Source of the DNA: Rhizophagus irregularis
Taxonomy: Eukaryota > Glomeromycota > Glomeromycetes > Glomerales > Glomeraceae
DNA: 64,000 nt
Assembly: GCF_026210795.1 (NCBI RefSeq)
Contig: NC_089442.1
Coordinates: 4,678,501 to 4,742,500 of the forward strand
Direction: 5' to 3'
The position numbers and the translations under genes were made by a program. Below, one piece after another: positions 1-64,000 of this stretch (the stretch's first letter is position 1; each line of letters opens with the position of its first letter). The notes beneath the pieces are model-generated. The model was not told the origin of the DNA and did no database searches. It was given only the letters and a program-made list of their open reading frames with translations.

Positions 1-200
1 AAAGTAACAAAAATAAATAATTGTTAATTTTTAAATTAAACATCATCCTTGTCGTGAATTCATCCAATTAATTGAAAAATGTTAATCATGAAAAACAAGG
101 GAAATAATAATGAGAAGCGAAATAATAATAATAATTAAAAAAAAAATAATAAAAAAAAAAGGAAAAGAATTTAGAAGGAAAGATTAATCATTCACAAAAT

Positions 201-527
201 ATGGAGGCATTATGTAACCAAACAAAAATCGTTAAAACAATAACTCCATGGGCGCATACAGAAAATCCATACCAAATTTGTGATTATAATTTGAAATTTT
301 CCATTCTTGAAGAAACAGGTTTCTTAATTAAAGTTAAATTCGAGTCGCTGAACCCCTTGTATTACGTAATACTTTACAATAAGAAAAGATTTTTTGACAT
401 CAGATTATGGATTTCCAATCTATTTTTATTTTTTACACTTACCTTTTATAAAATAAGGTTATGGTTTAAATCATTAAAAATTCGGAATAATGTAAGTTAT
501 AATAATTATAAAAGGTTTTTTTCTTGA
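201..527 (+). CDS. Hypothetical 108-residue ORF, doubtful
   Basis: An ATG-started ORF with no recognised domain; its last third is rich in Phe, Leu and Tyr. Just downstream (about 570-615) another frame reads KYLAPEIL, which resembles the APE motif region of a protein kinase. The stretch could therefore be the remains of a kinase-like gene, but nothing else of a kinase fold is visible, and the ORF may be chance. Low confidence. Confidence 0.15.
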   Translation: MEALCNQTKIVKTITPWAHTENPYQICDYNLKFSILEETGFLIKVKFESLNPLYYVILYNKKRFFDIRLWISNLFLFFTLTFYKIRLWFKSLKIRNNVSYNNYKRFFS

Positions 528-1221
528 GATTTATGAGAATTAAGAAACCGTTCTCGGCCCATCTGTTTGGTGTGTTGATGATAAATATTTGGCTCCAGAG
601 ATCTTGTTTATGTATTGAACCAGGATTATAAAGTTTAAAATATTTACAATATAGTTAACATCTTAAACGCGTCAATACTATTTATAGTATTAATTTATTA
701 AATTTTTCTAGAAAAGAAAACAAATAAAGTTCAAATAAATAAATAAATGGATATATATGTCATCATTAAAAGGATCTATAACTATCATTTATTATTTATT
801 TTCTGCGAAAGAAATGTAATGAATAGTTGATGGAAAATTATTACCAGATTTAGTAAAACAATAAAAAGCAGAAATTACTAATTCTATATTTTTATCCAAT
901 CAAATCACGTATCCTACATTAATGGGGTTTTTGAAAAGCACATTGGACATTCAATTTAAAATTACTTCCAATAAATAATTAGTAAATTTCCAAAGAGCAT
1001 AATTATACATACATATTTATATGCAATTTATATTTTGAAGTATAAAAGTTTGGAATTGAAATTTAAAAGAGATCGAATCAAGCAATGAATGAAGTTTTCA
1101 ATGGCTTTTCGTTGAACTTAACTTTAGTAAAGTTAACTTTAGTACGACCTTTAAAAACATGAAACATTGAGATAAATATAAACAAAATTTACACCCTGTA
1201 AATTACATAATATCATAATTA

Positions 1222-1335
1222 AAAATTTCGATATACAGTAATTACAGTTATCCAGTAATTACAGCACAGGAGTACGGCAATAATTAGTACGGCAATAATT
1301 ACAGTACACAGCAGTAATTACAGTAATTATAGTAC
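1222..1335. repeat. Degenerate AGTAATTACAG minisatellite
   Basis: The words CAGTAATTACAG and TACGGCAATAATTA recur at least six times in about 115 bp with irregular spacing. It reads as a degenerate short tandem repeat with no coding potential. Confidence 0.55.
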
Positions 1336-1658
1336 CATATATACAAACTTTGGATATTATTGCCAAATGAAACTAAACCAATAAAATGATAGACTGTACA
1401 TTTCTATATTTTTATCGGTTTATTTTATAAACCACAATATATTAAATGATATTATAAATAGTAGTAAAAATTGGAAAATTTTGATGGAATTTTTATGGAT
1501 TCCATAAAAATTCCACGGAATATAACCATGGTTATCACCATTTAAAAATAAAGTTACACAATATAAATAAGCAATTTTTCAAAATTTCGGATAACTGACA
1601 AGCCATCATAGTTTAATCAATGAAAATGTAGTTTCGTAGTTTTTATATCCTATAGCAG

Positions 1659-1862
1659 TACAGTGACACTTCTCTAAGTGCACCCCACTGCACATCCCTT
1701 GAGACCATAGTAGAAAGTGCACTTAGAGAGGATGTGCATTTATAGAGAGTAAAATATTAAGAGCTCTTACAAGTTGAAACCAGGTCCACCGTACACTTAA
1801 AGAGAATTTATATGGTGCATGCACTTATAGTGAGTGCACATATATATAGAGGTGTCACTGTA
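1659..1862. mobile_element. MITE, TA target site, TACAGTGACAC ends
   Basis: The left end TACAGTGACACTTCTCTAAG and the right end (reverse complement TACAGTGACACCTCTATATA) form terminal inverted repeats bounded by TA on both sides. The 204-bp body is non-coding and repeats the motif GTGCACTTA with AGAGAG in both orientations. The TA target and CAGTGACAC end fit a non-autonomous Tc1/mariner-pogo type element. No transposase of that type is present in the window. Confidence 0.75.
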
Positions 1863-4550
1863 TACTGTATAGCTTTACCGCCTTAACGCGAATTTTGTTT
1901 GAGCCCACTACGTGACACACGTAAATCAGCCATATTTGTTACCGATTTTCCCCGAAAAAAAGACTATACTTTTCTCCGATCTCTGCCGATCATTGTTAGG
2001 CAATCATGGAATATCGGAATATCAGATATACCAGAATTTGAAACGTATAATAATATATATTTGTCTCTTATTATTTGTTCTCCAAATTAATAAAAATACA
2101 TACATAATAATTAATAAATTTTGATATACTCTAACCATATATATCTAACTTTTTTTTTTTTTAAAAAAAAAAAGTCTAATTATGGTCTATTTTTAACTTT
2201 TTCTTAAAATATTTTAAATATTTTTTTATCATAAGGAGACTTCTCTAAATCCTTTTGCACATCACCAAGTTCTTTCTTCTACAAATTCTTTCATCTTTTC
2301 TACGAATAGAAATTCTAGCTATAGGGCTATTGTTAGTTATCGTGTAATTGTTATTACTAGTTTCTCTTGTATCACAATAATAAGACCAAAATACTAATTT
2401 TTTTTTTTAAATCATATACTAGATATGTACTGTATCAGGTCACAATTGAACACCTGATTATTAACTCGGTGAATCTGATTTTGATCTAGCAGAAGTATTG
2501 TGGTACATTTAAGAACAAATTAAATAATCTCACTTTAAAAAAGTAAAGAATGAGTTTCACGTCAATGGAAAATACGTGTTTAATTCCTGAATTTTTTGTT
2601 GTTGATTTATCAATGATCGTGATACAATAAGTAATATTGTGTTATAAAGGTTGTCCAACTACCCCTGCCTAATCGTGAAAAAAATAGATAAGGTGTGAAA
2701 TACTTGAGTATGACGCAAAAATACACTTCAAGGTCGCTCCAGAAAAAATATGAAACTCGATTATGTCATCAAGTATTAACCAAATTTATACTCCCGTTAA
2801 GTTTAAAATTAAATTTAATTTAATATGCTCTAAATTTTAGGATAGAAATCACCAAGACTTTTTTTTTTTTAAAAAAAAAAAAGATGGTTCAAAGAATATC
2901 GTATGACTTAAAAAAAAATGACTCCAAATCTGGACTCTACTTCTAATTTTCGAATTCTCGGATAAGATCGACATATATTGTTTCAATGAAAGTTCATGTG
3001 AAGTCACGTGAGGATTGACATTACGGGGATGTTCGCCTAACCATTAATAACTAATAAAACGATTGATCATTTTTTTTTTTAGTTTTAAACAAATTTAAGT
3101 AACAAAAATTTTCGGATGTTACAGTAAATAATTTATGGCTCATAAGGTAGGAAAATTAGTGACCAAAAAATATGTAGCACAACTTTTTTTAAGGAAGCCA
3201 ATTAACCAATTTTTGAAATTTTTTGTTCCGTGAGAATTTTTTATGATAATAATGTAATTTTATTTTTTTTTTTATACGACCGGCAATTAAAATTGTGTAT
3301 TCTTTTGAAACTCATCATATGATACGTTCGTAACAATTAACTCTATTTCAAGTAAATGATGTTATTTACATTTCACAACATATAAATGTATATAACTAAG
3401 ATAAAATATTTAAAAAATTAAAGGAATAATTTGTTTGCAACAAAAAACGCCATCAACAATAAATATTTACTCCAAGTGAGACAAATAGTTTCAAAAAAGG
3501 GTTCATGAAGAAGATGCAATATAACATAATTTATTGTTTTTAACATTTTTTTTTCTTTACAACGCGTATTTATGTAATGCAGCTTATTAACCTTGAAAAT
3601 TGAAAGGTTGTATGGTATGTATGAAATTGGTCAATAGAAAGAATTGTATAAAATTTGACAATCCATTGTACATTGAAGACACGTGTTAAATCTCACCATA
3701 TCAAAATACGCGCGCTTTTTTATTTTTATGAATTTAACCGAATTATCAATTATCGAAATGATTATGAACTGAATAATATAAATTATATAAATTGAGAAAT
3801 TTATTACTTATAATATAAATATTTTAAAATAATATTATAATATTATTAATATTATTAATATTATAGATATTATATATATGAAAAAGTAAATGATAATTTA
3901 AGATAAATTGATTCACACATTGTTTTAAACGTAATACATATACATACAGTAACGCCATCCTAAATACGGACTTAACAAGTTCTCATGCATGCAGACAAAA
4001 ATAAAGATATACCAAATCAATAATAACACAGCGGTCTAGATCCAGCTATTTTTTTTATTTCATTAATAATAAGGTAAAAAAATACATCATTTTTTTTAAA
4101 AAAAAATTCGTATATATAAGAAAGTGATCCTTTTCCTTTATGATTCACATCTTAATCATTTAAAAAAAAACATCTCTCTTTTTTTTTTTAGGAATTATAT
4201 TTTAATCATTCGGTGTCCTTAAATTACTTTCTTCGTTATTTTTAAATCTTTTATAACATCCATCTAATTTAAAATGTGAGTGTAAGATTATTTGTGTTTC
4301 TTTGTTTAACGCTAATAATAATAATGTGAAATTATTAAGATGATATGTTTTACATATGTCGTATCTAATAATAATATTATTATAATAATAATAACAATTA
4401 CAAATAAAAAAAAAATGATTTAATATATATATATATATTTCTTTTAATAAAAAATATATTTCTTTAATACAAAAATACCTAAAAAGAATCCTTAAATATC
4501 TTTGATCTATATTTTTCTTTTCTTTTTTTTTTTGTTCGTCAAAATTGACG

Positions 4551-4802
4551 ATGGAAAGTTCCGGTTCAGCTAACAAGAAAGATGAAATTGAAGGATACGA
4601 AGACGATAAAAGTCGCACTAGAATTATCGCTCTTGCCGTTCGTGAAGCTGTAGCCGTAGCCTTTGGGGTAAATGATGCAGACTGGAACGCTGCTTGTAGG
4701 TCGATTATACAAAACGATTTGTTGACCACAACCGAAAAATCAACCATTATAGCTTTGTTGAATCAGAAAAAGCAAATAAATGAAAAGAAGGAAGTTAATT
4801 AA
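4551..4802 (+). CDS. Small 83-residue hypothetical protein
   Basis: ATG at 4551 after a pyrimidine-rich leader; stop TAA at 4800-4802. The product starts MESSGSANKKDEIEGYEDDK and has a central Ala/Val-rich, probably helical stretch (AVREAVAVAFGVNDADWNAA) and a Lys-rich tail. Its codon use is less A+T-biased than the surroundings, which favours a real gene. I do not recognise a family. No signal peptide or membrane segment is visible. The long minus-strand frame across it has low-complexity content and is probably only its shadow. Confidence 0.5.
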   Translation: MESSGSANKKDEIEGYEDDKSRTRIIALAVREAVAVAFGVNDADWNAACRSIIQNDLLTTTEKSTIIALLNQKKQINEKKEVN

Positions 4803-6575
4803 TTTTCCAAGTTCGCAAAAAAAAAAGGTAAAAATAAAAAAAAAGTTAAACATATTTTTATTCCAACAATCATCTTACAAATAGATTATTTTTCCTTTGG
4901 GGACGTTAAAAATCAAAAATTGGTCGCACAAGCAGAAATAATTATTAATTAAATTTACCCAAAATTAATTTATTGGGATTATTGTGTTCCCCCCAAATCA
5001 CTTTACCCAAAAATGTGGATAGGTTAATTTTGCCCACTTAAACTGAAAGTGAACGATCGTATAGCGTTCTTTATAGCATTTCCTATTATAGTATATTTGT
5101 ATAAGAGTCCGGGGTTTCAAAATGGTATAACATAGTTCATAATTAATAGAACAATTTTTATGATGATTGTTGGAAAGGTCTTAAAATATTTATTATATAT
5201 TTACTAATTAATTTTTTTTAATTTTGGGTAGCGACTTGAATTTTGAGCAATTTCTTTGAACGAAAATTTATTATATATACGAACCACCAAACTTCGATTT
5301 ATTATTTTTAATTTACTACCTAATTCGTTTGATTATCCTTTTTTAACGCACAACGGCACAACTATTATTTTACGTATTATTCGATATAATTTAAACGCGT
5401 AATCATTATATTATTATATTTGATAAAAAAAAAAAGAGCTAATTACGTTTTTTGAGAGGAAACTGCCGAAGGAACTGGACCTTGCCCTAATTCGTTTAAT
5501 AACTTGAATTATTTCTTTTTTTACTTCCTTAACTTATGATAAATAACATAATTTCTTAAATTTCAACCCCTAAAAAATATTTTAAATTCAGCCCCAATCT
5601 CCAACCCCTAAAAAATATTTTAATAATTTCTTAAATTTCAACCCCTAAAAATATTTAAGATTTTTTTTTATAAGCTGGTAAACATTCATTAATTTCGATA
5701 TCATTCTTTAATTAATTGATTGATAACGATTATAATGATAGAATAAGAATTCTTTTTTTATGATTCTCATAGATACAGAATATATCTATAATTAGTTATC
5801 TTCAATAATAACTTGGTCATTATTGCTTTATACAAATGATTAATAAGGAAATACCACGATTACAATTATTATTAAAAATCGATCTTCGCACCCGTGAACT
5901 TATTATTCAAATTGATTTATAAGGAAATTTTGAACTTAAGTAAAAAATAGTTTCTCTAAACCAAATTGAGTACAGTCTCTAACATTTTGAAAGTAAGACA
6001 TGAACACCTGGGATATAAACAATGTAATAGTTAATAATAAAACTTTATTTTTAAAAATAAATAACGAAAAAAAAAAAAAATCTTTTTTTCTTTTTCAGTT
6101 ATTTTTCATTGTTTTGTCAAAATGAAACTTGATGCATATATGTAAAATTACATCATTATACATTTCTTTATCTCAAAAGAAGAAGACTGTGAGGTTTGAT
6201 TACTGGTTTGTTTCAAAGCAGTTTCTTTATGAAGTAATTCCATGGAATTGATTTTTTATTTGCATGATATTAATTATATTTATATGCATTAAAGAAATAA
6301 CGGAATATTTATTATTTTTTTTTTTATAGATATTTTCCTATTTTAATTATCATTTTCCTTATTTAATCAAAAAAATAAAAAAAATAAAAGAAATCAAAAA
6401 TTTCAGATAAATAAAAACCTTAAAAAAAAAAAGTTTTGATGTTTCGTCTTCTTTTTTTTCTTTTTTAAAAAAAAAAAAAAAAAATTTTTTTTTTTTTAAC
6501 CATCTTTATATTCTTTTTATAATTAAAAACAGTAATTTTTTTTTTTAAAAAAAATAAAATAAAAACTTTAAAATT
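4803..6575. other. Intergenic, no gene seen
   Basis: Downstream of the small ORF and upstream of the Kelch gene. It contains a three-copy degenerate repeat (5551-5654) and, from 6300 on, long poly-T and poly-A runs leading to the ATG at 6576, probably promoter and 5' leader of the Kelch gene. No TATA-like element could be singled out in such A+T-rich DNA. Confidence 0.5.
5551..5654. repeat. Three-copy CAACCCCTAAAAAATATTTT repeat
   Basis: The words TTCAACCCCTAAAAATATTT and CTCCAACCCCTAAAAAATAT occur three times within about 100 bp with variable spacers. Short degenerate tandem repeat. Confidence 0.55.
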
Positions 6576-8722
6576 ATGAGCGTTTTAACCACTCACTCAA
6601 TATCTTCAACAAGATCAAGACCCCTTATTAATAATCCAATTTTTCCTTGGGCAAAAATTAAATTATCTGAACATTATAGAAATCTTTTTCCAAGATATGG
6701 TCATTCTTCATGTATAAATGCTGTTAAAAATGAATTATATTTCTTTGGTGGAATATCATGTGAAAAAGTTAATAATCATGTATTTTTATTAGATACCGGT
6801 AATTTTTTTTATGTCAAAAAAACTCAATTTTTTTTTTTTTAAAAAAAACAAAAAATACCAGTTATTAATTATTCAATTATATATAATATATAATTTTATT
6901 ATATATAATTTAATTTTATATATATGATTTTATATTATATCTCTTTATATTTTTCTTATTTTTCCTAGATAAATATAATGTCCAAATCGTTAAAACAACA
7001 GGAAATATACCATCACCTCGTAGTGGACACACACACGTACGTGTGGGACAAAATTTAGTAGGTAAGCAAAATTCGTGTACTTACTTAATCTAATCAGTCG
7101 TCTCATGATTAATTTAATAAAAATTTTTTTTTTTTTTTTTTTAATTTCAAAAAAAGTGTTTGGAGGAAAACTTGAAAACCTTGAAGAAAAACCAGATTAT
7201 AATTTATATGTTTTAAACATAGGTAATATTTTAAAAAAGATTTTTTTTTAATTAATAAAGGTTTTTTTTTTTACGGTTTTTAACATTTTTTTTTTTTTGA
7301 AATTAGGAACGAAAGAATGGACAAGACCTTCCATAAAAGGGGTCACACCTCTAGGAAGATATGGTCATTCATCTGTTTTAATAGGTTCTATAATGTACGT
7401 GTTTGGAGGTTGTATAGATGATTGTTATTTAAGTGATTTGGTAGCATTTGATACAAAATTTCGTAAGTTGAAAGATTTTGATCATTATTGATTTTTTATA
7501 TATGATCTATATGAAAATTCACGTTTTTTTTTATCATTCTCTTATAGTTGATTTAAACGAAGGTTGTTGGGAATTTATTGATCCAATAAATGATCCTCCT
7601 CCTGGAAGAACAGGCCATATATCTTGCGCTTATAAAGGAAGAATATACATGTAAAAAATTATTTTACTTTTTTTTTTCTTTTATTAATCGTTCATATTCT
7701 AAATAATTTTTGTTTTTTTTTTTACAAAGATTTGGCGGAACAGATGGAGAAAGATGTTTTAATGATATATGGTATTATGATATAGAAACAAGAGAATGGG
7801 TAGAATTAATTTGTGATAATTTTGCTCCTGTACCACGCGAAAGTCATGGTGCAGCTTTAGCTAATGATGTTATATATATTTTTGGTGGAAGAACAAGAGA
7901 TGGTAAAGAATTATCTGATCTAGCAGCTTATGGAATAAATAGTATGTATTTTCATTTTCTTTAATAAGCGTTTTTTGTTTTTTCATTAATTCAACTCACA
8001 CTCCTTTTTTTTATAAATATATTTAAATTTTATATACAATTTATAATTTAATTAATTAAAAAGATGAGAGATGGTATATGTTTCAAAAGATGGGTCCTTC
8101 ACCTGGTCCTAGATATTGGTTAACTGTATCATCATCAAAAAATATAGTTATGGTATTTGGTGGTACATCAACAAATTCAACTAAACCAGATGAAGATGGA
8201 ATTATTCATATTTTAGATACTTGTAATTATAATTAATTATTTTTATTTCTTTTTTTTTATGACAAGAATTTTTCAAATATTGATATTAATATATTAATTA
8301 ACTTTTCTCTTCTCTCTCTCTCAGCTAAAATAAAATATCCTATTGATACAGATCCAGAATCAAATCAATCACAATTACAAATGGTTTTATCTACATTTCC
8401 TAAACATAAACCACTTCCAAAGTTACGTCAACCACCATTAACTAATAATGAAAGGGAGATTACTTTTGAAAATTTTAATAGTAAAATTGAATTAAAAGCA
8501 AGAAATCCTGATGTAAGGAATCCTTCTTCTAGAGCTTCATCAAGACCTCCATCAAGACCAAATTCTCGTAATTTTGGTAATCTTGATATTTCAATGATGC
8601 CTCTATCAATAATGTCGTTATCATCATCATCACTAACGGTACCATCAGCAACAACAACAGCACCACGTGGAAAATCTGGTGGAAATAAGCGTCATTCAAA
8701 AAATTTAGAAAAAGACATTAAT

Positions 8723-8758
<36 letters not shown>

Positions 8759-11700
8759 TCTAGACCTTCAATAATTGAATCAAAAAAATCATCAAATACA
8801 AATGAAAAAGTAAAAAAAAAGTTACTCCTAAAAAAGATATATTTACAGAAAAAGAAATAAAAAATAATATTCAAGATAATAAAATTGAAAATGTGATCTC
8901 TTTAGAAAATCCATCAGTTGATATTAAACAAAAGAATATAATACCTCCTTCTATACAAATTGATACTGAAAATGAGGATGAAATACCTGAATCAACAAAA
9001 GTCTTGAAAAGATTTTCTGCCGAAAAAAGTATTTTACAAAGACAAAATAGTGTTGATACAGTTCGTTCTGTTCGATCTTTATCAAGTCCAAGTCTTAGAC
9101 CGAAAGGTGCAAGACAATTGGAAAAGAGGAGTAAAGTTAAATTAGCGAATGATAATTCTAACAACAATTCTTCTCCGATCAATCCTTCTCAACCTGAACT
9201 TCAAATCCCTACTAATGATGAAATCACTTCAATTAAATTAGGAGAAGCAATTTCAACTAAATCACAAGAAGCAGCTGTTATTTTGGCTAAATCACAAGAG
9301 GAGGTTATTTCAACTAAATCACAAGAAGAAATTAAATCGAAAGAAGAAGTTATCTCGACCAAATCAAAAGAGGAAATTATTTCGACTAAATCACAAGAAC
9401 AGGATGTGACTTTGGCTAAATCACAAGAAGGGGTTAAATCAAAGGAGGAAGTTACTTCAACTAAATCACAAGAAAAGGAAGTTACTTTAACAAAATCACG
9501 GGAGAAAGTTACTTCAACTAAATCACAAGAAAAAGAAGTTACTTTAACAAAATCACAGGAAAAAGTTACTTTAGCAAAATCACAAGAAAAAGTTACTTCA
9601 ACTAAAACACAGGAGAAAGTTTCTTCGGCCAAATCACAGGAGAGGGTTACTTCTACTAAATCACAGGAAAAAGCTGCTTCTGCTAAATCACAAGAAAAGG
9701 CTACTTCTAAATCACAGGAAAAGGCTACTTCTGCTAAATCAAAGGATAAGGTTACTTCTTCTAAATCACAGGAAAAGGCTACTTCTAAATCGCAAGAAAA
9801 GGCTACTTCTAAATCGCAAGAAAAGGCTACTTCTAAATCACAGGAAAAGGCTACTTCTAAATCACAGGAGAAGGCTACTTCTGCTAAGTCAAAAGATAAA
9901 GTTACTTCTGCTAAGTCAAAGGAAAAGGTTATTTTGGCCAAATCACAGGAGGAAGTTAATTCTGTTTCAACTAAATCGCAAATCATCTTGACTGAATCAC
10001 AAGAAGAAACCATTTTGACTAAATCGCCAGAAGAAATTTCCGTGACTAAATTGCAAGAAGAAATTGCCGGGACTAAATCACAGGAAGAACAAGAAATTAT
10101 TTCAGAAGAAATTTCTTCTGATAGATCGCAAGAAGAAATTGCTTCAGATAATTCGCAAGAAGAAATCGCTTCAGATAATTCGCAAGAAGAAATTGCTTCA
10201 GATAAATCGCAAGAAGAAATCGCTTCAGATAATTCGCAAGAAGACATTGCTTCAGATAAATCGCAAGAAGAAATTGCTTCTGATAAATCTCAAGAAGAAA
10301 TTGCTTCTGATAAATCGCAAGAAATTTCTTCTGATAAATCACGAGAAATTGTTTCAGATAAATCGCAAGAAATTACTTTGGTTAAATCAGAAGAAATTCC
10401 TACGTCTTCACCATCAATTCAAAATGTACCACCTCAACAAGTTTACTATGAAGCAAGCAAACCACCTCCTGTTCGTCCACCAAGACGTCGTTTACAATCG
10501 GAACCTCTAATAATTGATACAAAACCAATAGAACATAATAAGATTAAACAAATTGAAGAAAAAGATTTAACCACACCTTCTTCAATTTCTTCAAAAAGTT
10601 ATGAAAGGAAAATTTCCATAACAAGTTCAGAGGGTGGACCTTATCCAACAACTCAATTATCTTCTTTAGAACGAGAAAATTTCTTAGAAAGATTATCTGA
10701 TGCAGATTTTAAAATATCTGAATTAAGAAAACGTGAAAAATTATATCAAGCTGAAATTGATTTGGCAAGAAAAGCTGGTTATATACCAACATTTAGTTTT
10801 AGTGATGATAATAATGAGGATTTGGAAAATATTATTGATATTAATGAATTTACTGATATTGGAAAACCTGGATCCGAAAAATTCAAAGTTATTGAAGCTA
10901 TTATTAAATTAAGTCAACAATTACAAAAAGCAAAGGTTAGTACAAAAAGAAGTTTTTAGTTCACTGAACTTTTATCAAGAAAAGTTTTTTAATATTTTTT
11001 TTTTAACCGTTTTTTTTCTTTTTATTTAGGAAACTATTGCATATCAAGAAAGAGTGGCATCACAAAAGATTTCAGATTTTGAAAGGTTATATACTGCATC
11101 ATTGGAAGAAACAGCATATTTTAAAGCCAAGTTTGCTGCTTTAATGAATGAATATGAAACTGAGAGATTAGCAAGAACGGCGATTGATGTTGAAGAAATA
11201 AAACAACGATTAAATGAAAAAACGCAAAGATTAGAAAAAACAAGTCAAGAAGTTGAAGATGCAAAAAATAAAATTGAATTTATTCGAGAAGTTATTTCAG
11301 ATAAATTAAATATTGAACCAGATGAGAAAGGAATTATATCATCACGGTTTAAAGAAATTGCAGCTCGTTGTGATGAATTAGAAGCACTTCATGAAACTGC
11401 GCATAAAGAATTACGAGCTTCTTTATCAAAATATAAAGAAACTGTAAGATATGCTCAAGGAACTTTATCTAAAAATAATTCAGCTAAAGGATTAGAAAAT
11501 AAATTAAAATCGGTAGAAAGTACGACGGTGAAATCACAAGAACAACTTGTTGATATAAAAAATAGATTAAGTCAAGTTGAATCGGATTATCAAACAGCTG
11601 TAGAATGTACTACAAATGCGGAACAAGTATTAAATCAAATGAGGGAAGAATTAATACAAAGTAAATTAGAAATGGAAAAATTAAATGAAAAATTAATTAA

Positions 11701-12478
11701 TGTTGGAAGTCATAATGAAACATTAGAAAATAGACTTAAAGAATTACAAAATTCGATGAATTCTCACTCTAATATTAGAAATTCCATATTACAAGAATAT
11801 GCGGATCAACAATTGGGAGAACAACAAATGTATTATGAGCAAGAGAAAGAATTTCTTCATCAAAAAATCCAGGATTTAGAGACCAAAATTAATCTTGCAC
11901 AAGATGAAAAAAGTTTAATGGATCAAGGTTATGAAGCTTTGAGGAGAATTTACGAATCTTTGAGAAAACAAAATGAAATATTGAAAAAATCGAATGAAAT
12001 GTTATTAAAACGAACTTTAGAAACAGGACCGAAAGAAGATAATTTAAAAAATGAATTAATAAAAAAAGCGGTCGAAGTTAAACAGGAAGAAAAAGAAGAA
12101 AAATTAGTGGAAGAAAATTTGTCAAAGGAAGAAAATTTGTCAAAAGAAGAAAATCTGTCAAAAGAAGAAAATTTGTCAAAGGAAGAAAATTTATCAACGG
12201 AAGAAAATCAAGGTGAAGAATGGGAAAAAGAAAAGAAATTACTAGAACAAAAAATTTCAGTATATTTAGAATCAAACGAAAATCTTGAGAAGAATAATTT
12301 AGTATTAAAAAAAAATGTAAATGAATCAGAAAATAAATTCGCAATATTATTAGATCAAATGGAAAATGTCGCTGATACTTATAGAGGGATTGAAGACAAT
12401 ATAAGGGAGGGAAGTCCCGCTTTAGTCGGACCTATAATACGAAATAAAATTAGTTCAAGCTCATTAAAAGAGGAATAA
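6576..12478 (+). CDS. Kelch plus coiled-coil polarity protein, Tea1/Kel1 type
   Basis: Nine exons, all with GT-AG borders and matching phase: 6576-6798, 6969-7061, 7157-7222, 7307-7462, 7548-7650, 7730-7941, 8064-8222, 8325-10935, 11030-12478. Residues about 25-337 form six Kelch blades, each ending in FGG, with GHSS/GHTH-type starts. A Ser/Pro/Asn-rich linker follows, then a long KSQE-repeat region (about 640-1030), then a Glu/Lys-rich coiled coil to the C-terminus (about 1120-1690), including five KEENLS repeats. This order matches Tea1/Tea3 of fission yeast and Kel1/Kel2 of budding yeast, cell-end polarity markers. Exon 8 needs one extra base in the A-run at 8812-8820: upstream reads frame 2, downstream frame 1, and both are clearly coding. 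With it the product is about 1,690 residues. The shift may be an assembly error or a real break. Family assignment is by architecture only. Confidence 0.85.
9238..10390 (+). repeat. Coding KSQE(K/E) repeat within the Kelch gene
   Basis: Dozens of imperfect 24-45-bp units encode variants of TKSQEKVTS, AKSQEKATSK and later SQEEIASDKSQEE. Adjacent units are nearly identical in DNA in places (about 9780-9870 and 10130-10330), indicating recent slippage or unequal exchange. The block is rich in Ser, Lys and Glu, probably unstructured, and full of possible Ser/Thr phosphorylation sites. Copy number probably varies between strains (inference). Confidence 0.85.
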
Positions 12479-12652
12479 AATTCAATTCAGACATTTGGTA
12501 CATTAGTTTTTAGATTTGATTAATTATTTATTAAAAATAATACAAATCTATTTAAAACTTTTACATTATTATATCAATAAAAACAAAGTACATTAAGTAA
12601 CATAATAAATTTATCATTTTTAAATTTTTAACTTTATATCTTATACTAATAA

Positions 12653-14688
12653 TCAATAATGTGAAAATGAATGATTCGAACTTTTATTCAAAATTTCATT
12701 ATTTCCAGTTCCAGTTCCATTAATCGGGGTCAATCTTTTACTATTATTTGAAAAACTATAAACGGAAACGGAATCATTTTTACTATGCACACTTTGAGTT
12801 GTAGAAAAATAAGTTGTAGAAGCCAAACTTGAAATATCAATACTTGAATCAGATCTATGATGTGTAATTTGATGTTGTTCAATTGGAATTTCTCCAGATA
12901 AAAAATCTCCTAAATTATCATAAAATAACAATTCATCCCATCCTGATGTGTAAGGTGTGAATGGAGTTGGTAATGGATGATCATCATGTACAATTATTGA
13001 CTTTGTTTGTGTTTGTATTTCAGGAAGTGTTCTCTTTGATCTCTTTGATCTCTTCGATGATGATGGTGATTCTGACCTTGGTCTCTCAGAAAATGATGAG
13101 AATCCAATTTTTTGAATACTTCGTGATTTTGACGACATTTCCGTTGATATTGGCCTTCTGACAACACTCATCATTCTACCAAATGGAGCATTACTTTGAG
13201 TTGGTCTTACAGCACTAAATAATTATAAATAAATGAATTAGTAATTTATACCAAAAAAAAAAAATTACATATATGCAGTATATAAATAATAATGCTTACT
13301 TGTATATGATTATGAATTGAGCTATTTGAAGACTAATAGGTTCAACAAAATTCCAAATAATAAAATAAACAACATTAATTGAATCATTATTTTTAAATGA
13401 TGATTTATAAGAAATTCCAAAAATAAAATAAATTATTATAAAAAGAAATCCAAGGAATACGAAAACCATAACAACTGTAAATAAATTTATGGAAGCAACT
13501 TTTAAAGTTTCACGCTTCCATTGTAAAGTGAAATCACCATTTGGTTTATCTGATATTTCTTTTAAATCATTCATATGATATTTTAATAAAGAATTTAATC
13601 TATGCCAAAAATATAATAATATTGTTAAATATGTTGTTAACCAAAAAATCCAAATTAAATATTTTGTTGTAAATAATTTAATAGATATATACGGAATTTC
13701 TTCAATATCCGCATAATATCCAATATAATATGATATTGGTGTATTAACTATATATGGTCCAATCATTAAGAATGTTGCTCCGATATCAATTAAATATTTA
13801 TTCGGTATATATCGTCTATAATAATCAATTCTTGCAGGTTCCAATGTAGGTATTGAATATACTAGTAAAAAAGAAGAATAATAAAAAACGTTAAAATTTT
13901 ATAACGTGACATTTCACGTGAAATTTCACGGGACAATAAAATTTTACGTCATAATTTAAAATTCTGTAACTTCAAATATCACCTCCCCACACGTTAAATA
14001 TTCATCCCATGTTCACCCCCATGTTAAATATTCACCCTACGTTAAACAGAATTTCAAATTGTAACATTCTTATTATTAATTAACTCACTGATTCCAACAA
14101 GATATAATATCGAAAATGAAAACGATGTTTGTCTTGGTAGATCATCCACAACTGAAAAGTTAATTAAATGTAAGTATAACTGACTGATAAAAAGACATAT
14201 TATATGTATTATATGTAGTATATAACTTACTTTCCGCCCATATTGAACTTGAATATGCTCCTCTTATTAAAAAAATTTGACGAATGACATGTAATATACT
14301 GAAAGTGAGTGTTACTAAATGAAATGCATCATGAGGTCTTGGACGTATAATACCTGCGTATTTTTTTAAACGTTAATGCTTTTCAAATTTAATAAAGATC
14401 TTTGATAGCATATATATATATATACTTTATTTAATTACCTCTTTCTCTTGAAGGTGGAAATAATAAAGATTGTCCTTTATAATATATCCTATACCATAAA
14501 AATATTATAGAAGTTACAGCAATAAATGAGGCATAAGGAATTAGAATCCAACTTCCCGTCCTTAATAAATAAGATTCTAAACAATTATTTTCGTTTATTC
14601 GAAAATCACATACACATTCTAATTGTGCTTTAACATTTTGATGTGATTCCACACATGCTAAGGTAAAATTATTTATTAGTTGAACCAT
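12653..14688 (-). CDS. Multi-pass membrane protein, receptor-like (about 7 TM)
   Basis: Five exons on the minus strand with GT-AG borders and consistent phase: 14688-14439, 14353-14231, 14151-14089, 13861-13300, 13214-12653; 519 residues. The N-terminus (1-46) has four Cys (12, 25, 27, 36) and an Asn-Phe-Thr sequon and could be extracellular. Hydrophobic segments follow at WILIPYASFIAVTSIIFLW, FHLVTLTFSILHVIRQIFLI, SFSFSILYLVGIIYS, an IGATFLMIGPYIV stretch, YLIWIFWLTTYLTILLYFW, LFTVVMVFVFLGFLFIIIYF and NVVYFIIWNFVEPISLQIAQ. A long hydrophilic Ser/Arg-rich tail (about 170 residues) ends the protein. Seven segments with a Ser-rich cytoplasmic tail recall fungal GPCR-like proteins, but I see no family motif that proves it. 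The gene is convergent with the Kelch gene; the 3' ends are about 175 bp apart. Confidence 0.8.
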
Positions 14689-15642
14689 TTATATGCTAAT
14701 ATTTAAATAAACGCTTTTTTTTCCTTTTTCCTACCAACGAACACACTTTTTTTTTCTTTTTTTTTTTACAATATCATGAGTCGTTTATAAATTTATATGA
14801 AAATGTAAAAATGATGCTTTTTTTATGAATGAATGAATGCTGCTTAATGTTTATTAAAATTATTAAATGAACTATCGACTTAAAAGAATGAATACTTTCA
14901 TTAATTGGATAATAATAATAATTAATAATTATAATTAATAAATCGAAATGATGAAAGAGACTATATGAAAGTAAAGATGGGATAAATATACTTTTAACAA
15001 GAAGTGATGTATAAAATTTCACTTTTGTGATCAAAATAAATATGCAAAAATTTTTATTCAATGAATAAATATATATTGAATTGTTTGTTTTTTGTGACCT
15101 TCATTTAAAATGTCTCATATCGGTTAGTATCTAAGCATTTTGATGCTATCTGTAACAAGTAAAAGAGTAGAAAATTTTACACGAACACAGAATATAAATA
15201 GATAGTTTTCATTTATAATTTATCCATGCATCAAATATTATAAGTTTGTAATACATAAAAAATCCAATATGCATATAATTATATACGACTTAAAGAAAAA
15301 TTTTCTTTTTTGGGTGGAACTTATTGAAATTTTTTCCTTATTATTATTGTAACATTTAAATTTTTATTGATTAAATCACCTTTTTTTTAAGGGTTATGCG
15401 ATACAAAATCAAATAAATACGTAGAGATGGACGTATAGAAATTAATTAATGACGTAAAAAACTAAGAAGAAGCCGCACAATATCGGTTATTATTATTATC
15501 TAGATTGAACATTCTACAAGCAACCAAACATTCTATATGTTTAAATTTAGTAAGACTTAAAAATGTTTGAATATCACGATACCCTTTTATCATAATTTAT
15601 GTCACCATCGTCAATGTATACAAAATATTCGTTTAATCACAC

Positions 15643-15733
15643 GAGATAGAAGAATCTTTAACCGAGATTATAAGATAGAAGAAATCTTTAACCGAGGTTA
15701 CAAAATAGAATAAATCTTTAAACCGGATTTACA
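15643..15733. repeat. Three-copy 30-bp tandem repeat
   Basis: The unit GATAGAAGAAATCTTTAACC followed by GAGRTTAYAA recurs three times with slight divergence and a degenerate end. No coding sense. Confidence 0.65.
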
Positions 15734-17852
15734 GTATGTTTTTTGATCAGCAATGGCAAATTTATGTGTGGCGTTTCTCAAGCACATGTTTTTAATTAAC
15801 CAAAGAACTTGAACGTTTCACGCAAAGGTCTCAGAATTTTAAGGACCATGTTTAATATTGTTTGTATTAATTGCGCCATAAATTTTGTACAATGCTAATT
15901 GGACAACTAGATTTCTTTTTAGATTTTTTTTTTGAATTATGATTGAGCTGAACGAGTTTTGTATTTTGAGAAGGCAAAGCTTATCAACTAAAGAAACAAA
16001 GAAATTTGGCTAAAATTAATAAATAATAATAATATACAAATAATTTAAAATTGGTAAACAAATAATGAATGATTAGCGGAATACCTTAATCGAGTAAATA
16101 TTTCAGAAGAAATAAAAAAGGCATGGAAATGTTTTGAAATGTGTGAAATGAAATAATTAAAACTACGTTACATGTATCGTATTGAATTGAAAACAATTAA
16201 AACTTTTTAGGAATCTTTCTAAGTTTGAATAAAATTATCAATCGACTATTCTAATTGGGAAGATTAAAGTGTTTCATTAATGCTGCCTTAAGGAAAAAGT
16301 CGTCTGTGAATATTACGTGCTACGAAAAAGCAAAATAATTACGCAAAATAACTTTAAAAAAAAAAATGCCAATTTTCTTTTTTAAGTCTAATGATCAATA
16401 TCATGTTTCTTTATTTGTGCAACGGAAGAAATGTTAAAGAATTATTTCATACATTAAATAATAAAAAAAAACACAAACGCGAATATAATAACATTAAATA
16501 TATATCTAGCGTTATAATTCGACCGTTAAAGCAAAGTTGCCATAATTCGAAAAATGATCTGTAATGGCGTCAAGCCATACCATTGTGTGTAAATAATTTA
16601 GGCTGCAGTACAAAATATTGTTACCATATACAAACACGGTAACCTTTAAAAATAAAATCGATTATTCGAAAGCTAAAGTAATTTAACTATAATAAGAAAC
16701 AAAAGAAGTACGCAACCTCTGGTATTTGCAAATAGCAACATATAATTTCATTATTATCATGTAATCCGAATTTTAAGATATTGATGTTGTCAAACTGTAT
16801 TTTGCATTTTTATTCTAATAAAGAAACTTTTAAACCGCTCATGATTATCAAATAACCTAACTCATAATTATTAATTATATTTTGGCAGTATCACCACATT
16901 AAGGTTATCTGATGAAAATCATCGTTCCAGAAAAAACCGGATAATTTCGATACAATTCTCAGTAATTAAAGCTGTTAAAATATTTTTGCAATTTTAAGTA
17001 TACGATAAATTGGACTTCATTATAAAAAAAATTATGTGACCTTTAAACTGTACAATAAGAATGAATTTAATAATTTTAACCAGGTTTACTATACGAAATA
17101 ATTATATTAATATTTTGCATTAAATAGTAAAATGAAATTATTGTGAAATAAGTAAAAAGCTTATTGCTATAAGTATTAAATAAAAACTATTTATTCAACT
17201 TAACTATAGTATAATTACAGTACGTTACTTATACAATCAAACCTCAAATAACTTAATCTAATCAGATTTATTAAAAAGAAATTTTTAAAAACTTTTACTT
17301 ACAATTTATAATCAATCATGTGATTTGATATCGACCAATCATTTTCAGAATTCAGATCATGTGATATGCATTTTTATTTCATTATAAATATTATCATGTA
17401 CATGTATTAACTACTTGCCCACTTGACATAAAATAAAAAATGTATTAACTACTTGATTTAATAAATATTCCACAGTCTATCATCTTGCTTCAATTGAAAT
17501 TTCTGGATATAATAAAATTTCTTCTTTATTTAATTTTAATTTTTTAAAAAATTTATAGATTTTTCTTGTCCTTTTTTTTTTAAAGATAATTTGTAATTTT
17601 ATTAAAAAAAACTTATACTTTATTTATTATTATAAAATAAATATTCATTATAAATAATTAAAAAATATATTTTTTTATTTAATTAAAGTAAATAGATTTA
17701 TTTTTTTTTTTAGAAATAAAAGATAAAAATAAAAATAAAATAAAAAGTAAAACAAATTGTACTTTTAACTTTTATCATAAAACTAAAGAATCTAAAAACT
17801 AAAAGAAAGAAAAAAATTAGAAATAAAAAGCAAAAAATAAAATAATTTATAA

Positions 17853-18090
17853 TTTTTTTTTTTTCTGCAGCACATTTGCAGTTTTATTAAAGTAAAAAAA
17901 ACAAATTAGAAGAAACTATATATAAAATAAGTTCTAATAATATCTACTCTAATATAATTAAACTACAAACCACTCGTCATACATATAGTATTTCACATGT
18001 GCACTGTCGAGTAATCGTTTGACTCCGTAAGTAGACTTTGTTTAGAAACAGGTCACCATCTTAGACATAAGGCCCTATCTTCAACGTCAG
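17853..18090 (-). mobile_element. Retroposon 3' end with poly-A, minus orientation
   Basis: Read on the minus strand, the block ends in AATAAAACTGCAAATGTGCT, GCAG and then a run of 12 A (poly-T at 17853-17864 on the plus strand). A diverged copy lies at 25903-26150 and a fragment at 33522-33560, all in the same orientation. The polyadenylation-like signal plus A-tail suggests a SINE or a 5'-truncated LINE family. No coding part or target duplication was found. Confidence 0.5.
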
Positions 18091-19628
18091 GTAATCAAAA
18101 ATAATTTATAATTAATTATATTTTTTTTATAATTATCAAAATAAATTTAGTTATAATTTATAATATTAAAATTACTTTTTAAACTAATGAATTTAAAATT
18201 ATTTTAAATTAAAATTAGTTTAAAATAATTTAAAGAATTATTTCAAATTTCAAATTTTTTAAACTTAATAATTTTAAGCAAATTTTAATATTTTAAATTA
18301 ATTTCAAATCAATTTTAAAGTTTAAACTAGTTTAAAATTAATTTAGAAGGTTAAAATTAATTTAGAAAATGGAATTTAATTTAAAAGTTCAAAATTACAA
18401 ATGCTATTTATTATAATAATACTTTTCAAATTATTTATAGCAAAAAAATCATTATTTATTATGTTTTATATAATAAAAATAGTACAGTGCTCACTAATAA
18501 ATCACCAGCCACCTTTAAATTTATATAACTATTATGCAAATATAATTATATGTAAGAATTGGCCATTATATTTTAAATTTTATTAGAAAATTTAAAATTT
18601 CAATAGAGATTTTTAGGTATTAATAAAAAATTAAATAATTTATTCATCAATACTTTAATTTTTTAATAAAATTGTTTATTATAATTTATGGCATATCATT
18701 ATTAAAATATCATCAAAATTAATAAAATGATTAAAAAGTTATATACATTTAGCTAATATTTGCTAATTATTTGTAGATCATCAAGCGTTAACTAATGTAT
18801 TGAATTTGGCCAAATTTTTTTTTAAAAATATTTGGTTACAACTATTTATCTTTAAATTTTTTATCATAATAAAATTTAAGATTATAATTTATTCTTAATT
18901 TGATAATTTATTAATAATAAATAGATGTAAAATATATTTGTAAATATATGTAATTTATCAATTATTTTATTGATTTTAATAATACTTTATAATAATAGTA
19001 TATTAAAAATTATAGTAGACAATTTTATTTAAAAAAAACTATAATAAAACAAATATTTTAATATTATGATAATACTTAAAGATTCTATTAAAATTTTAAA
19101 TTTTCTGATAAAATTTAAAATATAATGGCTAATTCTTATTAAAATTACATATAATTTTTAAAGTAAATGTAATTCAATTTGATGACCAACTTTATTTATA
19201 TGATAAAAAGCAGGTTTATTATTAAAAAAAAAGTTTACATATGTCCATATTTGCGTAATAGTTATACAAATTTAAAGGTGACTGGTAATTTATTGGTAAG
19301 TGCTATATATTTAAGGTTGCTTGCCGAAACTAGAGGGTTTCGGCAGAATGGCATACGCGAAACTGCCGAAACTAGTTTCGCGAAATCATCAAGAAATGCT
19401 GAAACTGCGAAACCTATCAAAATCGCGAAACTGCCGTAACTTGCCGAAACTGTTTCGGCGTTTCGGCAATACTTTCTATATGATTTAATTAGAGTTTCGG
19501 CATTTAAACAATTTATAAGAATAAAGATTAAAGACAATATGATTTTTTGTATGTAAATATTTATTTTATAATATTTAATATTAAACTAATAAAATACACG
19601 ATTAAAAATATAATAAAAATTAAAATTT

Positions 19629-19770
19629 AATAATATCTTTATCTTCTATGTGGGGACCTGCTTCTACCTCTTCTTCTATCTCTACTTCTGTCCCGTCTTC
19701 TATCTCTACTTCTATCTCGTCTTCTATCTCTACTTCTATTTCGTCTTCTATCTCTACTTCTATCTACTTC
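19629..19770 (-). repeat. Arg/Ser-type repeat DNA just past the trihelix-like gene stop
   Basis: On the minus strand, 22-bp units of AGAAGTAGAGATAGAAGACG type recur four to five times. In one frame they encode RSRDRRR repeats ending in RSRSPHRR and a stop at 19631-19629. That frame is not the frame of the gene ending at 19764, so the block reads as an out-of-frame continuation of its Arg-rich tail, or as a simple repeat. Confidence 0.6.
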
Positions 19771-20310
19771 GATCGGGACCTAGATCGCGACCTTCTTCTT
19801 TCCCTTCGCAATCTATATTCATATCGACGTCGATCACGCGCAGCACGCTGCCGTCGATACTCTCGTCTAAACAGATCTAAAATCCAATAAAAATATTAAT
19901 GAATTGAATGAATTGCCTAAATAAAATTAATTTAAAATAATAATTAATAATAATTACCGGTTTGTAACCAGAATTCATCGTTCATATCAGCAAAACACGC
20001 TCTATCGAAACTATTTGGGCTTATAATAGGAATGTCGTCATCATTATTATTTATTATCCTACCGGAGGTTTTCATAACCTCGTTTGAGGGCATTCCATTT
20101 TGTTTGGCATTGCCTGGGTGTCGCTGCAAATCCCGTTGCAACGAACACCCTATTTGCTATTATTGTCCATGCATTTACATGATGACGGTTTGCAATTCTT
20201 TCGAATTGCTGATGTAAGTTTCTCCGCTCCGCGATTAATTGCCTAGCTGCGTTAATCGTCCATTGGAATACTGGTGGTGGCGATGGGACAAAAGGTACTA
20301 ATGCTGCCAT
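19764..20310 (-). CDS. Trihelix/Myb-SANT-like protein encoded in the hAT element
   Basis: Three exons, GT-AG and phase-consistent: 20310-20063, 20019-19958, 19876-19764; 140 residues. Residues about 12-85 look like a trihelix or Myb/SANT DNA-binding fold: W (FQWTINAARQLIAERRNLH), a second helix with W (NAWTIIANRV) and a third, TPRQCQTKWNALKRGYENL, the usual QC..KW..L pattern. After an acidic patch (MNDEFWLQT) the tail is very Arg-rich and ends RRSRSRSRSK. Many autonomous TIR transposons carry such a second DNA-binding gene beside the transposase (known for Harbinger; less usual for hAT). It probably binds element DNA or assists transposition (inference). The tail may be truncated, because RS-type repeats continue in another frame to 19629. 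Confidence 0.7.
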
Positions 20311-20650
20311 TTTTTATTTTTATGATTTTTTCGTAACTTGAAATTTGAAAATTAAATACAATTTGAAAATTAAAATACAATTTGGTTTTGAATTGCGAAA
20401 AAAAAATTCAAATTTCATAATATTTATAATAATTTTAAAATTCGTTATAATGTTTAAAACATGAACTGACGAACATAATAACATTCTACATAATTAAAGT
20501 ATTTGTAACAAAATAAACACAGTTTTGATTCTAATGTAATAAATTTAATTAACGCAGTTCTAAATTTTTTTTTGTAACGCAGTTCTTAAAATTTATTGAT
20601 CTAATGTAATAAATTTAATTAACGAAGTCCTTAAAACTTATTGATTCTAA

Positions 20651-20802
20651 TATAATATGCTTATCCTTATTCCTTAATTAAATTGCACTATTTTTAAAAT
20701 ATAATATGCTTATCCTTATTCCTTAATTAAATTGACTATTTTTAAAATATAATATGCTTATCCTTATTCCTTAATTAAATTGCAATGTTTTAAAATATAA
20801 TA
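20651..20802. repeat. Three-copy 49-bp tandem repeat inside the hAT element
   Basis: The unit beginning TATAATATGCTTATCCTTAT recurs at 20651, 20700 and about 20748 with few changes. Just before it (20520-20640) a looser repeat with AATTTAATTAACGCAGTTCT occurs two to three times. Both lie between the two genes of the element. Confidence 0.75.
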
Positions 20803-20978
20803 TAAAATTACAATTGCCTGCATTGCCTGCATAATTATATGTTAACTGGACTTTGATCGCGAATATTTTGCCCTGCATAATTACATCATTTATTTCCTAA
20901 ATAGTATCATTATTTAAATCACATGATATTAGAATTAATTCTCATTGGATTAACTATTGTAATTATTTCTCATTATTA

Positions 20979-23280
20979 TTATTCCTCATTATCATCATAA
21001 TTATCGTCATTATTATCACCGGCATCTATACCTAATACATCATCTATATCATAATCATAGTCACCTTCTCCGGGTCTCTTGTTATTACCACTATCATCAA
21101 CTTCATCATCTTCCGCATTATTTTCATCTGAATCATCCAATATATCTCTTGGAATATCGCCGATTTCACTAGTAATTGAATCATGCGATAAATTAACAAA
21201 TTGATCAATCCATAGACTTTCGATTACTACACGGCAATTGTCTTCGGGTATTGTTTCGCCGCTTGTAGTTAATCTCTGAGTAGAAGCTTGCTCCTCATTA
21301 TATTCCTCATCGTAAATTAAATCTCTGCAAAAAGCACTGCAATACGTATATTGATCTCATCATCACTAAGACGAGTATTCTTTTTTTGATCAATTCCATA
21401 AAATCCAAGTTCAGTTTTTGAATTGGATTTCCAATACAAAATTAATTTGCACATGGATTCTAGTTTATCCACATTAAGATTTAAGCGACGTTTATGAAAT
21501 AGCCATCCTAAAGTCGAAAATCCACGTTCGCAAGTTGCTGAGTTAGGACATATTGCAAATAGATAACTTGCAATTCTTGGCAGGACATCTGGTTCTGGTT
21601 CGGTATTAATATATTTCCACCAATTCACAGGATTATCTTTAGCAAAACCGATATCTAGGTCAAATGGCTCTTGCTCATTAATATATTTCTGTATTTGATC
21701 ACATAAAGTTTCAGCTTCGTAACGGTCGAAACCTAAATTTTTCCCGATTGAAGCTGCACATTTGATAATTCTCATGAGGGCGCATTTTTTAAGTGGCGCG
21801 TTTCTAAATCTGGGATCCATAAAAAAACAAGTAATATACTTATCATCATCGAATTCATCAAATCTTTCATTTATTACTTTGATACAATGACTTCGGAATG
21901 CAAGATTTAATGATTTGGGTAACTTTTTTAATGTAGCTGCAAGTCTTGCCAAGCTCAGGAAACAATCTGCAAGTGTAGCTCTTCTCGATTCTAATGAAAG
22001 TACCGCTTTTCTTAGAGGATCCAGAACAAACCCAAGAACTCGTAAATTTGAAAAAAAATTTCTCGATTGAATAATCGGTTTTATTTTATCATTTGTTAGC
22101 ACTTTATCGTGATCGCTGGCCATTTCTTCTAGTGCTGATTCCAAATTTATTACTGAATTTACGGATTCACTAGCAGTAGTCCAGCGTGTCTTGCAATATA
22201 ATTTTAATCCTCCTCCACTAATTCCTTTTTCTTTAATTATTTGAGCAAGTTTTGCATTAGCCTGATGAGAACTTCTAAAAAAGGTTGTCAAAATATTAAC
22301 ACGTTTTAATAAACGTTCCCCAAACTTCTCCTTGACGATGTCGCATGCAATTAAATTGATAGAATGTGCAACGCATCGCACATTCTCAATCTTTGGATGA
22401 TTCTCATGTATAATTTTTCGTGCATTACGAACATTGGCCGCATTATCAGAAACTACAGCATATATTCGATCTTCTCCAATACCTTCTATAACCTTTTCAA
22501 TTACCGTAACTAGATATTCTGCAGTGTGCGAATTTTCAGACAAATCAGAAAGTTGATAAAGATATTCTTTACGCGACAGAGTCATTACAATGAAGTTCCA
22601 AATTGAACGATGTGTACCAGACGTCCAACCATCAAAGGCTAAATTATAAATTAATATTATATAGTAAGTAAGATTAAATAAAAATGACGTATGATAGCCT
22701 ATTTAATTTAACAAACCTAACGTTAAATTCGTTTCCTTTTTAAGCTCAGAATTAACTTTGAAGTTCACTTGAGCTAATTCACGTTCAAGTAGTTGATTTA
22801 CTAATACTTCCCTTGTTGGTGTATTGTACCCGGCATTAAGCTCTTTTATAAAATTGATGAAAAAGGGATGTTCCACTACTCTAAACGCAATTCCGCACGC
22901 AATAAAAAATTTAACTAATGCACGATTAATTCGTGTACATCTTTGTTCGTTAAGCTCTGTTGAATCATGGTAATCATCCATGTTACTTTGACTCAGAGTA
23001 TTTTCTTTTTTGGATGACTTGGACTTATCTTGCCGTTCCATTACTTTAGTCGTATACCTTAACGAACTGCTGCTGGCGCATCTGGACAATGGTTTGAAAG
23101 ATGCTCTTCGAGCTTTGAAACTTCACCGCGTGACCATGTATTCTTACAGTACTTGCAGGAGGCGGCAAATTTGCCAGAACCAACAGCTTCTCCTTTATTA
23201 ATATCTTCCCAAATGCTATTAGGTGGGTGACCTCCTCTATTTTTCATTTTAATGGGTGAATCTTCTATGTGATCAGTCAT
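20979..23280 (-). pseudogene. hAT transposase with BED zinc finger, probably one or two frameshifts
   Basis: Exon 1 runs 23280-22717 and exon 2 starts at 22638 after a 78-bp GT-AG intron. The N-terminus holds a BED finger (CKYCKNTW...HLSNHC). At about 23053 the frame breaks (AAVR then a stop; the next frame continues LRYTTKVMERQDK), repaired by one base. The core has FDGWTSG and VVSDNAANV (the usual Asp residues) and the C-terminal hAT dimerisation block NSATCERGFSTLGWLFHKRRL. The main frame stops at 21317; an acidic Asp/Glu/Asn-rich tail continues in another frame from 21324 to a stop at 20979, so a second shift or an unseen intron is possible. Up to 21317 the repaired product would be about 628 residues. 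Cuts and pastes the surrounding element if active. Confidence 0.85.
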
Positions 23281-23842
23281 TTGAAACAGTTTATTATTAA
23301 TATTATTATTAAGAAAACGGAAGAAAGTAAAAGAAACTTTAGTTCAGTGTTAAAGGAGATGACGGAATTGGGTTTATTAAATGCATGTTACGCATTTTCC
23401 TTTAATGAATATAAGCCCCTTAAAAAAAAACTGTAAAAACGTGTAATATCGTAATATTAATATGGGAGTTAGAAATGAAAATTCTAACACTAGATAAAAG
23501 CTTAAAAGAACTAAGACGACGGTAAAATATTGAAGTTTAATCTTTTATCTGTAGATTATTTGATCATCTAAATTATATTATTAATTGGTGTAACTTGGCG
23601 TAACTATATGCAAATCTTATGATCAAGCTATGCGAACTACGGGAGAAACCTATTATAGAGGTTTCGGCATGTTTCGGCAGTTTCGCAATTTTGACAGGTT
23701 TCGCAGTTTCGGCGTTTCGGCATTTCGGCATTATATAAGTTATGCTTCACCTTTCAGCATTGTAAACATGGTTTTCGGCAAAGCAACCTTATATATATTA
23801 TTATATAATAATACATATTATAACAAAGACTATTTCTATTTG

Positions 23843-24201
23843 TACACTAGTGTGCGAAACACGGATCACGTGTTTATCATACTTTTCCGGTGATCTACAT
23901 AAAAATATCCTTTTATGGAATTTTGTGTAACGAATTTTCATTTTACTGAGAATCAAAATTGCCTTTTTTGGGTTGTGTAACGTTACTTCAGTATCCAAAA
24001 ATGGAAATTCAGGTAAATTTTGGCTGGAATTATAAATTTGGCCGAAATTATAGGGCGTGACATATAATATGTGACAAATAAGGTTTTTCTTACTGAAAAA
24101 ATTCTAAGTCCCTAGAATAAATAGTAAAAATGGAAAACTAGAAAGGTGTGACATGGGTGACAAATTAAGATCACGTGACCCGTGTTTCGCACACTAGTGT
24201 A
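23843..24201. mobile_element. MITE with CACTAGTGTGCGAAACACGG ends
   Basis: The left end TACACTAGTGTGCGAAACAC and the right end GTGTTTCGCACACTAGTGTA are near-perfect inverted repeats of about 30 bp (continuing to the RTCACGTG word), bounded by TA. The 359-bp body has no coding sense. Tc1/mariner-type non-autonomous element. The words ACACGGRTCA are shared with the element at 57613-58063. It lies about 50 bp right of the hAT element. Confidence 0.8.
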
Positions 24202-24470
24202 TTTTAAGAAATTTTCTATAACAAAATATCATTATAATAGATAGTACTTAAATTTTAAAAAATAGATTTTAATTTAAAAGGGCAGTTTTATATAATATTA
24301 ATAATTAAATATAAGATATTTTATGACTAAAATAAATTTTTAGATTGTTAAACTTAATTTTAAAAATAGGAAAAATTTATTTAATACCCTCCATTATTTT
24401 ACTGCAGTCTCATTTATACCATATGATAATCATATGATAAAATATATTTTAATTTTTTATGTATGTGATA

Positions 24471-24820
24471 TATATAAAATCATAACCTTTTAATTCTAAA
24501 CTAATCTTAAGTTTCATATTTAACACAATTATTAAATAATTTTAAAATTTTAATAGGTTTTTTATTGCTTTATTATTGTAAATATATATTAAATTACTAT
24601 AAATCCTAACTTTCTAACCCTAAACTAACTCTAACTAAAGTTTCATATCCAATACAATTATTAAACAACTTTAAAATTTTAATAGGTTTTTATTGCTTAT
24701 TATCAAAATATATATTAAATTACTTTCTAATTTTATAATCCTAAACTAACCTTAAGCCTTGCATTCAATACAATTATTACTTAATACAATTATTAAACAA
24801 CTTTAAATTTTAGTATATAA
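24471..24820. repeat. Three-copy tandem repeat, unit about 125 bp
   Basis: Each unit contains TCTAAACTAATCTTAAGTTT-like sequence, then CAATTATTAAACAACTTTAA and TTTTAATAGGTTTTTATTGC. Copies start near 24471, 24599 and 24723; the third carries a short internal duplication of TTAATACAATTATTA. Confidence 0.7.
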
Positions 24821-25750
24821 GAATATATAAATCTTTTATTTACTTCTTATATGTTTTTGTACTATATATATATTCCTTTTTATTAGCATTTTCTTTACCT
24901 GAAATATTATTACTGCTTTTTCAAAGATTTCTATAATTAACATTTAAAGGCTGAGAAAGATTAATATATCAAGAGTATTCTGTTTTCTTTGATTCTTTAT
25001 TTCTAATCATTATTTAATCAAATAATCAATACATTTTAATCTAATATTACTATCATTGTTTTTTCTAACTCCTTTTTTTTCAATAGAAAATCTGTTAAAC
25101 TATTCAAATTCAATACAATAATAAATAACTATTTCAAAATTTGGAATCTTCATTTCTTTAGCTAAGGTAGAACATGACTAAAGGTATGAAATATCTTTAC
25201 TATATTGAATTAAATTAGTGCCTTCAATATCAAATAGAGCTGTATATAAAAAATATAAAAAATGTAATTAATTTTTGTTATATGGATTAGTATAATAAAA
25301 GTAAAATACTTATGTAAAAAAGCTATTTGATTAAAAGGTAGCTATATATTATTTAATGATAAACTTATTATAATTGATGGATAATTTAATATATTATTAA
25401 ACAAATATATTTTATATGTGATCTTATTAAAACTTTTAAAAAAGGGCTTTTATATTATAATTTAAAAAAAGAAAAAAAGAAAAGTTAAAAAAAAGTTTTA
25501 TGAAAAAAATTTTAAATCAATATAATAATAATATAAATGTAATAAATTACAAGATCAGGTAACTCATGATAGATTTTACATAAATAATATATATATTTTT
25601 TCTTAAAATTAATATTTATTTAACACATTTTTTAAAATTCTGTATAAATCATCTAAAAAAAAATCAGATTATCAAATTATTAGATAATTCATATAAAAGT
25701 AATAGAATTCTAAAAAGTATTATAATATACTTATGGGCTGAAGGTTAAGA

Positions 25751-25893
25751 TTCACTATAGTAAAGGATTCACTATAGCGAAGGTGAACTGTATTAAGAAT
25801 TATTATTTATATAGAAAATCTGTACCCGAGCTTTTTTTTATTATAGCAAATTATTCACTATATAAAAATTCACTATAGCGAGAGTGAACTGTA
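25751..25893. mobile_element. Two ends of a TTCACTATAGCGARRGTGAACTGTA MITE
   Basis: The end sequence TTCACTATAGCGAAGGTGAA then CTGTA (to 25792) recurs as TTCACTATAGCGAGAGTGAA then CTGTA (to 25893), in the same orientation and about 100 bp apart. Tc1/mariner-pogo elements often end in CAGTTCACTCTCGCTATAGT. No matching left end was found, so this is probably a truncated or rearranged MITE. Confidence 0.5.
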
Positions 25894-25902
25894 AATTTAA
25901 TA

Positions 25903-26150
25903 TTTTTTTTTTTGCAATGCATTTAGCAGTTTATTAAATAAATTATTAAAGTTAATAATTATATAAAATAAAATAAAAACTTAAACTATAATCTAATATT
26001 ATTAATGATCAAATCATCTGTCATGCTGAAAAACATTTCATATATGCACTATTAGGTAAAAATTTTGCTTAGAAAATAGGATTCATTTAAAATAACCCAT
26101 TTTTAGCATAAAATACTTCTTTTTCTACACAAAGCAATTACAGAACCTAC
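25903..26150 (-). mobile_element. Diverged retroposon 3' end with poly-A, minus orientation
   Basis: The poly-T run at 25903-25913 is followed by TGCAATGCATTTAGCAGTTT and then sequence that tracks the copy at 17853-18090, including a CATCTGTCATGCTGAAAAAC-like stretch and TTTCATATATGCACTATTAG. Diverged member of the same family; no coding sense. Confidence 0.4.
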
Positions 26151-26574
26151 AATTTAATATTTTTAATTATAATTATATTTTTATTACAATTAATTTTCAA
26201 TATAATAATGAAATAAATAATTAGACTAATTAGATTTTTATTATAAAAAATCATATTAATGCTAAAACTAATATAATAAAAAAATATAGTTTAATATATT
26301 AAAATATAAATATAAAATAAAAAAAAGTAAATATAAATCTCACTTTTATATATAATATTTAAATTTTATATTTATTTTAAAAAAAGGAAATTTTATATAC
26401 TGATTATTTAATTTTCGACTAGAATTACTAATACTTTACATGATTTAACAAAAAAAAAACCCCTTAAAAAAAAAGTTTTGTCAAATAAAAAATAACATTT
26501 AAAATTATCTTTAATGTTTTAAACTTGTAGAGTAAAGAAAAATACATATAATAAATATTTTTTAAAAAGTTTGT

Positions 26575-29500
26575 ATATCAGTCGTTGGAAATGTCACAAA
26601 AAAAGCAGGCAAATTTTTTTTATTAAGGTCGGTAAAAAAAAAATTGTGGCGCAGTATCACCTTTAAAAGTATAGCATATATATATATAATTAAAGTTGGG
26701 CAAAATTAGTTAGATCAGCGTAAATTTGCCGATCAAAAATTCATAATTCCGGCCAAATTTTTTGTAATGCTGGTCAAATTTATAATGCCGGCCTAAATTT
26801 TACGAAAATTAAAAAATAAAGGTATAACGTAACACTACATTTATATAATATGATGCCTAAACTTAAATAACAAAAGTTAAACATATTGACCTCTAATATA
26901 ATTTTATTAAAGAAGTTTTCATATAGCATTTATTACTTCACTTGGATCTATCCTTGAAGGTGGCTTACTTTTTATTATTAAAAGTAACGAAAAGTTGAAG
27001 AAACTTTAGAATTTATTAAACGCGGTAAGAAATTTAAACTCTAAACTAATACTAGTAAAAATATACATATTTTTTATAGTTAAAATTTGAAAAGCAACCT
27101 TTTTTTTAGATTTAACGTTTATTTAATAATAAACCCAGCAAATAATGAAGAACCTTTTAACGAATATGAGGAAATTTGATAAGTGATGAAGATTTTGTGG
27201 ATAAAGACGAAGCTTTTTATGCTGAAAACGAAAATTTAGTGGATAACATTGAATTTTTTAATAATTATGAGGATTTAAGTAATGTAGAAAATAATAATAA
27301 TGATGAATCTTTATTTGAATTAGATTTTAATACGCTCACGAAGGTTAAACAATTTACTCAACAAAATAATTCTGATGGAGAGGATGAAAATATAATAAGT
27401 GATACAGAAAGTAATTTTTCAGAATCAGAATCTGATGAAGAGCGTGATGAAATTATTGTTCAATTAAAAGATAAACAAGAATTAAGTCCATGTGTTATAA
27501 TTGATGTATTTGAAGATAAAATTCAAAGATATAATTCTACAACAAATTTAAGGAAACTATGGCAGATGGTTGGTATGTGGCAAATTGATGAAGAAGAGAT
27601 TAAGAAAAAGCATTTTTCAATTAAAGATTTGGGCATTTGTTATTCACACTTTATGTACGATCAAAATAAATTACATATATCAAATTTAAAGCAAACTAAA
27701 GATTATACAGAAAGTATTATTCACCATTGCCGTTGTTTATTTTGTAATAAAAATAAGTTTTTTTTTAGCCGTGGTAAAAATTGTATACAACATTCATATA
27801 CAGTTATGGATAAAAATATTCAAGTTCCTTGCATAGGACAAAAAAAATGTGGTGCTTTGCAAGAATACCATTCTCTTGTAATTTCAACAGAATTAAGCAA
27901 ATATGCACGATATATATGTATGACTTGCTATGAAAAAAAGGGTGGGCATGTTTACCAACGTGTTGGACGAGGTGTAAAAGAAGATCCAAACTGTGACAAT
28001 ATGTCACATCACGAAAATGACACTAAAGAAGCATTGGAAGCAATTGGACATTAGATTTTTAATATTGCAGCTTCTGAAAAAACAATGTGGCAAAAAAAAG
28101 TTTTAATACATTTAGTTTGTGCTATTACTCAACTTAATCAAGAAAAATCTGATAATTTATCAACAGATACAAAAACTGAAGTACCTTCTTTATTTATTAT
28201 TCTAATTATCCTTGCCTTAATGAAATTTATTTATAATTCAGATAAAAAATTAAATCCTAAAGATCTCACGCCAAAAATTTTTTTTGAATTTGGAGAAGTA
28301 TTAGCACATTCAACAATATTTGCAAAAAATGAATTAAAACTTCATAAAAAATCGCTTGAATCACCTATTTCTATAGAAGAGTATCGTGCATCATTTTCTT
28401 TATGTTTAGTACAATTCTATGATGGTCTTCTAAGAACTTTATATGAAACAAAAAAGAAAATTATAGATCGAAAAAAAAACATCGTGAACAACTACCAAAA
28501 GCTTTAAATTATGAAAACATTAATAAACAAATTACATTTTTTGTTTCAATAATTTTAAATATTGCGTTTAAAGAATGGAAAATTTGGTTACCTCAAACAA
28601 TGGCGAGTCTTTATCGTAAACCAAAACTCTTATCTTCTTTGCAAGGAATTTTAAAAATAGTTAATATTACTAGTCATACTCAAAGACATGAACGTAATTT
28701 AGAAAAAATTCGCACTCTTTTAGTGGATCCAACCAGTCGAATTCTTCGTGAAGAGAATATTTGGAACTTAGGTATAATCGATAATATTGATTTTAAGGAA
28801 ACTACGTTTGGCTATAAAAACATTTTTGATGCTATTAGGGGTAATTCACATACATGCTACATTACGCATGTTATTTCAATATCAATTACCTGAATCACCC
28901 AAAGTTCTAGAAGCGCAAGAAATAATTCAAGATCAGCAACAACTTTTTGGACAAAATTCTTTCTCACAAAAAACATTTCATACTTTCAATTTAATTTTTG
29001 AAAAACTACTTGCCTTTAGTGAAAATTTTACATACCATTCAGATTTTGATGAAAGTGATATACATAATCAAATTATGACATATTTTACAATTGGTTGTAA
29101 TTTTGAGCTGCCAAATATTGTAATTCTTGATGCAAGAGATCCATCATCAAGTAATTCTGCTGTATATAAATGTTTAAAGATGTATGAAAATGAAATTAGT
29201 ATTGGAAATAATGATTATATTAATGTTGCTGCAGATGAAGCAATATTTAGGCATGGCATTAGTTATTGTAAAGCAAATAATAAAACAAAAATGATACTTA
29301 GGCAATGGCACACGAGTAAAGATATGATGTCTATGCTAATAACAATATTCTCAGGTTATGGTATTTTTAATATAGCAGGAATATTAGGCGTTCAATTTTT
29401 GGATAAATTGGAAAAAGGTGTAGATTTTAGGGCTACTTCAAAAGTACTGGAATTAATTTGGGTTGCAGTTGGACTAGCAATTCATTTATATGCAAAAAAG

Positions 29501-31323
29501 AAAAAACAAACATTAGATGATATACTAGAAGAAAATAAACTTATAAAAATTTGGTACCTATATTTTCAGTGGGCTAGTTATTGGCGTGCACATTGGTTTG
29601 GAATCTGATGGGGTATCTTTGATCTACAGCATGAAAGTTTAAAAGCTTTTTCCCCATTATTCCCCATTGCTGGTAAATCAAACTATGCTAGATCCATAAC
29701 ACACCACATTTATTGTATTGAAAATGATTCTAAACTTCGTGCAATGCTTCGTATAGCACCATCCATTAATTTGATAAGTTCTGGCCATTTTTTTGCGTAT
29801 GATGAAGCATTGAAAACATTTGGCATAAAATTTGTAAAACAGAATGTAACGAGAATTCCTACAGATTCAGAAGAATTAAAGTTAAAAATAAAAGCCACAC
29901 AATTAGAGAAAGAATGAACAGATATGTTGATTTGTGATTACATTGGTGATTATGTTCAAAGTTCCAAGCTACATAATGTTCAATCTCGAAAGGAAAAGAT
30001 TTGGGAGCTTGTACATCAGTTAGTTGATGCTTTTGAATTTGCAAATCCTCTTGAAAATCTAATATTTGAATTCTGTAATAATATAAATGATAAAGGAATT
30101 GATCAGTTAGTTGCTGCATATGAAATTGGAATTAATAGGTTACAAAAAATAGTAAATCAAGAGATTCTTTTGACAGAAAATTACACAACTGTTAGAAGAA
30201 GAGAAAGAAATATTACACGTGTTATGCTTGCCGATATTGCTAAAATGAAAAAAGAAAGAAAATTAGAGGAAAGGGAGGAAAGAGGGAAGGAAAAGAAAAA
30301 TAAGAGAGGGAGGGGAAGAGGAAGAAGAAGGGGGAGTGGAAGAGGAAGAAAAAGGGAGAGTGGAGATGATGAAGAAGCGACCACATAAAATAATTCTTTA
30401 ATTAAAACATTAAAAAAATTCTTTTTTTTGCAATAGATATATAATAGAATTTTAATTTATTTTGGAAATTACATGAAATTACATGATAATTAATATAAAT
30501 ATACAGTAATTAGGATTAATAAAAAAATTAAAAGGTAATTAAAATATTTTGATCGTTTTACAAAAAAAACAATTAGCTAACGGTAAAAAAGAACAGTCAA
30601 ATTCCATTAAGAAAAAAAGCCCATTTACCTTTGTCTGTTAGTAAATACTATTCAGCTTACACAAAAAAAGATAAGTTTAGATCTACGCAAAAAATAATAA
30701 CTTTTAATATATAATTAAAGCAATCTACATGAAGAAAAGTTGTTAACTTACAAGCTGCTAAATAAAGGGTGGCGTCAATCGTCTAATTATTTGATTGAGA
30801 CGAAAAAAATTAATGATGTAATTTAAAAAAATGTTATACAGATTATAAAGGATCATAAACATGAATATTTACCAAAAAAAAGTATCTTTTATTTATCTTT
30901 TTACTGCATTTGACTTCGTAAAGCTTCTTATTATAGTAAAAAAATCAGGTTTTTACCTTTTACACATAAACCGTCTAAATAACCACATTTATGACCTTAA
31001 AAAATTTTTTTCCTCTCGTAAATTTACATATATCTTTATTGTTAAAAATATATTTTTCTATTTATCCCAATTTGGATCTTGAAAAACGCCCATTTTTAAG
31101 GTGTTTTTTTATAAAGGTTTAAAAAAAATTTTTTTTTATAAAAAAAAAATAATAACAATAAAAATTGATAGAACACATGATATTCTATCAACTTAATAAT
31201 TTACATAAGTGTGATTGTTTGAAATTCAATGATTGGTTACAAAATGAAGAAGTGCGATCAATGTTACACAAAACTAATTAAATATAAAAATGATCTGCAT
31301 GTGACATTTCCGATGACTGATAT
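26575..31323. mobile_element. TIR-bounded element of about 4.75 kb with unassigned gene
   Basis: Left end ATATCAGTCGTTGGAAATGT-CACA (26575-26598) and the reverse complement of the right end, ATATCAGTCATCGGAAATGT-CACA (31323-31300), match in 22 of 24 positions. The flanks allow an AT dinucleotide target duplication, but the palindromic end makes the exact border uncertain. The single large coding region (27130-30388) lies between the ends with about 550 bp on the left and 900 bp on the right. I read this as an autonomous-size DNA transposon that has decayed. I cannot place it in a named superfamily. Confidence 0.65.
27130..30388 (+). pseudogene. Unassigned large protein of the TIR element, decayed
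   Basis: Coding sense runs for about 1,085 codons but is broken by in-frame stops TAG at 28052, TGA at 29606 and TGA at 29915, and by frameshifts near 27175, 28475 (in an A-run) and about 28850. Order of parts: acidic Asn/Glu/Asp-rich N-terminus; a Cys-rich part with HCRCLFC, then VPCIGQKKCG and ICMTCYEKKGGH, probably zinc-binding; a helical middle (LPQTMASLYRKPKLL); a part with NIVILDARDPSSS, VAADEAIFRHG and MILRQWHTSKDM; SPLFPIAGKSNYARS; and a basic tail of Arg/Gly/Lys repeats. Zinc-binding region, conserved acidic positions and basic tail would suit a transposase, but I recognise no DDE signature. No start codon is seen; ATA at about 27130 may replace one. Function not assigned. Confidence 0.65.
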
Positions 31324-31614
31324 TAAGAACTTCTTTTTTTTATTATAAAATACAAAATTTAAAAACTGTAAAATTTAAATTATTTATTTAAAAATAATTT
31401 TATATTTTATAAAACTAATATTAAATTACTTTTTACTATATTATACTAATTAAGATATTTCTATTTAAGAATACTTTATTTTATAAAATCCAAATATTTT
31501 ATTAAATATAAAAATTTTACTTTCAATTAATACTCTCTTTAATTCTAATAACTTAAGCTTAATTTTAGTAAAAATTATATTATATTTCTCTTATATAATA
31601 TCCAGTATATTATA

Positions 31615-31795
31615 TATACATACCACCCAAATTATTTTAAGCTGTTGTAATTATAAGTAAAATCCCAAATTCAATTATGGCATTCCAAATTATTTTGGTA
31701 CTTTACATAGTAAATTATATATAAACTGAATAAATTACAGCATTCCAAATTATAATTATGACATCTCAAAATAATTTGGGCAGCATGTATAATAT
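31615..31795. mobile_element. MITE of the CCAAATTATTTTG family, copy 1
   Basis: Ends are imperfect inverted repeats (CACCCAAATTATTTTAAGCT and TCTCAAAATAATTTGGGCAG). The body carries GTAAAATCCCAAATTCAATT and AGTAAATTATATATAAACTG. The inverted partner lies at 32340-32532. Confidence 0.65.
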
Positions 31796-32000
31796 TACAA
31801 AATATCTTTGGATATTATTTAATATTTAAATCAGGTTTTTTATATAAGATTTAAGGTATCTTAATTAGTACAATATAGTATATTTTAAAAATATATTTTA
31901 TAAAATTTTTATTATACTAAAATAATCTTAATATTTACTTTACTAGAAGTAAAGTTTAAAGTTTATTTATATCATATAATTTATATTGAAAAAATGTATT

Positions 32001-32313
32001 TGTAACAGCCTGTTACATATCTTATTTGTAACATCCTTTTTTTATTTTTTTTTAATAATAAATTTAATATGTGTTTCACAAATAAAATTTTTATATACAA
32101 AATTTAATTTGGAAAACTTTTACTTAATGTATTTAAGACAGTTTCATAGATAAAATTTTAAGTTATAAGCAGTTTCTTGAAATTTTTTAAAAAATTCTTT
32201 TGTTTTAGTTACACGACTGATCTTTTGTTTTTGTTTACATTACGCCTGATCTTAAATTTTAATTGGATAAAATTGGGGGTTGTTACAAATAAGATGTGTA
32301 ACAGGCTGTTACA
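32001..32313. mobile_element. 313-bp MITE, TGTAACAGCCTGTTAC ends, copy 1
   Basis: Begins TGTAACAGCCTGTTACATAT and ends AAGATGTGTAACAGGCTGTT-ACA. The end word GTAACAGSCTGTTAC is itself palindromic. The copy at 34634-34946 has the same length in the opposite orientation. Similarity runs on about 13 bp outside each end, so the true TIR may begin outside these limits. No coding sense. Confidence 0.75.
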
Positions 32314-32339
32314 ATTAGATTTATCCATTTATATTTATT

Positions 32340-32532
32340 ATATTTATACATGCTATCTAAATTATTTTAGAATACTATAATTATAATTTGGGATGCTGTA
32401 ATTCATTCAGTTTATATATAATTTACTATATAAAATGCCAAAATAATTTGGAATGCTGTAATTGAATTTGGGATTTTACTTTTAATTACATAATTACGGC
32501 AACTCAAAATAATTTGTGTAACATATATAATT
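32340..32532. mobile_element. MITE of the CCAAATTATTTTG family, copy 2, inverted
   Basis: The reverse complement aligns nearly end to end with 31615-31795: the words AAAATCCCAAATTCAATTAC, CATTCCAAATTATTTTGGCA and AGTAAATTATATATAAACTG occur in the same order. It lies immediately right of the 313-bp MITE. Confidence 0.65.
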
Positions 32533-33521
32533 GTATTAAAATTTTAATTTTTTATTTTAAAAATAATTAATAATTTTACTAATAAAAGTATTTAAAATAA
32601 GTTTACTTAAATATTTAAATATATACTAAAAATACAATTTTTTTTTTTTATTTATTCTCATAGGGATTAAAAATACAATTCAGTTATATAATTTAATAAT
32701 AAATAAATATATTATATAATAATTCAAAAATTAATACAATTATTAAAAAATATTTAACTTTACAAGTATTATAATTACGTATATTTATGAAAATTAATAT
32801 ATAAATAATTTTGATATTACTGACTAATTTATAAAAAAAATTGATTTTATTTAATTAAAATGGTAAAATTATACTTTAAAATTAGTAAATAAAAAAAAAT
32901 TTTATCATTATAAAAAATATAAAATTCTTCTATATATTATACTTATAAATTGCTAAAGCTTACTAGTAATAATAGTTACTATACTAGCATTATACTAATG
33001 TATCTTCAACTAGAATTAACATTCTAATAAAATACTATTAATTAACATTATATCATAATTTTACTATTACCACCAGTGATGTTTAACAATACTCTATTTT
33101 ATATTTATACTTATAAAATTAATATACTGTACAACTAGTTTTAAATTTTTAATTAATAAAAAAAATCAATTTTAACTAAAGTAGTAAAATTTTACTCTAA
33201 AGTTATAGTAATATTATAAAAAATTATTTTTTTTATAAATTTCATTTTTAATTTATAAAATTAAGTTGTATAAGTTTAATAATATATTTGGAAAAAAAGT
33301 TTCAGTTTAAAAAATTTATTTGTAATATAAAGAAATTTTTATTTATATGTATAAAATTGTAAAATATAATATATATAAAATTAATATAAAACTAAAATTA
33401 CATTACTAGTAAATTTCATTGAAAATAAATCTTTTCTAATAAATGTAAAATTAATTCATTATATTAAATAAAATTTATTTTAATAAAAATATAATATAAA
33501 TCATCTTTATTTTTATTTTTA

Positions 33522-33560
33522 TTTTTTTTTCTGCAATGTATTTGTATATATTTTAAATAA
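33522..33560 (-). mobile_element. Fragment of the poly-A retroposon family
   Basis: Poly-T followed by CTGCAATGTATTTGTATATA matches the start of the copies at 17853 and 25903. Similarity ends within about 40 bp, so this is a very short 3' remnant or chance. Confidence 0.3.
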
Positions 33561-34633
33561 TTTTTTTTTTTTATATATTTTAGAAGTATCTTTATAGTTA
33601 GGCATATATAGCAACTAATTTTATAATTTTAAATTATAATTGATATAAAAATAATTTAATAGTATTAAAATTTATTTTATAAAAATAAATATTTATAAAA
33701 AAAAGAAGTAGCTATATAGATTATATTTTTTTTAAAAAGTATAATTATATAAATAATTGTATAGAAATTAACCTGTATTTTATTTTTATTATTATTTTTA
33801 TATTTTTTTTTAAATTTTCAATATTTTCAATATTTTAATATTTTTTAATTTATTATTATTTAATAGGTTTAAATTTTATATGCAAATGCATTGCAATGCA
33901 CCCTTTATAATATCTCATATATAAAAGTCAAAAATACTATTCTAATACTTTGGTCTTTAAGTAAAGTTATAAGGTAAGTAAAAATACACATAATATGTGT
34001 CTTTTAAAAGCTTTATAATATATATTGTACATAAAGCTTATACAATATTTATTCAAAAATTAGGAAATTTAACAATATTATGTAATAAGAAATGATCAAC
34101 ATATTTATTATAAGAAAATTATCAAAAAAAGGGAATATATTGCTATGCATTTACATAAAAATAGTTTTTCCTTTTTAATTACCATTTAATCCATTCAATT
34201 TGTAGAAATAAATATTAAAAATATTTTTACTTATTTTTTTTTTTAAATAAAAAATAAAAATATCTTATTTAATATTTTATTTTTTTTATTTTTTTTATAA
34301 AATATAAATTAATTAATTTATTATAAATAAAGTTTTTTATACTTTTATTTTATATATAAAATCCTAAATATTAATAGTTTAATAAAAAGATATTTTATAA
34401 TAATAATAAATATAAACCTTTAATCTTTTAAAATAAAAGTTTTTAATAATTTATTACAAATAAAATTATTTTTTTTATATAATATTGCAATTAAAACTAA
34501 TAATTAAATAATAAAAACTTAACCTTTACTTTTATAAATTTTTTTATTTATATTTATAATATTTTTAAAATATTTTAAATAAATATAATTAAACAAATAT
34601 ATTATTATATATTATTTAATGGATAAATCTAAT

Positions 34634-34946
34634 TGTAACAGCCTGTTACGCGTCTTATTTGTAATAACCCCCAATTTTATCCAATTAAAATTTAAGATCA
34701 GGCGTAATGTAAACAAAAACAAAAGATTAGTTGTGTAACTAAGATAAAAGAATTTTTTAAAAAATTTCAAGAAACTGCTTATAACTTAAAATTTTGTCTA
34801 TGAAACTGTCTTAAGTACATTAAGTAAAAGTTTTCCAAATTAAATTTTGCATATAAAAATTTTATTTGTGAAACACATATTAAATTTATTATTAAAAAAA
34901 AATAAAAAAAAGATGTTACAAATAAGATATATAACAGGCTGTTACA
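34634..34946. mobile_element. 313-bp MITE, TGTAACAGCCTGTTAC ends, copy 2, inverted
   Basis: Same length and internal sequence as the copy at 32001-32313, in opposite orientation; for example TTTAAGATCAGGCGTAATGT and AAAATTTTGTCTATGAAACT are the complements of matching words there. The flanking bases (ATAAATCTAAT before, AATACATTTTTTC after) also match the other copy's flanks. Confidence 0.75.
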
Positions 34947-35439
34947 AATACATTTTTTCTTATTTAATATAAATATATAAATTACTATTTTAAATAATTT
35001 ACTAATAATATATAGTTTAAAATTTATTTAATTAAAAAAATTGAATAATATATAAAATTAAATATTATAATTTTATTTTTAAATACTAATTACTTTACAC
35101 TTAACGTAGTCAAAGTGATTCCTATTGGGTAGTTAGGTAGAGTATAGGTAGAAGTTATGTAGCGTTATCTGTTATTATTCGAATTTTATTTATATACTGA
35201 AATTTATTTATTTATCAATTTTAAAATATATTAATTTACAATTGAAAATATATTGTTATTAACATTTATTTAAATTACAAACAAAAAAAAGCTATATTAG
35301 ACTAATTGCGCAGTGATCTGCAATTCCACAATCACGTGATTCGTGTTTTGACGTCTCTCATAAAATATCATTATCCGTCACAAAACCTAAAAGTATAAAG
35401 AAACATTAATAAAATAGTTCTTAAAGAAAAAATATTCTT

Positions 35440-37200
35440 TTTCCAAATTCATACTTCCCAAAGAAAAGTCTGGTTGAAACCTATAAAGAAAAACCTAAGT
35501 CCAATTTAAAAAATAAAAAATTTAAATCCAAAAGCTGTGATCAAAATCTACAAACAGAAATTCCGAATCAAAGTCAAAGCCAAAGTTTGAATCAATCCTA
35601 CAAAAAGATAATCAAATAGCCTACAAAAAAGAAAATAATATCCAAAGTAAAAGTTCAAAATACCCATAAAAAAGAAATTTCAAGATAAAATGAATCAAAG
35701 TAGCTATAAAAAGAAAATCTAAGTCAAAAGTTGAAGTAAACTACAAAATAAAAATTAAATTAAAAGATGAATCAACCTACTAAAAAAATCCAGAGTTAGA
35801 ATCTCCAAAGCTGAAGTTCGAAATGAAGCAACCTACAAAATGAAAATTTTTCAAAGTCCAGGCCAAAATCAAAACGAAACAACTTATAAAAGAAAAAAAG
35901 ACCAAACTGAAGTTGAATTGAAGCCAAAGTCCGGACTGAATGTCTTAGACTAGAATCAAACTAGTCAAAGCAATGCTGCTCTCCGCCAGGATAAGACTAA
36001 AAAATTAAAAAATTAAACAAAGTCAAAGCCCTACAAAAAAGAAAAAGAAAATCAAGTTTGAATTTGACTTACAAAAAAGAAAAAGAAATACAAGTCCAAA
36101 TTCAAAGTTAAAGCCCTACAAAAAAGAAAGAAAATCTAAGTCCAAGGTTGAAATGACGAACCTACAAAAAAGAAAAAGAAATTCCAATTCTGATGAAATG
36201 TTAGCATAATATTTCATATAAATAAGAAAAAAAATGGATTTCGAAATAAGAAATCTAGAACCAAAGTTAAAGGAACCTACAAAATAGAAAAACAATGAAA
36301 CTTTAAAATATTTCATAAAAGAAAGAGGAAAAAATTAAATTTCTAAGCAAAACTTACTCAAGATATCCAAGTTGAAGCCGGATTCTACAGAATAAAAAAG
36401 AAAATTTAGTTTTGTCAAAAAAATAATTAATAAAATATAAAAAAAAAGTTTTATCTATAAAATTCAATGCGTAACTTACAATCCAATTCAAGAAGTCCAA
36501 TCCAAGAAGGGGCTAGCACCTACAAAAAAAAAGAAGAAATATTTAGTTTCTTCAAAAAAATTTAAAAAAAATGTTTTTTTGAAGTTTCAATGTGAAACTT
36601 ACTAATCCATCCAAGAAGTCTAGTCCAAGAAGGGGCTGGCACCTACGAAAAAAAGAAGAAATATTCAGTTTCTTCAAAAAAATTAAAAAAAAAATATTTT
36701 GTTAAGATTTTAATGCGAAACTTACTGAACCAATCCAAGAAGTCTAATCCAAGGAGGCCGGCAACTACGAAAAAAAATAATAAATAATTAGTTTCTTTAA
36801 AAAAACTTTAAAAAAGTTAAAACAAAGTTTTAAAGTTTCGCTTTGGAACATACCCAATAATTCAAAGAAGTCCAACCAAATCGAAGCTGATACCTGCGAA
36901 AAAAAAGAAGAAATGGTTTAGTAAACTGTTCTTTAATAAAAAAAATGAAAGTTTCTTCAAAACTTACCCACTTGAAGAACACCCAATATATAGAATAAAA
37001 AAAAGAAACAAGTTTTCTTCAAAAGAAAATTCAAAAGAAAAACTTTAGAAAAAAAATTTTGAAGCTTTCGCTTCAAAATTTACCCAAAGATTCAACCTGA
37101 AATGGAAGCTGGTCTTAGAATAAAACTTAACTTCAAAACTTTTGAGCCAAAACTAAAGCTTCTGAACTTAAATTTAGACTTTCGTATCAAAAGTCTATTT
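35440..37200 (-). repeat. Tandem array of exon-like units with splice borders
   Basis: Read on the minus strand, the array repeats the pattern pyrimidine tract, then YGTAG (3' splice-site-like), 27-40 bases, then GTAAGTTT or GTATGT (5' splice-site-like). Complete units with both borders are at 36893-36854 (40 nt), 36764-36726 (39), 36642-36603 (40), 36519-36480 (40) and 36384-36358 (27), spaced 122-135 bp; a weaker one is at about 37110-37081. Exon-like cores share CCAGCCCCTTCTTGGA and GGACTTCTTGGATTGG. Toward 35440 the units become shorter (about 45-60 bp) and keep only the TTTCTTTTTTGTAG border and a CTTTGACTTTGG-like core. No common open frame links the cores, so this may be non-coding or a decayed micro-exon gene. 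Confidence 0.6.
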
Positions 37201-40200
37201 TTAAATAATGATTCTAAATGTAGATCATTACTGTTTATGTAAATCCTCTTGGAGATAAATTTTAATTTTTCTTCCGCTCATAATAATTATTTTAAATGTG
37301 TAAAGATGTAGAGAATTACTTATATCATGTGTTGATAGTTAATCAGCCATAAATTGGTATATATCTTTAGCAAATTATATTAAAGGTGTTATAAGAATGT
37401 AAAAAGTTTTCAATAATAAATATTATGGATGTTGATGTATTTTTTTTTACGTTAATCAAAAAAAAAATCCACTTCATAATAATGTAATATGTCAATCAAA
37501 ATCGAAAAAAAACATAAAATCTCAATGAAAAAAAAAAGATTTTTTTTCGTACATTAATTTTATTTTAAGTTATCAAAGCCGCAGTTAAACGCAGCCAACC
37601 CGCAGCAATAACATGACTTTCCGGAGATTAAAATAATTATCGATTCTAAAAAAAATTTGCTATTTGATAATCTCAACTAACTGCAGCCTAAACGTGACTT
37701 ATTAGTATTGTGATCTAATAAATTAAAAAAAATGAGGCAGAGTAGTTGCGTAACTGATGTCTATTGGTTACCAATAGGTGTCTACTATGCAACTACTCTG
37801 CCTCAAATATATGAGTTTCAGTAAAGTAATACTAAAATTTTAATTTCTTTTTATTTATTAATTTTAAAAATGTAAATTACTATTATTATTTAATAAAAAA
37901 AATTAATAACAAAATATTTTTAATATTTAAAAAATCTATAATTAATATAATTTTATTTATTAATTTTATAGATAATTATATTACTATTAAATATATTTTA
38001 AATTTTAATAAAAGAAATTTAATAATTTTTTATAATTATAGAATTTTACAGTATCTTTAAAAATAGTTATAATAATTTTAATATGTATTTTTCTTTACTT
38101 ATCTAATAAAATGTGTTAAGGGGAGTTACATATATTATGTAATATTCAGTTTAATATAAATTTACTCCCCTCCCCCCTTATCAGATTTAATAACCAATCA
38201 AATTATAATATTTATAAATTATATATTTTATTAAGTGTAATGTAAGATTTCTATTATCCCTCCTCTCCTTTCGATAATTACGTAATATCCTGTAGTTCTT
38301 CTAACTTTTTTAAAAAAAAAGTAAAAAAAAAAATAATTTTAATTTTTTCTTATTTATAAAAGTAATAATAAAAAAAATGCTTAAAAATATAAATAAAATG
38401 TTATAAATAAATAAATTTTTTCTTTAATAATTTATAATAATTTTAGAATTTTATTATTATTAATTATCAAATTTTAAAATTTTACAAAAAAAAATAAATT
38501 TTATAATTAATATAAAAATAGATTATTAAAATAAAAACATTTTAAATTAATAATTAATTTAAAAATAAAAAACCTAAAATAATAATATTAATTAAATTTT
38601 CTTTTAATTATTTTTATAGGTTAAAATACTATAATAATACATATTACCTTATTGTTTAATTAAAGTTAAAATTAAAAAATTAATCTATACCTTATATATA
38701 CTATAAAATTATTATTATTTCTATAAAAGGAATTTAATAATTAACAATTTTCCAAAAAAGGCTAAAAATAAAATTATGTAATAAGACTTATAAAATATAT
38801 ATTAAGTAAAAAAAAAAGTAAAATATTTATAATATAATTTTTTTTTAAAAAAAAAATGCAAATTTTATTGAAATTTTAATTTACAATATATTAATTTTTG
38901 TATGAAAAAAAAATAAATGCTATTTATAATATTCATTTGATTTTTAAAATAAAGAAGAAAAAAAATACTTATTTATAAAGAATATAAAAGCAGTTATTTG
39001 ATATTTTTTTTTAATAAAAGCAGTTCTTTGAATAATACAAAAATTATATAATAGAGTTCAATTTTTGTTATTAAACTAATTATGTAAAGAAGCTAACTTT
39101 TTTAAGTATACAAAGCATAAGATTTTTAAGGCCATGCCATTTTTATTTGAAATTTTATTTAAAAGTCACGTGATGCAAGATGATTAGCCACAAATAGGAA
39201 TAAGAAACGTTTGCGTTTTTTGCTAGAACTTTTCCACTGCATCTAGAATATTTCAAAATTATAAAAAATTTAAGTATTAAAGAAGTATGATTTTTTAATA
39301 TTAAAACGAGTACTTTTGTAATAGCAAATCAACTTTGTTGAAAAAAAAAAGAGAAAACCAACCTTTCACCATGAAAACCATTCATCAATGGTTTACATAA
39401 AAGTTGAATATAAAAGAAAATATTTTCATTAGAAATTATCAATGCATTCAAATAAGAAAATTTTTTAATAAAATATTTCCAAATTTGAATTACAACGGTA
39501 CGATGATGCTCAATAAACTCAAAAACGTGACTAATTGGATAAAGCTTATATTTACTTCACCGCATTTGACGCTTCTCTATTTTCTTTTGTAGGATTCGAT
39601 AGGGATATTGGGAGTGATAATTATTCCAAAGAATACATAATGTGATAATTATCTTTAAATTCTACTTGATTATCTCGTGAATTAGAATACTACTATTTTT
39701 TTTAATGGGAATTACCAAAGTTTTCGGTATCACCGTTAATAGTTATGCATAATATGCATGTAACATGATATAAAAAGTAAATTAATGAACTTTAAAAATT
39801 AATTTAACCCAACCCCAATGAAACAAACGAATATCCTATCTAACAAACCTTATTTTAAGTTCAAAGATAATACTATTTTTTATGCACAAATATAGACATC
39901 TAGAGAGTTATCACTACATGTTATCGTAACACCCAAAGAAAAAAGGTTTCGAAAAAAACTGAAAAAAAATTTGCGAGGAGGGACAAAAGAAAAATAGGGA
40001 ACTGCGATACCATTTAATTAATAACACAAGACAGTACTGAAAGAGTTAGAGCCGAAGGTTATTACTGAATTCTCGGCAATACCTTAGAATGTTTCGGTAG
40101 AACTTTTGAATATTTAATATAAAACTTCCCAAACCCGTTCGGAAATCAAAAGTACCCACATAATCCCGATCCTAAAATGTTGTACGATGACATAATCGAC

Positions 40201-42422
40201 CTGAAAGGAGTGTCGTAGAGAAACATAACTATATTTTTTGTGGCTTAATAGGTTTCATAAACGTGGCTGTGCACAAATACGCCAAAACAGGGAATTTAAC
40301 TAATTCACATTTCAATGAACTGTAATTTGAGACTAATTTTTTTTGTTGGATCACTACGCCCATAATATACTGGAGTTTTACCTTTCATATAATAAATTAA
40401 TTGTATGCAAAACAAATACGGTAAAGAATAATAAATTAAGCAGTATACATATTAATTATAATACAGTTTCGCTATTGGCCGAGGTTAGTACAAATAAATA
40501 AGTAAAGGTTCGGAAACAAATTAATTTATTAAGTAATGATCAAATAATTACATCCTTTTTTTTATAGTTACTGCGTAAATAAAATTACGGAATGTTGATC
40601 TTACACGACGCAGCATTAAACTAGTTTAGATCATGCGTTAATATATGAAAATTTAAATAATTTTCTATAACGTAATTCTAACCTTTAGAGTCGAAAGAAA
40701 CGAAATTCATTAGAACAAAAAAATTATTATTTATTATATGATGAAGTCATTATATTTACATATCTTAAAAGGAGGCCACGAATAAATTTGATAATCAATT
40801 AATCCATTAGTAAATTTTTATTATATAAAATTTTCATAATAAAAGCGCGTCGAAATAAAAATAATATATTATTTATTTAGTGTAATAAATATTTATAAAT
40901 AATAAATATATATAAATAAAATAAATTATATAATATATAATTATATATATATATACACATATATATATTATAATATATAAATAAAATAGTACATAATTTA
41001 AATTCCAAATAAAGCTTATAGTAATCAATTTTTTTTTTAAAATAATGTTATATCAACACGTGAATTTATATTACTTACAGGTAATTAATGTACTTACAAG
41101 TAATTAATTATTATTAATTATCATGTTCGGATCTAATTTTTAATAATATTCAGCCTTCGATTATTAAATATTCGGAATAATCGGGAATTCCTATTAAGTA
41201 AGGAAAGGGGGGGATTCAATTAATGGAAATAAACACAGTAATTCGATTATAAGATTGTTAGAATTCTATAATAATAATCATCAGTAATCTTCTTAACTTT
41301 AAAATAATGAGTAACAATCATTAATATTGATCCTATTATAAATTATTATATCAGAAACGCCAATGGACCCGAGTAAATCTGCACTTTTGTTACATACAGG
41401 AAAAAAAAAAAATTTTTTATATTACAAGTTACAATTCGAACAAAGAAATCGATTTTTTATGATTTTATGAAAATTTTTTTTTAGGTTAAATTATACATAT
41501 TTTTTTTCTATATAAGATTGCAAATACTTGTGAAAATAACACAAATAATTGAATTTGGACGTGTCTTTTATGTATATTGCATCATTGTTATTAAAATCTG
41601 ATCAAAACAAAACCCTTTTATGACTCTTCTTTTGGAATCTCACTCAATATATGGTTTTCTTTATTTTTCTTTTTTTAAAGAAAGATACTCTATTTACATT
41701 ATTTATATCATCCAAGTATAACGTTACATTTCTACCATTATATATTTTATGTATTTATCCTTATATTGTGCAATAGAATCATATCAAATGTAGAAATTGT
41801 GTCCAGTTATCTACTTCACCGTTTCGATCCGCTTTAATTTCATTTAAACATTCGTTTATAAAGCTACACAAATAACCGAATGACATAATATGCTAACTAA
41901 ATTCATTTTTGCTGCGCATTCATGTTCAAATAGCTTTGAAAGTAGGCATTTAAATAGTTACACGTGTCAAATCTATAAAGAGTATAGTATTCATAGAAAA
42001 TTTCGTAATAGTAATAATCGAGAATTTCATTGAATAACGTTTGGTAATGGTGGCACGTGAATATTCGTTTTTTTAAATGTATTTATATACTAGTTTGTCG
42101 CAAAAAATTTAAAAATTGCCCGCATTGAAATCCCCTTTCGAAGAGATGTTCTCTATTTCACTCCTTTAAAAAAAAAATCGCAAAGAGATTAATTTCTTTA
42201 TCATTCGATCATTCATTCGGGTCGAGGTTATTCACTTCCTCACAAAATTAAATGATGTTGTATGTTCGTTCATTTATTTTTTATTTTTATTTATTTTTAT
42301 TTTTATTTTTTTATTGTTTTGCTGTATATGCTGTATAATCAAAAAATTTTGTCCTTTTAACTTATCTACTTCTCCTTTCCCTATATTTTTACATTAATAA
42401 ATTGAAGAAGATAAAAAAAAAA
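37201..42422. other. Gene-free A+T-rich stretch
   Basis: No gene I can support. It has a near-perfect hairpin (37733-37805) and a weak TIR pair at 38116-38180 (AAGGGGAGTT and CCCCTCCCCCCTT). A 62-codon frame at 39404-39592 shows no family and is probably chance. The last 200 bp before 42423 are T-rich and likely hold the F-box gene promoter. Confidence 0.5.
37733..37805. repeat. Near-perfect 73-bp hairpin
   Basis: The left arm TGAGGCAGAGTAGTTGCGTA pairs with the right arm, whose complement reads TGAGGCAGAGTAGTTGCATA (one mismatch). The loop holds a second palindrome, CTATTGGTTACCAATAG. It is markedly G+C-richer than its surroundings. Probably a tiny foldback MITE; a structured RNA is possible if transcribed. 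Confidence 0.8.
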
Positions 42423-43828
42423 ATGCAACCCACGGACTTGATTTCTACGAACAAACGTACTCTTTTAAAATTACCTACAGAAATTTTTTACGTTATTATG
42501 GATATGTTAGGGACAAATGATCTGCGGAAACTTTCATGGACCTGTAAACTATTGTACCACATCGCACGCAAATATCACTTCGGAATCATTTCTCCCATTT
42601 GGGAACCGGAAGAAATTTCGCATATTGATATCCCTATCGCTTACTATAGACATGGAGTGTGGTTAAACGATATTTTTTATTTACCGATTTTTCGTAAAGA
42701 GAATCCGATTTGTTGGTTGCTCGATCTAACAAATAAACCGATCAAATGGTTTCAAAAACCCTTAATTATCGAATCTGGTTCAGAACATCAATATGAACCA
42801 ATAAAATATTACGCTTCAGCTGCAATTAAAAATTTTATTTATATTTTTGGTGGAGAAAATATCGATAAAGGTATAACTACCAACATTTTTTACGAATTAA
42901 ATATATACACGTTTATTTTACGTGTTATAAACAAAAATAACGAGAATAATGAAAACTTTACTCCAACCCCTCGAATGATGCATACACTTGACGTTATAGA
43001 CAATCATCGTTTAGCGATGTTTGGTGGATTAATTATTGACGGTATATATTAAAATATATATATATATATATTTATTTATATTTATATTTTTATTTATTTA
43101 TTTATTTATTTATTAAAATGAATAGCTTGTACTCTTAAATTTTCATATTTTAGTAAAAAATAATTTTAATCTTTTTATTTTTAAAAATAGATAAAAAATT
43201 TTCTTTCGATAGCAAAGATTTTGCAATATACGATATTAAATCGAAAAGTTGGAATTATTATGTCCAAGAATCTAACATTCCATATCGACGATCTTTACCG
43301 TGTTCTCACATAACGAAAGGGAAACTTTATATTTACGGTGGTCAAAAATACAAATTTTTTTCGAATTCTTCGGAAATTCATGACGATGAGGATATTTCGG
43401 TCTTCGATTTTTATAAAGAAAAATGGTATAAACTATTAAATCTTCCCATCGAAGGAAGAACCTCAATGTTACTCCCGTCCGATTGGAAATCAACTACATC
43501 GGCTTACCAGAAACCTGTACCGGGTAAAAGAATTTTTGCTGGAATGTTTACGATGAATAATCGAATTGCAATATTTGGAGGTTCTAAAAAAGATGATTAT
43601 AATTGGAATAATGAAGAAGTAAATCGCCCATGGGAGTTAATGCACTTATTATCTACAGTTAATCATCATTGGGAATATATTAGAATAAAAAATTTACCGC
43701 AAATTGAAGTTTTAACAATTTATTGGAAAGGTTGGAATGTTCATGAAGGATTATTTCTTATCGGAAAAGATAAAAAAGAAGGAAAACTAATTATGGGTTG
43801 GGTTAAGGACTCAAAATTTATAATTTAA
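42423..43828 (+). CDS. F-box/Kelch protein
   Basis: Two exons, 42423-43041 and 43191-43828, joined by a GT-AG intron in phase 1; 418 residues. The start is the ATG at 42423 (MQPTDLISTNKR). Residues about 14-50 are an F-box (LKLPTEIFYVIMDMLGTNDL...WTCKLLYHIA). Then come Kelch-type blades marked by FIYIFGG, HRLAMFGG, KLYIYGG and NRIAIFGG. F-box/Kelch proteins are substrate receptors of SCF ubiquitin ligases: the F-box binds Skp1, the Kelch blades the target. The target is unknown. The intron contains long TATATA and TTTA runs. The frame is clean throughout. Confidence 0.85.
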
Positions 43829-46590
43829 AAAATTATGCCATCATATTTTAATCTTTTAATCAACAATACTTTATATAAGCTTTTGTAACAAATTTTACGC
43901 GAATCATAAGAAATAAAAATAAGCTATGCAATTTTAGTCCGGATTCAGGTTTTTTTTTTCCCAATCAGTTGTTGATTATATAATATTGATGTTTATTGGA
44001 ACATCCGCTCATTCTTGCTGTGTGACAATATTGCGTCATTGTTGCGTCACAGTCCACGAGTTAATCATGGGATCATTTACCCTAACCATTCGTAAAATTT
44101 TTTAAATTTTTAAGCATTTAAATCGGAGATCGACACACGAAAGAGTCTAGGAATGAGTACAATGTTAAAAATTGCAAAAAATTTGTATCCTTTTTTTTTT
44201 TTGTACTTTTGAGTTGAAATATTCTTGATATAAAAGAGATTTCCTTTTTTTTCGCGAATTTTTGTAGTGTATAAACTCAAATACTTCAAAAATACTTAAT
44301 GATTTTTAGTTAATGACTAATTGTCAATATTTTTTTATAAAAACCATTCTAAGCTTTTCTTTTTCAATGAAACAAGAGATTTGTTTGTGGTGTTACATTC
44401 TCAGGTATTATATTTCTTAGGTTAAATTTGACGGACGCAAGTCGTTATTTTCGGGTAAAAGGCTGATTAATAATTTTTTAATAATTATGTAGGAGAACGT
44501 ATAATTGAACAAATAAATACGCCCATATGGCGTTAATATAAGGCACAACCCGCATGGAATGATGAACAAAAATCCTATAATAGGATCTTTAAAATTCGTA
44601 AAGTTGTGCGTCTATGATATTTCTGATTGACGCGTATTAATTACTTAAACAAACTAATATAGAAAATTTGAAAACGGAGTCTGGGACCTTCCTTATAAGT
44701 GGAAATTACGGGAATTGACTAAAAAGTCGACTCATTTAAAATTGCTCAAAAAAAAATATTATCCGTAATATATATATATATATATATTAAGGGAATTTGA
44801 ATTTTGTATAATAGATTTTATCAGTAATTTTAAAATAATAGCTCACAAATGAAATGGATATGTGGATACTAAAACGAAAAGTATAAATTCCTGAAGAACA
44901 AGAATAAAATTATACAAATATGGAATACAAGATATTTTTGGAGATGATATTTAGTTAAAGGAGACTTACGCCAAATAACCTATAATTTAATTCAAGACAA
45001 AAGGTGGCTTATATCGAATGGCGCAAAAGTATAGAGCGTAGTAATATTAATCGGAGATTATTTCACATAATTAAGACAACAAAATATGCAAAGAAATCAA
45101 TTTGGAAAAGAACAACGGTATGACATACTGCCAAGTCAAATGTTTCTTAGAAAAACTTTATACATACGATAAATTGCAAAAAGTATATCCGAAACATAAT
45201 GTGGAATTATTTAGAATAATATATAATAGCTATCTCAATCAAATCATAATAGATATTATTATTAAAATTAAATGGGCAGAACATCACTTTATGTTTGGGT
45301 TCGTCAAACATATACAAAAAAATCAGAAATTATACCGCCAAGTAACTAGATTACCTCGATGTACTAATATTGTGTCAAAAGTGAAAATAGAAATTTTGGA
45401 AGAGAATTATCGAATATGAAAAATGATAGGGTTAATTAGGAGAAAAGGAGTTATAAAATAATCGTCAAAGTCAAATAATCCTTTGACTAAAGGATACCTA
45501 GTTGATCGATCCGAAAAAGTTGTTATTTGGTACGAACAGTACATAGAAGATAGTTGATTTATCTGTTATAGTTTTTAGAATAGTTAACATACGTTTTGGG
45601 TTTTATTATACAATAACTGTCGCAAGTTATTTATTATATATTAATATTTTATTTCAATAAAAAACGATTAATGAAAAAAATGTATCATATATTATTAGGC
45701 GTAATTGTTATGAAAAAATTAGTAATATAAATTTTTATAATTGAAGAAACTCAAAATCCAGTCATAATCGTCACAAGAAAATGCAAATTGCTTTGAAATC
45801 AAGAGCAATCTAAAATATTTCTTTGAAATGGATCGATTACATTTTTTCGAATAATATCGAGTAATTTACAATTAAAGATATACTGTATATTTGATATTAA
45901 ATCATTTATATAATTATTTCCAAATTTTTTTAAATGAATAAATTCAAATTTAAGACGAATCATTAGTTAAGGAATCAATTACTTCCAAACAAATCAGAAT
46001 TCATTCAGCGTAATATGAAACTTTTTGATTCATAACATTCACGCGAGTTCAATGTGAAATATTGAGAGCATGTAAAGTATGAACTTGGATTCAAGTTATG
46101 GTAAGTAAAAATTAGAAAGATTTACCAGGAAATTTTGATATATTCCAAAAGACTGTTGGTATAGGTATTGATTTTCATCTTTATCGAAAAAGTAATTATT
46201 AAAAAATTTTAAAAATTGTTTTTTTGTAAACACTTAATGGAATGTTATGGAAAGTTTCAATTGCTGTGTCAAGTCAAGCCTTTAGATTTATTACAAGAAT
46301 ATGATAAATTCACTCAAGTTTGTGTAAAATAATTCGAAATAACTAGAAACTTACAAAAAAACCCAATCGTTATATGCTAAGAATTTATAACCATTGGTTT
46401 AACATAATTTGTAAAAATTTTAACTTTTATTTGCCCGACTTTTTTTGTACTTCCTATAAATTAAAAGGATCAATAAATATTTATTATCAATAATAAATAC
46501 GACTTAAAGTTGCACATACAAATAATATAAATAAACATTCTATCTCTATTAATAAACTAAATACAGTATACATAATAATTTAAATAATAA
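43829..46590. other. Intergenic, no confident gene
   Basis: Between the F-box gene and the 3' end of CDK8. A 100-codon frame at 45120-45419 is listed separately. Around 44500-45080 short pieces of other frames look as if they were once coding (for example RWLISNGAKV near 45003), with many stops; possibly old transposon remains. Confidence 0.4.
45120..45419 (+). CDS. Hypothetical ORF, possibly a transposon remnant
   Basis: ATG at 45120 (MTYCQVKCFLEKLYTYDKLQ), 99 residues, Lys/Ile/Tyr-rich. No domain recognised. Upstream sequence in other frames is broken, so this may be the last open piece of an old mobile-element gene rather than a host gene. Confidence 0.2.
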   Translation: MTYCQVKCFLEKLYTYDKLQKVYPKHNVELFRIIYNSYLNQIIIDIIIKIKWAEHHFMFGFVKHIQKNQKLYRQVTRLPRCTNIVSKVKIEILEENYRI

Positions 46591-48416
46591 TTATACCCTC
46601 CCCCTCTTGCTTGGTCTTCCTTCATCCTTTCCACTATGACCATGTTTTCCCCTCGTTCCTCCATGTGTTGTTCCTCCCTGTCCTTGCACGGCCGAATTCG
46701 CTGTTGGTGGCACCTTCATATCATTATCTTCACTCTTAACAGCTCGTAATGGGTATTGATAATGCTGTCCTTCAAATGAACTATTCCGTGAAAATTATTA
46801 GAACAAATTTTACCTTAAGTAGAGGATCAAAAAAAAAAAAAATTACTTACTCCATAGACGGTTTAGGTTCTTCACTAAAATATGGATGAAGTAATGCATC
46901 TTCTGCAGTAATACGCTTAACTGGATCATATTCCAACATAGCCGATAAAAGTGCAAAACCTGCATCCGAATTTGACGAACATGAGTTATTATAAAATTCA
47001 CGAAGTCGATTTGGTGATCTAATTTGTAAATAAAGTTGTGTTAATACCAGAAAATTAGAAAGCGTAACTTGAAATCGGTACTTACGATCTAAAACTAGCC
47101 AAATTAGGATACTCTGGCTGTTGTTCTATGGTAGCCCACTGTTCCTCTATATTCAAAGAATAAAACTTCCAGTTAGTTAACTAATCAAAGTAAAGAAATC
47201 AATATGTAATTTTGAAAATCACATACTTGTTGGTTTTCCCAAAACGTCAAAAATCTTATTCAATTGATTTTTCTGAAACGGGACATTCTTTTTGTTATCC
47301 ATTTTTGCTTCTTCACCTTTAAAAATAGGTCTCAATGTCAAAAGCTCGGCAAAAATACACCCAACTGCCCATATATCTATTAATCAAAAACTATTAATAA
47401 ATAATTATTCATTATATACGAGGAATAAATAAAAATCTTACCTATAGCTTTAGTATAATGTCTTGATCCCAGTAAAAGTTCTGGAGCTCTGTACCATATA
47501 GTTACGACAACTTTGTCACCATTAAATAACGGCTGCAATGGACGTTCATAAATTCTTGCTAAACCCAAATCTCCTGATTTATCCAATGAAATTTAATATT
47601 AAACTTTAATTTGTCTATTTAATACATATATAAATAATATTTTACAGTACCAATCTTCACAACACCATCAGCAGTCACTAAAATATTTGCAGGTTTCAAA
47701 TCTCTATGCAGAACCCAATTTGCATGGAGATATGCTACTCCATTAAGCAATTGCCATAAAAATGACTTTATGGTAAATTCTGGAATTGGTTTTCTTTCTT
47801 GTTGGCTATGATGATGAATAATTTGCTAATAAAAAATTAATTAATATAATAATTGTAATTTTAAAACAAGAATTATAAAATACGGTTTAATTAATTATTT
47901 ACAAGAAAATCATGTTCGGCGTATTCAAACACCATATGAATCGAATTGTCCTCTAATAATACTTCTTGCAATGAAATAATATTTTGATGTTGAAGCTCTC
48001 TACATAACTAAATTAAATTAATAACTTGATAAATAATTCATTCAAAAAATTGAGCTTAATATAAATAAAAGATGATATATTAAGTTGAAAGTACCGATAT
48101 TTCTCGACATGCGGACTGTGATATTCCAGTATACGTATGTGTATCTCCTTCCTTATCTGGTTTAAACTTTTTTATTGCATATACAAGTTCCTTTTCTTCT
48201 CCATCAGCACTATGAAAAAAGATTTAAATTTGAAAAATTCACTTCAAGTAATATAATTGAGACGAATAATGTTTTATCAAACCTTTTCACAGTCTTTTTT
48301 GCCTTGGCCTTATAAACTCTTCCGTAAGTTCCTGAACTAATAAATCCTATTACTTGATATTTATCTTCAACTCGAACTCTCTCAGTTTCTCGTTTTGTTC
48401 TAAATTCTGCCAACAT
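46591..48416 (-). CDS. CDK8: Cyclin-dependent kinase 8, Mediator kinase (Srb10/Ssn3)
   Basis: Nine exons, all GT-AG and in phase: 48416-48283, 48209-48095, 48007-47903, 47825-47651, 47573-47442, 47376-47227, 47146-47086, 47018-46851, 46780-46591; 409 residues. Motifs: glycine loop [11 protein letters not shown], catalytic Lys in AIKKFK, C-helix SACREI in place of PSTAIRE (a CDK8 hallmark), [23 protein letters not shown] (CDK8 has DMG where other CDKs have DFG), [20 protein letters not shown] without a T-loop Thr at the usual place, and [16 protein letters not shown]. The C-terminus is Gly/His/Lys-rich and ends PSKRGRV, possibly a nuclear signal. CDK8 pairs with cyclin C in the Mediator kinase module and phosphorylates transcription factors and the polymerase II tail. 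Its cyclin is not in this window. The gene is head-to-head with a decayed transposase. Confidence 0.95.
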
Positions 48417-48589
48417 GTTTTAATAATGAAAAAAAAAATAAAAAAATTAGATTAAAAATTGCTTTATTATTAAAAATCTCTGCATTATGTAATAAAGGAT
48501 CGATGGTTACATATAAATATGCTACACATGTTTAATCCAAACATAATACTAAGCCACAAAAAAATTTTTTCAAGCCACAATAATGCACG

Positions 48590-49749
48590 AGAATAATGAG
48601 AATATTAATTAAAAAACAGTTAATATAAACGCATCATCTAATCAAACATACGCAAAAAATAGAAACCCCTTTGAATTCCGTTCAAAAAATTTGCGAGAAG
48701 ATATATTAAAATTAATTACAAGGCATCTTCATCTTCATCCTTTAATTCCAAATGAAAATAATGAATATTTTTCAACTAATGAGATTTGGGTTATATCTGT
48801 TAAAGAAATGTATGATTTTGTATTAAACATGATCTTAGGTATGTATATGTGGACGAATTGGTATCAAAAGGATCATTGGATTCTATAGGCTTGCGCAGCA
48901 AATTCAAATGAACTATGCTTATTCAAACAACTATGTTAATTGGGTCCCATTGGAAAGTGATTAAACGGGATTTTTTTGCCCAAATTTTTTCGTCCTAGAC
49001 TAGATTTGGTAGTCTTTATCATTATTAAACGATTAATTCCACATCATCAACAACGCCAATTCAATTTTAAAAGGAAGAGAAAAGCCTTCATGGAAAAAAG
49101 ACTTTAAAAGAGAGTGGAGAAAACTTGAAAAACATGAAGAAAAAGAAGATGTTCACGTAACAAATACTGAAAAATGGATTTGTAGCTGTCATGCATTTCT
49201 TTTAATTCAGTGGCCTATGTGTTATCACCTTGTACTATTACAGAAAGGTTTGGGAAATGATTTGTCATTTTTTACAGGTGAAACGACAAGGAGTTTATCC
49301 ATTCTTGAAATATGAAAAAAGGGATCAAGAAAATGGTGACAATTCACAAAAGAATAAAATATGTGTAGCATTTTCAAACTCAAATGGTAATTTTCAAAAG
49401 ATTTTATTGATTTTATAATTATAATATTGCTAATTTTTTCATTTTTTTTTTATTTATAAGCTTTACGTGATGTTACAAATGATTTAGTTATCAATAATGG
49501 CAGCATACAAAATAATGAAGAAATAAAAGATGGTGAATTAATTTTTGCCGAACTGGAAACTTATTTAGATGAAGCTAAAAAAATAGTTATAGAACAACAC
49601 CAAGCAAAAAATTATCACTGGGCCAATTCAGTAGTTAAAAATTTTTCAGAAATGAAAAGGTAGTTGATGATATTAAATCATATTCAAGAAGAATAACTTT
49701 TCCACGCACTTGGAAGGATCATAACGAGAATACAATGTTCTTAGAGTAG
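48590..49749 (+). pseudogene. Decayed MULE-type transposase with SWIM zinc finger (C-terminal part)
   Basis: Pieces in shifting frames: NRNPFEFRSKNLRED, LKLITRHLHLHPLIPNENN, IWVISVKEMYDFVLN and MWTNWYQKDHW; then GREKPSWKKDFKREWRKLEK and TEKWICSCHAFLL...MCYHLV (about 49165-49240), a SWIM-type CxC...CxH finger; finally AKKIVIEQHQAKNYHW and FPRTWKDHNENTMFLE with a stop at 49747. MULE/Mutator transposases typically carry a C-terminal SWIM finger. The catalytic half is missing. An in-frame TAA lies at 48610, and several stops and frameshifts lie at 48880-49060. An intron-like gap around 49390-49460 may be original. Confidence 0.65.
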
Positions 49750-49996
49750 CTCCTTTATTAATATGTACACGTTTAATAAAACCTATCTAGTAATAATATA
49801 TCAATAAAAATATGTGTAGTCTTATAAAATTACTTTAAAATTTGGTGTATTTTATTAATTATTTTAAAGTTATTGCATTATAAAAATATAAAAAATAATA
49901 AAAGTAAACGAAAATTAATATTGGTAATGAATAGGAGGGATGTTGATTAGACATTTTGATTTGTAGTACAATCAAAATATCACGTGACTGTAACTT

Positions 49997-50233
49997 TTGT
50001 TACGGACTTACGGTGCTCTTTCCATTGGTGAAAAAAATTATATTTTAGTTGCTATCTGGAACTTATTTCATGCATACAGAATAAAACACAAGCCCGAAAT
50101 GTGGGTAAATACTGTGAAGATTCTTATCATATCGAATTTATTGTTTATTTTAATGCATATCTCTAAGCTAATCTGTGTATTGTCCTTTTTATCGAAAATT
50201 AGAATTAAAGCTAAAAATTTAATGCTCTACTGA
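49997..50233 (+). other. Weak hydrophobic open frame, unlikely gene
   Basis: An open stretch without ATG at its start, ending in a Leu/Ile-rich segment (ILIISNLLFILMHISKLICV). It lies between two broken genes; no family or splice context. Listed only because the stretch would otherwise be undescribed. Confidence 0.15.
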
Positions 50234-50357
50234 TGAATTTGATGAATTTGTATAATAAATTCTAATAAAATATGCTAACATGCTACAATTGCAATAAAAA
50301 ACTTTATTACTATATAAATTTTTCGTCAAACAACCCTAAATACTCATTTATAAAATT

Positions 50358-51344
50358 TTATACATTGAATCCTTTTCGTGCTTTAACTAGAAGCTCCCAG
50401 AGATCCAGGTTAAATCCTCCAGCCGCAACCGCGGGAATGCCATTAGGATCTCTATCGAAAAGCTCTGCTGCAGGAATGTTCATTTGGTACATTGGAATAC
50501 CGGCCATATTGCAAGGAGGACAATTAACACCATTTACGGTGCGTCCAACACCAATAAAGTTATTAGGAGGAACATTCATATTAATGATATAGTTCACGGT
50601 TGGTTGCGCAGGATCTGCTGTCCCAAAAGATATGACATTGACCGGGGTCAGAGGATTTTGATTTGTACGAAGATATAAAGCGGCAATTAGTACAAAGGTA
50701 TTATCTACACGTAGATCAAATATTTTAATAACCAGCACGATCTGAATTGATGTTGCTTGAGAAAAGTAAAGTGCCACTTTTTGATGCAAGTCAGGAAGGC
50801 TCTGTGTGTAACCAACTTCAATTATCATCGTTGGATATGCCCACAAAATCAGTCCATTGCTTTAAATGAGGACGGTCTTCTGGCCGAACCCAAGAGTCAG
50901 GCTCCTTCACACTATTTTGCCCTACAATCATATTTGTATCATATCCATATTCCAATTCCTGATTATTCCAACTGAACATCACTGCTGATACCATTGAATG
51001 GGGAGCTAAAGGTATTTCATATGCCTTGATTTTTCCATCATGCAAGTATATACGAACTGGAAAACTTGGGTTCTTGTCACGATAATCGAGATATTCTTCG
51101 AGCGAAACATTTTCATTTAAAATTATTTCGCATGATCCCGTGTATTCACCATGCTCTTCTAATTGTGGTAAAGCGAGCAAACGTTCCCTGGTTGAATTAA
51201 TATCCTTAGAAAGAAGTTGGATCCTTTTCCTTTTCTGTTTTTCCTCTTGTATAGTTTGTGAGGATGTTGAAGAGTCGATAGTGGAAGCAGACCGGAAATC
51301 AGACTGAGGAGTAGGCTTCGGTATCGCTAGATCTCGAGGCCATT
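50358..51344 (-). pseudogene. Uma2-like (PD-(D/E)XK fold) protein, broken
   Basis: From 51337 down, one frame reads RDLAIPKPTPQSDFRSAS, a basic helix EEKQKRKRIQLLSKDIN, then LALPQLEEHGEYTGSCEI, SLEEYLDYRDKNPSFPVRIY, NQELEYGYDTNM and KEPDSWVRPEDRPHLKQW before stopping at 50818. Another frame continues WAYPTMIIEVGYTQSLPDLH, QKVALYFSQATSIQIVLVIK and ends at 50358 with LDLWELLVKARKGFNV. The order PD...(P)-x-(I)-x-E-V-...-K-x-x-x-Y matches the Uma2 restriction-endonuclease fold: Asp in EPDSW, Glu in IIEVG. One base change in the T-run at about 50844 would join the frames. No in-frame ATG is present; the nearest, at about 51343, is in another frame. If nuclease activity ever existed is unknown. Confidence 0.55.
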
Positions 51345-52309
51345 TTTAAGTGTGATCGTTTAGATTTTTTTTGCAGAATGATTTTATCGCATAAATCAAA
51401 TTACTAATTACAAATTATTTATTTGGAAGTAGTACAAATAGATAAAAAATATCACGTGACAAATTTTCGATGCAACTATTATTACTGATTTTTCAGATAG
51501 AGGTAGCGATGAAATATATGATGCTATCAAAGAGGGAGGGAGTACGCGGATCCTGGGCCATTTAATGCGAGTCCCGGCATCAAGTTATTTCTTTGCTCTT
51601 TCGCATTTTTGAAAAATATTTATAATTTATTTCTATCTCTATAACTAACTACGAGATTTCCTGCTTTTTCAACACTAGATTTTCGAAATAAAATATCCCA
51701 CCCATATTTACAGAATTTTTGTCTATATTCATCTCTACATAATATATAAAATATTATTCCTCGAACTTGTAGTATAGTTACGGGAGTATTAGCAACTGAG
51801 GTAAAAAAATAATATTTCCAATTCATATTTTAATACTTATATACTTCATTTTCACAATATTCCATTCCGCTTTATATACAAGAAATTGATTGCTTAATTT
51901 CTTCTGCGCTACGATACTGCCAAGAATTCTGCGCGTAAAGATGCTTATGCTGATTACCCCAGCGTACCCACGAAAGTGGCAACATCAGGAACATTTTTGT
52001 CATACATAATCATGCATATTTTGACGTAATTGCATCTTAAACTCGTCCCAAATTAATTTAAGGCGTGACTAAAATTTTTGGATGATGATAATTTCAACTT
52101 GCAGGCTGTTTTGTCTCGGATTATAAATATTCACCTATTGCAAGAAAAGTTCCATTAGAGTGGGCTTGCCACCAAAGAAGCGCTTCTTCATCATATGGCA
52201 AAGCTGGATATCTTATTATTTCAGCAAAGTCAGGGTAGTAGTGTTATTTTAGAAGTTACTCATTGTGGCTTTTGGAAATGTTCGCGAAAGGCAGCAATGG
52301 CATTTGTTG
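51345..52309. other. No gene seen
   Basis: Contains a short minus-strand frame at 51620-51826 (starts MNWKYYFFTSVANTPVTILQ) without a family. At 51425-51465 the words AGTACAAATAGAT and AATATCACGTGAC resemble 49960-49990; the two lie either side of the Uma2-like pseudogene in direct orientation. Confidence 0.4.
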
Positions 52310-53690
52310 TTCCGATTGAAAACCAAGGAATGATGTAATAACAATTATTCTAATTATGACATGGACGTTTGTTCGAGTTCTTTAATCATAGGTATATATA
52401 TTGTAAATTATAAGCAATTTATGATTTATCAAAGTTTCTTAAATTCGGACATAATACTTAACTTCTAATTGAGACATGGATGTTTGTTAAATTCGGACTT
52501 AATACTTATCAACTTTTATGATCTTCTCCGATAGAATACCAAGGAATGATGTAATAACAATTATCCTAATTAGGACATGGACGTTTGCTCGAGTACTTTA
52601 ATAATGTGTATTTATACTGTAAATAGTAAGTAATTGATAAATTATCAAAGATTATTAAATTCGGACTTAATATTTATCAATTTTATGAACATTGTACATA
52701 GTAACATGGTTTTATTTTTTGATTTCTGATAGAGGAGTACGTGTAATTTGGTTTGCTATCAATCATATTTTGTCATGAACATTTGCGCGCGTTTTCAAAT
52801 TCAAGATCTGGTAAGAATTATCAACAAAAAAATCGGATATTTCAGAACATTGCACATAATAATATGGTTTTTTTTTGATTTTCTGATAAAGGAGTACTTA
52901 GAAACTGTTATGTTACCAATCATAATCTGGCATGAACATTTGCGCGCGTTTTCACATTCATGATCAGGTAAGATGCATCACATAATATTAATCAAAAATC
53001 GGTTCAGTATTTTTTAAAATTGCTCAAAATGGCAAGGGTTTTTTTTTATTTTCTGCTAGAAAAGTACGTTGAAAGCGTTTTGTTACAAAACATTGTTGTC
53101 ATGAACATTTGCTCGCTTTTTCACAATCAGATCAGGTAAGATGCATCTATAATATTAATCAAAAATCGGCTATTTCTTAACATCGCACATAATGATAAGG
53201 TTTTTTTTTTGATTTTCCGATAGAGAACTACGTTGAAAGCGGTTTGTTACAAATCATTTTTTGTCATGAACATTTGCTCGCTTTTTCACAATCCGACCAG
53301 GTATGATTTTTCATATAAGTAGAATCTAAAATTGGTTGTTTCAGGGGATTACACATAATAACATGGTTTCTTTTTTTGATTTCTGATAGAGGAGTACTTA
53401 GAAACTGTTATATTACCAATCATATTCTGTCATGAACATTTGCGCGCGTTTTCACATTCATGATCAGGTAAGATGCATCATATAATATTAATCAAAAATC
53501 GGTTATTTCTTAACATTGCTCTTAATAACTTAGTTTTTTTATTTGATTTTCTGATATAGGAGTACGAGGAATGCGTTTCGGTACATATCATTTTTTGTCA
53601 TGAACATTTGCTCGCTTTTTCACAATCAGATCAAGGTAAGATTCATCATATAAGAAGAATCAAAAATTGATTATTTCAGAGGATTGCACA
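52310..53690 (+). repeat. Tandem array of about 77-nt exon-like units with splice borders
   Basis: Two kinds of unit. First, a 216-bp repeat (two copies, near 52318 and 52534) with ACCAAGGAATGATGTAATAA and GACATGGACGTTTG. Then six units of 159-170 bp whose core is bounded by a TTTTGATTTTCTGATAG-type 3' splice site and a GTAAGATGCATC-type 5' splice site. Cores with both borders: 52733-52810 (78 nt), about 52892-52967, 53060-53135 (76), 53224-53300 (77), 53390-53467 (78), 53560-53635 (76). Four cores keep the peptide VMNIC(S/A)(L/R)F open in one frame; the second and fifth carry stops in that frame. Introns between cores share AATATTAATCAAAAATCGG. Either a micro-exon gene under amplification or a decayed tandem duplication of one exon with its flanks. 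Confidence 0.65.
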
Positions 53691-53729
53691 TAATAACATT
53701 GTTTCTTTTTTTTTGATTTTTTGAAATTT

Positions 53730-54032
53730 TATAATTTTTTTATTGAATTCAAAACAAAAATTCGCAATATAGCTTACGATGATCTTTATGATGGATTTTT
53801 ACGATCCTTGAGCTTATTATTACGACAAGCAAATTGAGATTTTGGCGACGATTTATCTTTATTATCTTATATTGAATCGAATAATAGGTTTAAAGTAGAT
53901 GATGAGTTTTGGACTTTTATAGATAAATGCTTAAAGGAGACTTATGTTAATATACCGATGATTTGGATGATAACTTGAATAAGTCTTATTTTATTGTGAT
54001 CCAATTAGTCAATATGATGTATTAAGTTTTTA
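53730..54032 (+). other. Possible terminal exon after the exon array
   Basis: Directly after the last array unit one frame reads YDDLYDGFLRSLSLLLRQAN, a stop, then DFGDDLSLLSYIESNNRFKV and DDEFWTFIDKCLKETYVNI. It looks like former protein-coding sequence with one stop and perhaps a shift. No family recognised. Could be the last exon of the gene to which the array belonged. Confidence 0.3.
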
Positions 54033-54395
54033 ATTTTTATACTCCTTTATATTAAATCGTTATTGACAAATACTTTATGTTCAATATTTAGTAAGATATA
54101 CATTTTATATAATAAAAATTTTTTTTTTTGTATTAAGTAATAACATTAAATTGTTTTAAATCAATTTCTTCTATTAATTCAATTGGATATCTTTGAGAGA
54201 ACTTTTACTACAAAAATTTGCTTCCTGGTTTTTTTTTGAAAGAAAATCAAAAATGCGATAAAATAATATTGAATAATTAAGTATTGATCAAGAAAAGAGG
54301 TAAGGGCTGAAAGGTCAATTAATCTTGACATAGAATATCTCAATGTTGCCCTTTCTATTGCTGTTAATGTTCCCCTGTCCTTATCTTAAATAAGG

Positions 54396-54701
54396 ATGAA
54401 CAAGTTAAGAAAAGCGCACGTTGATAGAAGAAAACTAATACGCTGTATGAGAATTGTTAGCCAAAATTTTTGGTTAAATATTGAAAGCTGGCATAACAAG
54501 TTTATTTCTGAGGATAATGTTAATAGGATTAAAAATCTTTTGCGTATCATGGTTCATATTTATGGTAAATAATTAAAATTTTTGTTCTAAATTGATAGAA
54601 AAATTTGTTAATAGTTATTTATATTTTCAGGCTTTAAACTTGCTTTGATGGTATATGATGAAGAATATTTTCCTTTTGGTAGAGTAAGGTTAAAATGTTG
54701 A
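54396..54701 (+). CDS. Small two-exon hypothetical protein (79 residues)
   Basis: Exons 54396-54564 and 54631-54701 with a clean GT-AG intron in phase 1 (acceptor TTATATTTTCAG). The product begins MNKLRKAHVDRRKLIRCMRI and has Trp/His-rich SQNFWLNIESWHNKFISEDN, then KLALMVYDEEYFPFG. An alternative donor at 54680 with an acceptor at 54744 would add a third exon reading IEVSNILTLKQSRMCKLKK and a stop at 54815. No family recognised. It may be a fragment of a longer repeated gene, as it follows the exon array. Confidence 0.4.
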
Positions 54702-54815
54702 TGATAATTGTCGCAATATCTAATTTATTTATTTATTCAATTAGCTATTGAGGTTTCTAACATTTTGACTTTAAAACAATCGAGAATGTGTAAATTAAAA
54801 AAGTTAAGAGAATAA

Positions 54816-55858
54816 AATTATCGGAATCTAACTCGTAATAGTTTATTAATTTAATTTAAAAAATTTCCTTTCTACTGTAATGCGCTCATATTTTCGAAAT
54901 TTGCCAAATGTAAAGCAAATTTTTTTCACAAGAATAATTTTATGATAGTATTTTTATTATTTGAAGAAAAATAGTAAAACAAAACACAAAATAATAAAAT
55001 AATATTTCTAATAAATCTGATAAATAAAACATAAATCAGATTGAATACAACTAATAAAAATATCGAAAAACATCGGATTACAATATTTTAAATAAAATAA
55101 ATTTATTTATTAGTTGTGGCAGTGTTTTTCAGTATTCAATAATTAATTTATAAGCCATGATTATAATTTCAATGACAATGCAACAATTTACTCGATAAGA
55201 GATGCTTTATAACATGTACAGTAACTAACTCTTAAATTCAATCGTCTTAGTTTGAATGCTATCGCAATTCGTCATGCCCGGAAAGAATTAATAATCGGAA
55301 TGGTCTGGAAAAGCTAATAGAAACAAGTAGAACAAGGGTTAAACAAGGGTTAACATAATTTTCGCGTCATACTTTTAGAGTTTCTCTCCCTAAATTTGCT
55401 GTCCCATTTAGAGTACCCACAATCACTTTTTTTTCACTCACTTTTAAGCTAAAAACAATTCATGTTGGACAAAAGGCGTAAAAATTTTTTTTCTTTTTTT
55501 CTTAAAGAATCCAAGAGATATTGCAAATGAAGCCAAATTTAAAATCTTATTTATTTTTACTGACGCGATTATTTATATATGTAAATGGATTCCCAAAAAA
55601 ATACAAATTTTAAAAAATTCTCAGCCTAATTAATGCCAAATTCGAAATTTCATTTATTTTCGTTGCATATTTAATAATGATCTGCAAAAATAGAACAAAG
55701 TATTATGGTTATATTAAATTTTGGGAATTCAAAATCAAATTGAGTTAAATAGCAAGAGATTTAACACATAAAAATACAATTTTATTAAACACTTTATTAA
55801 AATTACGACTCTATAACACTGTGCCGATCCAATCACCTCTAAATTGATTTTTATAACA
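54816..55858. other. Intergenic, upstream of the BTB-TLDc gene
   Basis: No gene or clear repeat seen. A+T-rich; the last 150 bp before the ATG at 55859 presumably hold the promoter. Confidence 0.4.
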
Positions 55859-57493
55859 ATGGAATTTAACATTTCAACTGATATATTTGAAGACTTAACG
55901 TATTTGCTTTATAATAAAACTTTTGATGTAAAAATTAAAGTTGGGAAGGAAAATGATATTAAAGAATTCAGTGCACATTCTACTATATTATCTACTAGAT
56001 CAATTCATTTTCAAAACGCTTTATCCAATCAAACAAAAGAATCCGGATGTTTTATTTTAGAAAAACCTAATATTTCACCCTCAATATTTAACATTCTTTT
56101 AAAGTAAGTAGAACTTGATAATTATAGCAGCATCATAAATTTGATAAAAACCTTCGATCTTAATTTCTTAAAATTATTTAGATATATTTATTCAGGAAAG
56201 TTAACAGTGAAGAAAAATGTGAAATGCCTTTACGTTATAATCGCAGCTTATGATTTACAATTGCAAAACGTTGTAGAACATCTTGAAAATTATTTCAAAG
56301 AAAATGATTCGGCTTGGAAGCTTCCTAAAGATTTCTTTATCATTAGTGAACAGAGACAACTTAAACAATTAGAAGAACAAGTATTAAAGTTAGCATGCAC
56401 AGATCCAATAATCATATTTAATTGTAAAGATTTTCCGCAACTTAATGAAGGATTTCTTATTCGACTTTTAAAACGTAATGATCTTGAATTGAATGAAATT
56501 AACATTTTTTATTATTTGGTCAAATGGGGAATTGTGAATACTGGTCTAACTTTAAATAAAAAATCATTTTCACCAATTTTAATTTTTGATAAAGATAGAT
56601 CAATTTTAGATTTCGTTATAGATACAAGAAAGTGGACCCCAATTGATTTTATGAATTTGGAAAAAACTATACGAAATTGCATTCCTCATATTCGATTTTA
56701 TCAAATGTCACTTGGTGATTATACGGAAGTCAAAAATGAATTTAAAGATATCCTTCCAAATGGACTTGATGATGAAATTATGCAACATTTCAAAGATTCT
56801 AATCCTTTAATGAGAATTCCATCTAATGATAATATATTACCACCAAGAGAATCAGCTTGTCCATTTGATTCTAACATCATTAATGCGAAAGATGTAGCAT
56901 TGATTGCAACTTGGATCAATGGAGGGAAAGGAAAAAAACATGTGTTTCAATTTAAAAATATACATTTCAAATTTGAATGTGTCTATCGTAGTAGTATTGA
57001 TGGATTTGACAAATATGATAATTTATACAAATATAAGAGAGTTGTTATTGTAATTAAAGTTCGTAATTCAGGAGAAATTATTGGTGTATACAATCCATTT
57101 GGATGGGATATTAGTTACAGTGAATATATCCTGTTTAAATTGTTTAGAGATTTTCTATCTCGATATTTTATTTTTTCTTTAACTAATAGGGTCAATCCAA
57201 TTATAAGTTATCATAAAGAAGGAGCTATGTCAAAAATATCAAATGAGAGACACATTCTATTTGGTACATCAGATTTATCTATTAATGGTATTTATTGCAC
57301 TAGTGAACAACACTCTTTTAAGAAAAAAATAATTGATAAAGTAAGGTTTGAAATAGATGAATTGGAAGTATTTCACATTACTAATAAAAATATTGTTATA
57401 ACACTTTCAAGCAATATTCCTTTTTTAATTATCATTTTTATATTGTATTGGCTTTGGATTTTAATAATTTTTATAATTCTTAATAAAAAGTAA
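55859..57493 (+). CDS. BTB-BACK-TLDc protein with C-terminal membrane segment
   Basis: Two exons, 55859-56103 and 56182-57493, GT-AG, phase 2; 518 residues. Start MEFNISTDIFEDLTYLLYNK. Residues about 5-105: BTB/POZ (FDVKIKVG, FSAHSTILSTRS, LLKYIYSGKL). About 110-210: BACK helices. About 318-486: TLDc domain (DVALIATWINGG, FKFECVYRSSIDG, IIGVYNPFGWD, FLSRYFIFSLTN, FGTSDLSINGIYCTS, FEIDELEVFHI). BTB mediates dimerisation and Cullin-3 binding; TLDc is linked to oxidative-stress protection and V-ATPase regulation in other proteins. The usual end after EVFHI is here extended by about 30 residues with a strongly hydrophobic stretch (IPFLIIIFILYWLWILIIFI) and a short NKK end, as in a tail-anchored protein. 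This extension is unusual. It may come from a former stop lost by mutation. Confidence 0.85.
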
Positions 57494-57612
57494 TATAAAA
57501 AGTAGTAGAAGTAGTATATGGTCTCAACTGCTTTTTGATTTATTTTTTTGTTGAAAAAAAAATTATAAAAATATAAAAGAAAATGTATTTATTTATTGGC
57601 AATTTCTATTTG

Positions 57613-58063
57613 TACACGGGGTGTTTAAACACGGGTCATATTAGTAGATTAAAAACGGCATTCAAAACCTCCTTTAATGCCTTAAGTAAACTTGCAGAGC
57701 AGGTGAAAATACATATATTTATCTGTAATATAATAAGAATAAAAAGTAAAAGAGTATAATGTCGGTAGCATTCAATTTCAAATTAAAAAACAAAAAATTA
57801 GTCTATTAAAAATTAGGCAATTTCTATTTGTACACGGGGTGTTTAAACACGGGTATTAGTAGATTAAAAACGGCATTCAAAACCTTCTTTAATGCCTTAA
57901 GTAAACTTGCAGAGCAGGTGAAAATACATATATTTATCTGTAATATAATAAGAATAAAAAGTAAAAGAGTATAATGTTGGTAGCATTCAATTTCAAATTA
58001 AAAAACAAAAAATTAGTCTATTAAAAATTATATTTATATGACCCGTGTACAAACACCCGTGTA
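57613..58063. mobile_element. MITE with a tandemly duplicated end
   Basis: Left TACACGGGGTGTTTAAACAC (57613) and right end whose complement is TACACGGGTGTTTGTACACG (to 58063), both bounded by TA, form inverted repeats followed by GGGTCAT. The left 218 bp, including the preceding GGCAATTTCTATTTG, are repeated almost exactly from 57831. So the element has two left ends and one right end. No coding sense. Shares ACACGGGTCA with the MITE at 23843-24201. Confidence 0.75.
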
Positions 58064-59596
58064 AACTTAGAAATTTTCTTATTTATTTTATCTTTATATT
58101 TCTTTTTTATCCAAAATTTTTATCAAAAAATTAAAAAAGGAAAAATGACTTTCAAAATGAATTTTTTCTTAATAATATTTTAATTTTTTTTTTTAATAAT
58201 AAAAACTTTTTTTTTGAAAAAAATAATAATGTATGTGAATTTGCAGATTACTATTTACAGTTGATTTATTATTTCAGGAAAGTGAGCCAGAACTGGGATT
58301 TATATACTACTTTATCATGATTATTCTTCAAAAAATGTACTTATTTCCATATTTCTTATTTCTTTTCCATTTTGTTATCATGACTATTCCCTCAAAAGAT
58401 GTACTCATTTCCATATTCATATCCAAACATATTAATAAAATAAAATACTTTCTTACCTAAAATCATGATTTATCAATTAATTTTCAGAAATAAATATAAT
58501 TTTGAAGTAAAATAAAATAAAAATATTATATTAATTAAAAATTCAATAATTTGTTTTTGATAATTTCATGTTTTATTCATAAAAATAAAATTCAATAATT
58601 TATGGATAAAATAATTATATGAGCAATAATTACTAAAAATTTCTAAAAAAATTGCTTCTGAAAATTAAAATTCTGGATTTTTTCTTTTTTTTATAAGAAT
58701 TCTTCTATCTTTTTAAATTTCATTATTATGTCATTATTATCATGTGATTTAAGAGTTCTCTCTTAAACTTAATTATGAACTTCTCTATACATCTAAAATA
58801 CTAAGATACCTATGACTTTTTACTAATTAATTTCCTATCTAGTTTTGTATACTATATCAAATATAAAAATTTTACTTGATTAATACCCCTTTTTAATTCT
58901 AATAATTTAAGCTTACATATTGTATTCCCTTTATATAGTATCCAGTATTTCACAAAATATTCTCAGATATTAAATATTATTTACTTTAATGAATATAAAT
59001 TTTTTAAACATATGTACAATGTCATTTTTATTAAAGAATTGGCATCATTTAAATGGAACTATTTGTGTATATTATAAAGTACTTTCCATTTAAATTTTTC
59101 ATAAAATTGTGATTCCATTCTGAAAACTGTATTTTCAAATTCTGTTTCAAATTTTGAATCATTAAATTTGATTTTATTAAACAAAATATACTCATAATAA
59201 CAGCTATTTTTATAATTTTATTATTTTATAAAAAAGATGATACAGTATTTTATTGCAAAATTTTTATAAAAAATTATCAGTTATGAAAATTTTACTTTTT
59301 TTTTAATGATCAAATCAAAAGATTATTGATTATATTGATTTTTTAATATTTATCAGATTAGTCAAATATTTTTATTACAATCTTTTTTTTTATCAATTCA
59401 AAAAACTTTTTTTATTAAATTACAATAAGAAGATGATTTCCTTTAAAATTAATCATTTTTTTTAAAAATAAATAATAAAACTGATTTAAATTTAAAATCA
59501 GTTTTCTTATAGCAATCCTTATAAGACAACAACTTTTAATAAGAGAATAGTAATATGTTTACCTGTACATTTACCTGATAATAATAATGATAATAT
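58064..59596. other. Intergenic, no gene seen
   Basis: A+T-rich with stops in all frames. The stretch at 58860-58950 is a diverged copy of 31500-31605. Nothing else is recognisable. Confidence 0.4.
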
Positions 59597-60988
59597 GAAC
59601 TTTCAGTATAATTACGAAGATAATGATTTAAATTTTCAGAATATTAATGATAATGATAATGAATATGAATCAATTGGTCCTTAGTATTACAATAATGAGA
59701 TGAAAGATGATGATCAATTATTTGATAATGAAGAGGAAAAAGAAAATGACAATGAATACAATAAGGATGAGGAGGAAGATGATGATAATGAAGATACTAA
59801 TAATAAAGAGAAAGGTAACGATGAAGAAAAAGAAGAACATAACAATGATGAAGAGGAACGTAATGACAACGAAGAGAAAGCAATACATCAAATTATTAAA
59901 GCTTTGAATGAAGACAAGATACTGTCCTGCAATAGTGAATTTGCATTGTACATTGATAATTATACAACTACGGCACTATTTTGTTAGCTTTAGAAGCATA
60001 ATGTTTTTATAAAAGTATATAAAGACCTTGTTGATATTATTTATAATCTTCAATTTGAACCTACTCATATAATAAAAAATATCTGTAAATTCTAATCATA
60101 GAGAAAACATCTTCCTTTCCTACCAATAATAATAAAGCCTATTCAAATTTTACCAAAAAAATCCCTATCAATTTCGCAAGGTTTTATTAATTTTCAATTA
60201 ATAATATTATATGATGTATTTTCAACAATTCAATGCTGATGAAGCATATGTATTTTGGACCTGATGTTAATTTTGAAACAAAATCAGAATATTGGCATAA
60301 AACATTATAGAGGAATCACCACTTTTTGGACAACATGAAATAATAATATCAGAAGGTAATAGAATAATATACTTTGATATAATTATGATTTGTTAACATT
60401 AAATATTTATTTTAATAAATAATAATATATCAATCTGGTAATTTTGTCTACTATCATGATAATGGTTTTCAAAAACTTGAAAGGTTGAGAGCAATTATGA
60501 AAATAAAAATGGAAACTATGAGTTAAAAGTTCAACTAATTTTAAATTATGATGATTTATCTGGAAATCTAAAAGGCTATCAAAATGACGTTGTTCTTTAA
60601 CTGAAAAAGTATAGTTTTAGAACAAACCATTTATAACCATATATAATGACCTTTCAAATTTTAGAGAAAATAACTATAATGATAATGTATCAACACTGAC
60701 CAAATTATTCCAGAAGGTTCATTACAAATTACTGAAATAATTTATAAATGTAATGACCATTGATACATTCATAATGCAAAGCTTTCATATCAATATCCTT
60801 CAGATTACATTTCTGTCAGAAATCCACCATCATTTATGCCAGTTTATAAGCTGTTTTTAGATCTTTACTATGATAATTTTGGTATATTTAGAAATGTATA
60901 CCATTCTTAGGTGGCGTCTATATACAGTTTGGTAACATGCCAACACATCAAAGAAAGCTAATTAAAAACTATTTTGTTCTTGGATTTA

Positions 60989-61260
60989 TTCTATTTGGCG
61001 AAAATTTTAATGAATTTATAGTACTATTTGTTTCAAAAATAAAAAAATTTGAGAAATTCTATTTGGTAAAAATTTTAATGAATTTATGGTACTATTTGTT
61101 TCAAAAATAAAAAAATTTGAGAAATTCTATTTGGCGAAAATTTTAATGAATTTATGGTACTATTTGTTTCAAAAATAAAAAAATTTGAGAAATTCTATTT
61201 GGTAAAAATTTTAATGAATTTATGGTACTATTTGTTTCAAAAATAAAAAAATTTGAGAAA
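60989..61260. repeat. Four 68-bp tandem copies inside the transposase pseudogene
   Basis: Copies start at 60989, 61057, 61125 and 61193 with TTCTATTTGGYRAAAATTTT and end with AAAAATTTGAGAAA. They differ only at one or two positions, so the duplication is recent. The unit length is not a multiple of three, so each copy shifts the transposase frame. Confidence 0.9.
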
Positions 61261-61486
61261 GGAAAAATTATGACTGTTTAAAGACAAGATGCATGGGTTA
61301 TTGCCAGGTTGGGTCTTATTACAGCAGATTTACCTTAAGGTAATGATATGACTAGAGATACAAACTTAATTCTTCTTTAGGATTACGTCCTAGTTATGTC
61401 TATAACGTGACTTAACTTAAGTTACATTATATAATATTACATCTATACACTTTATTATAAAATAATTAGTAATTAAACCACTTTGA

Positions 61487-61574
61487 TGCAAACTTATACT
61501 TTTCTTAGAGTTACGTCCTAGTTACGTCTATGACGTGACTTAACTAAGAGTTATGTCATGTCATTAAGTTTGCA
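61487..61574. mobile_element. Small foldback MITE inside the transposase pseudogene
   Basis: Ends TGCAAACTTA and TAAGTTTGCA are perfect complements; inside, CTTAGAGTTACGTCCTAG and ACTAAGAGTTATGTCATG continue the pairing imperfectly. A related but diverged stretch (ATTACGTCCTAGTTATGTCT) lies just left at 61382. Both lie where the transposase reading frame is lost. Confidence 0.5.
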
Positions 61575-62520
61575 CCCTTAGATATGACAGAAGTACTGAG
61601 GTATTTTTCAATTTAATTATTAATCTTAATAATTTATTTTCATAATTTAAATTTAAAAATCAATTTAAACATATTGCAAATAAAGATTGCTATACTTGTA
61701 CAACTAAAAAGGAATTATTGAGTATCTATAATCAGGATAGTATGACAACATTACATTATCATCATATCACAGATGAAGAAATTTCAAAAATTTTTCAAGA
61801 ATCTGTAAGTTCAAAAAGAGGACAACTTTGTATAGAATATGGCTTAAGATCATTACCTAGTATTTTGGATAAATTAAAATATAAAAGATATTTACAGATG
61901 CTACAAGATATTTATCATATTATCATAGGAAAAATTGGGCGGCTACTAAAACTAACCTGTGAATTATTTTCACAAGAAGGAGAGAATAATTTTGTTAAAA
62001 TTTGGAAAAATTTTGAAATTCCAAAAAAGTGGTTTCATCTACCAAATCCAATTAGTTATTACAATAGCTTTATGATGTCTGATCTTCTTAGACTAGCTAT
62101 GATTATGCCATTTTTATTAAATCAATTTTTAAAGGAATCAAGCCTCAAAAATAATAAAACAGCCACTATTCAACAAAGGATTGATGTAGCTTGAATTAGC
62201 TTAGTACTAAAAGCTATTATATCTTATTAGATACTACAAGTTGCAAAGATTATGAAAGCAGTTTTTAATAAGGAATTTATATTAGATAGCTATGAGGAAT
62301 TACAGCTATATCTTAAAGAAGAGTTTTTAATTCTTTCAAAGGTATAATTATAAATTTGAAATTCAGAATATGGAATAATTCAATAATTAACAATATTTTA
62401 TTTTTTTATAGGTTTTTGCAAGTTTTGTTAATTTACCAATTATACATATTAATATGCATCTTTTGATGCATGCTAAAACTTTTGGTACACTTGTCAACTC
62501 TTTTCAATCCATTATACTGT

Positions 62521-64000
62521 AATTTTTATTTTTAACAGAATTTTTTTTTTAAAAAAAAATCATTTCTTTTATTAATAAACAATGTAAATATAATTTCAAA
62601 ATAATTATGAAAATACTATAAATTAGAATTATATATTTTATAATTCTATTCATCCTTTTTGTTAAAATAATCTTATAATAAATAAATTAGTAAAGTTATT
62701 TATAATTATAAAAAATATGAATCACTATGATACTTATCCATTCAATTAAAAAAAAAAATTATTTAGAGTTTAAAAAAGTATTTTAATATACTTAATATAC
62801 TTAATAAAATTATTATTGGAAAAAAAGGTGATATATAATAGTGTTGGTTTCTGTAAATAATTGTAAGTCCAAAAGTCAAGTAAATATAATGGTTGTAAAT
62901 CAGAATTGCCATCTTTTAGCTAAGCACAATAGTGTAGTATTTACAGCCAATTTACAGCTTACGTTTATAATATTACAACTGCTAAAGGTTGTAATTTGAT
63001 ATAATAATCGTTACTTATGGCAACCAACCTTTAATAATATATAACATATTGACAAGTTACTTCTAATGTTTAATTTTATCAATTTCAGTTAATTTTAATA
63101 ATACTTCTAAGATATCTGCATATAAGATAATGAAAGATTATAGATATATAGTAAACAGACAGATACCAGCATATGATACAGCAATGTCGGGCATTGTTTA
63201 TATTTTTGAATAATTGTATTATTGAACAAAAACATTCTTCCATTATATTATGAGTTATTAAATGCATAATCTTATTTACTTGAATCTGTTTTCGATATTT
63301 TTGACGCATTACATAAAATATTACTGGTGAGTAGATTAAAATGCATGATCTTACATTGCAGCTATTGGACGGCTAAAGTATCATCCGAACTGCAAAGGTG
63401 CCGTCGAAATTCCCCGATTACGGCATTTCAGCTAATTCCGTAACCTTAATAAAGTGCCGTAAAATCGTAAATGCCGCAATACCGTAAATACTAAATAACC
63501 GATAAGATATTTTTTTCCTAAAAAAAAATAATTTAATAACGTTCATGATGCACAACATTTCTAGGGGCAGTTTTTGCGGACTTAAGAAACGATATTAGAT
63601 TCATTTCTTTATCTTTCTTTTAGATCTTTATCGACACTGCATTACGGCATTTTCACGATCCACGACATTTTAATACGGGTTACAGCACTGTAAAAATAAT
63701 CCGACGTATAGGGTTTCGGTATACAATGTTTAAAATGTTGTAACGCATATTGTCAACTAATACACAAGGCTAATTTCTTCTAATCATATATTAAAAAATG
63801 TTGTCGTTATAATATACGTTGTGGCATTGCGCAACCCAACTCTACATTGGACCCCTTACTTAATAAATTAATATTTTATTTCAAGTAGCAAACCAATAAC
63901 ATTATTATCAACAATAAATCGTTCGTATTTTAGTATTACCCTATAAAAAAAAAATTCTGGAAAAACTTCGATAAATGATCATTTTTCTAGTTTTTATTCC
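62521..64000. other. No gene seen to the right edge
   Basis: A+T-rich. At 63390-63490 the words CCGTAAATGCCG, GCCGTAA and TACGGCATTT recur in both orientations, resembling subterminal repeats of a TIR transposon whose body may lie outside the window. A weak pair GTTGGTTTCTGTAA / CAACCAACC at about 62842 and 63029 could be MITE ends. Confidence 0.35.

What the first reader, a model, noticed from the sequence alone, without database searches (positions are those of the whole stretch)
35440..37200. Minus-strand tandem array of about 40-nt cores with splice-site borders
Five successive units, 122-135 bp apart, each have a pyrimidine tract ending YGTAG, a core of 27-40 nt and a GTAAGTTT-type donor. 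Such repeated micro-exon architecture is rare. Splice borders are better conserved than the spacers, although 40-nt cores would shift frame. It may be a micro-exon gene (as known from schistosome MEGs), a non-coding spliced RNA, or an amplified intron-exon piece.
Basis: partly seen in the sequence, partly recalled or inferred. Interest (0 to 1): 0.72.

Follow-up and report, generated by a model that had tools for sequence, protein, structure and literature searches.

The report
Noncoding tandem array of mini-exon units
In a very AT-rich, probably fungal genome, a short stretch of DNA that looks like one complete intron plus a 40-letter exon is repeated head to tail five times; it resembles a chain of tiny exons but shows no sign of coding for a protein, so it is probably an amplified noncoding piece that may or may not be spliced.

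Summary
Five minus-strand units (cores 36893-36854, 36764-36726, 36642-36603, 36519-36480, 36384-36358) each have a pyrimidine tract with YAG, a core of 40/39/40/40/27 nt and GTAAGT or GTATGT. Region simulations (2000) never gave a chain longer than 2. The segments between carry a branch-point-like CTRA 21-24 nt before AG, like two introns joining ORFs in this window. Borders vary less than cores or spacers. A profile cut from the tandem repeat without regard to splice sites finds five strong copies, the same five.

The coding reading fails: ORFs on neither strand exceed chance, and no frame runs through the five cores. The edges degrade: an upstream core lacks an acceptor, and 0.9 kb downstream holds donor-less, acceptor-like repeats of about 45 bp.

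Best reading: an amplified intron plus mini-exon module, noncoding, splice-competent in appearance. Caveat: copies share one ancestor, and single units of this kind also arise in simulations, so fortuitous splice-like motifs remain a rival. Transcription is untested, and no fungal relatives could be searched.

The parts
36854..36893 (-). core (mini-exon-like) A, 40 nt
   Evidence: unit found by the splice-blind TRF profile, E 4.4e-9
36726..36764 (-). core B, 39 nt
36603..36642 (-). core C, 40 nt
36480..36519 (-). core D, 40 nt
36358..36384 (-). core E, 27 nt
   Evidence: unit found by the splice-blind TRF profile, E 1.7e-4
36894..36967 (-). intron-like segment upstream of A, 74 nt, GTAAGT...CTAA...GCAG
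36765..36853 (-). intron-like segment A-B, 89 nt, GTATGT...CTAA...GTAG
36643..36725 (-). intron-like segment B-C, 83 nt, GTAAGT...CTGA...GTAG
36520..36602 (-). intron-like segment C-D, 83 nt, GTAAGT...CTAA...GTAG
36385..36479 (-). intron-like segment D-E, 95 nt, GTAAGT...CTAA...GTAG
36968..37112 (-). degenerate upstream units: core before donor 36967 without an AG acceptor, and a more distant unit with donor GTAAAT at 37083
   Evidence: weak unit match 37083-37000, E 0.014
35440..36340 (-). downstream zone of degenerate ~45-bp repeats ending in TTTTTTGTAG-like tracts, almost without donors; possibly worn relatives of the units
   Evidence: TRF 36070-36182, period 46; tract list; weak core likeness, mean z 1.5 over 15 stretches

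Best explanation
This is a tandemly amplified module made of one U2-type-looking intron plus a mini-exon of about 40 nt, on the minus strand, with no protein-coding role. Copies probably multiplied by unequal exchange or replication slippage; the middle copies (B, C, D) are most alike and the outer ones have lost length, acceptors or donors. If the minus strand is transcribed, the spliceosome should be able to recognise each unit and join 40-nt exons into a short noncoding RNA, with many possible skipping isoforms. Shown: the repeat, the borders, the branch-point-like element, the lack of an open frame. Inferred: the amplification mechanism and splice competence. Not shown: transcription, splicing, any function.
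For: Five-unit chain not reached in 2000 region or 100 window simulations. TRF array of period 123; a profile cut without regard to splice sites finds five strong copies (E 1.6e-35 to 1.7e-4), which hold the five bordered cores. Intron-like lengths 74, 89, 83, 83, 95 nt with CTRA 21-24 nt before AG, like 10936-11029 (94 nt; 23 nt before AG) and 13299-13215 (85 nt; ACTAAT about 23 nt before AG, counted by eye), which join ORFs here. Core GC 0.38-0.50 against 0.16-0.19 in the four segments between cores. Borders vary less than core and spacer. No ORF excess; no frame through A-E, longest run 39 codons against a null mean of 45, P 0.67. Edge decay.
Against: The copies descend from one unit, so the chain itself does not prove that the ancestral unit was a real intron: window simulations hold a mean of 1.37 units and minus-strand simulations a mean of 3.4 intron-like segments, up to 10, against 9 observed on that strand. 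With matches weighted by base rarity, windows at the start of the core outrank the donor, and the branch-motif segment as cut is hardly more alike than the spacer (0.64 against 0.61). No parent single-copy exon was found in this window. The trimmed core profile of B, C, D does not recover A (E 4.2) or E. No RNA data.
Confidence: 0.48

Rival explanations
1. Fortuitous: an ordinary AT-rich tandem repeat whose founding unit happened to hold GTAAGT, CTAA, a T-tract and TAG; copying made the motifs look systematic. Nothing is spliced.
For: Single units and single intron-like segments arise in simulations of this composition (means 1.37 and 3.4). The lower half of the region is a T-rich repeat with AG ends but almost no donors.
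Against: Borders differ less between copies than core or spacer, 6 of 65 against 54 of 200 and 73 of 285 cells; layout and motif distance match two introns joining ORFs in the window; GC contrast between cores and segments.
Confidence: 0.18
2. A functional spliced noncoding RNA gene: splicing of the repeated units is under selection and the product, or the act of splicing, matters.
For: Borders vary least; host-like intron layout in each of five segments.
Against: No Rfam match in the array; no shared fold in the intron-like segments; no promoter or RNA evidence was available; few, related copies.
Confidence: 0.16
3. A protein-coding micro-exon gene whose exons are used alternatively, so that not all cores are joined in one message.
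For: Two of five cores are multiples of three (39, 27 nt); B-C-D stay open for 39 codons; skipping could choose frames.
Against: Longest run is shorter than the null mean of 45 codons, P 0.67; no ORF excess; 3 of 5 cores not multiples of three; no clear first exon seen.
Confidence: 0.07
4. The coding strand is the plus strand: a worn Lys-rich tandem-repeat protein gene, whose repeated TY-Lys words read as splice-like borders on the other strand.
For: Plus-strand frames hold recurring Lys-rich words and stop-to-stop runs up to 75 codons.
Against: Such runs are expected from the composition: longest null mean 78, P 0.52 for the whole region; summed runs of 40 codons or more P 0.13. Copies differ by single-base indels.
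Confidence: 0.07
5. Recursive splicing: three of five cores begin AG|GT, so each could be a ratchet point with a short RS-exon that is skipped.
For: Cores A, C, D start with GT directly after AG and have a second donor about 40 nt on; RS-exons are defined by donors at their 5' ends (PMC8605326, abstract and passages).
Against: The donors at core starts (GTATCA, GTGCCA, GTGCTA) look weaker than the downstream GTAAGT, the reverse of the usual order reported there; B and E lack GT; no long host intron is evident.
Confidence: 0.02

Closest known systems
Tandem exon duplication / amplified exon-intron unit (general evolutionary process)
   Same: Head-to-tail copies of an exon-like core with its flanking intron-like segment, each with both splice sites.
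   Different: The core is tiny, mostly not a multiple of three, the joined cores have no open frame, and no parent gene was found in the window.
Schistosome micro-exon genes (MEGs; PMC10526429, passages seen)
   Same: Several very short exons in a row.
   Different: MEG exons are mostly multiples of three, in secreted-protein genes with a signal peptide and introns of 0.1-5 kb; here 3 of 5 cores are not multiples of three, intron-like segments are 74-95 nt and no protein is apparent.
SP7-like repeat effectors of arbuscular mycorrhizal fungi (PMC11333574, section 6 and passages seen)
   Same: Possibly the same host group (inferred only); hydrophilic Lys-rich words if the plus strand is read.
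   Different: [quoted passage not shown] here an intron-like segment occurs in every unit, on the opposite strand, and no ORF exceeds chance.
Recursive-splicing exons (PMC8605326, abstract and passages seen)
   Same: Three of five cores start AG|GT and have a second donor downstream.
   Different: Donor strengths look reversed, no long host intron, no evidence of use.

Membership tests
U2-type spliceosomal introns of this genome | GT donor, pyrimidine tract, YAG acceptor | tested here: met
   5 of 5 units
U2-type spliceosomal introns of this genome | branch-point-like motif at host-like distance, host-like length | tested here: met
   74-95 nt, CTRA 21-24 nt before AG in 5 of 5 segments. Yardstick is only two introns joining ORFs here, 94 and 85 nt, motif about 23 nt before AG; the scan itself did not list the second, and such segments also occur in simulations.
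U2-type spliceosomal introns of this genome | removed from a transcript | not testable with these tools
   no RNA reads available
Tandem repeat array | head-to-tail copies detectable without reference to splice sites | tested here: met
   TRF; splice-blind profile, five strong copies
Micro-exon gene (MEG) | exons mostly multiples of three | tested here: not met
   2 of 5 (39 and 27 nt)
Micro-exon gene (MEG) | open reading frame across the exons | tested here: not met
   all five cores joined in order; exon-skipping combinations were not enumerated
Micro-exon gene (MEG) | signal-peptide exon at the start | tested here: inconclusive
   none seen by eye upstream; no predictor available
SP7-like effector gene | hydrophilic repeat ORF behind a signal peptide and one conserved intron | tested here: not met
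   no ORF beyond chance on either strand; arrangement differs from that described; no SP7 sequence was compared
Known structured RNA or intronic snoRNA host | Rfam match inside the array | tested here: not met
   (gathering, whole window): 0; (E up to 5, 34800-38000): 5 rows, all at 37729-37809, none in the array
Recursive-splicing exon | use as a ratchet point in a transcript | not testable with these tools
   needs nascent RNA

The most novel reading that the evidence does not exclude
The array is a working noncoding gene in which selection keeps the splice signals of every repeated unit while the exon sequence drifts: a self-amplified chain of splice-site pairs that yields combinatorial noncoding RNAs or titrates splicing factors, with the downstream ~45-bp repeats as a field of alternative 3' splice sites.
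Probability: 0.08. Interest if true: 0.75.

Novelty: new variant of a known kind. Interest (0 to 1): 0.35.

Why it matters
If splicing occurs, this is a compact natural case of how exon-intron units multiply and of what keeps splice signals when there is no coding constraint: borders and cores can be compared copy by copy. Such arrays would also mislead gene predictors in AT-rich genomes. If untranscribed, it is an ordinary repeat that captured an intron or intron-like motifs.

Tried and rejected
Chance origin of the chain: rejected. Chance origin of the single founding unit: not rejected, kept as a rival, since simulations hold such units and intron-like segments. Coding on the minus strand, cores joined in order: rejected; skipping combinations were not enumerated. 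Coding on the plus strand: no ORF excess. SP7-like effector: described gene layout differs. Repeat surface proteins (AGLs) of Glomeromycotina: one or two introns only (PMC8786786, passages). Structured RNA or snoRNA host: no Rfam match in the array. Shared intron hairpin: of six segments folded, only the one at the outlying donor 37083 folds unusually well (z -2.7); the other five have z -1.1 to 0.7.

Relatives: a 20-base core pattern gave 10 stretches in viral contigs and 3 in genome contigs, one match each. On these 13 loci the core profile hits 13 of 13 once, at the pattern site; the five-unit profile hits 2 of 13 (E 0.012, 0.02) and the splice-blind profile 4 of 13 (E 0.0018 to 0.017), again once each at the pattern site, so none holds an array. 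I take them as chance or unrelated genes; their surroundings were not examined. No fungal genome collection was available, so nothing is claimed about copies elsewhere.

A core-only profile of B, C, D with borders trimmed did not recover A or E above noise, so A and E rest on the unit-level profile. The link of the lower repeats to the cores is weak (15 stretches, mean z 1.5 against mononucleotide shuffles). Literature: nine searches; among the rows listed I saw no title or abstract opening that describes such a fungal array; four papers were opened in part (PMC11333574, PMC8786786, PMC10526429, PMC8605326), the rest seen as listings.

Full report
Setting. The window is AT-rich (GC 0.14-0.35 in 2-kb steps) and looks eukaryotic; no whole genome is held for it. 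Of ten ORF translations scanned with Pfam, four matched: a hAT/DUF659 transposase at 21317-22702 minus, two Kelch ORFs within 42339-43828 plus, and a BACK+TLDc ORF at 56108-57493 plus; six had no match. This gene content and base composition suggest an arbuscular mycorrhizal (Glomeromycotina) fungus; that is an inference from recall, not a test. No ORF of 100 codons or more lies between 30388 and 42339, so the array sits in a gene-poor stretch.

The observation. A mechanical scan finds 0 such units on the plus strand and 8 on the minus strand, 5 of them in this chain; another in the region (36115-36073) belongs to the lower repeats and two lie elsewhere. Region simulations (2000, order 2) gave at most 3 units and a chain of 2; window simulations (100, order 3, plus-strand letters) gave a chain of at most 1 and a mean of 1.37 units. 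TRF describes the middle as period 123, 3.1 copies, 36432-36815. Because the copies descend from one unit, the improbable chain proves repetition, not that the founding unit was an intron.

Intron grammar. The segments between cores are 89, 83, 83 and 95 nt, with a further 74-nt one upstream of A. Each has CTAA or CTGA 21-24 nt before the final AG. Two introns that appear to join ORFs in this window have a similar build: 10936-11029 plus, 94 nt, motif 23 nt before AG, and 13299-13215 minus, 85 nt, ACTAAT about 23 nt before AG as counted by eye (the scan did not list the second). Over the whole minus strand the scan's 9 intron-like segments are within what simulations give (mean 3.4, largest 10 of 60), whereas within the region 6 were found against a mean of 0.29 and a largest of 3 in 1000; again the repeats are not independent. 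Cores have GC 0.38-0.50, the four segments between them 0.16-0.19.

Conservation. In an alignment of five units (each segment with the core after it), cells that differ from the column majority number 1 of 30 in the donor, 1 of 15 in the acceptor, 4 of 20 in the branch motif (3 of them from one row whose CTAA the aligner set a few columns off, 1 the CTGA), 8 of 65 in the pyrimidine tract, 54 of 200 in the core and 73 of 285 in the spacer. Mean pairwise identity was 0.83 for the donor and for tract plus acceptor, 0.64 for the branch segment, 0.61 for the 5' spacer and 0.62 for the core, 0.79 among cores B, C, D. With matches weighted by base rarity, windows at the start of the core score highest and the donor comes seventh, so the ranking depends on the measure. 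To lessen the bias of choosing units by their borders, three 123-nt pieces were cut from the TRF array without regard to splice sites; their profile finds five strong copies (E 1.6e-35 to 1.7e-4), which contain the five bordered cores, and two weak ones (E 3.8, 4.1). A trimmed core profile of B, C, D alone does not recover A and E.

Coding tests. ORFs on either strand of the region, of its upper and of its lower part are no longer than simulated ones (P for the longest 0.32-0.63; P for the summed runs of 40 codons or more 0.07-0.44). Reading the five cores in order, no frame entering at A reaches D; the best run is B-C-D, 39 codons, stopped at the D/E junction; shuffled cores average 45 (P of 39 or more 0.67). 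Three of five cores are not multiples of three. Exon-skipping combinations were not enumerated.

Edges. Upstream, a sixth donor (36967) follows a core with no AG acceptor, and a weak unit match lies at 37083-37000 (E 0.014) with donor GTAAAT. Downstream, about 35440-36340 carries repeats of about 45 bp (TRF 36070-36182, period 46) that end in TTTTTTGTAG-like tracts and, but for one GTAAGT at 36072, have no donors. Their bodies resemble the cores weakly (mean z 1.5 over 15 stretches). Alike in the middle and worn at the edges is what tandem arrays grown by unequal exchange are expected to show (established idea, recalled).

Other readings. Rfam has nothing in the array. Of six segments folded, only the one at the outlying donor 37083 is unusual (z -2.7; the others -1.1 to 0.7). 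[quoted passage not shown] Schistosome MEG exons are mostly multiples of three in secreted-protein genes (PMC10526429, passages), unlike this. Recursive splicing (PMC8605326, abstract and passages) fits three core starts (AG|GT), but those donors look weak.

Relatives. The collections that could be scanned hold prokaryotic and viral sequence, so a failure to find relatives says little. A core pattern gave 10 and 3 stretches with one match each, and profiles found one hit per locus at that site and no array in those 13 loci.

Verdict. A real tandem array of intron-like segments and mini-exon-like cores, noncoding by the tests made, probably amplified by unequal exchange or slippage, and perhaps spliced if transcribed. 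Fortuitous motifs in a repeat and a functional noncoding RNA are the main rivals. Moderate interest; RNA data decide.

Noticed in passing
37733-37805: A 73-bp imperfect palindrome: its outer 17 bp (TGAGGCAGAGTAGTTGC) occur exactly on both strands and nowhere else in the window at up to 3 mismatches; 31-nt inner arms are 77% complementary. It gives sub-threshold miRNA-family matches in Rfam and may be a small foldback element.
   Followed up: partly
37054-37083: Minus-strand hairpin with an 11-12 bp stem and GAAA loop covering the donor-like GTAAAT of a degenerate upstream unit; the 105-nt segment folds with z -2.7.
   Followed up: partly
52687-53724: Tandem array with period 168 or 334 bp, 6.3 or 3.1 copies.
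   Followed up: no
57598-58030: Two 215-bp tandem copies, 97% matches, so probably recent.
   Followed up: no
60988-61260: Four 68-bp tandem copies, 96% matches.
   Followed up: no
9252-10371: Long repeat of 27-bp and related periods inside the 717-codon frame 8806-10959 plus, rich in KSQEE/KSQEK-like words; no Pfam match.
   Followed up: no
27170-30388: Neighbouring plus-strand frames separated by stops that look like a decayed transposase (label recalled; the one piece scanned, 28778-29608, had no Pfam match).
   Followed up: no
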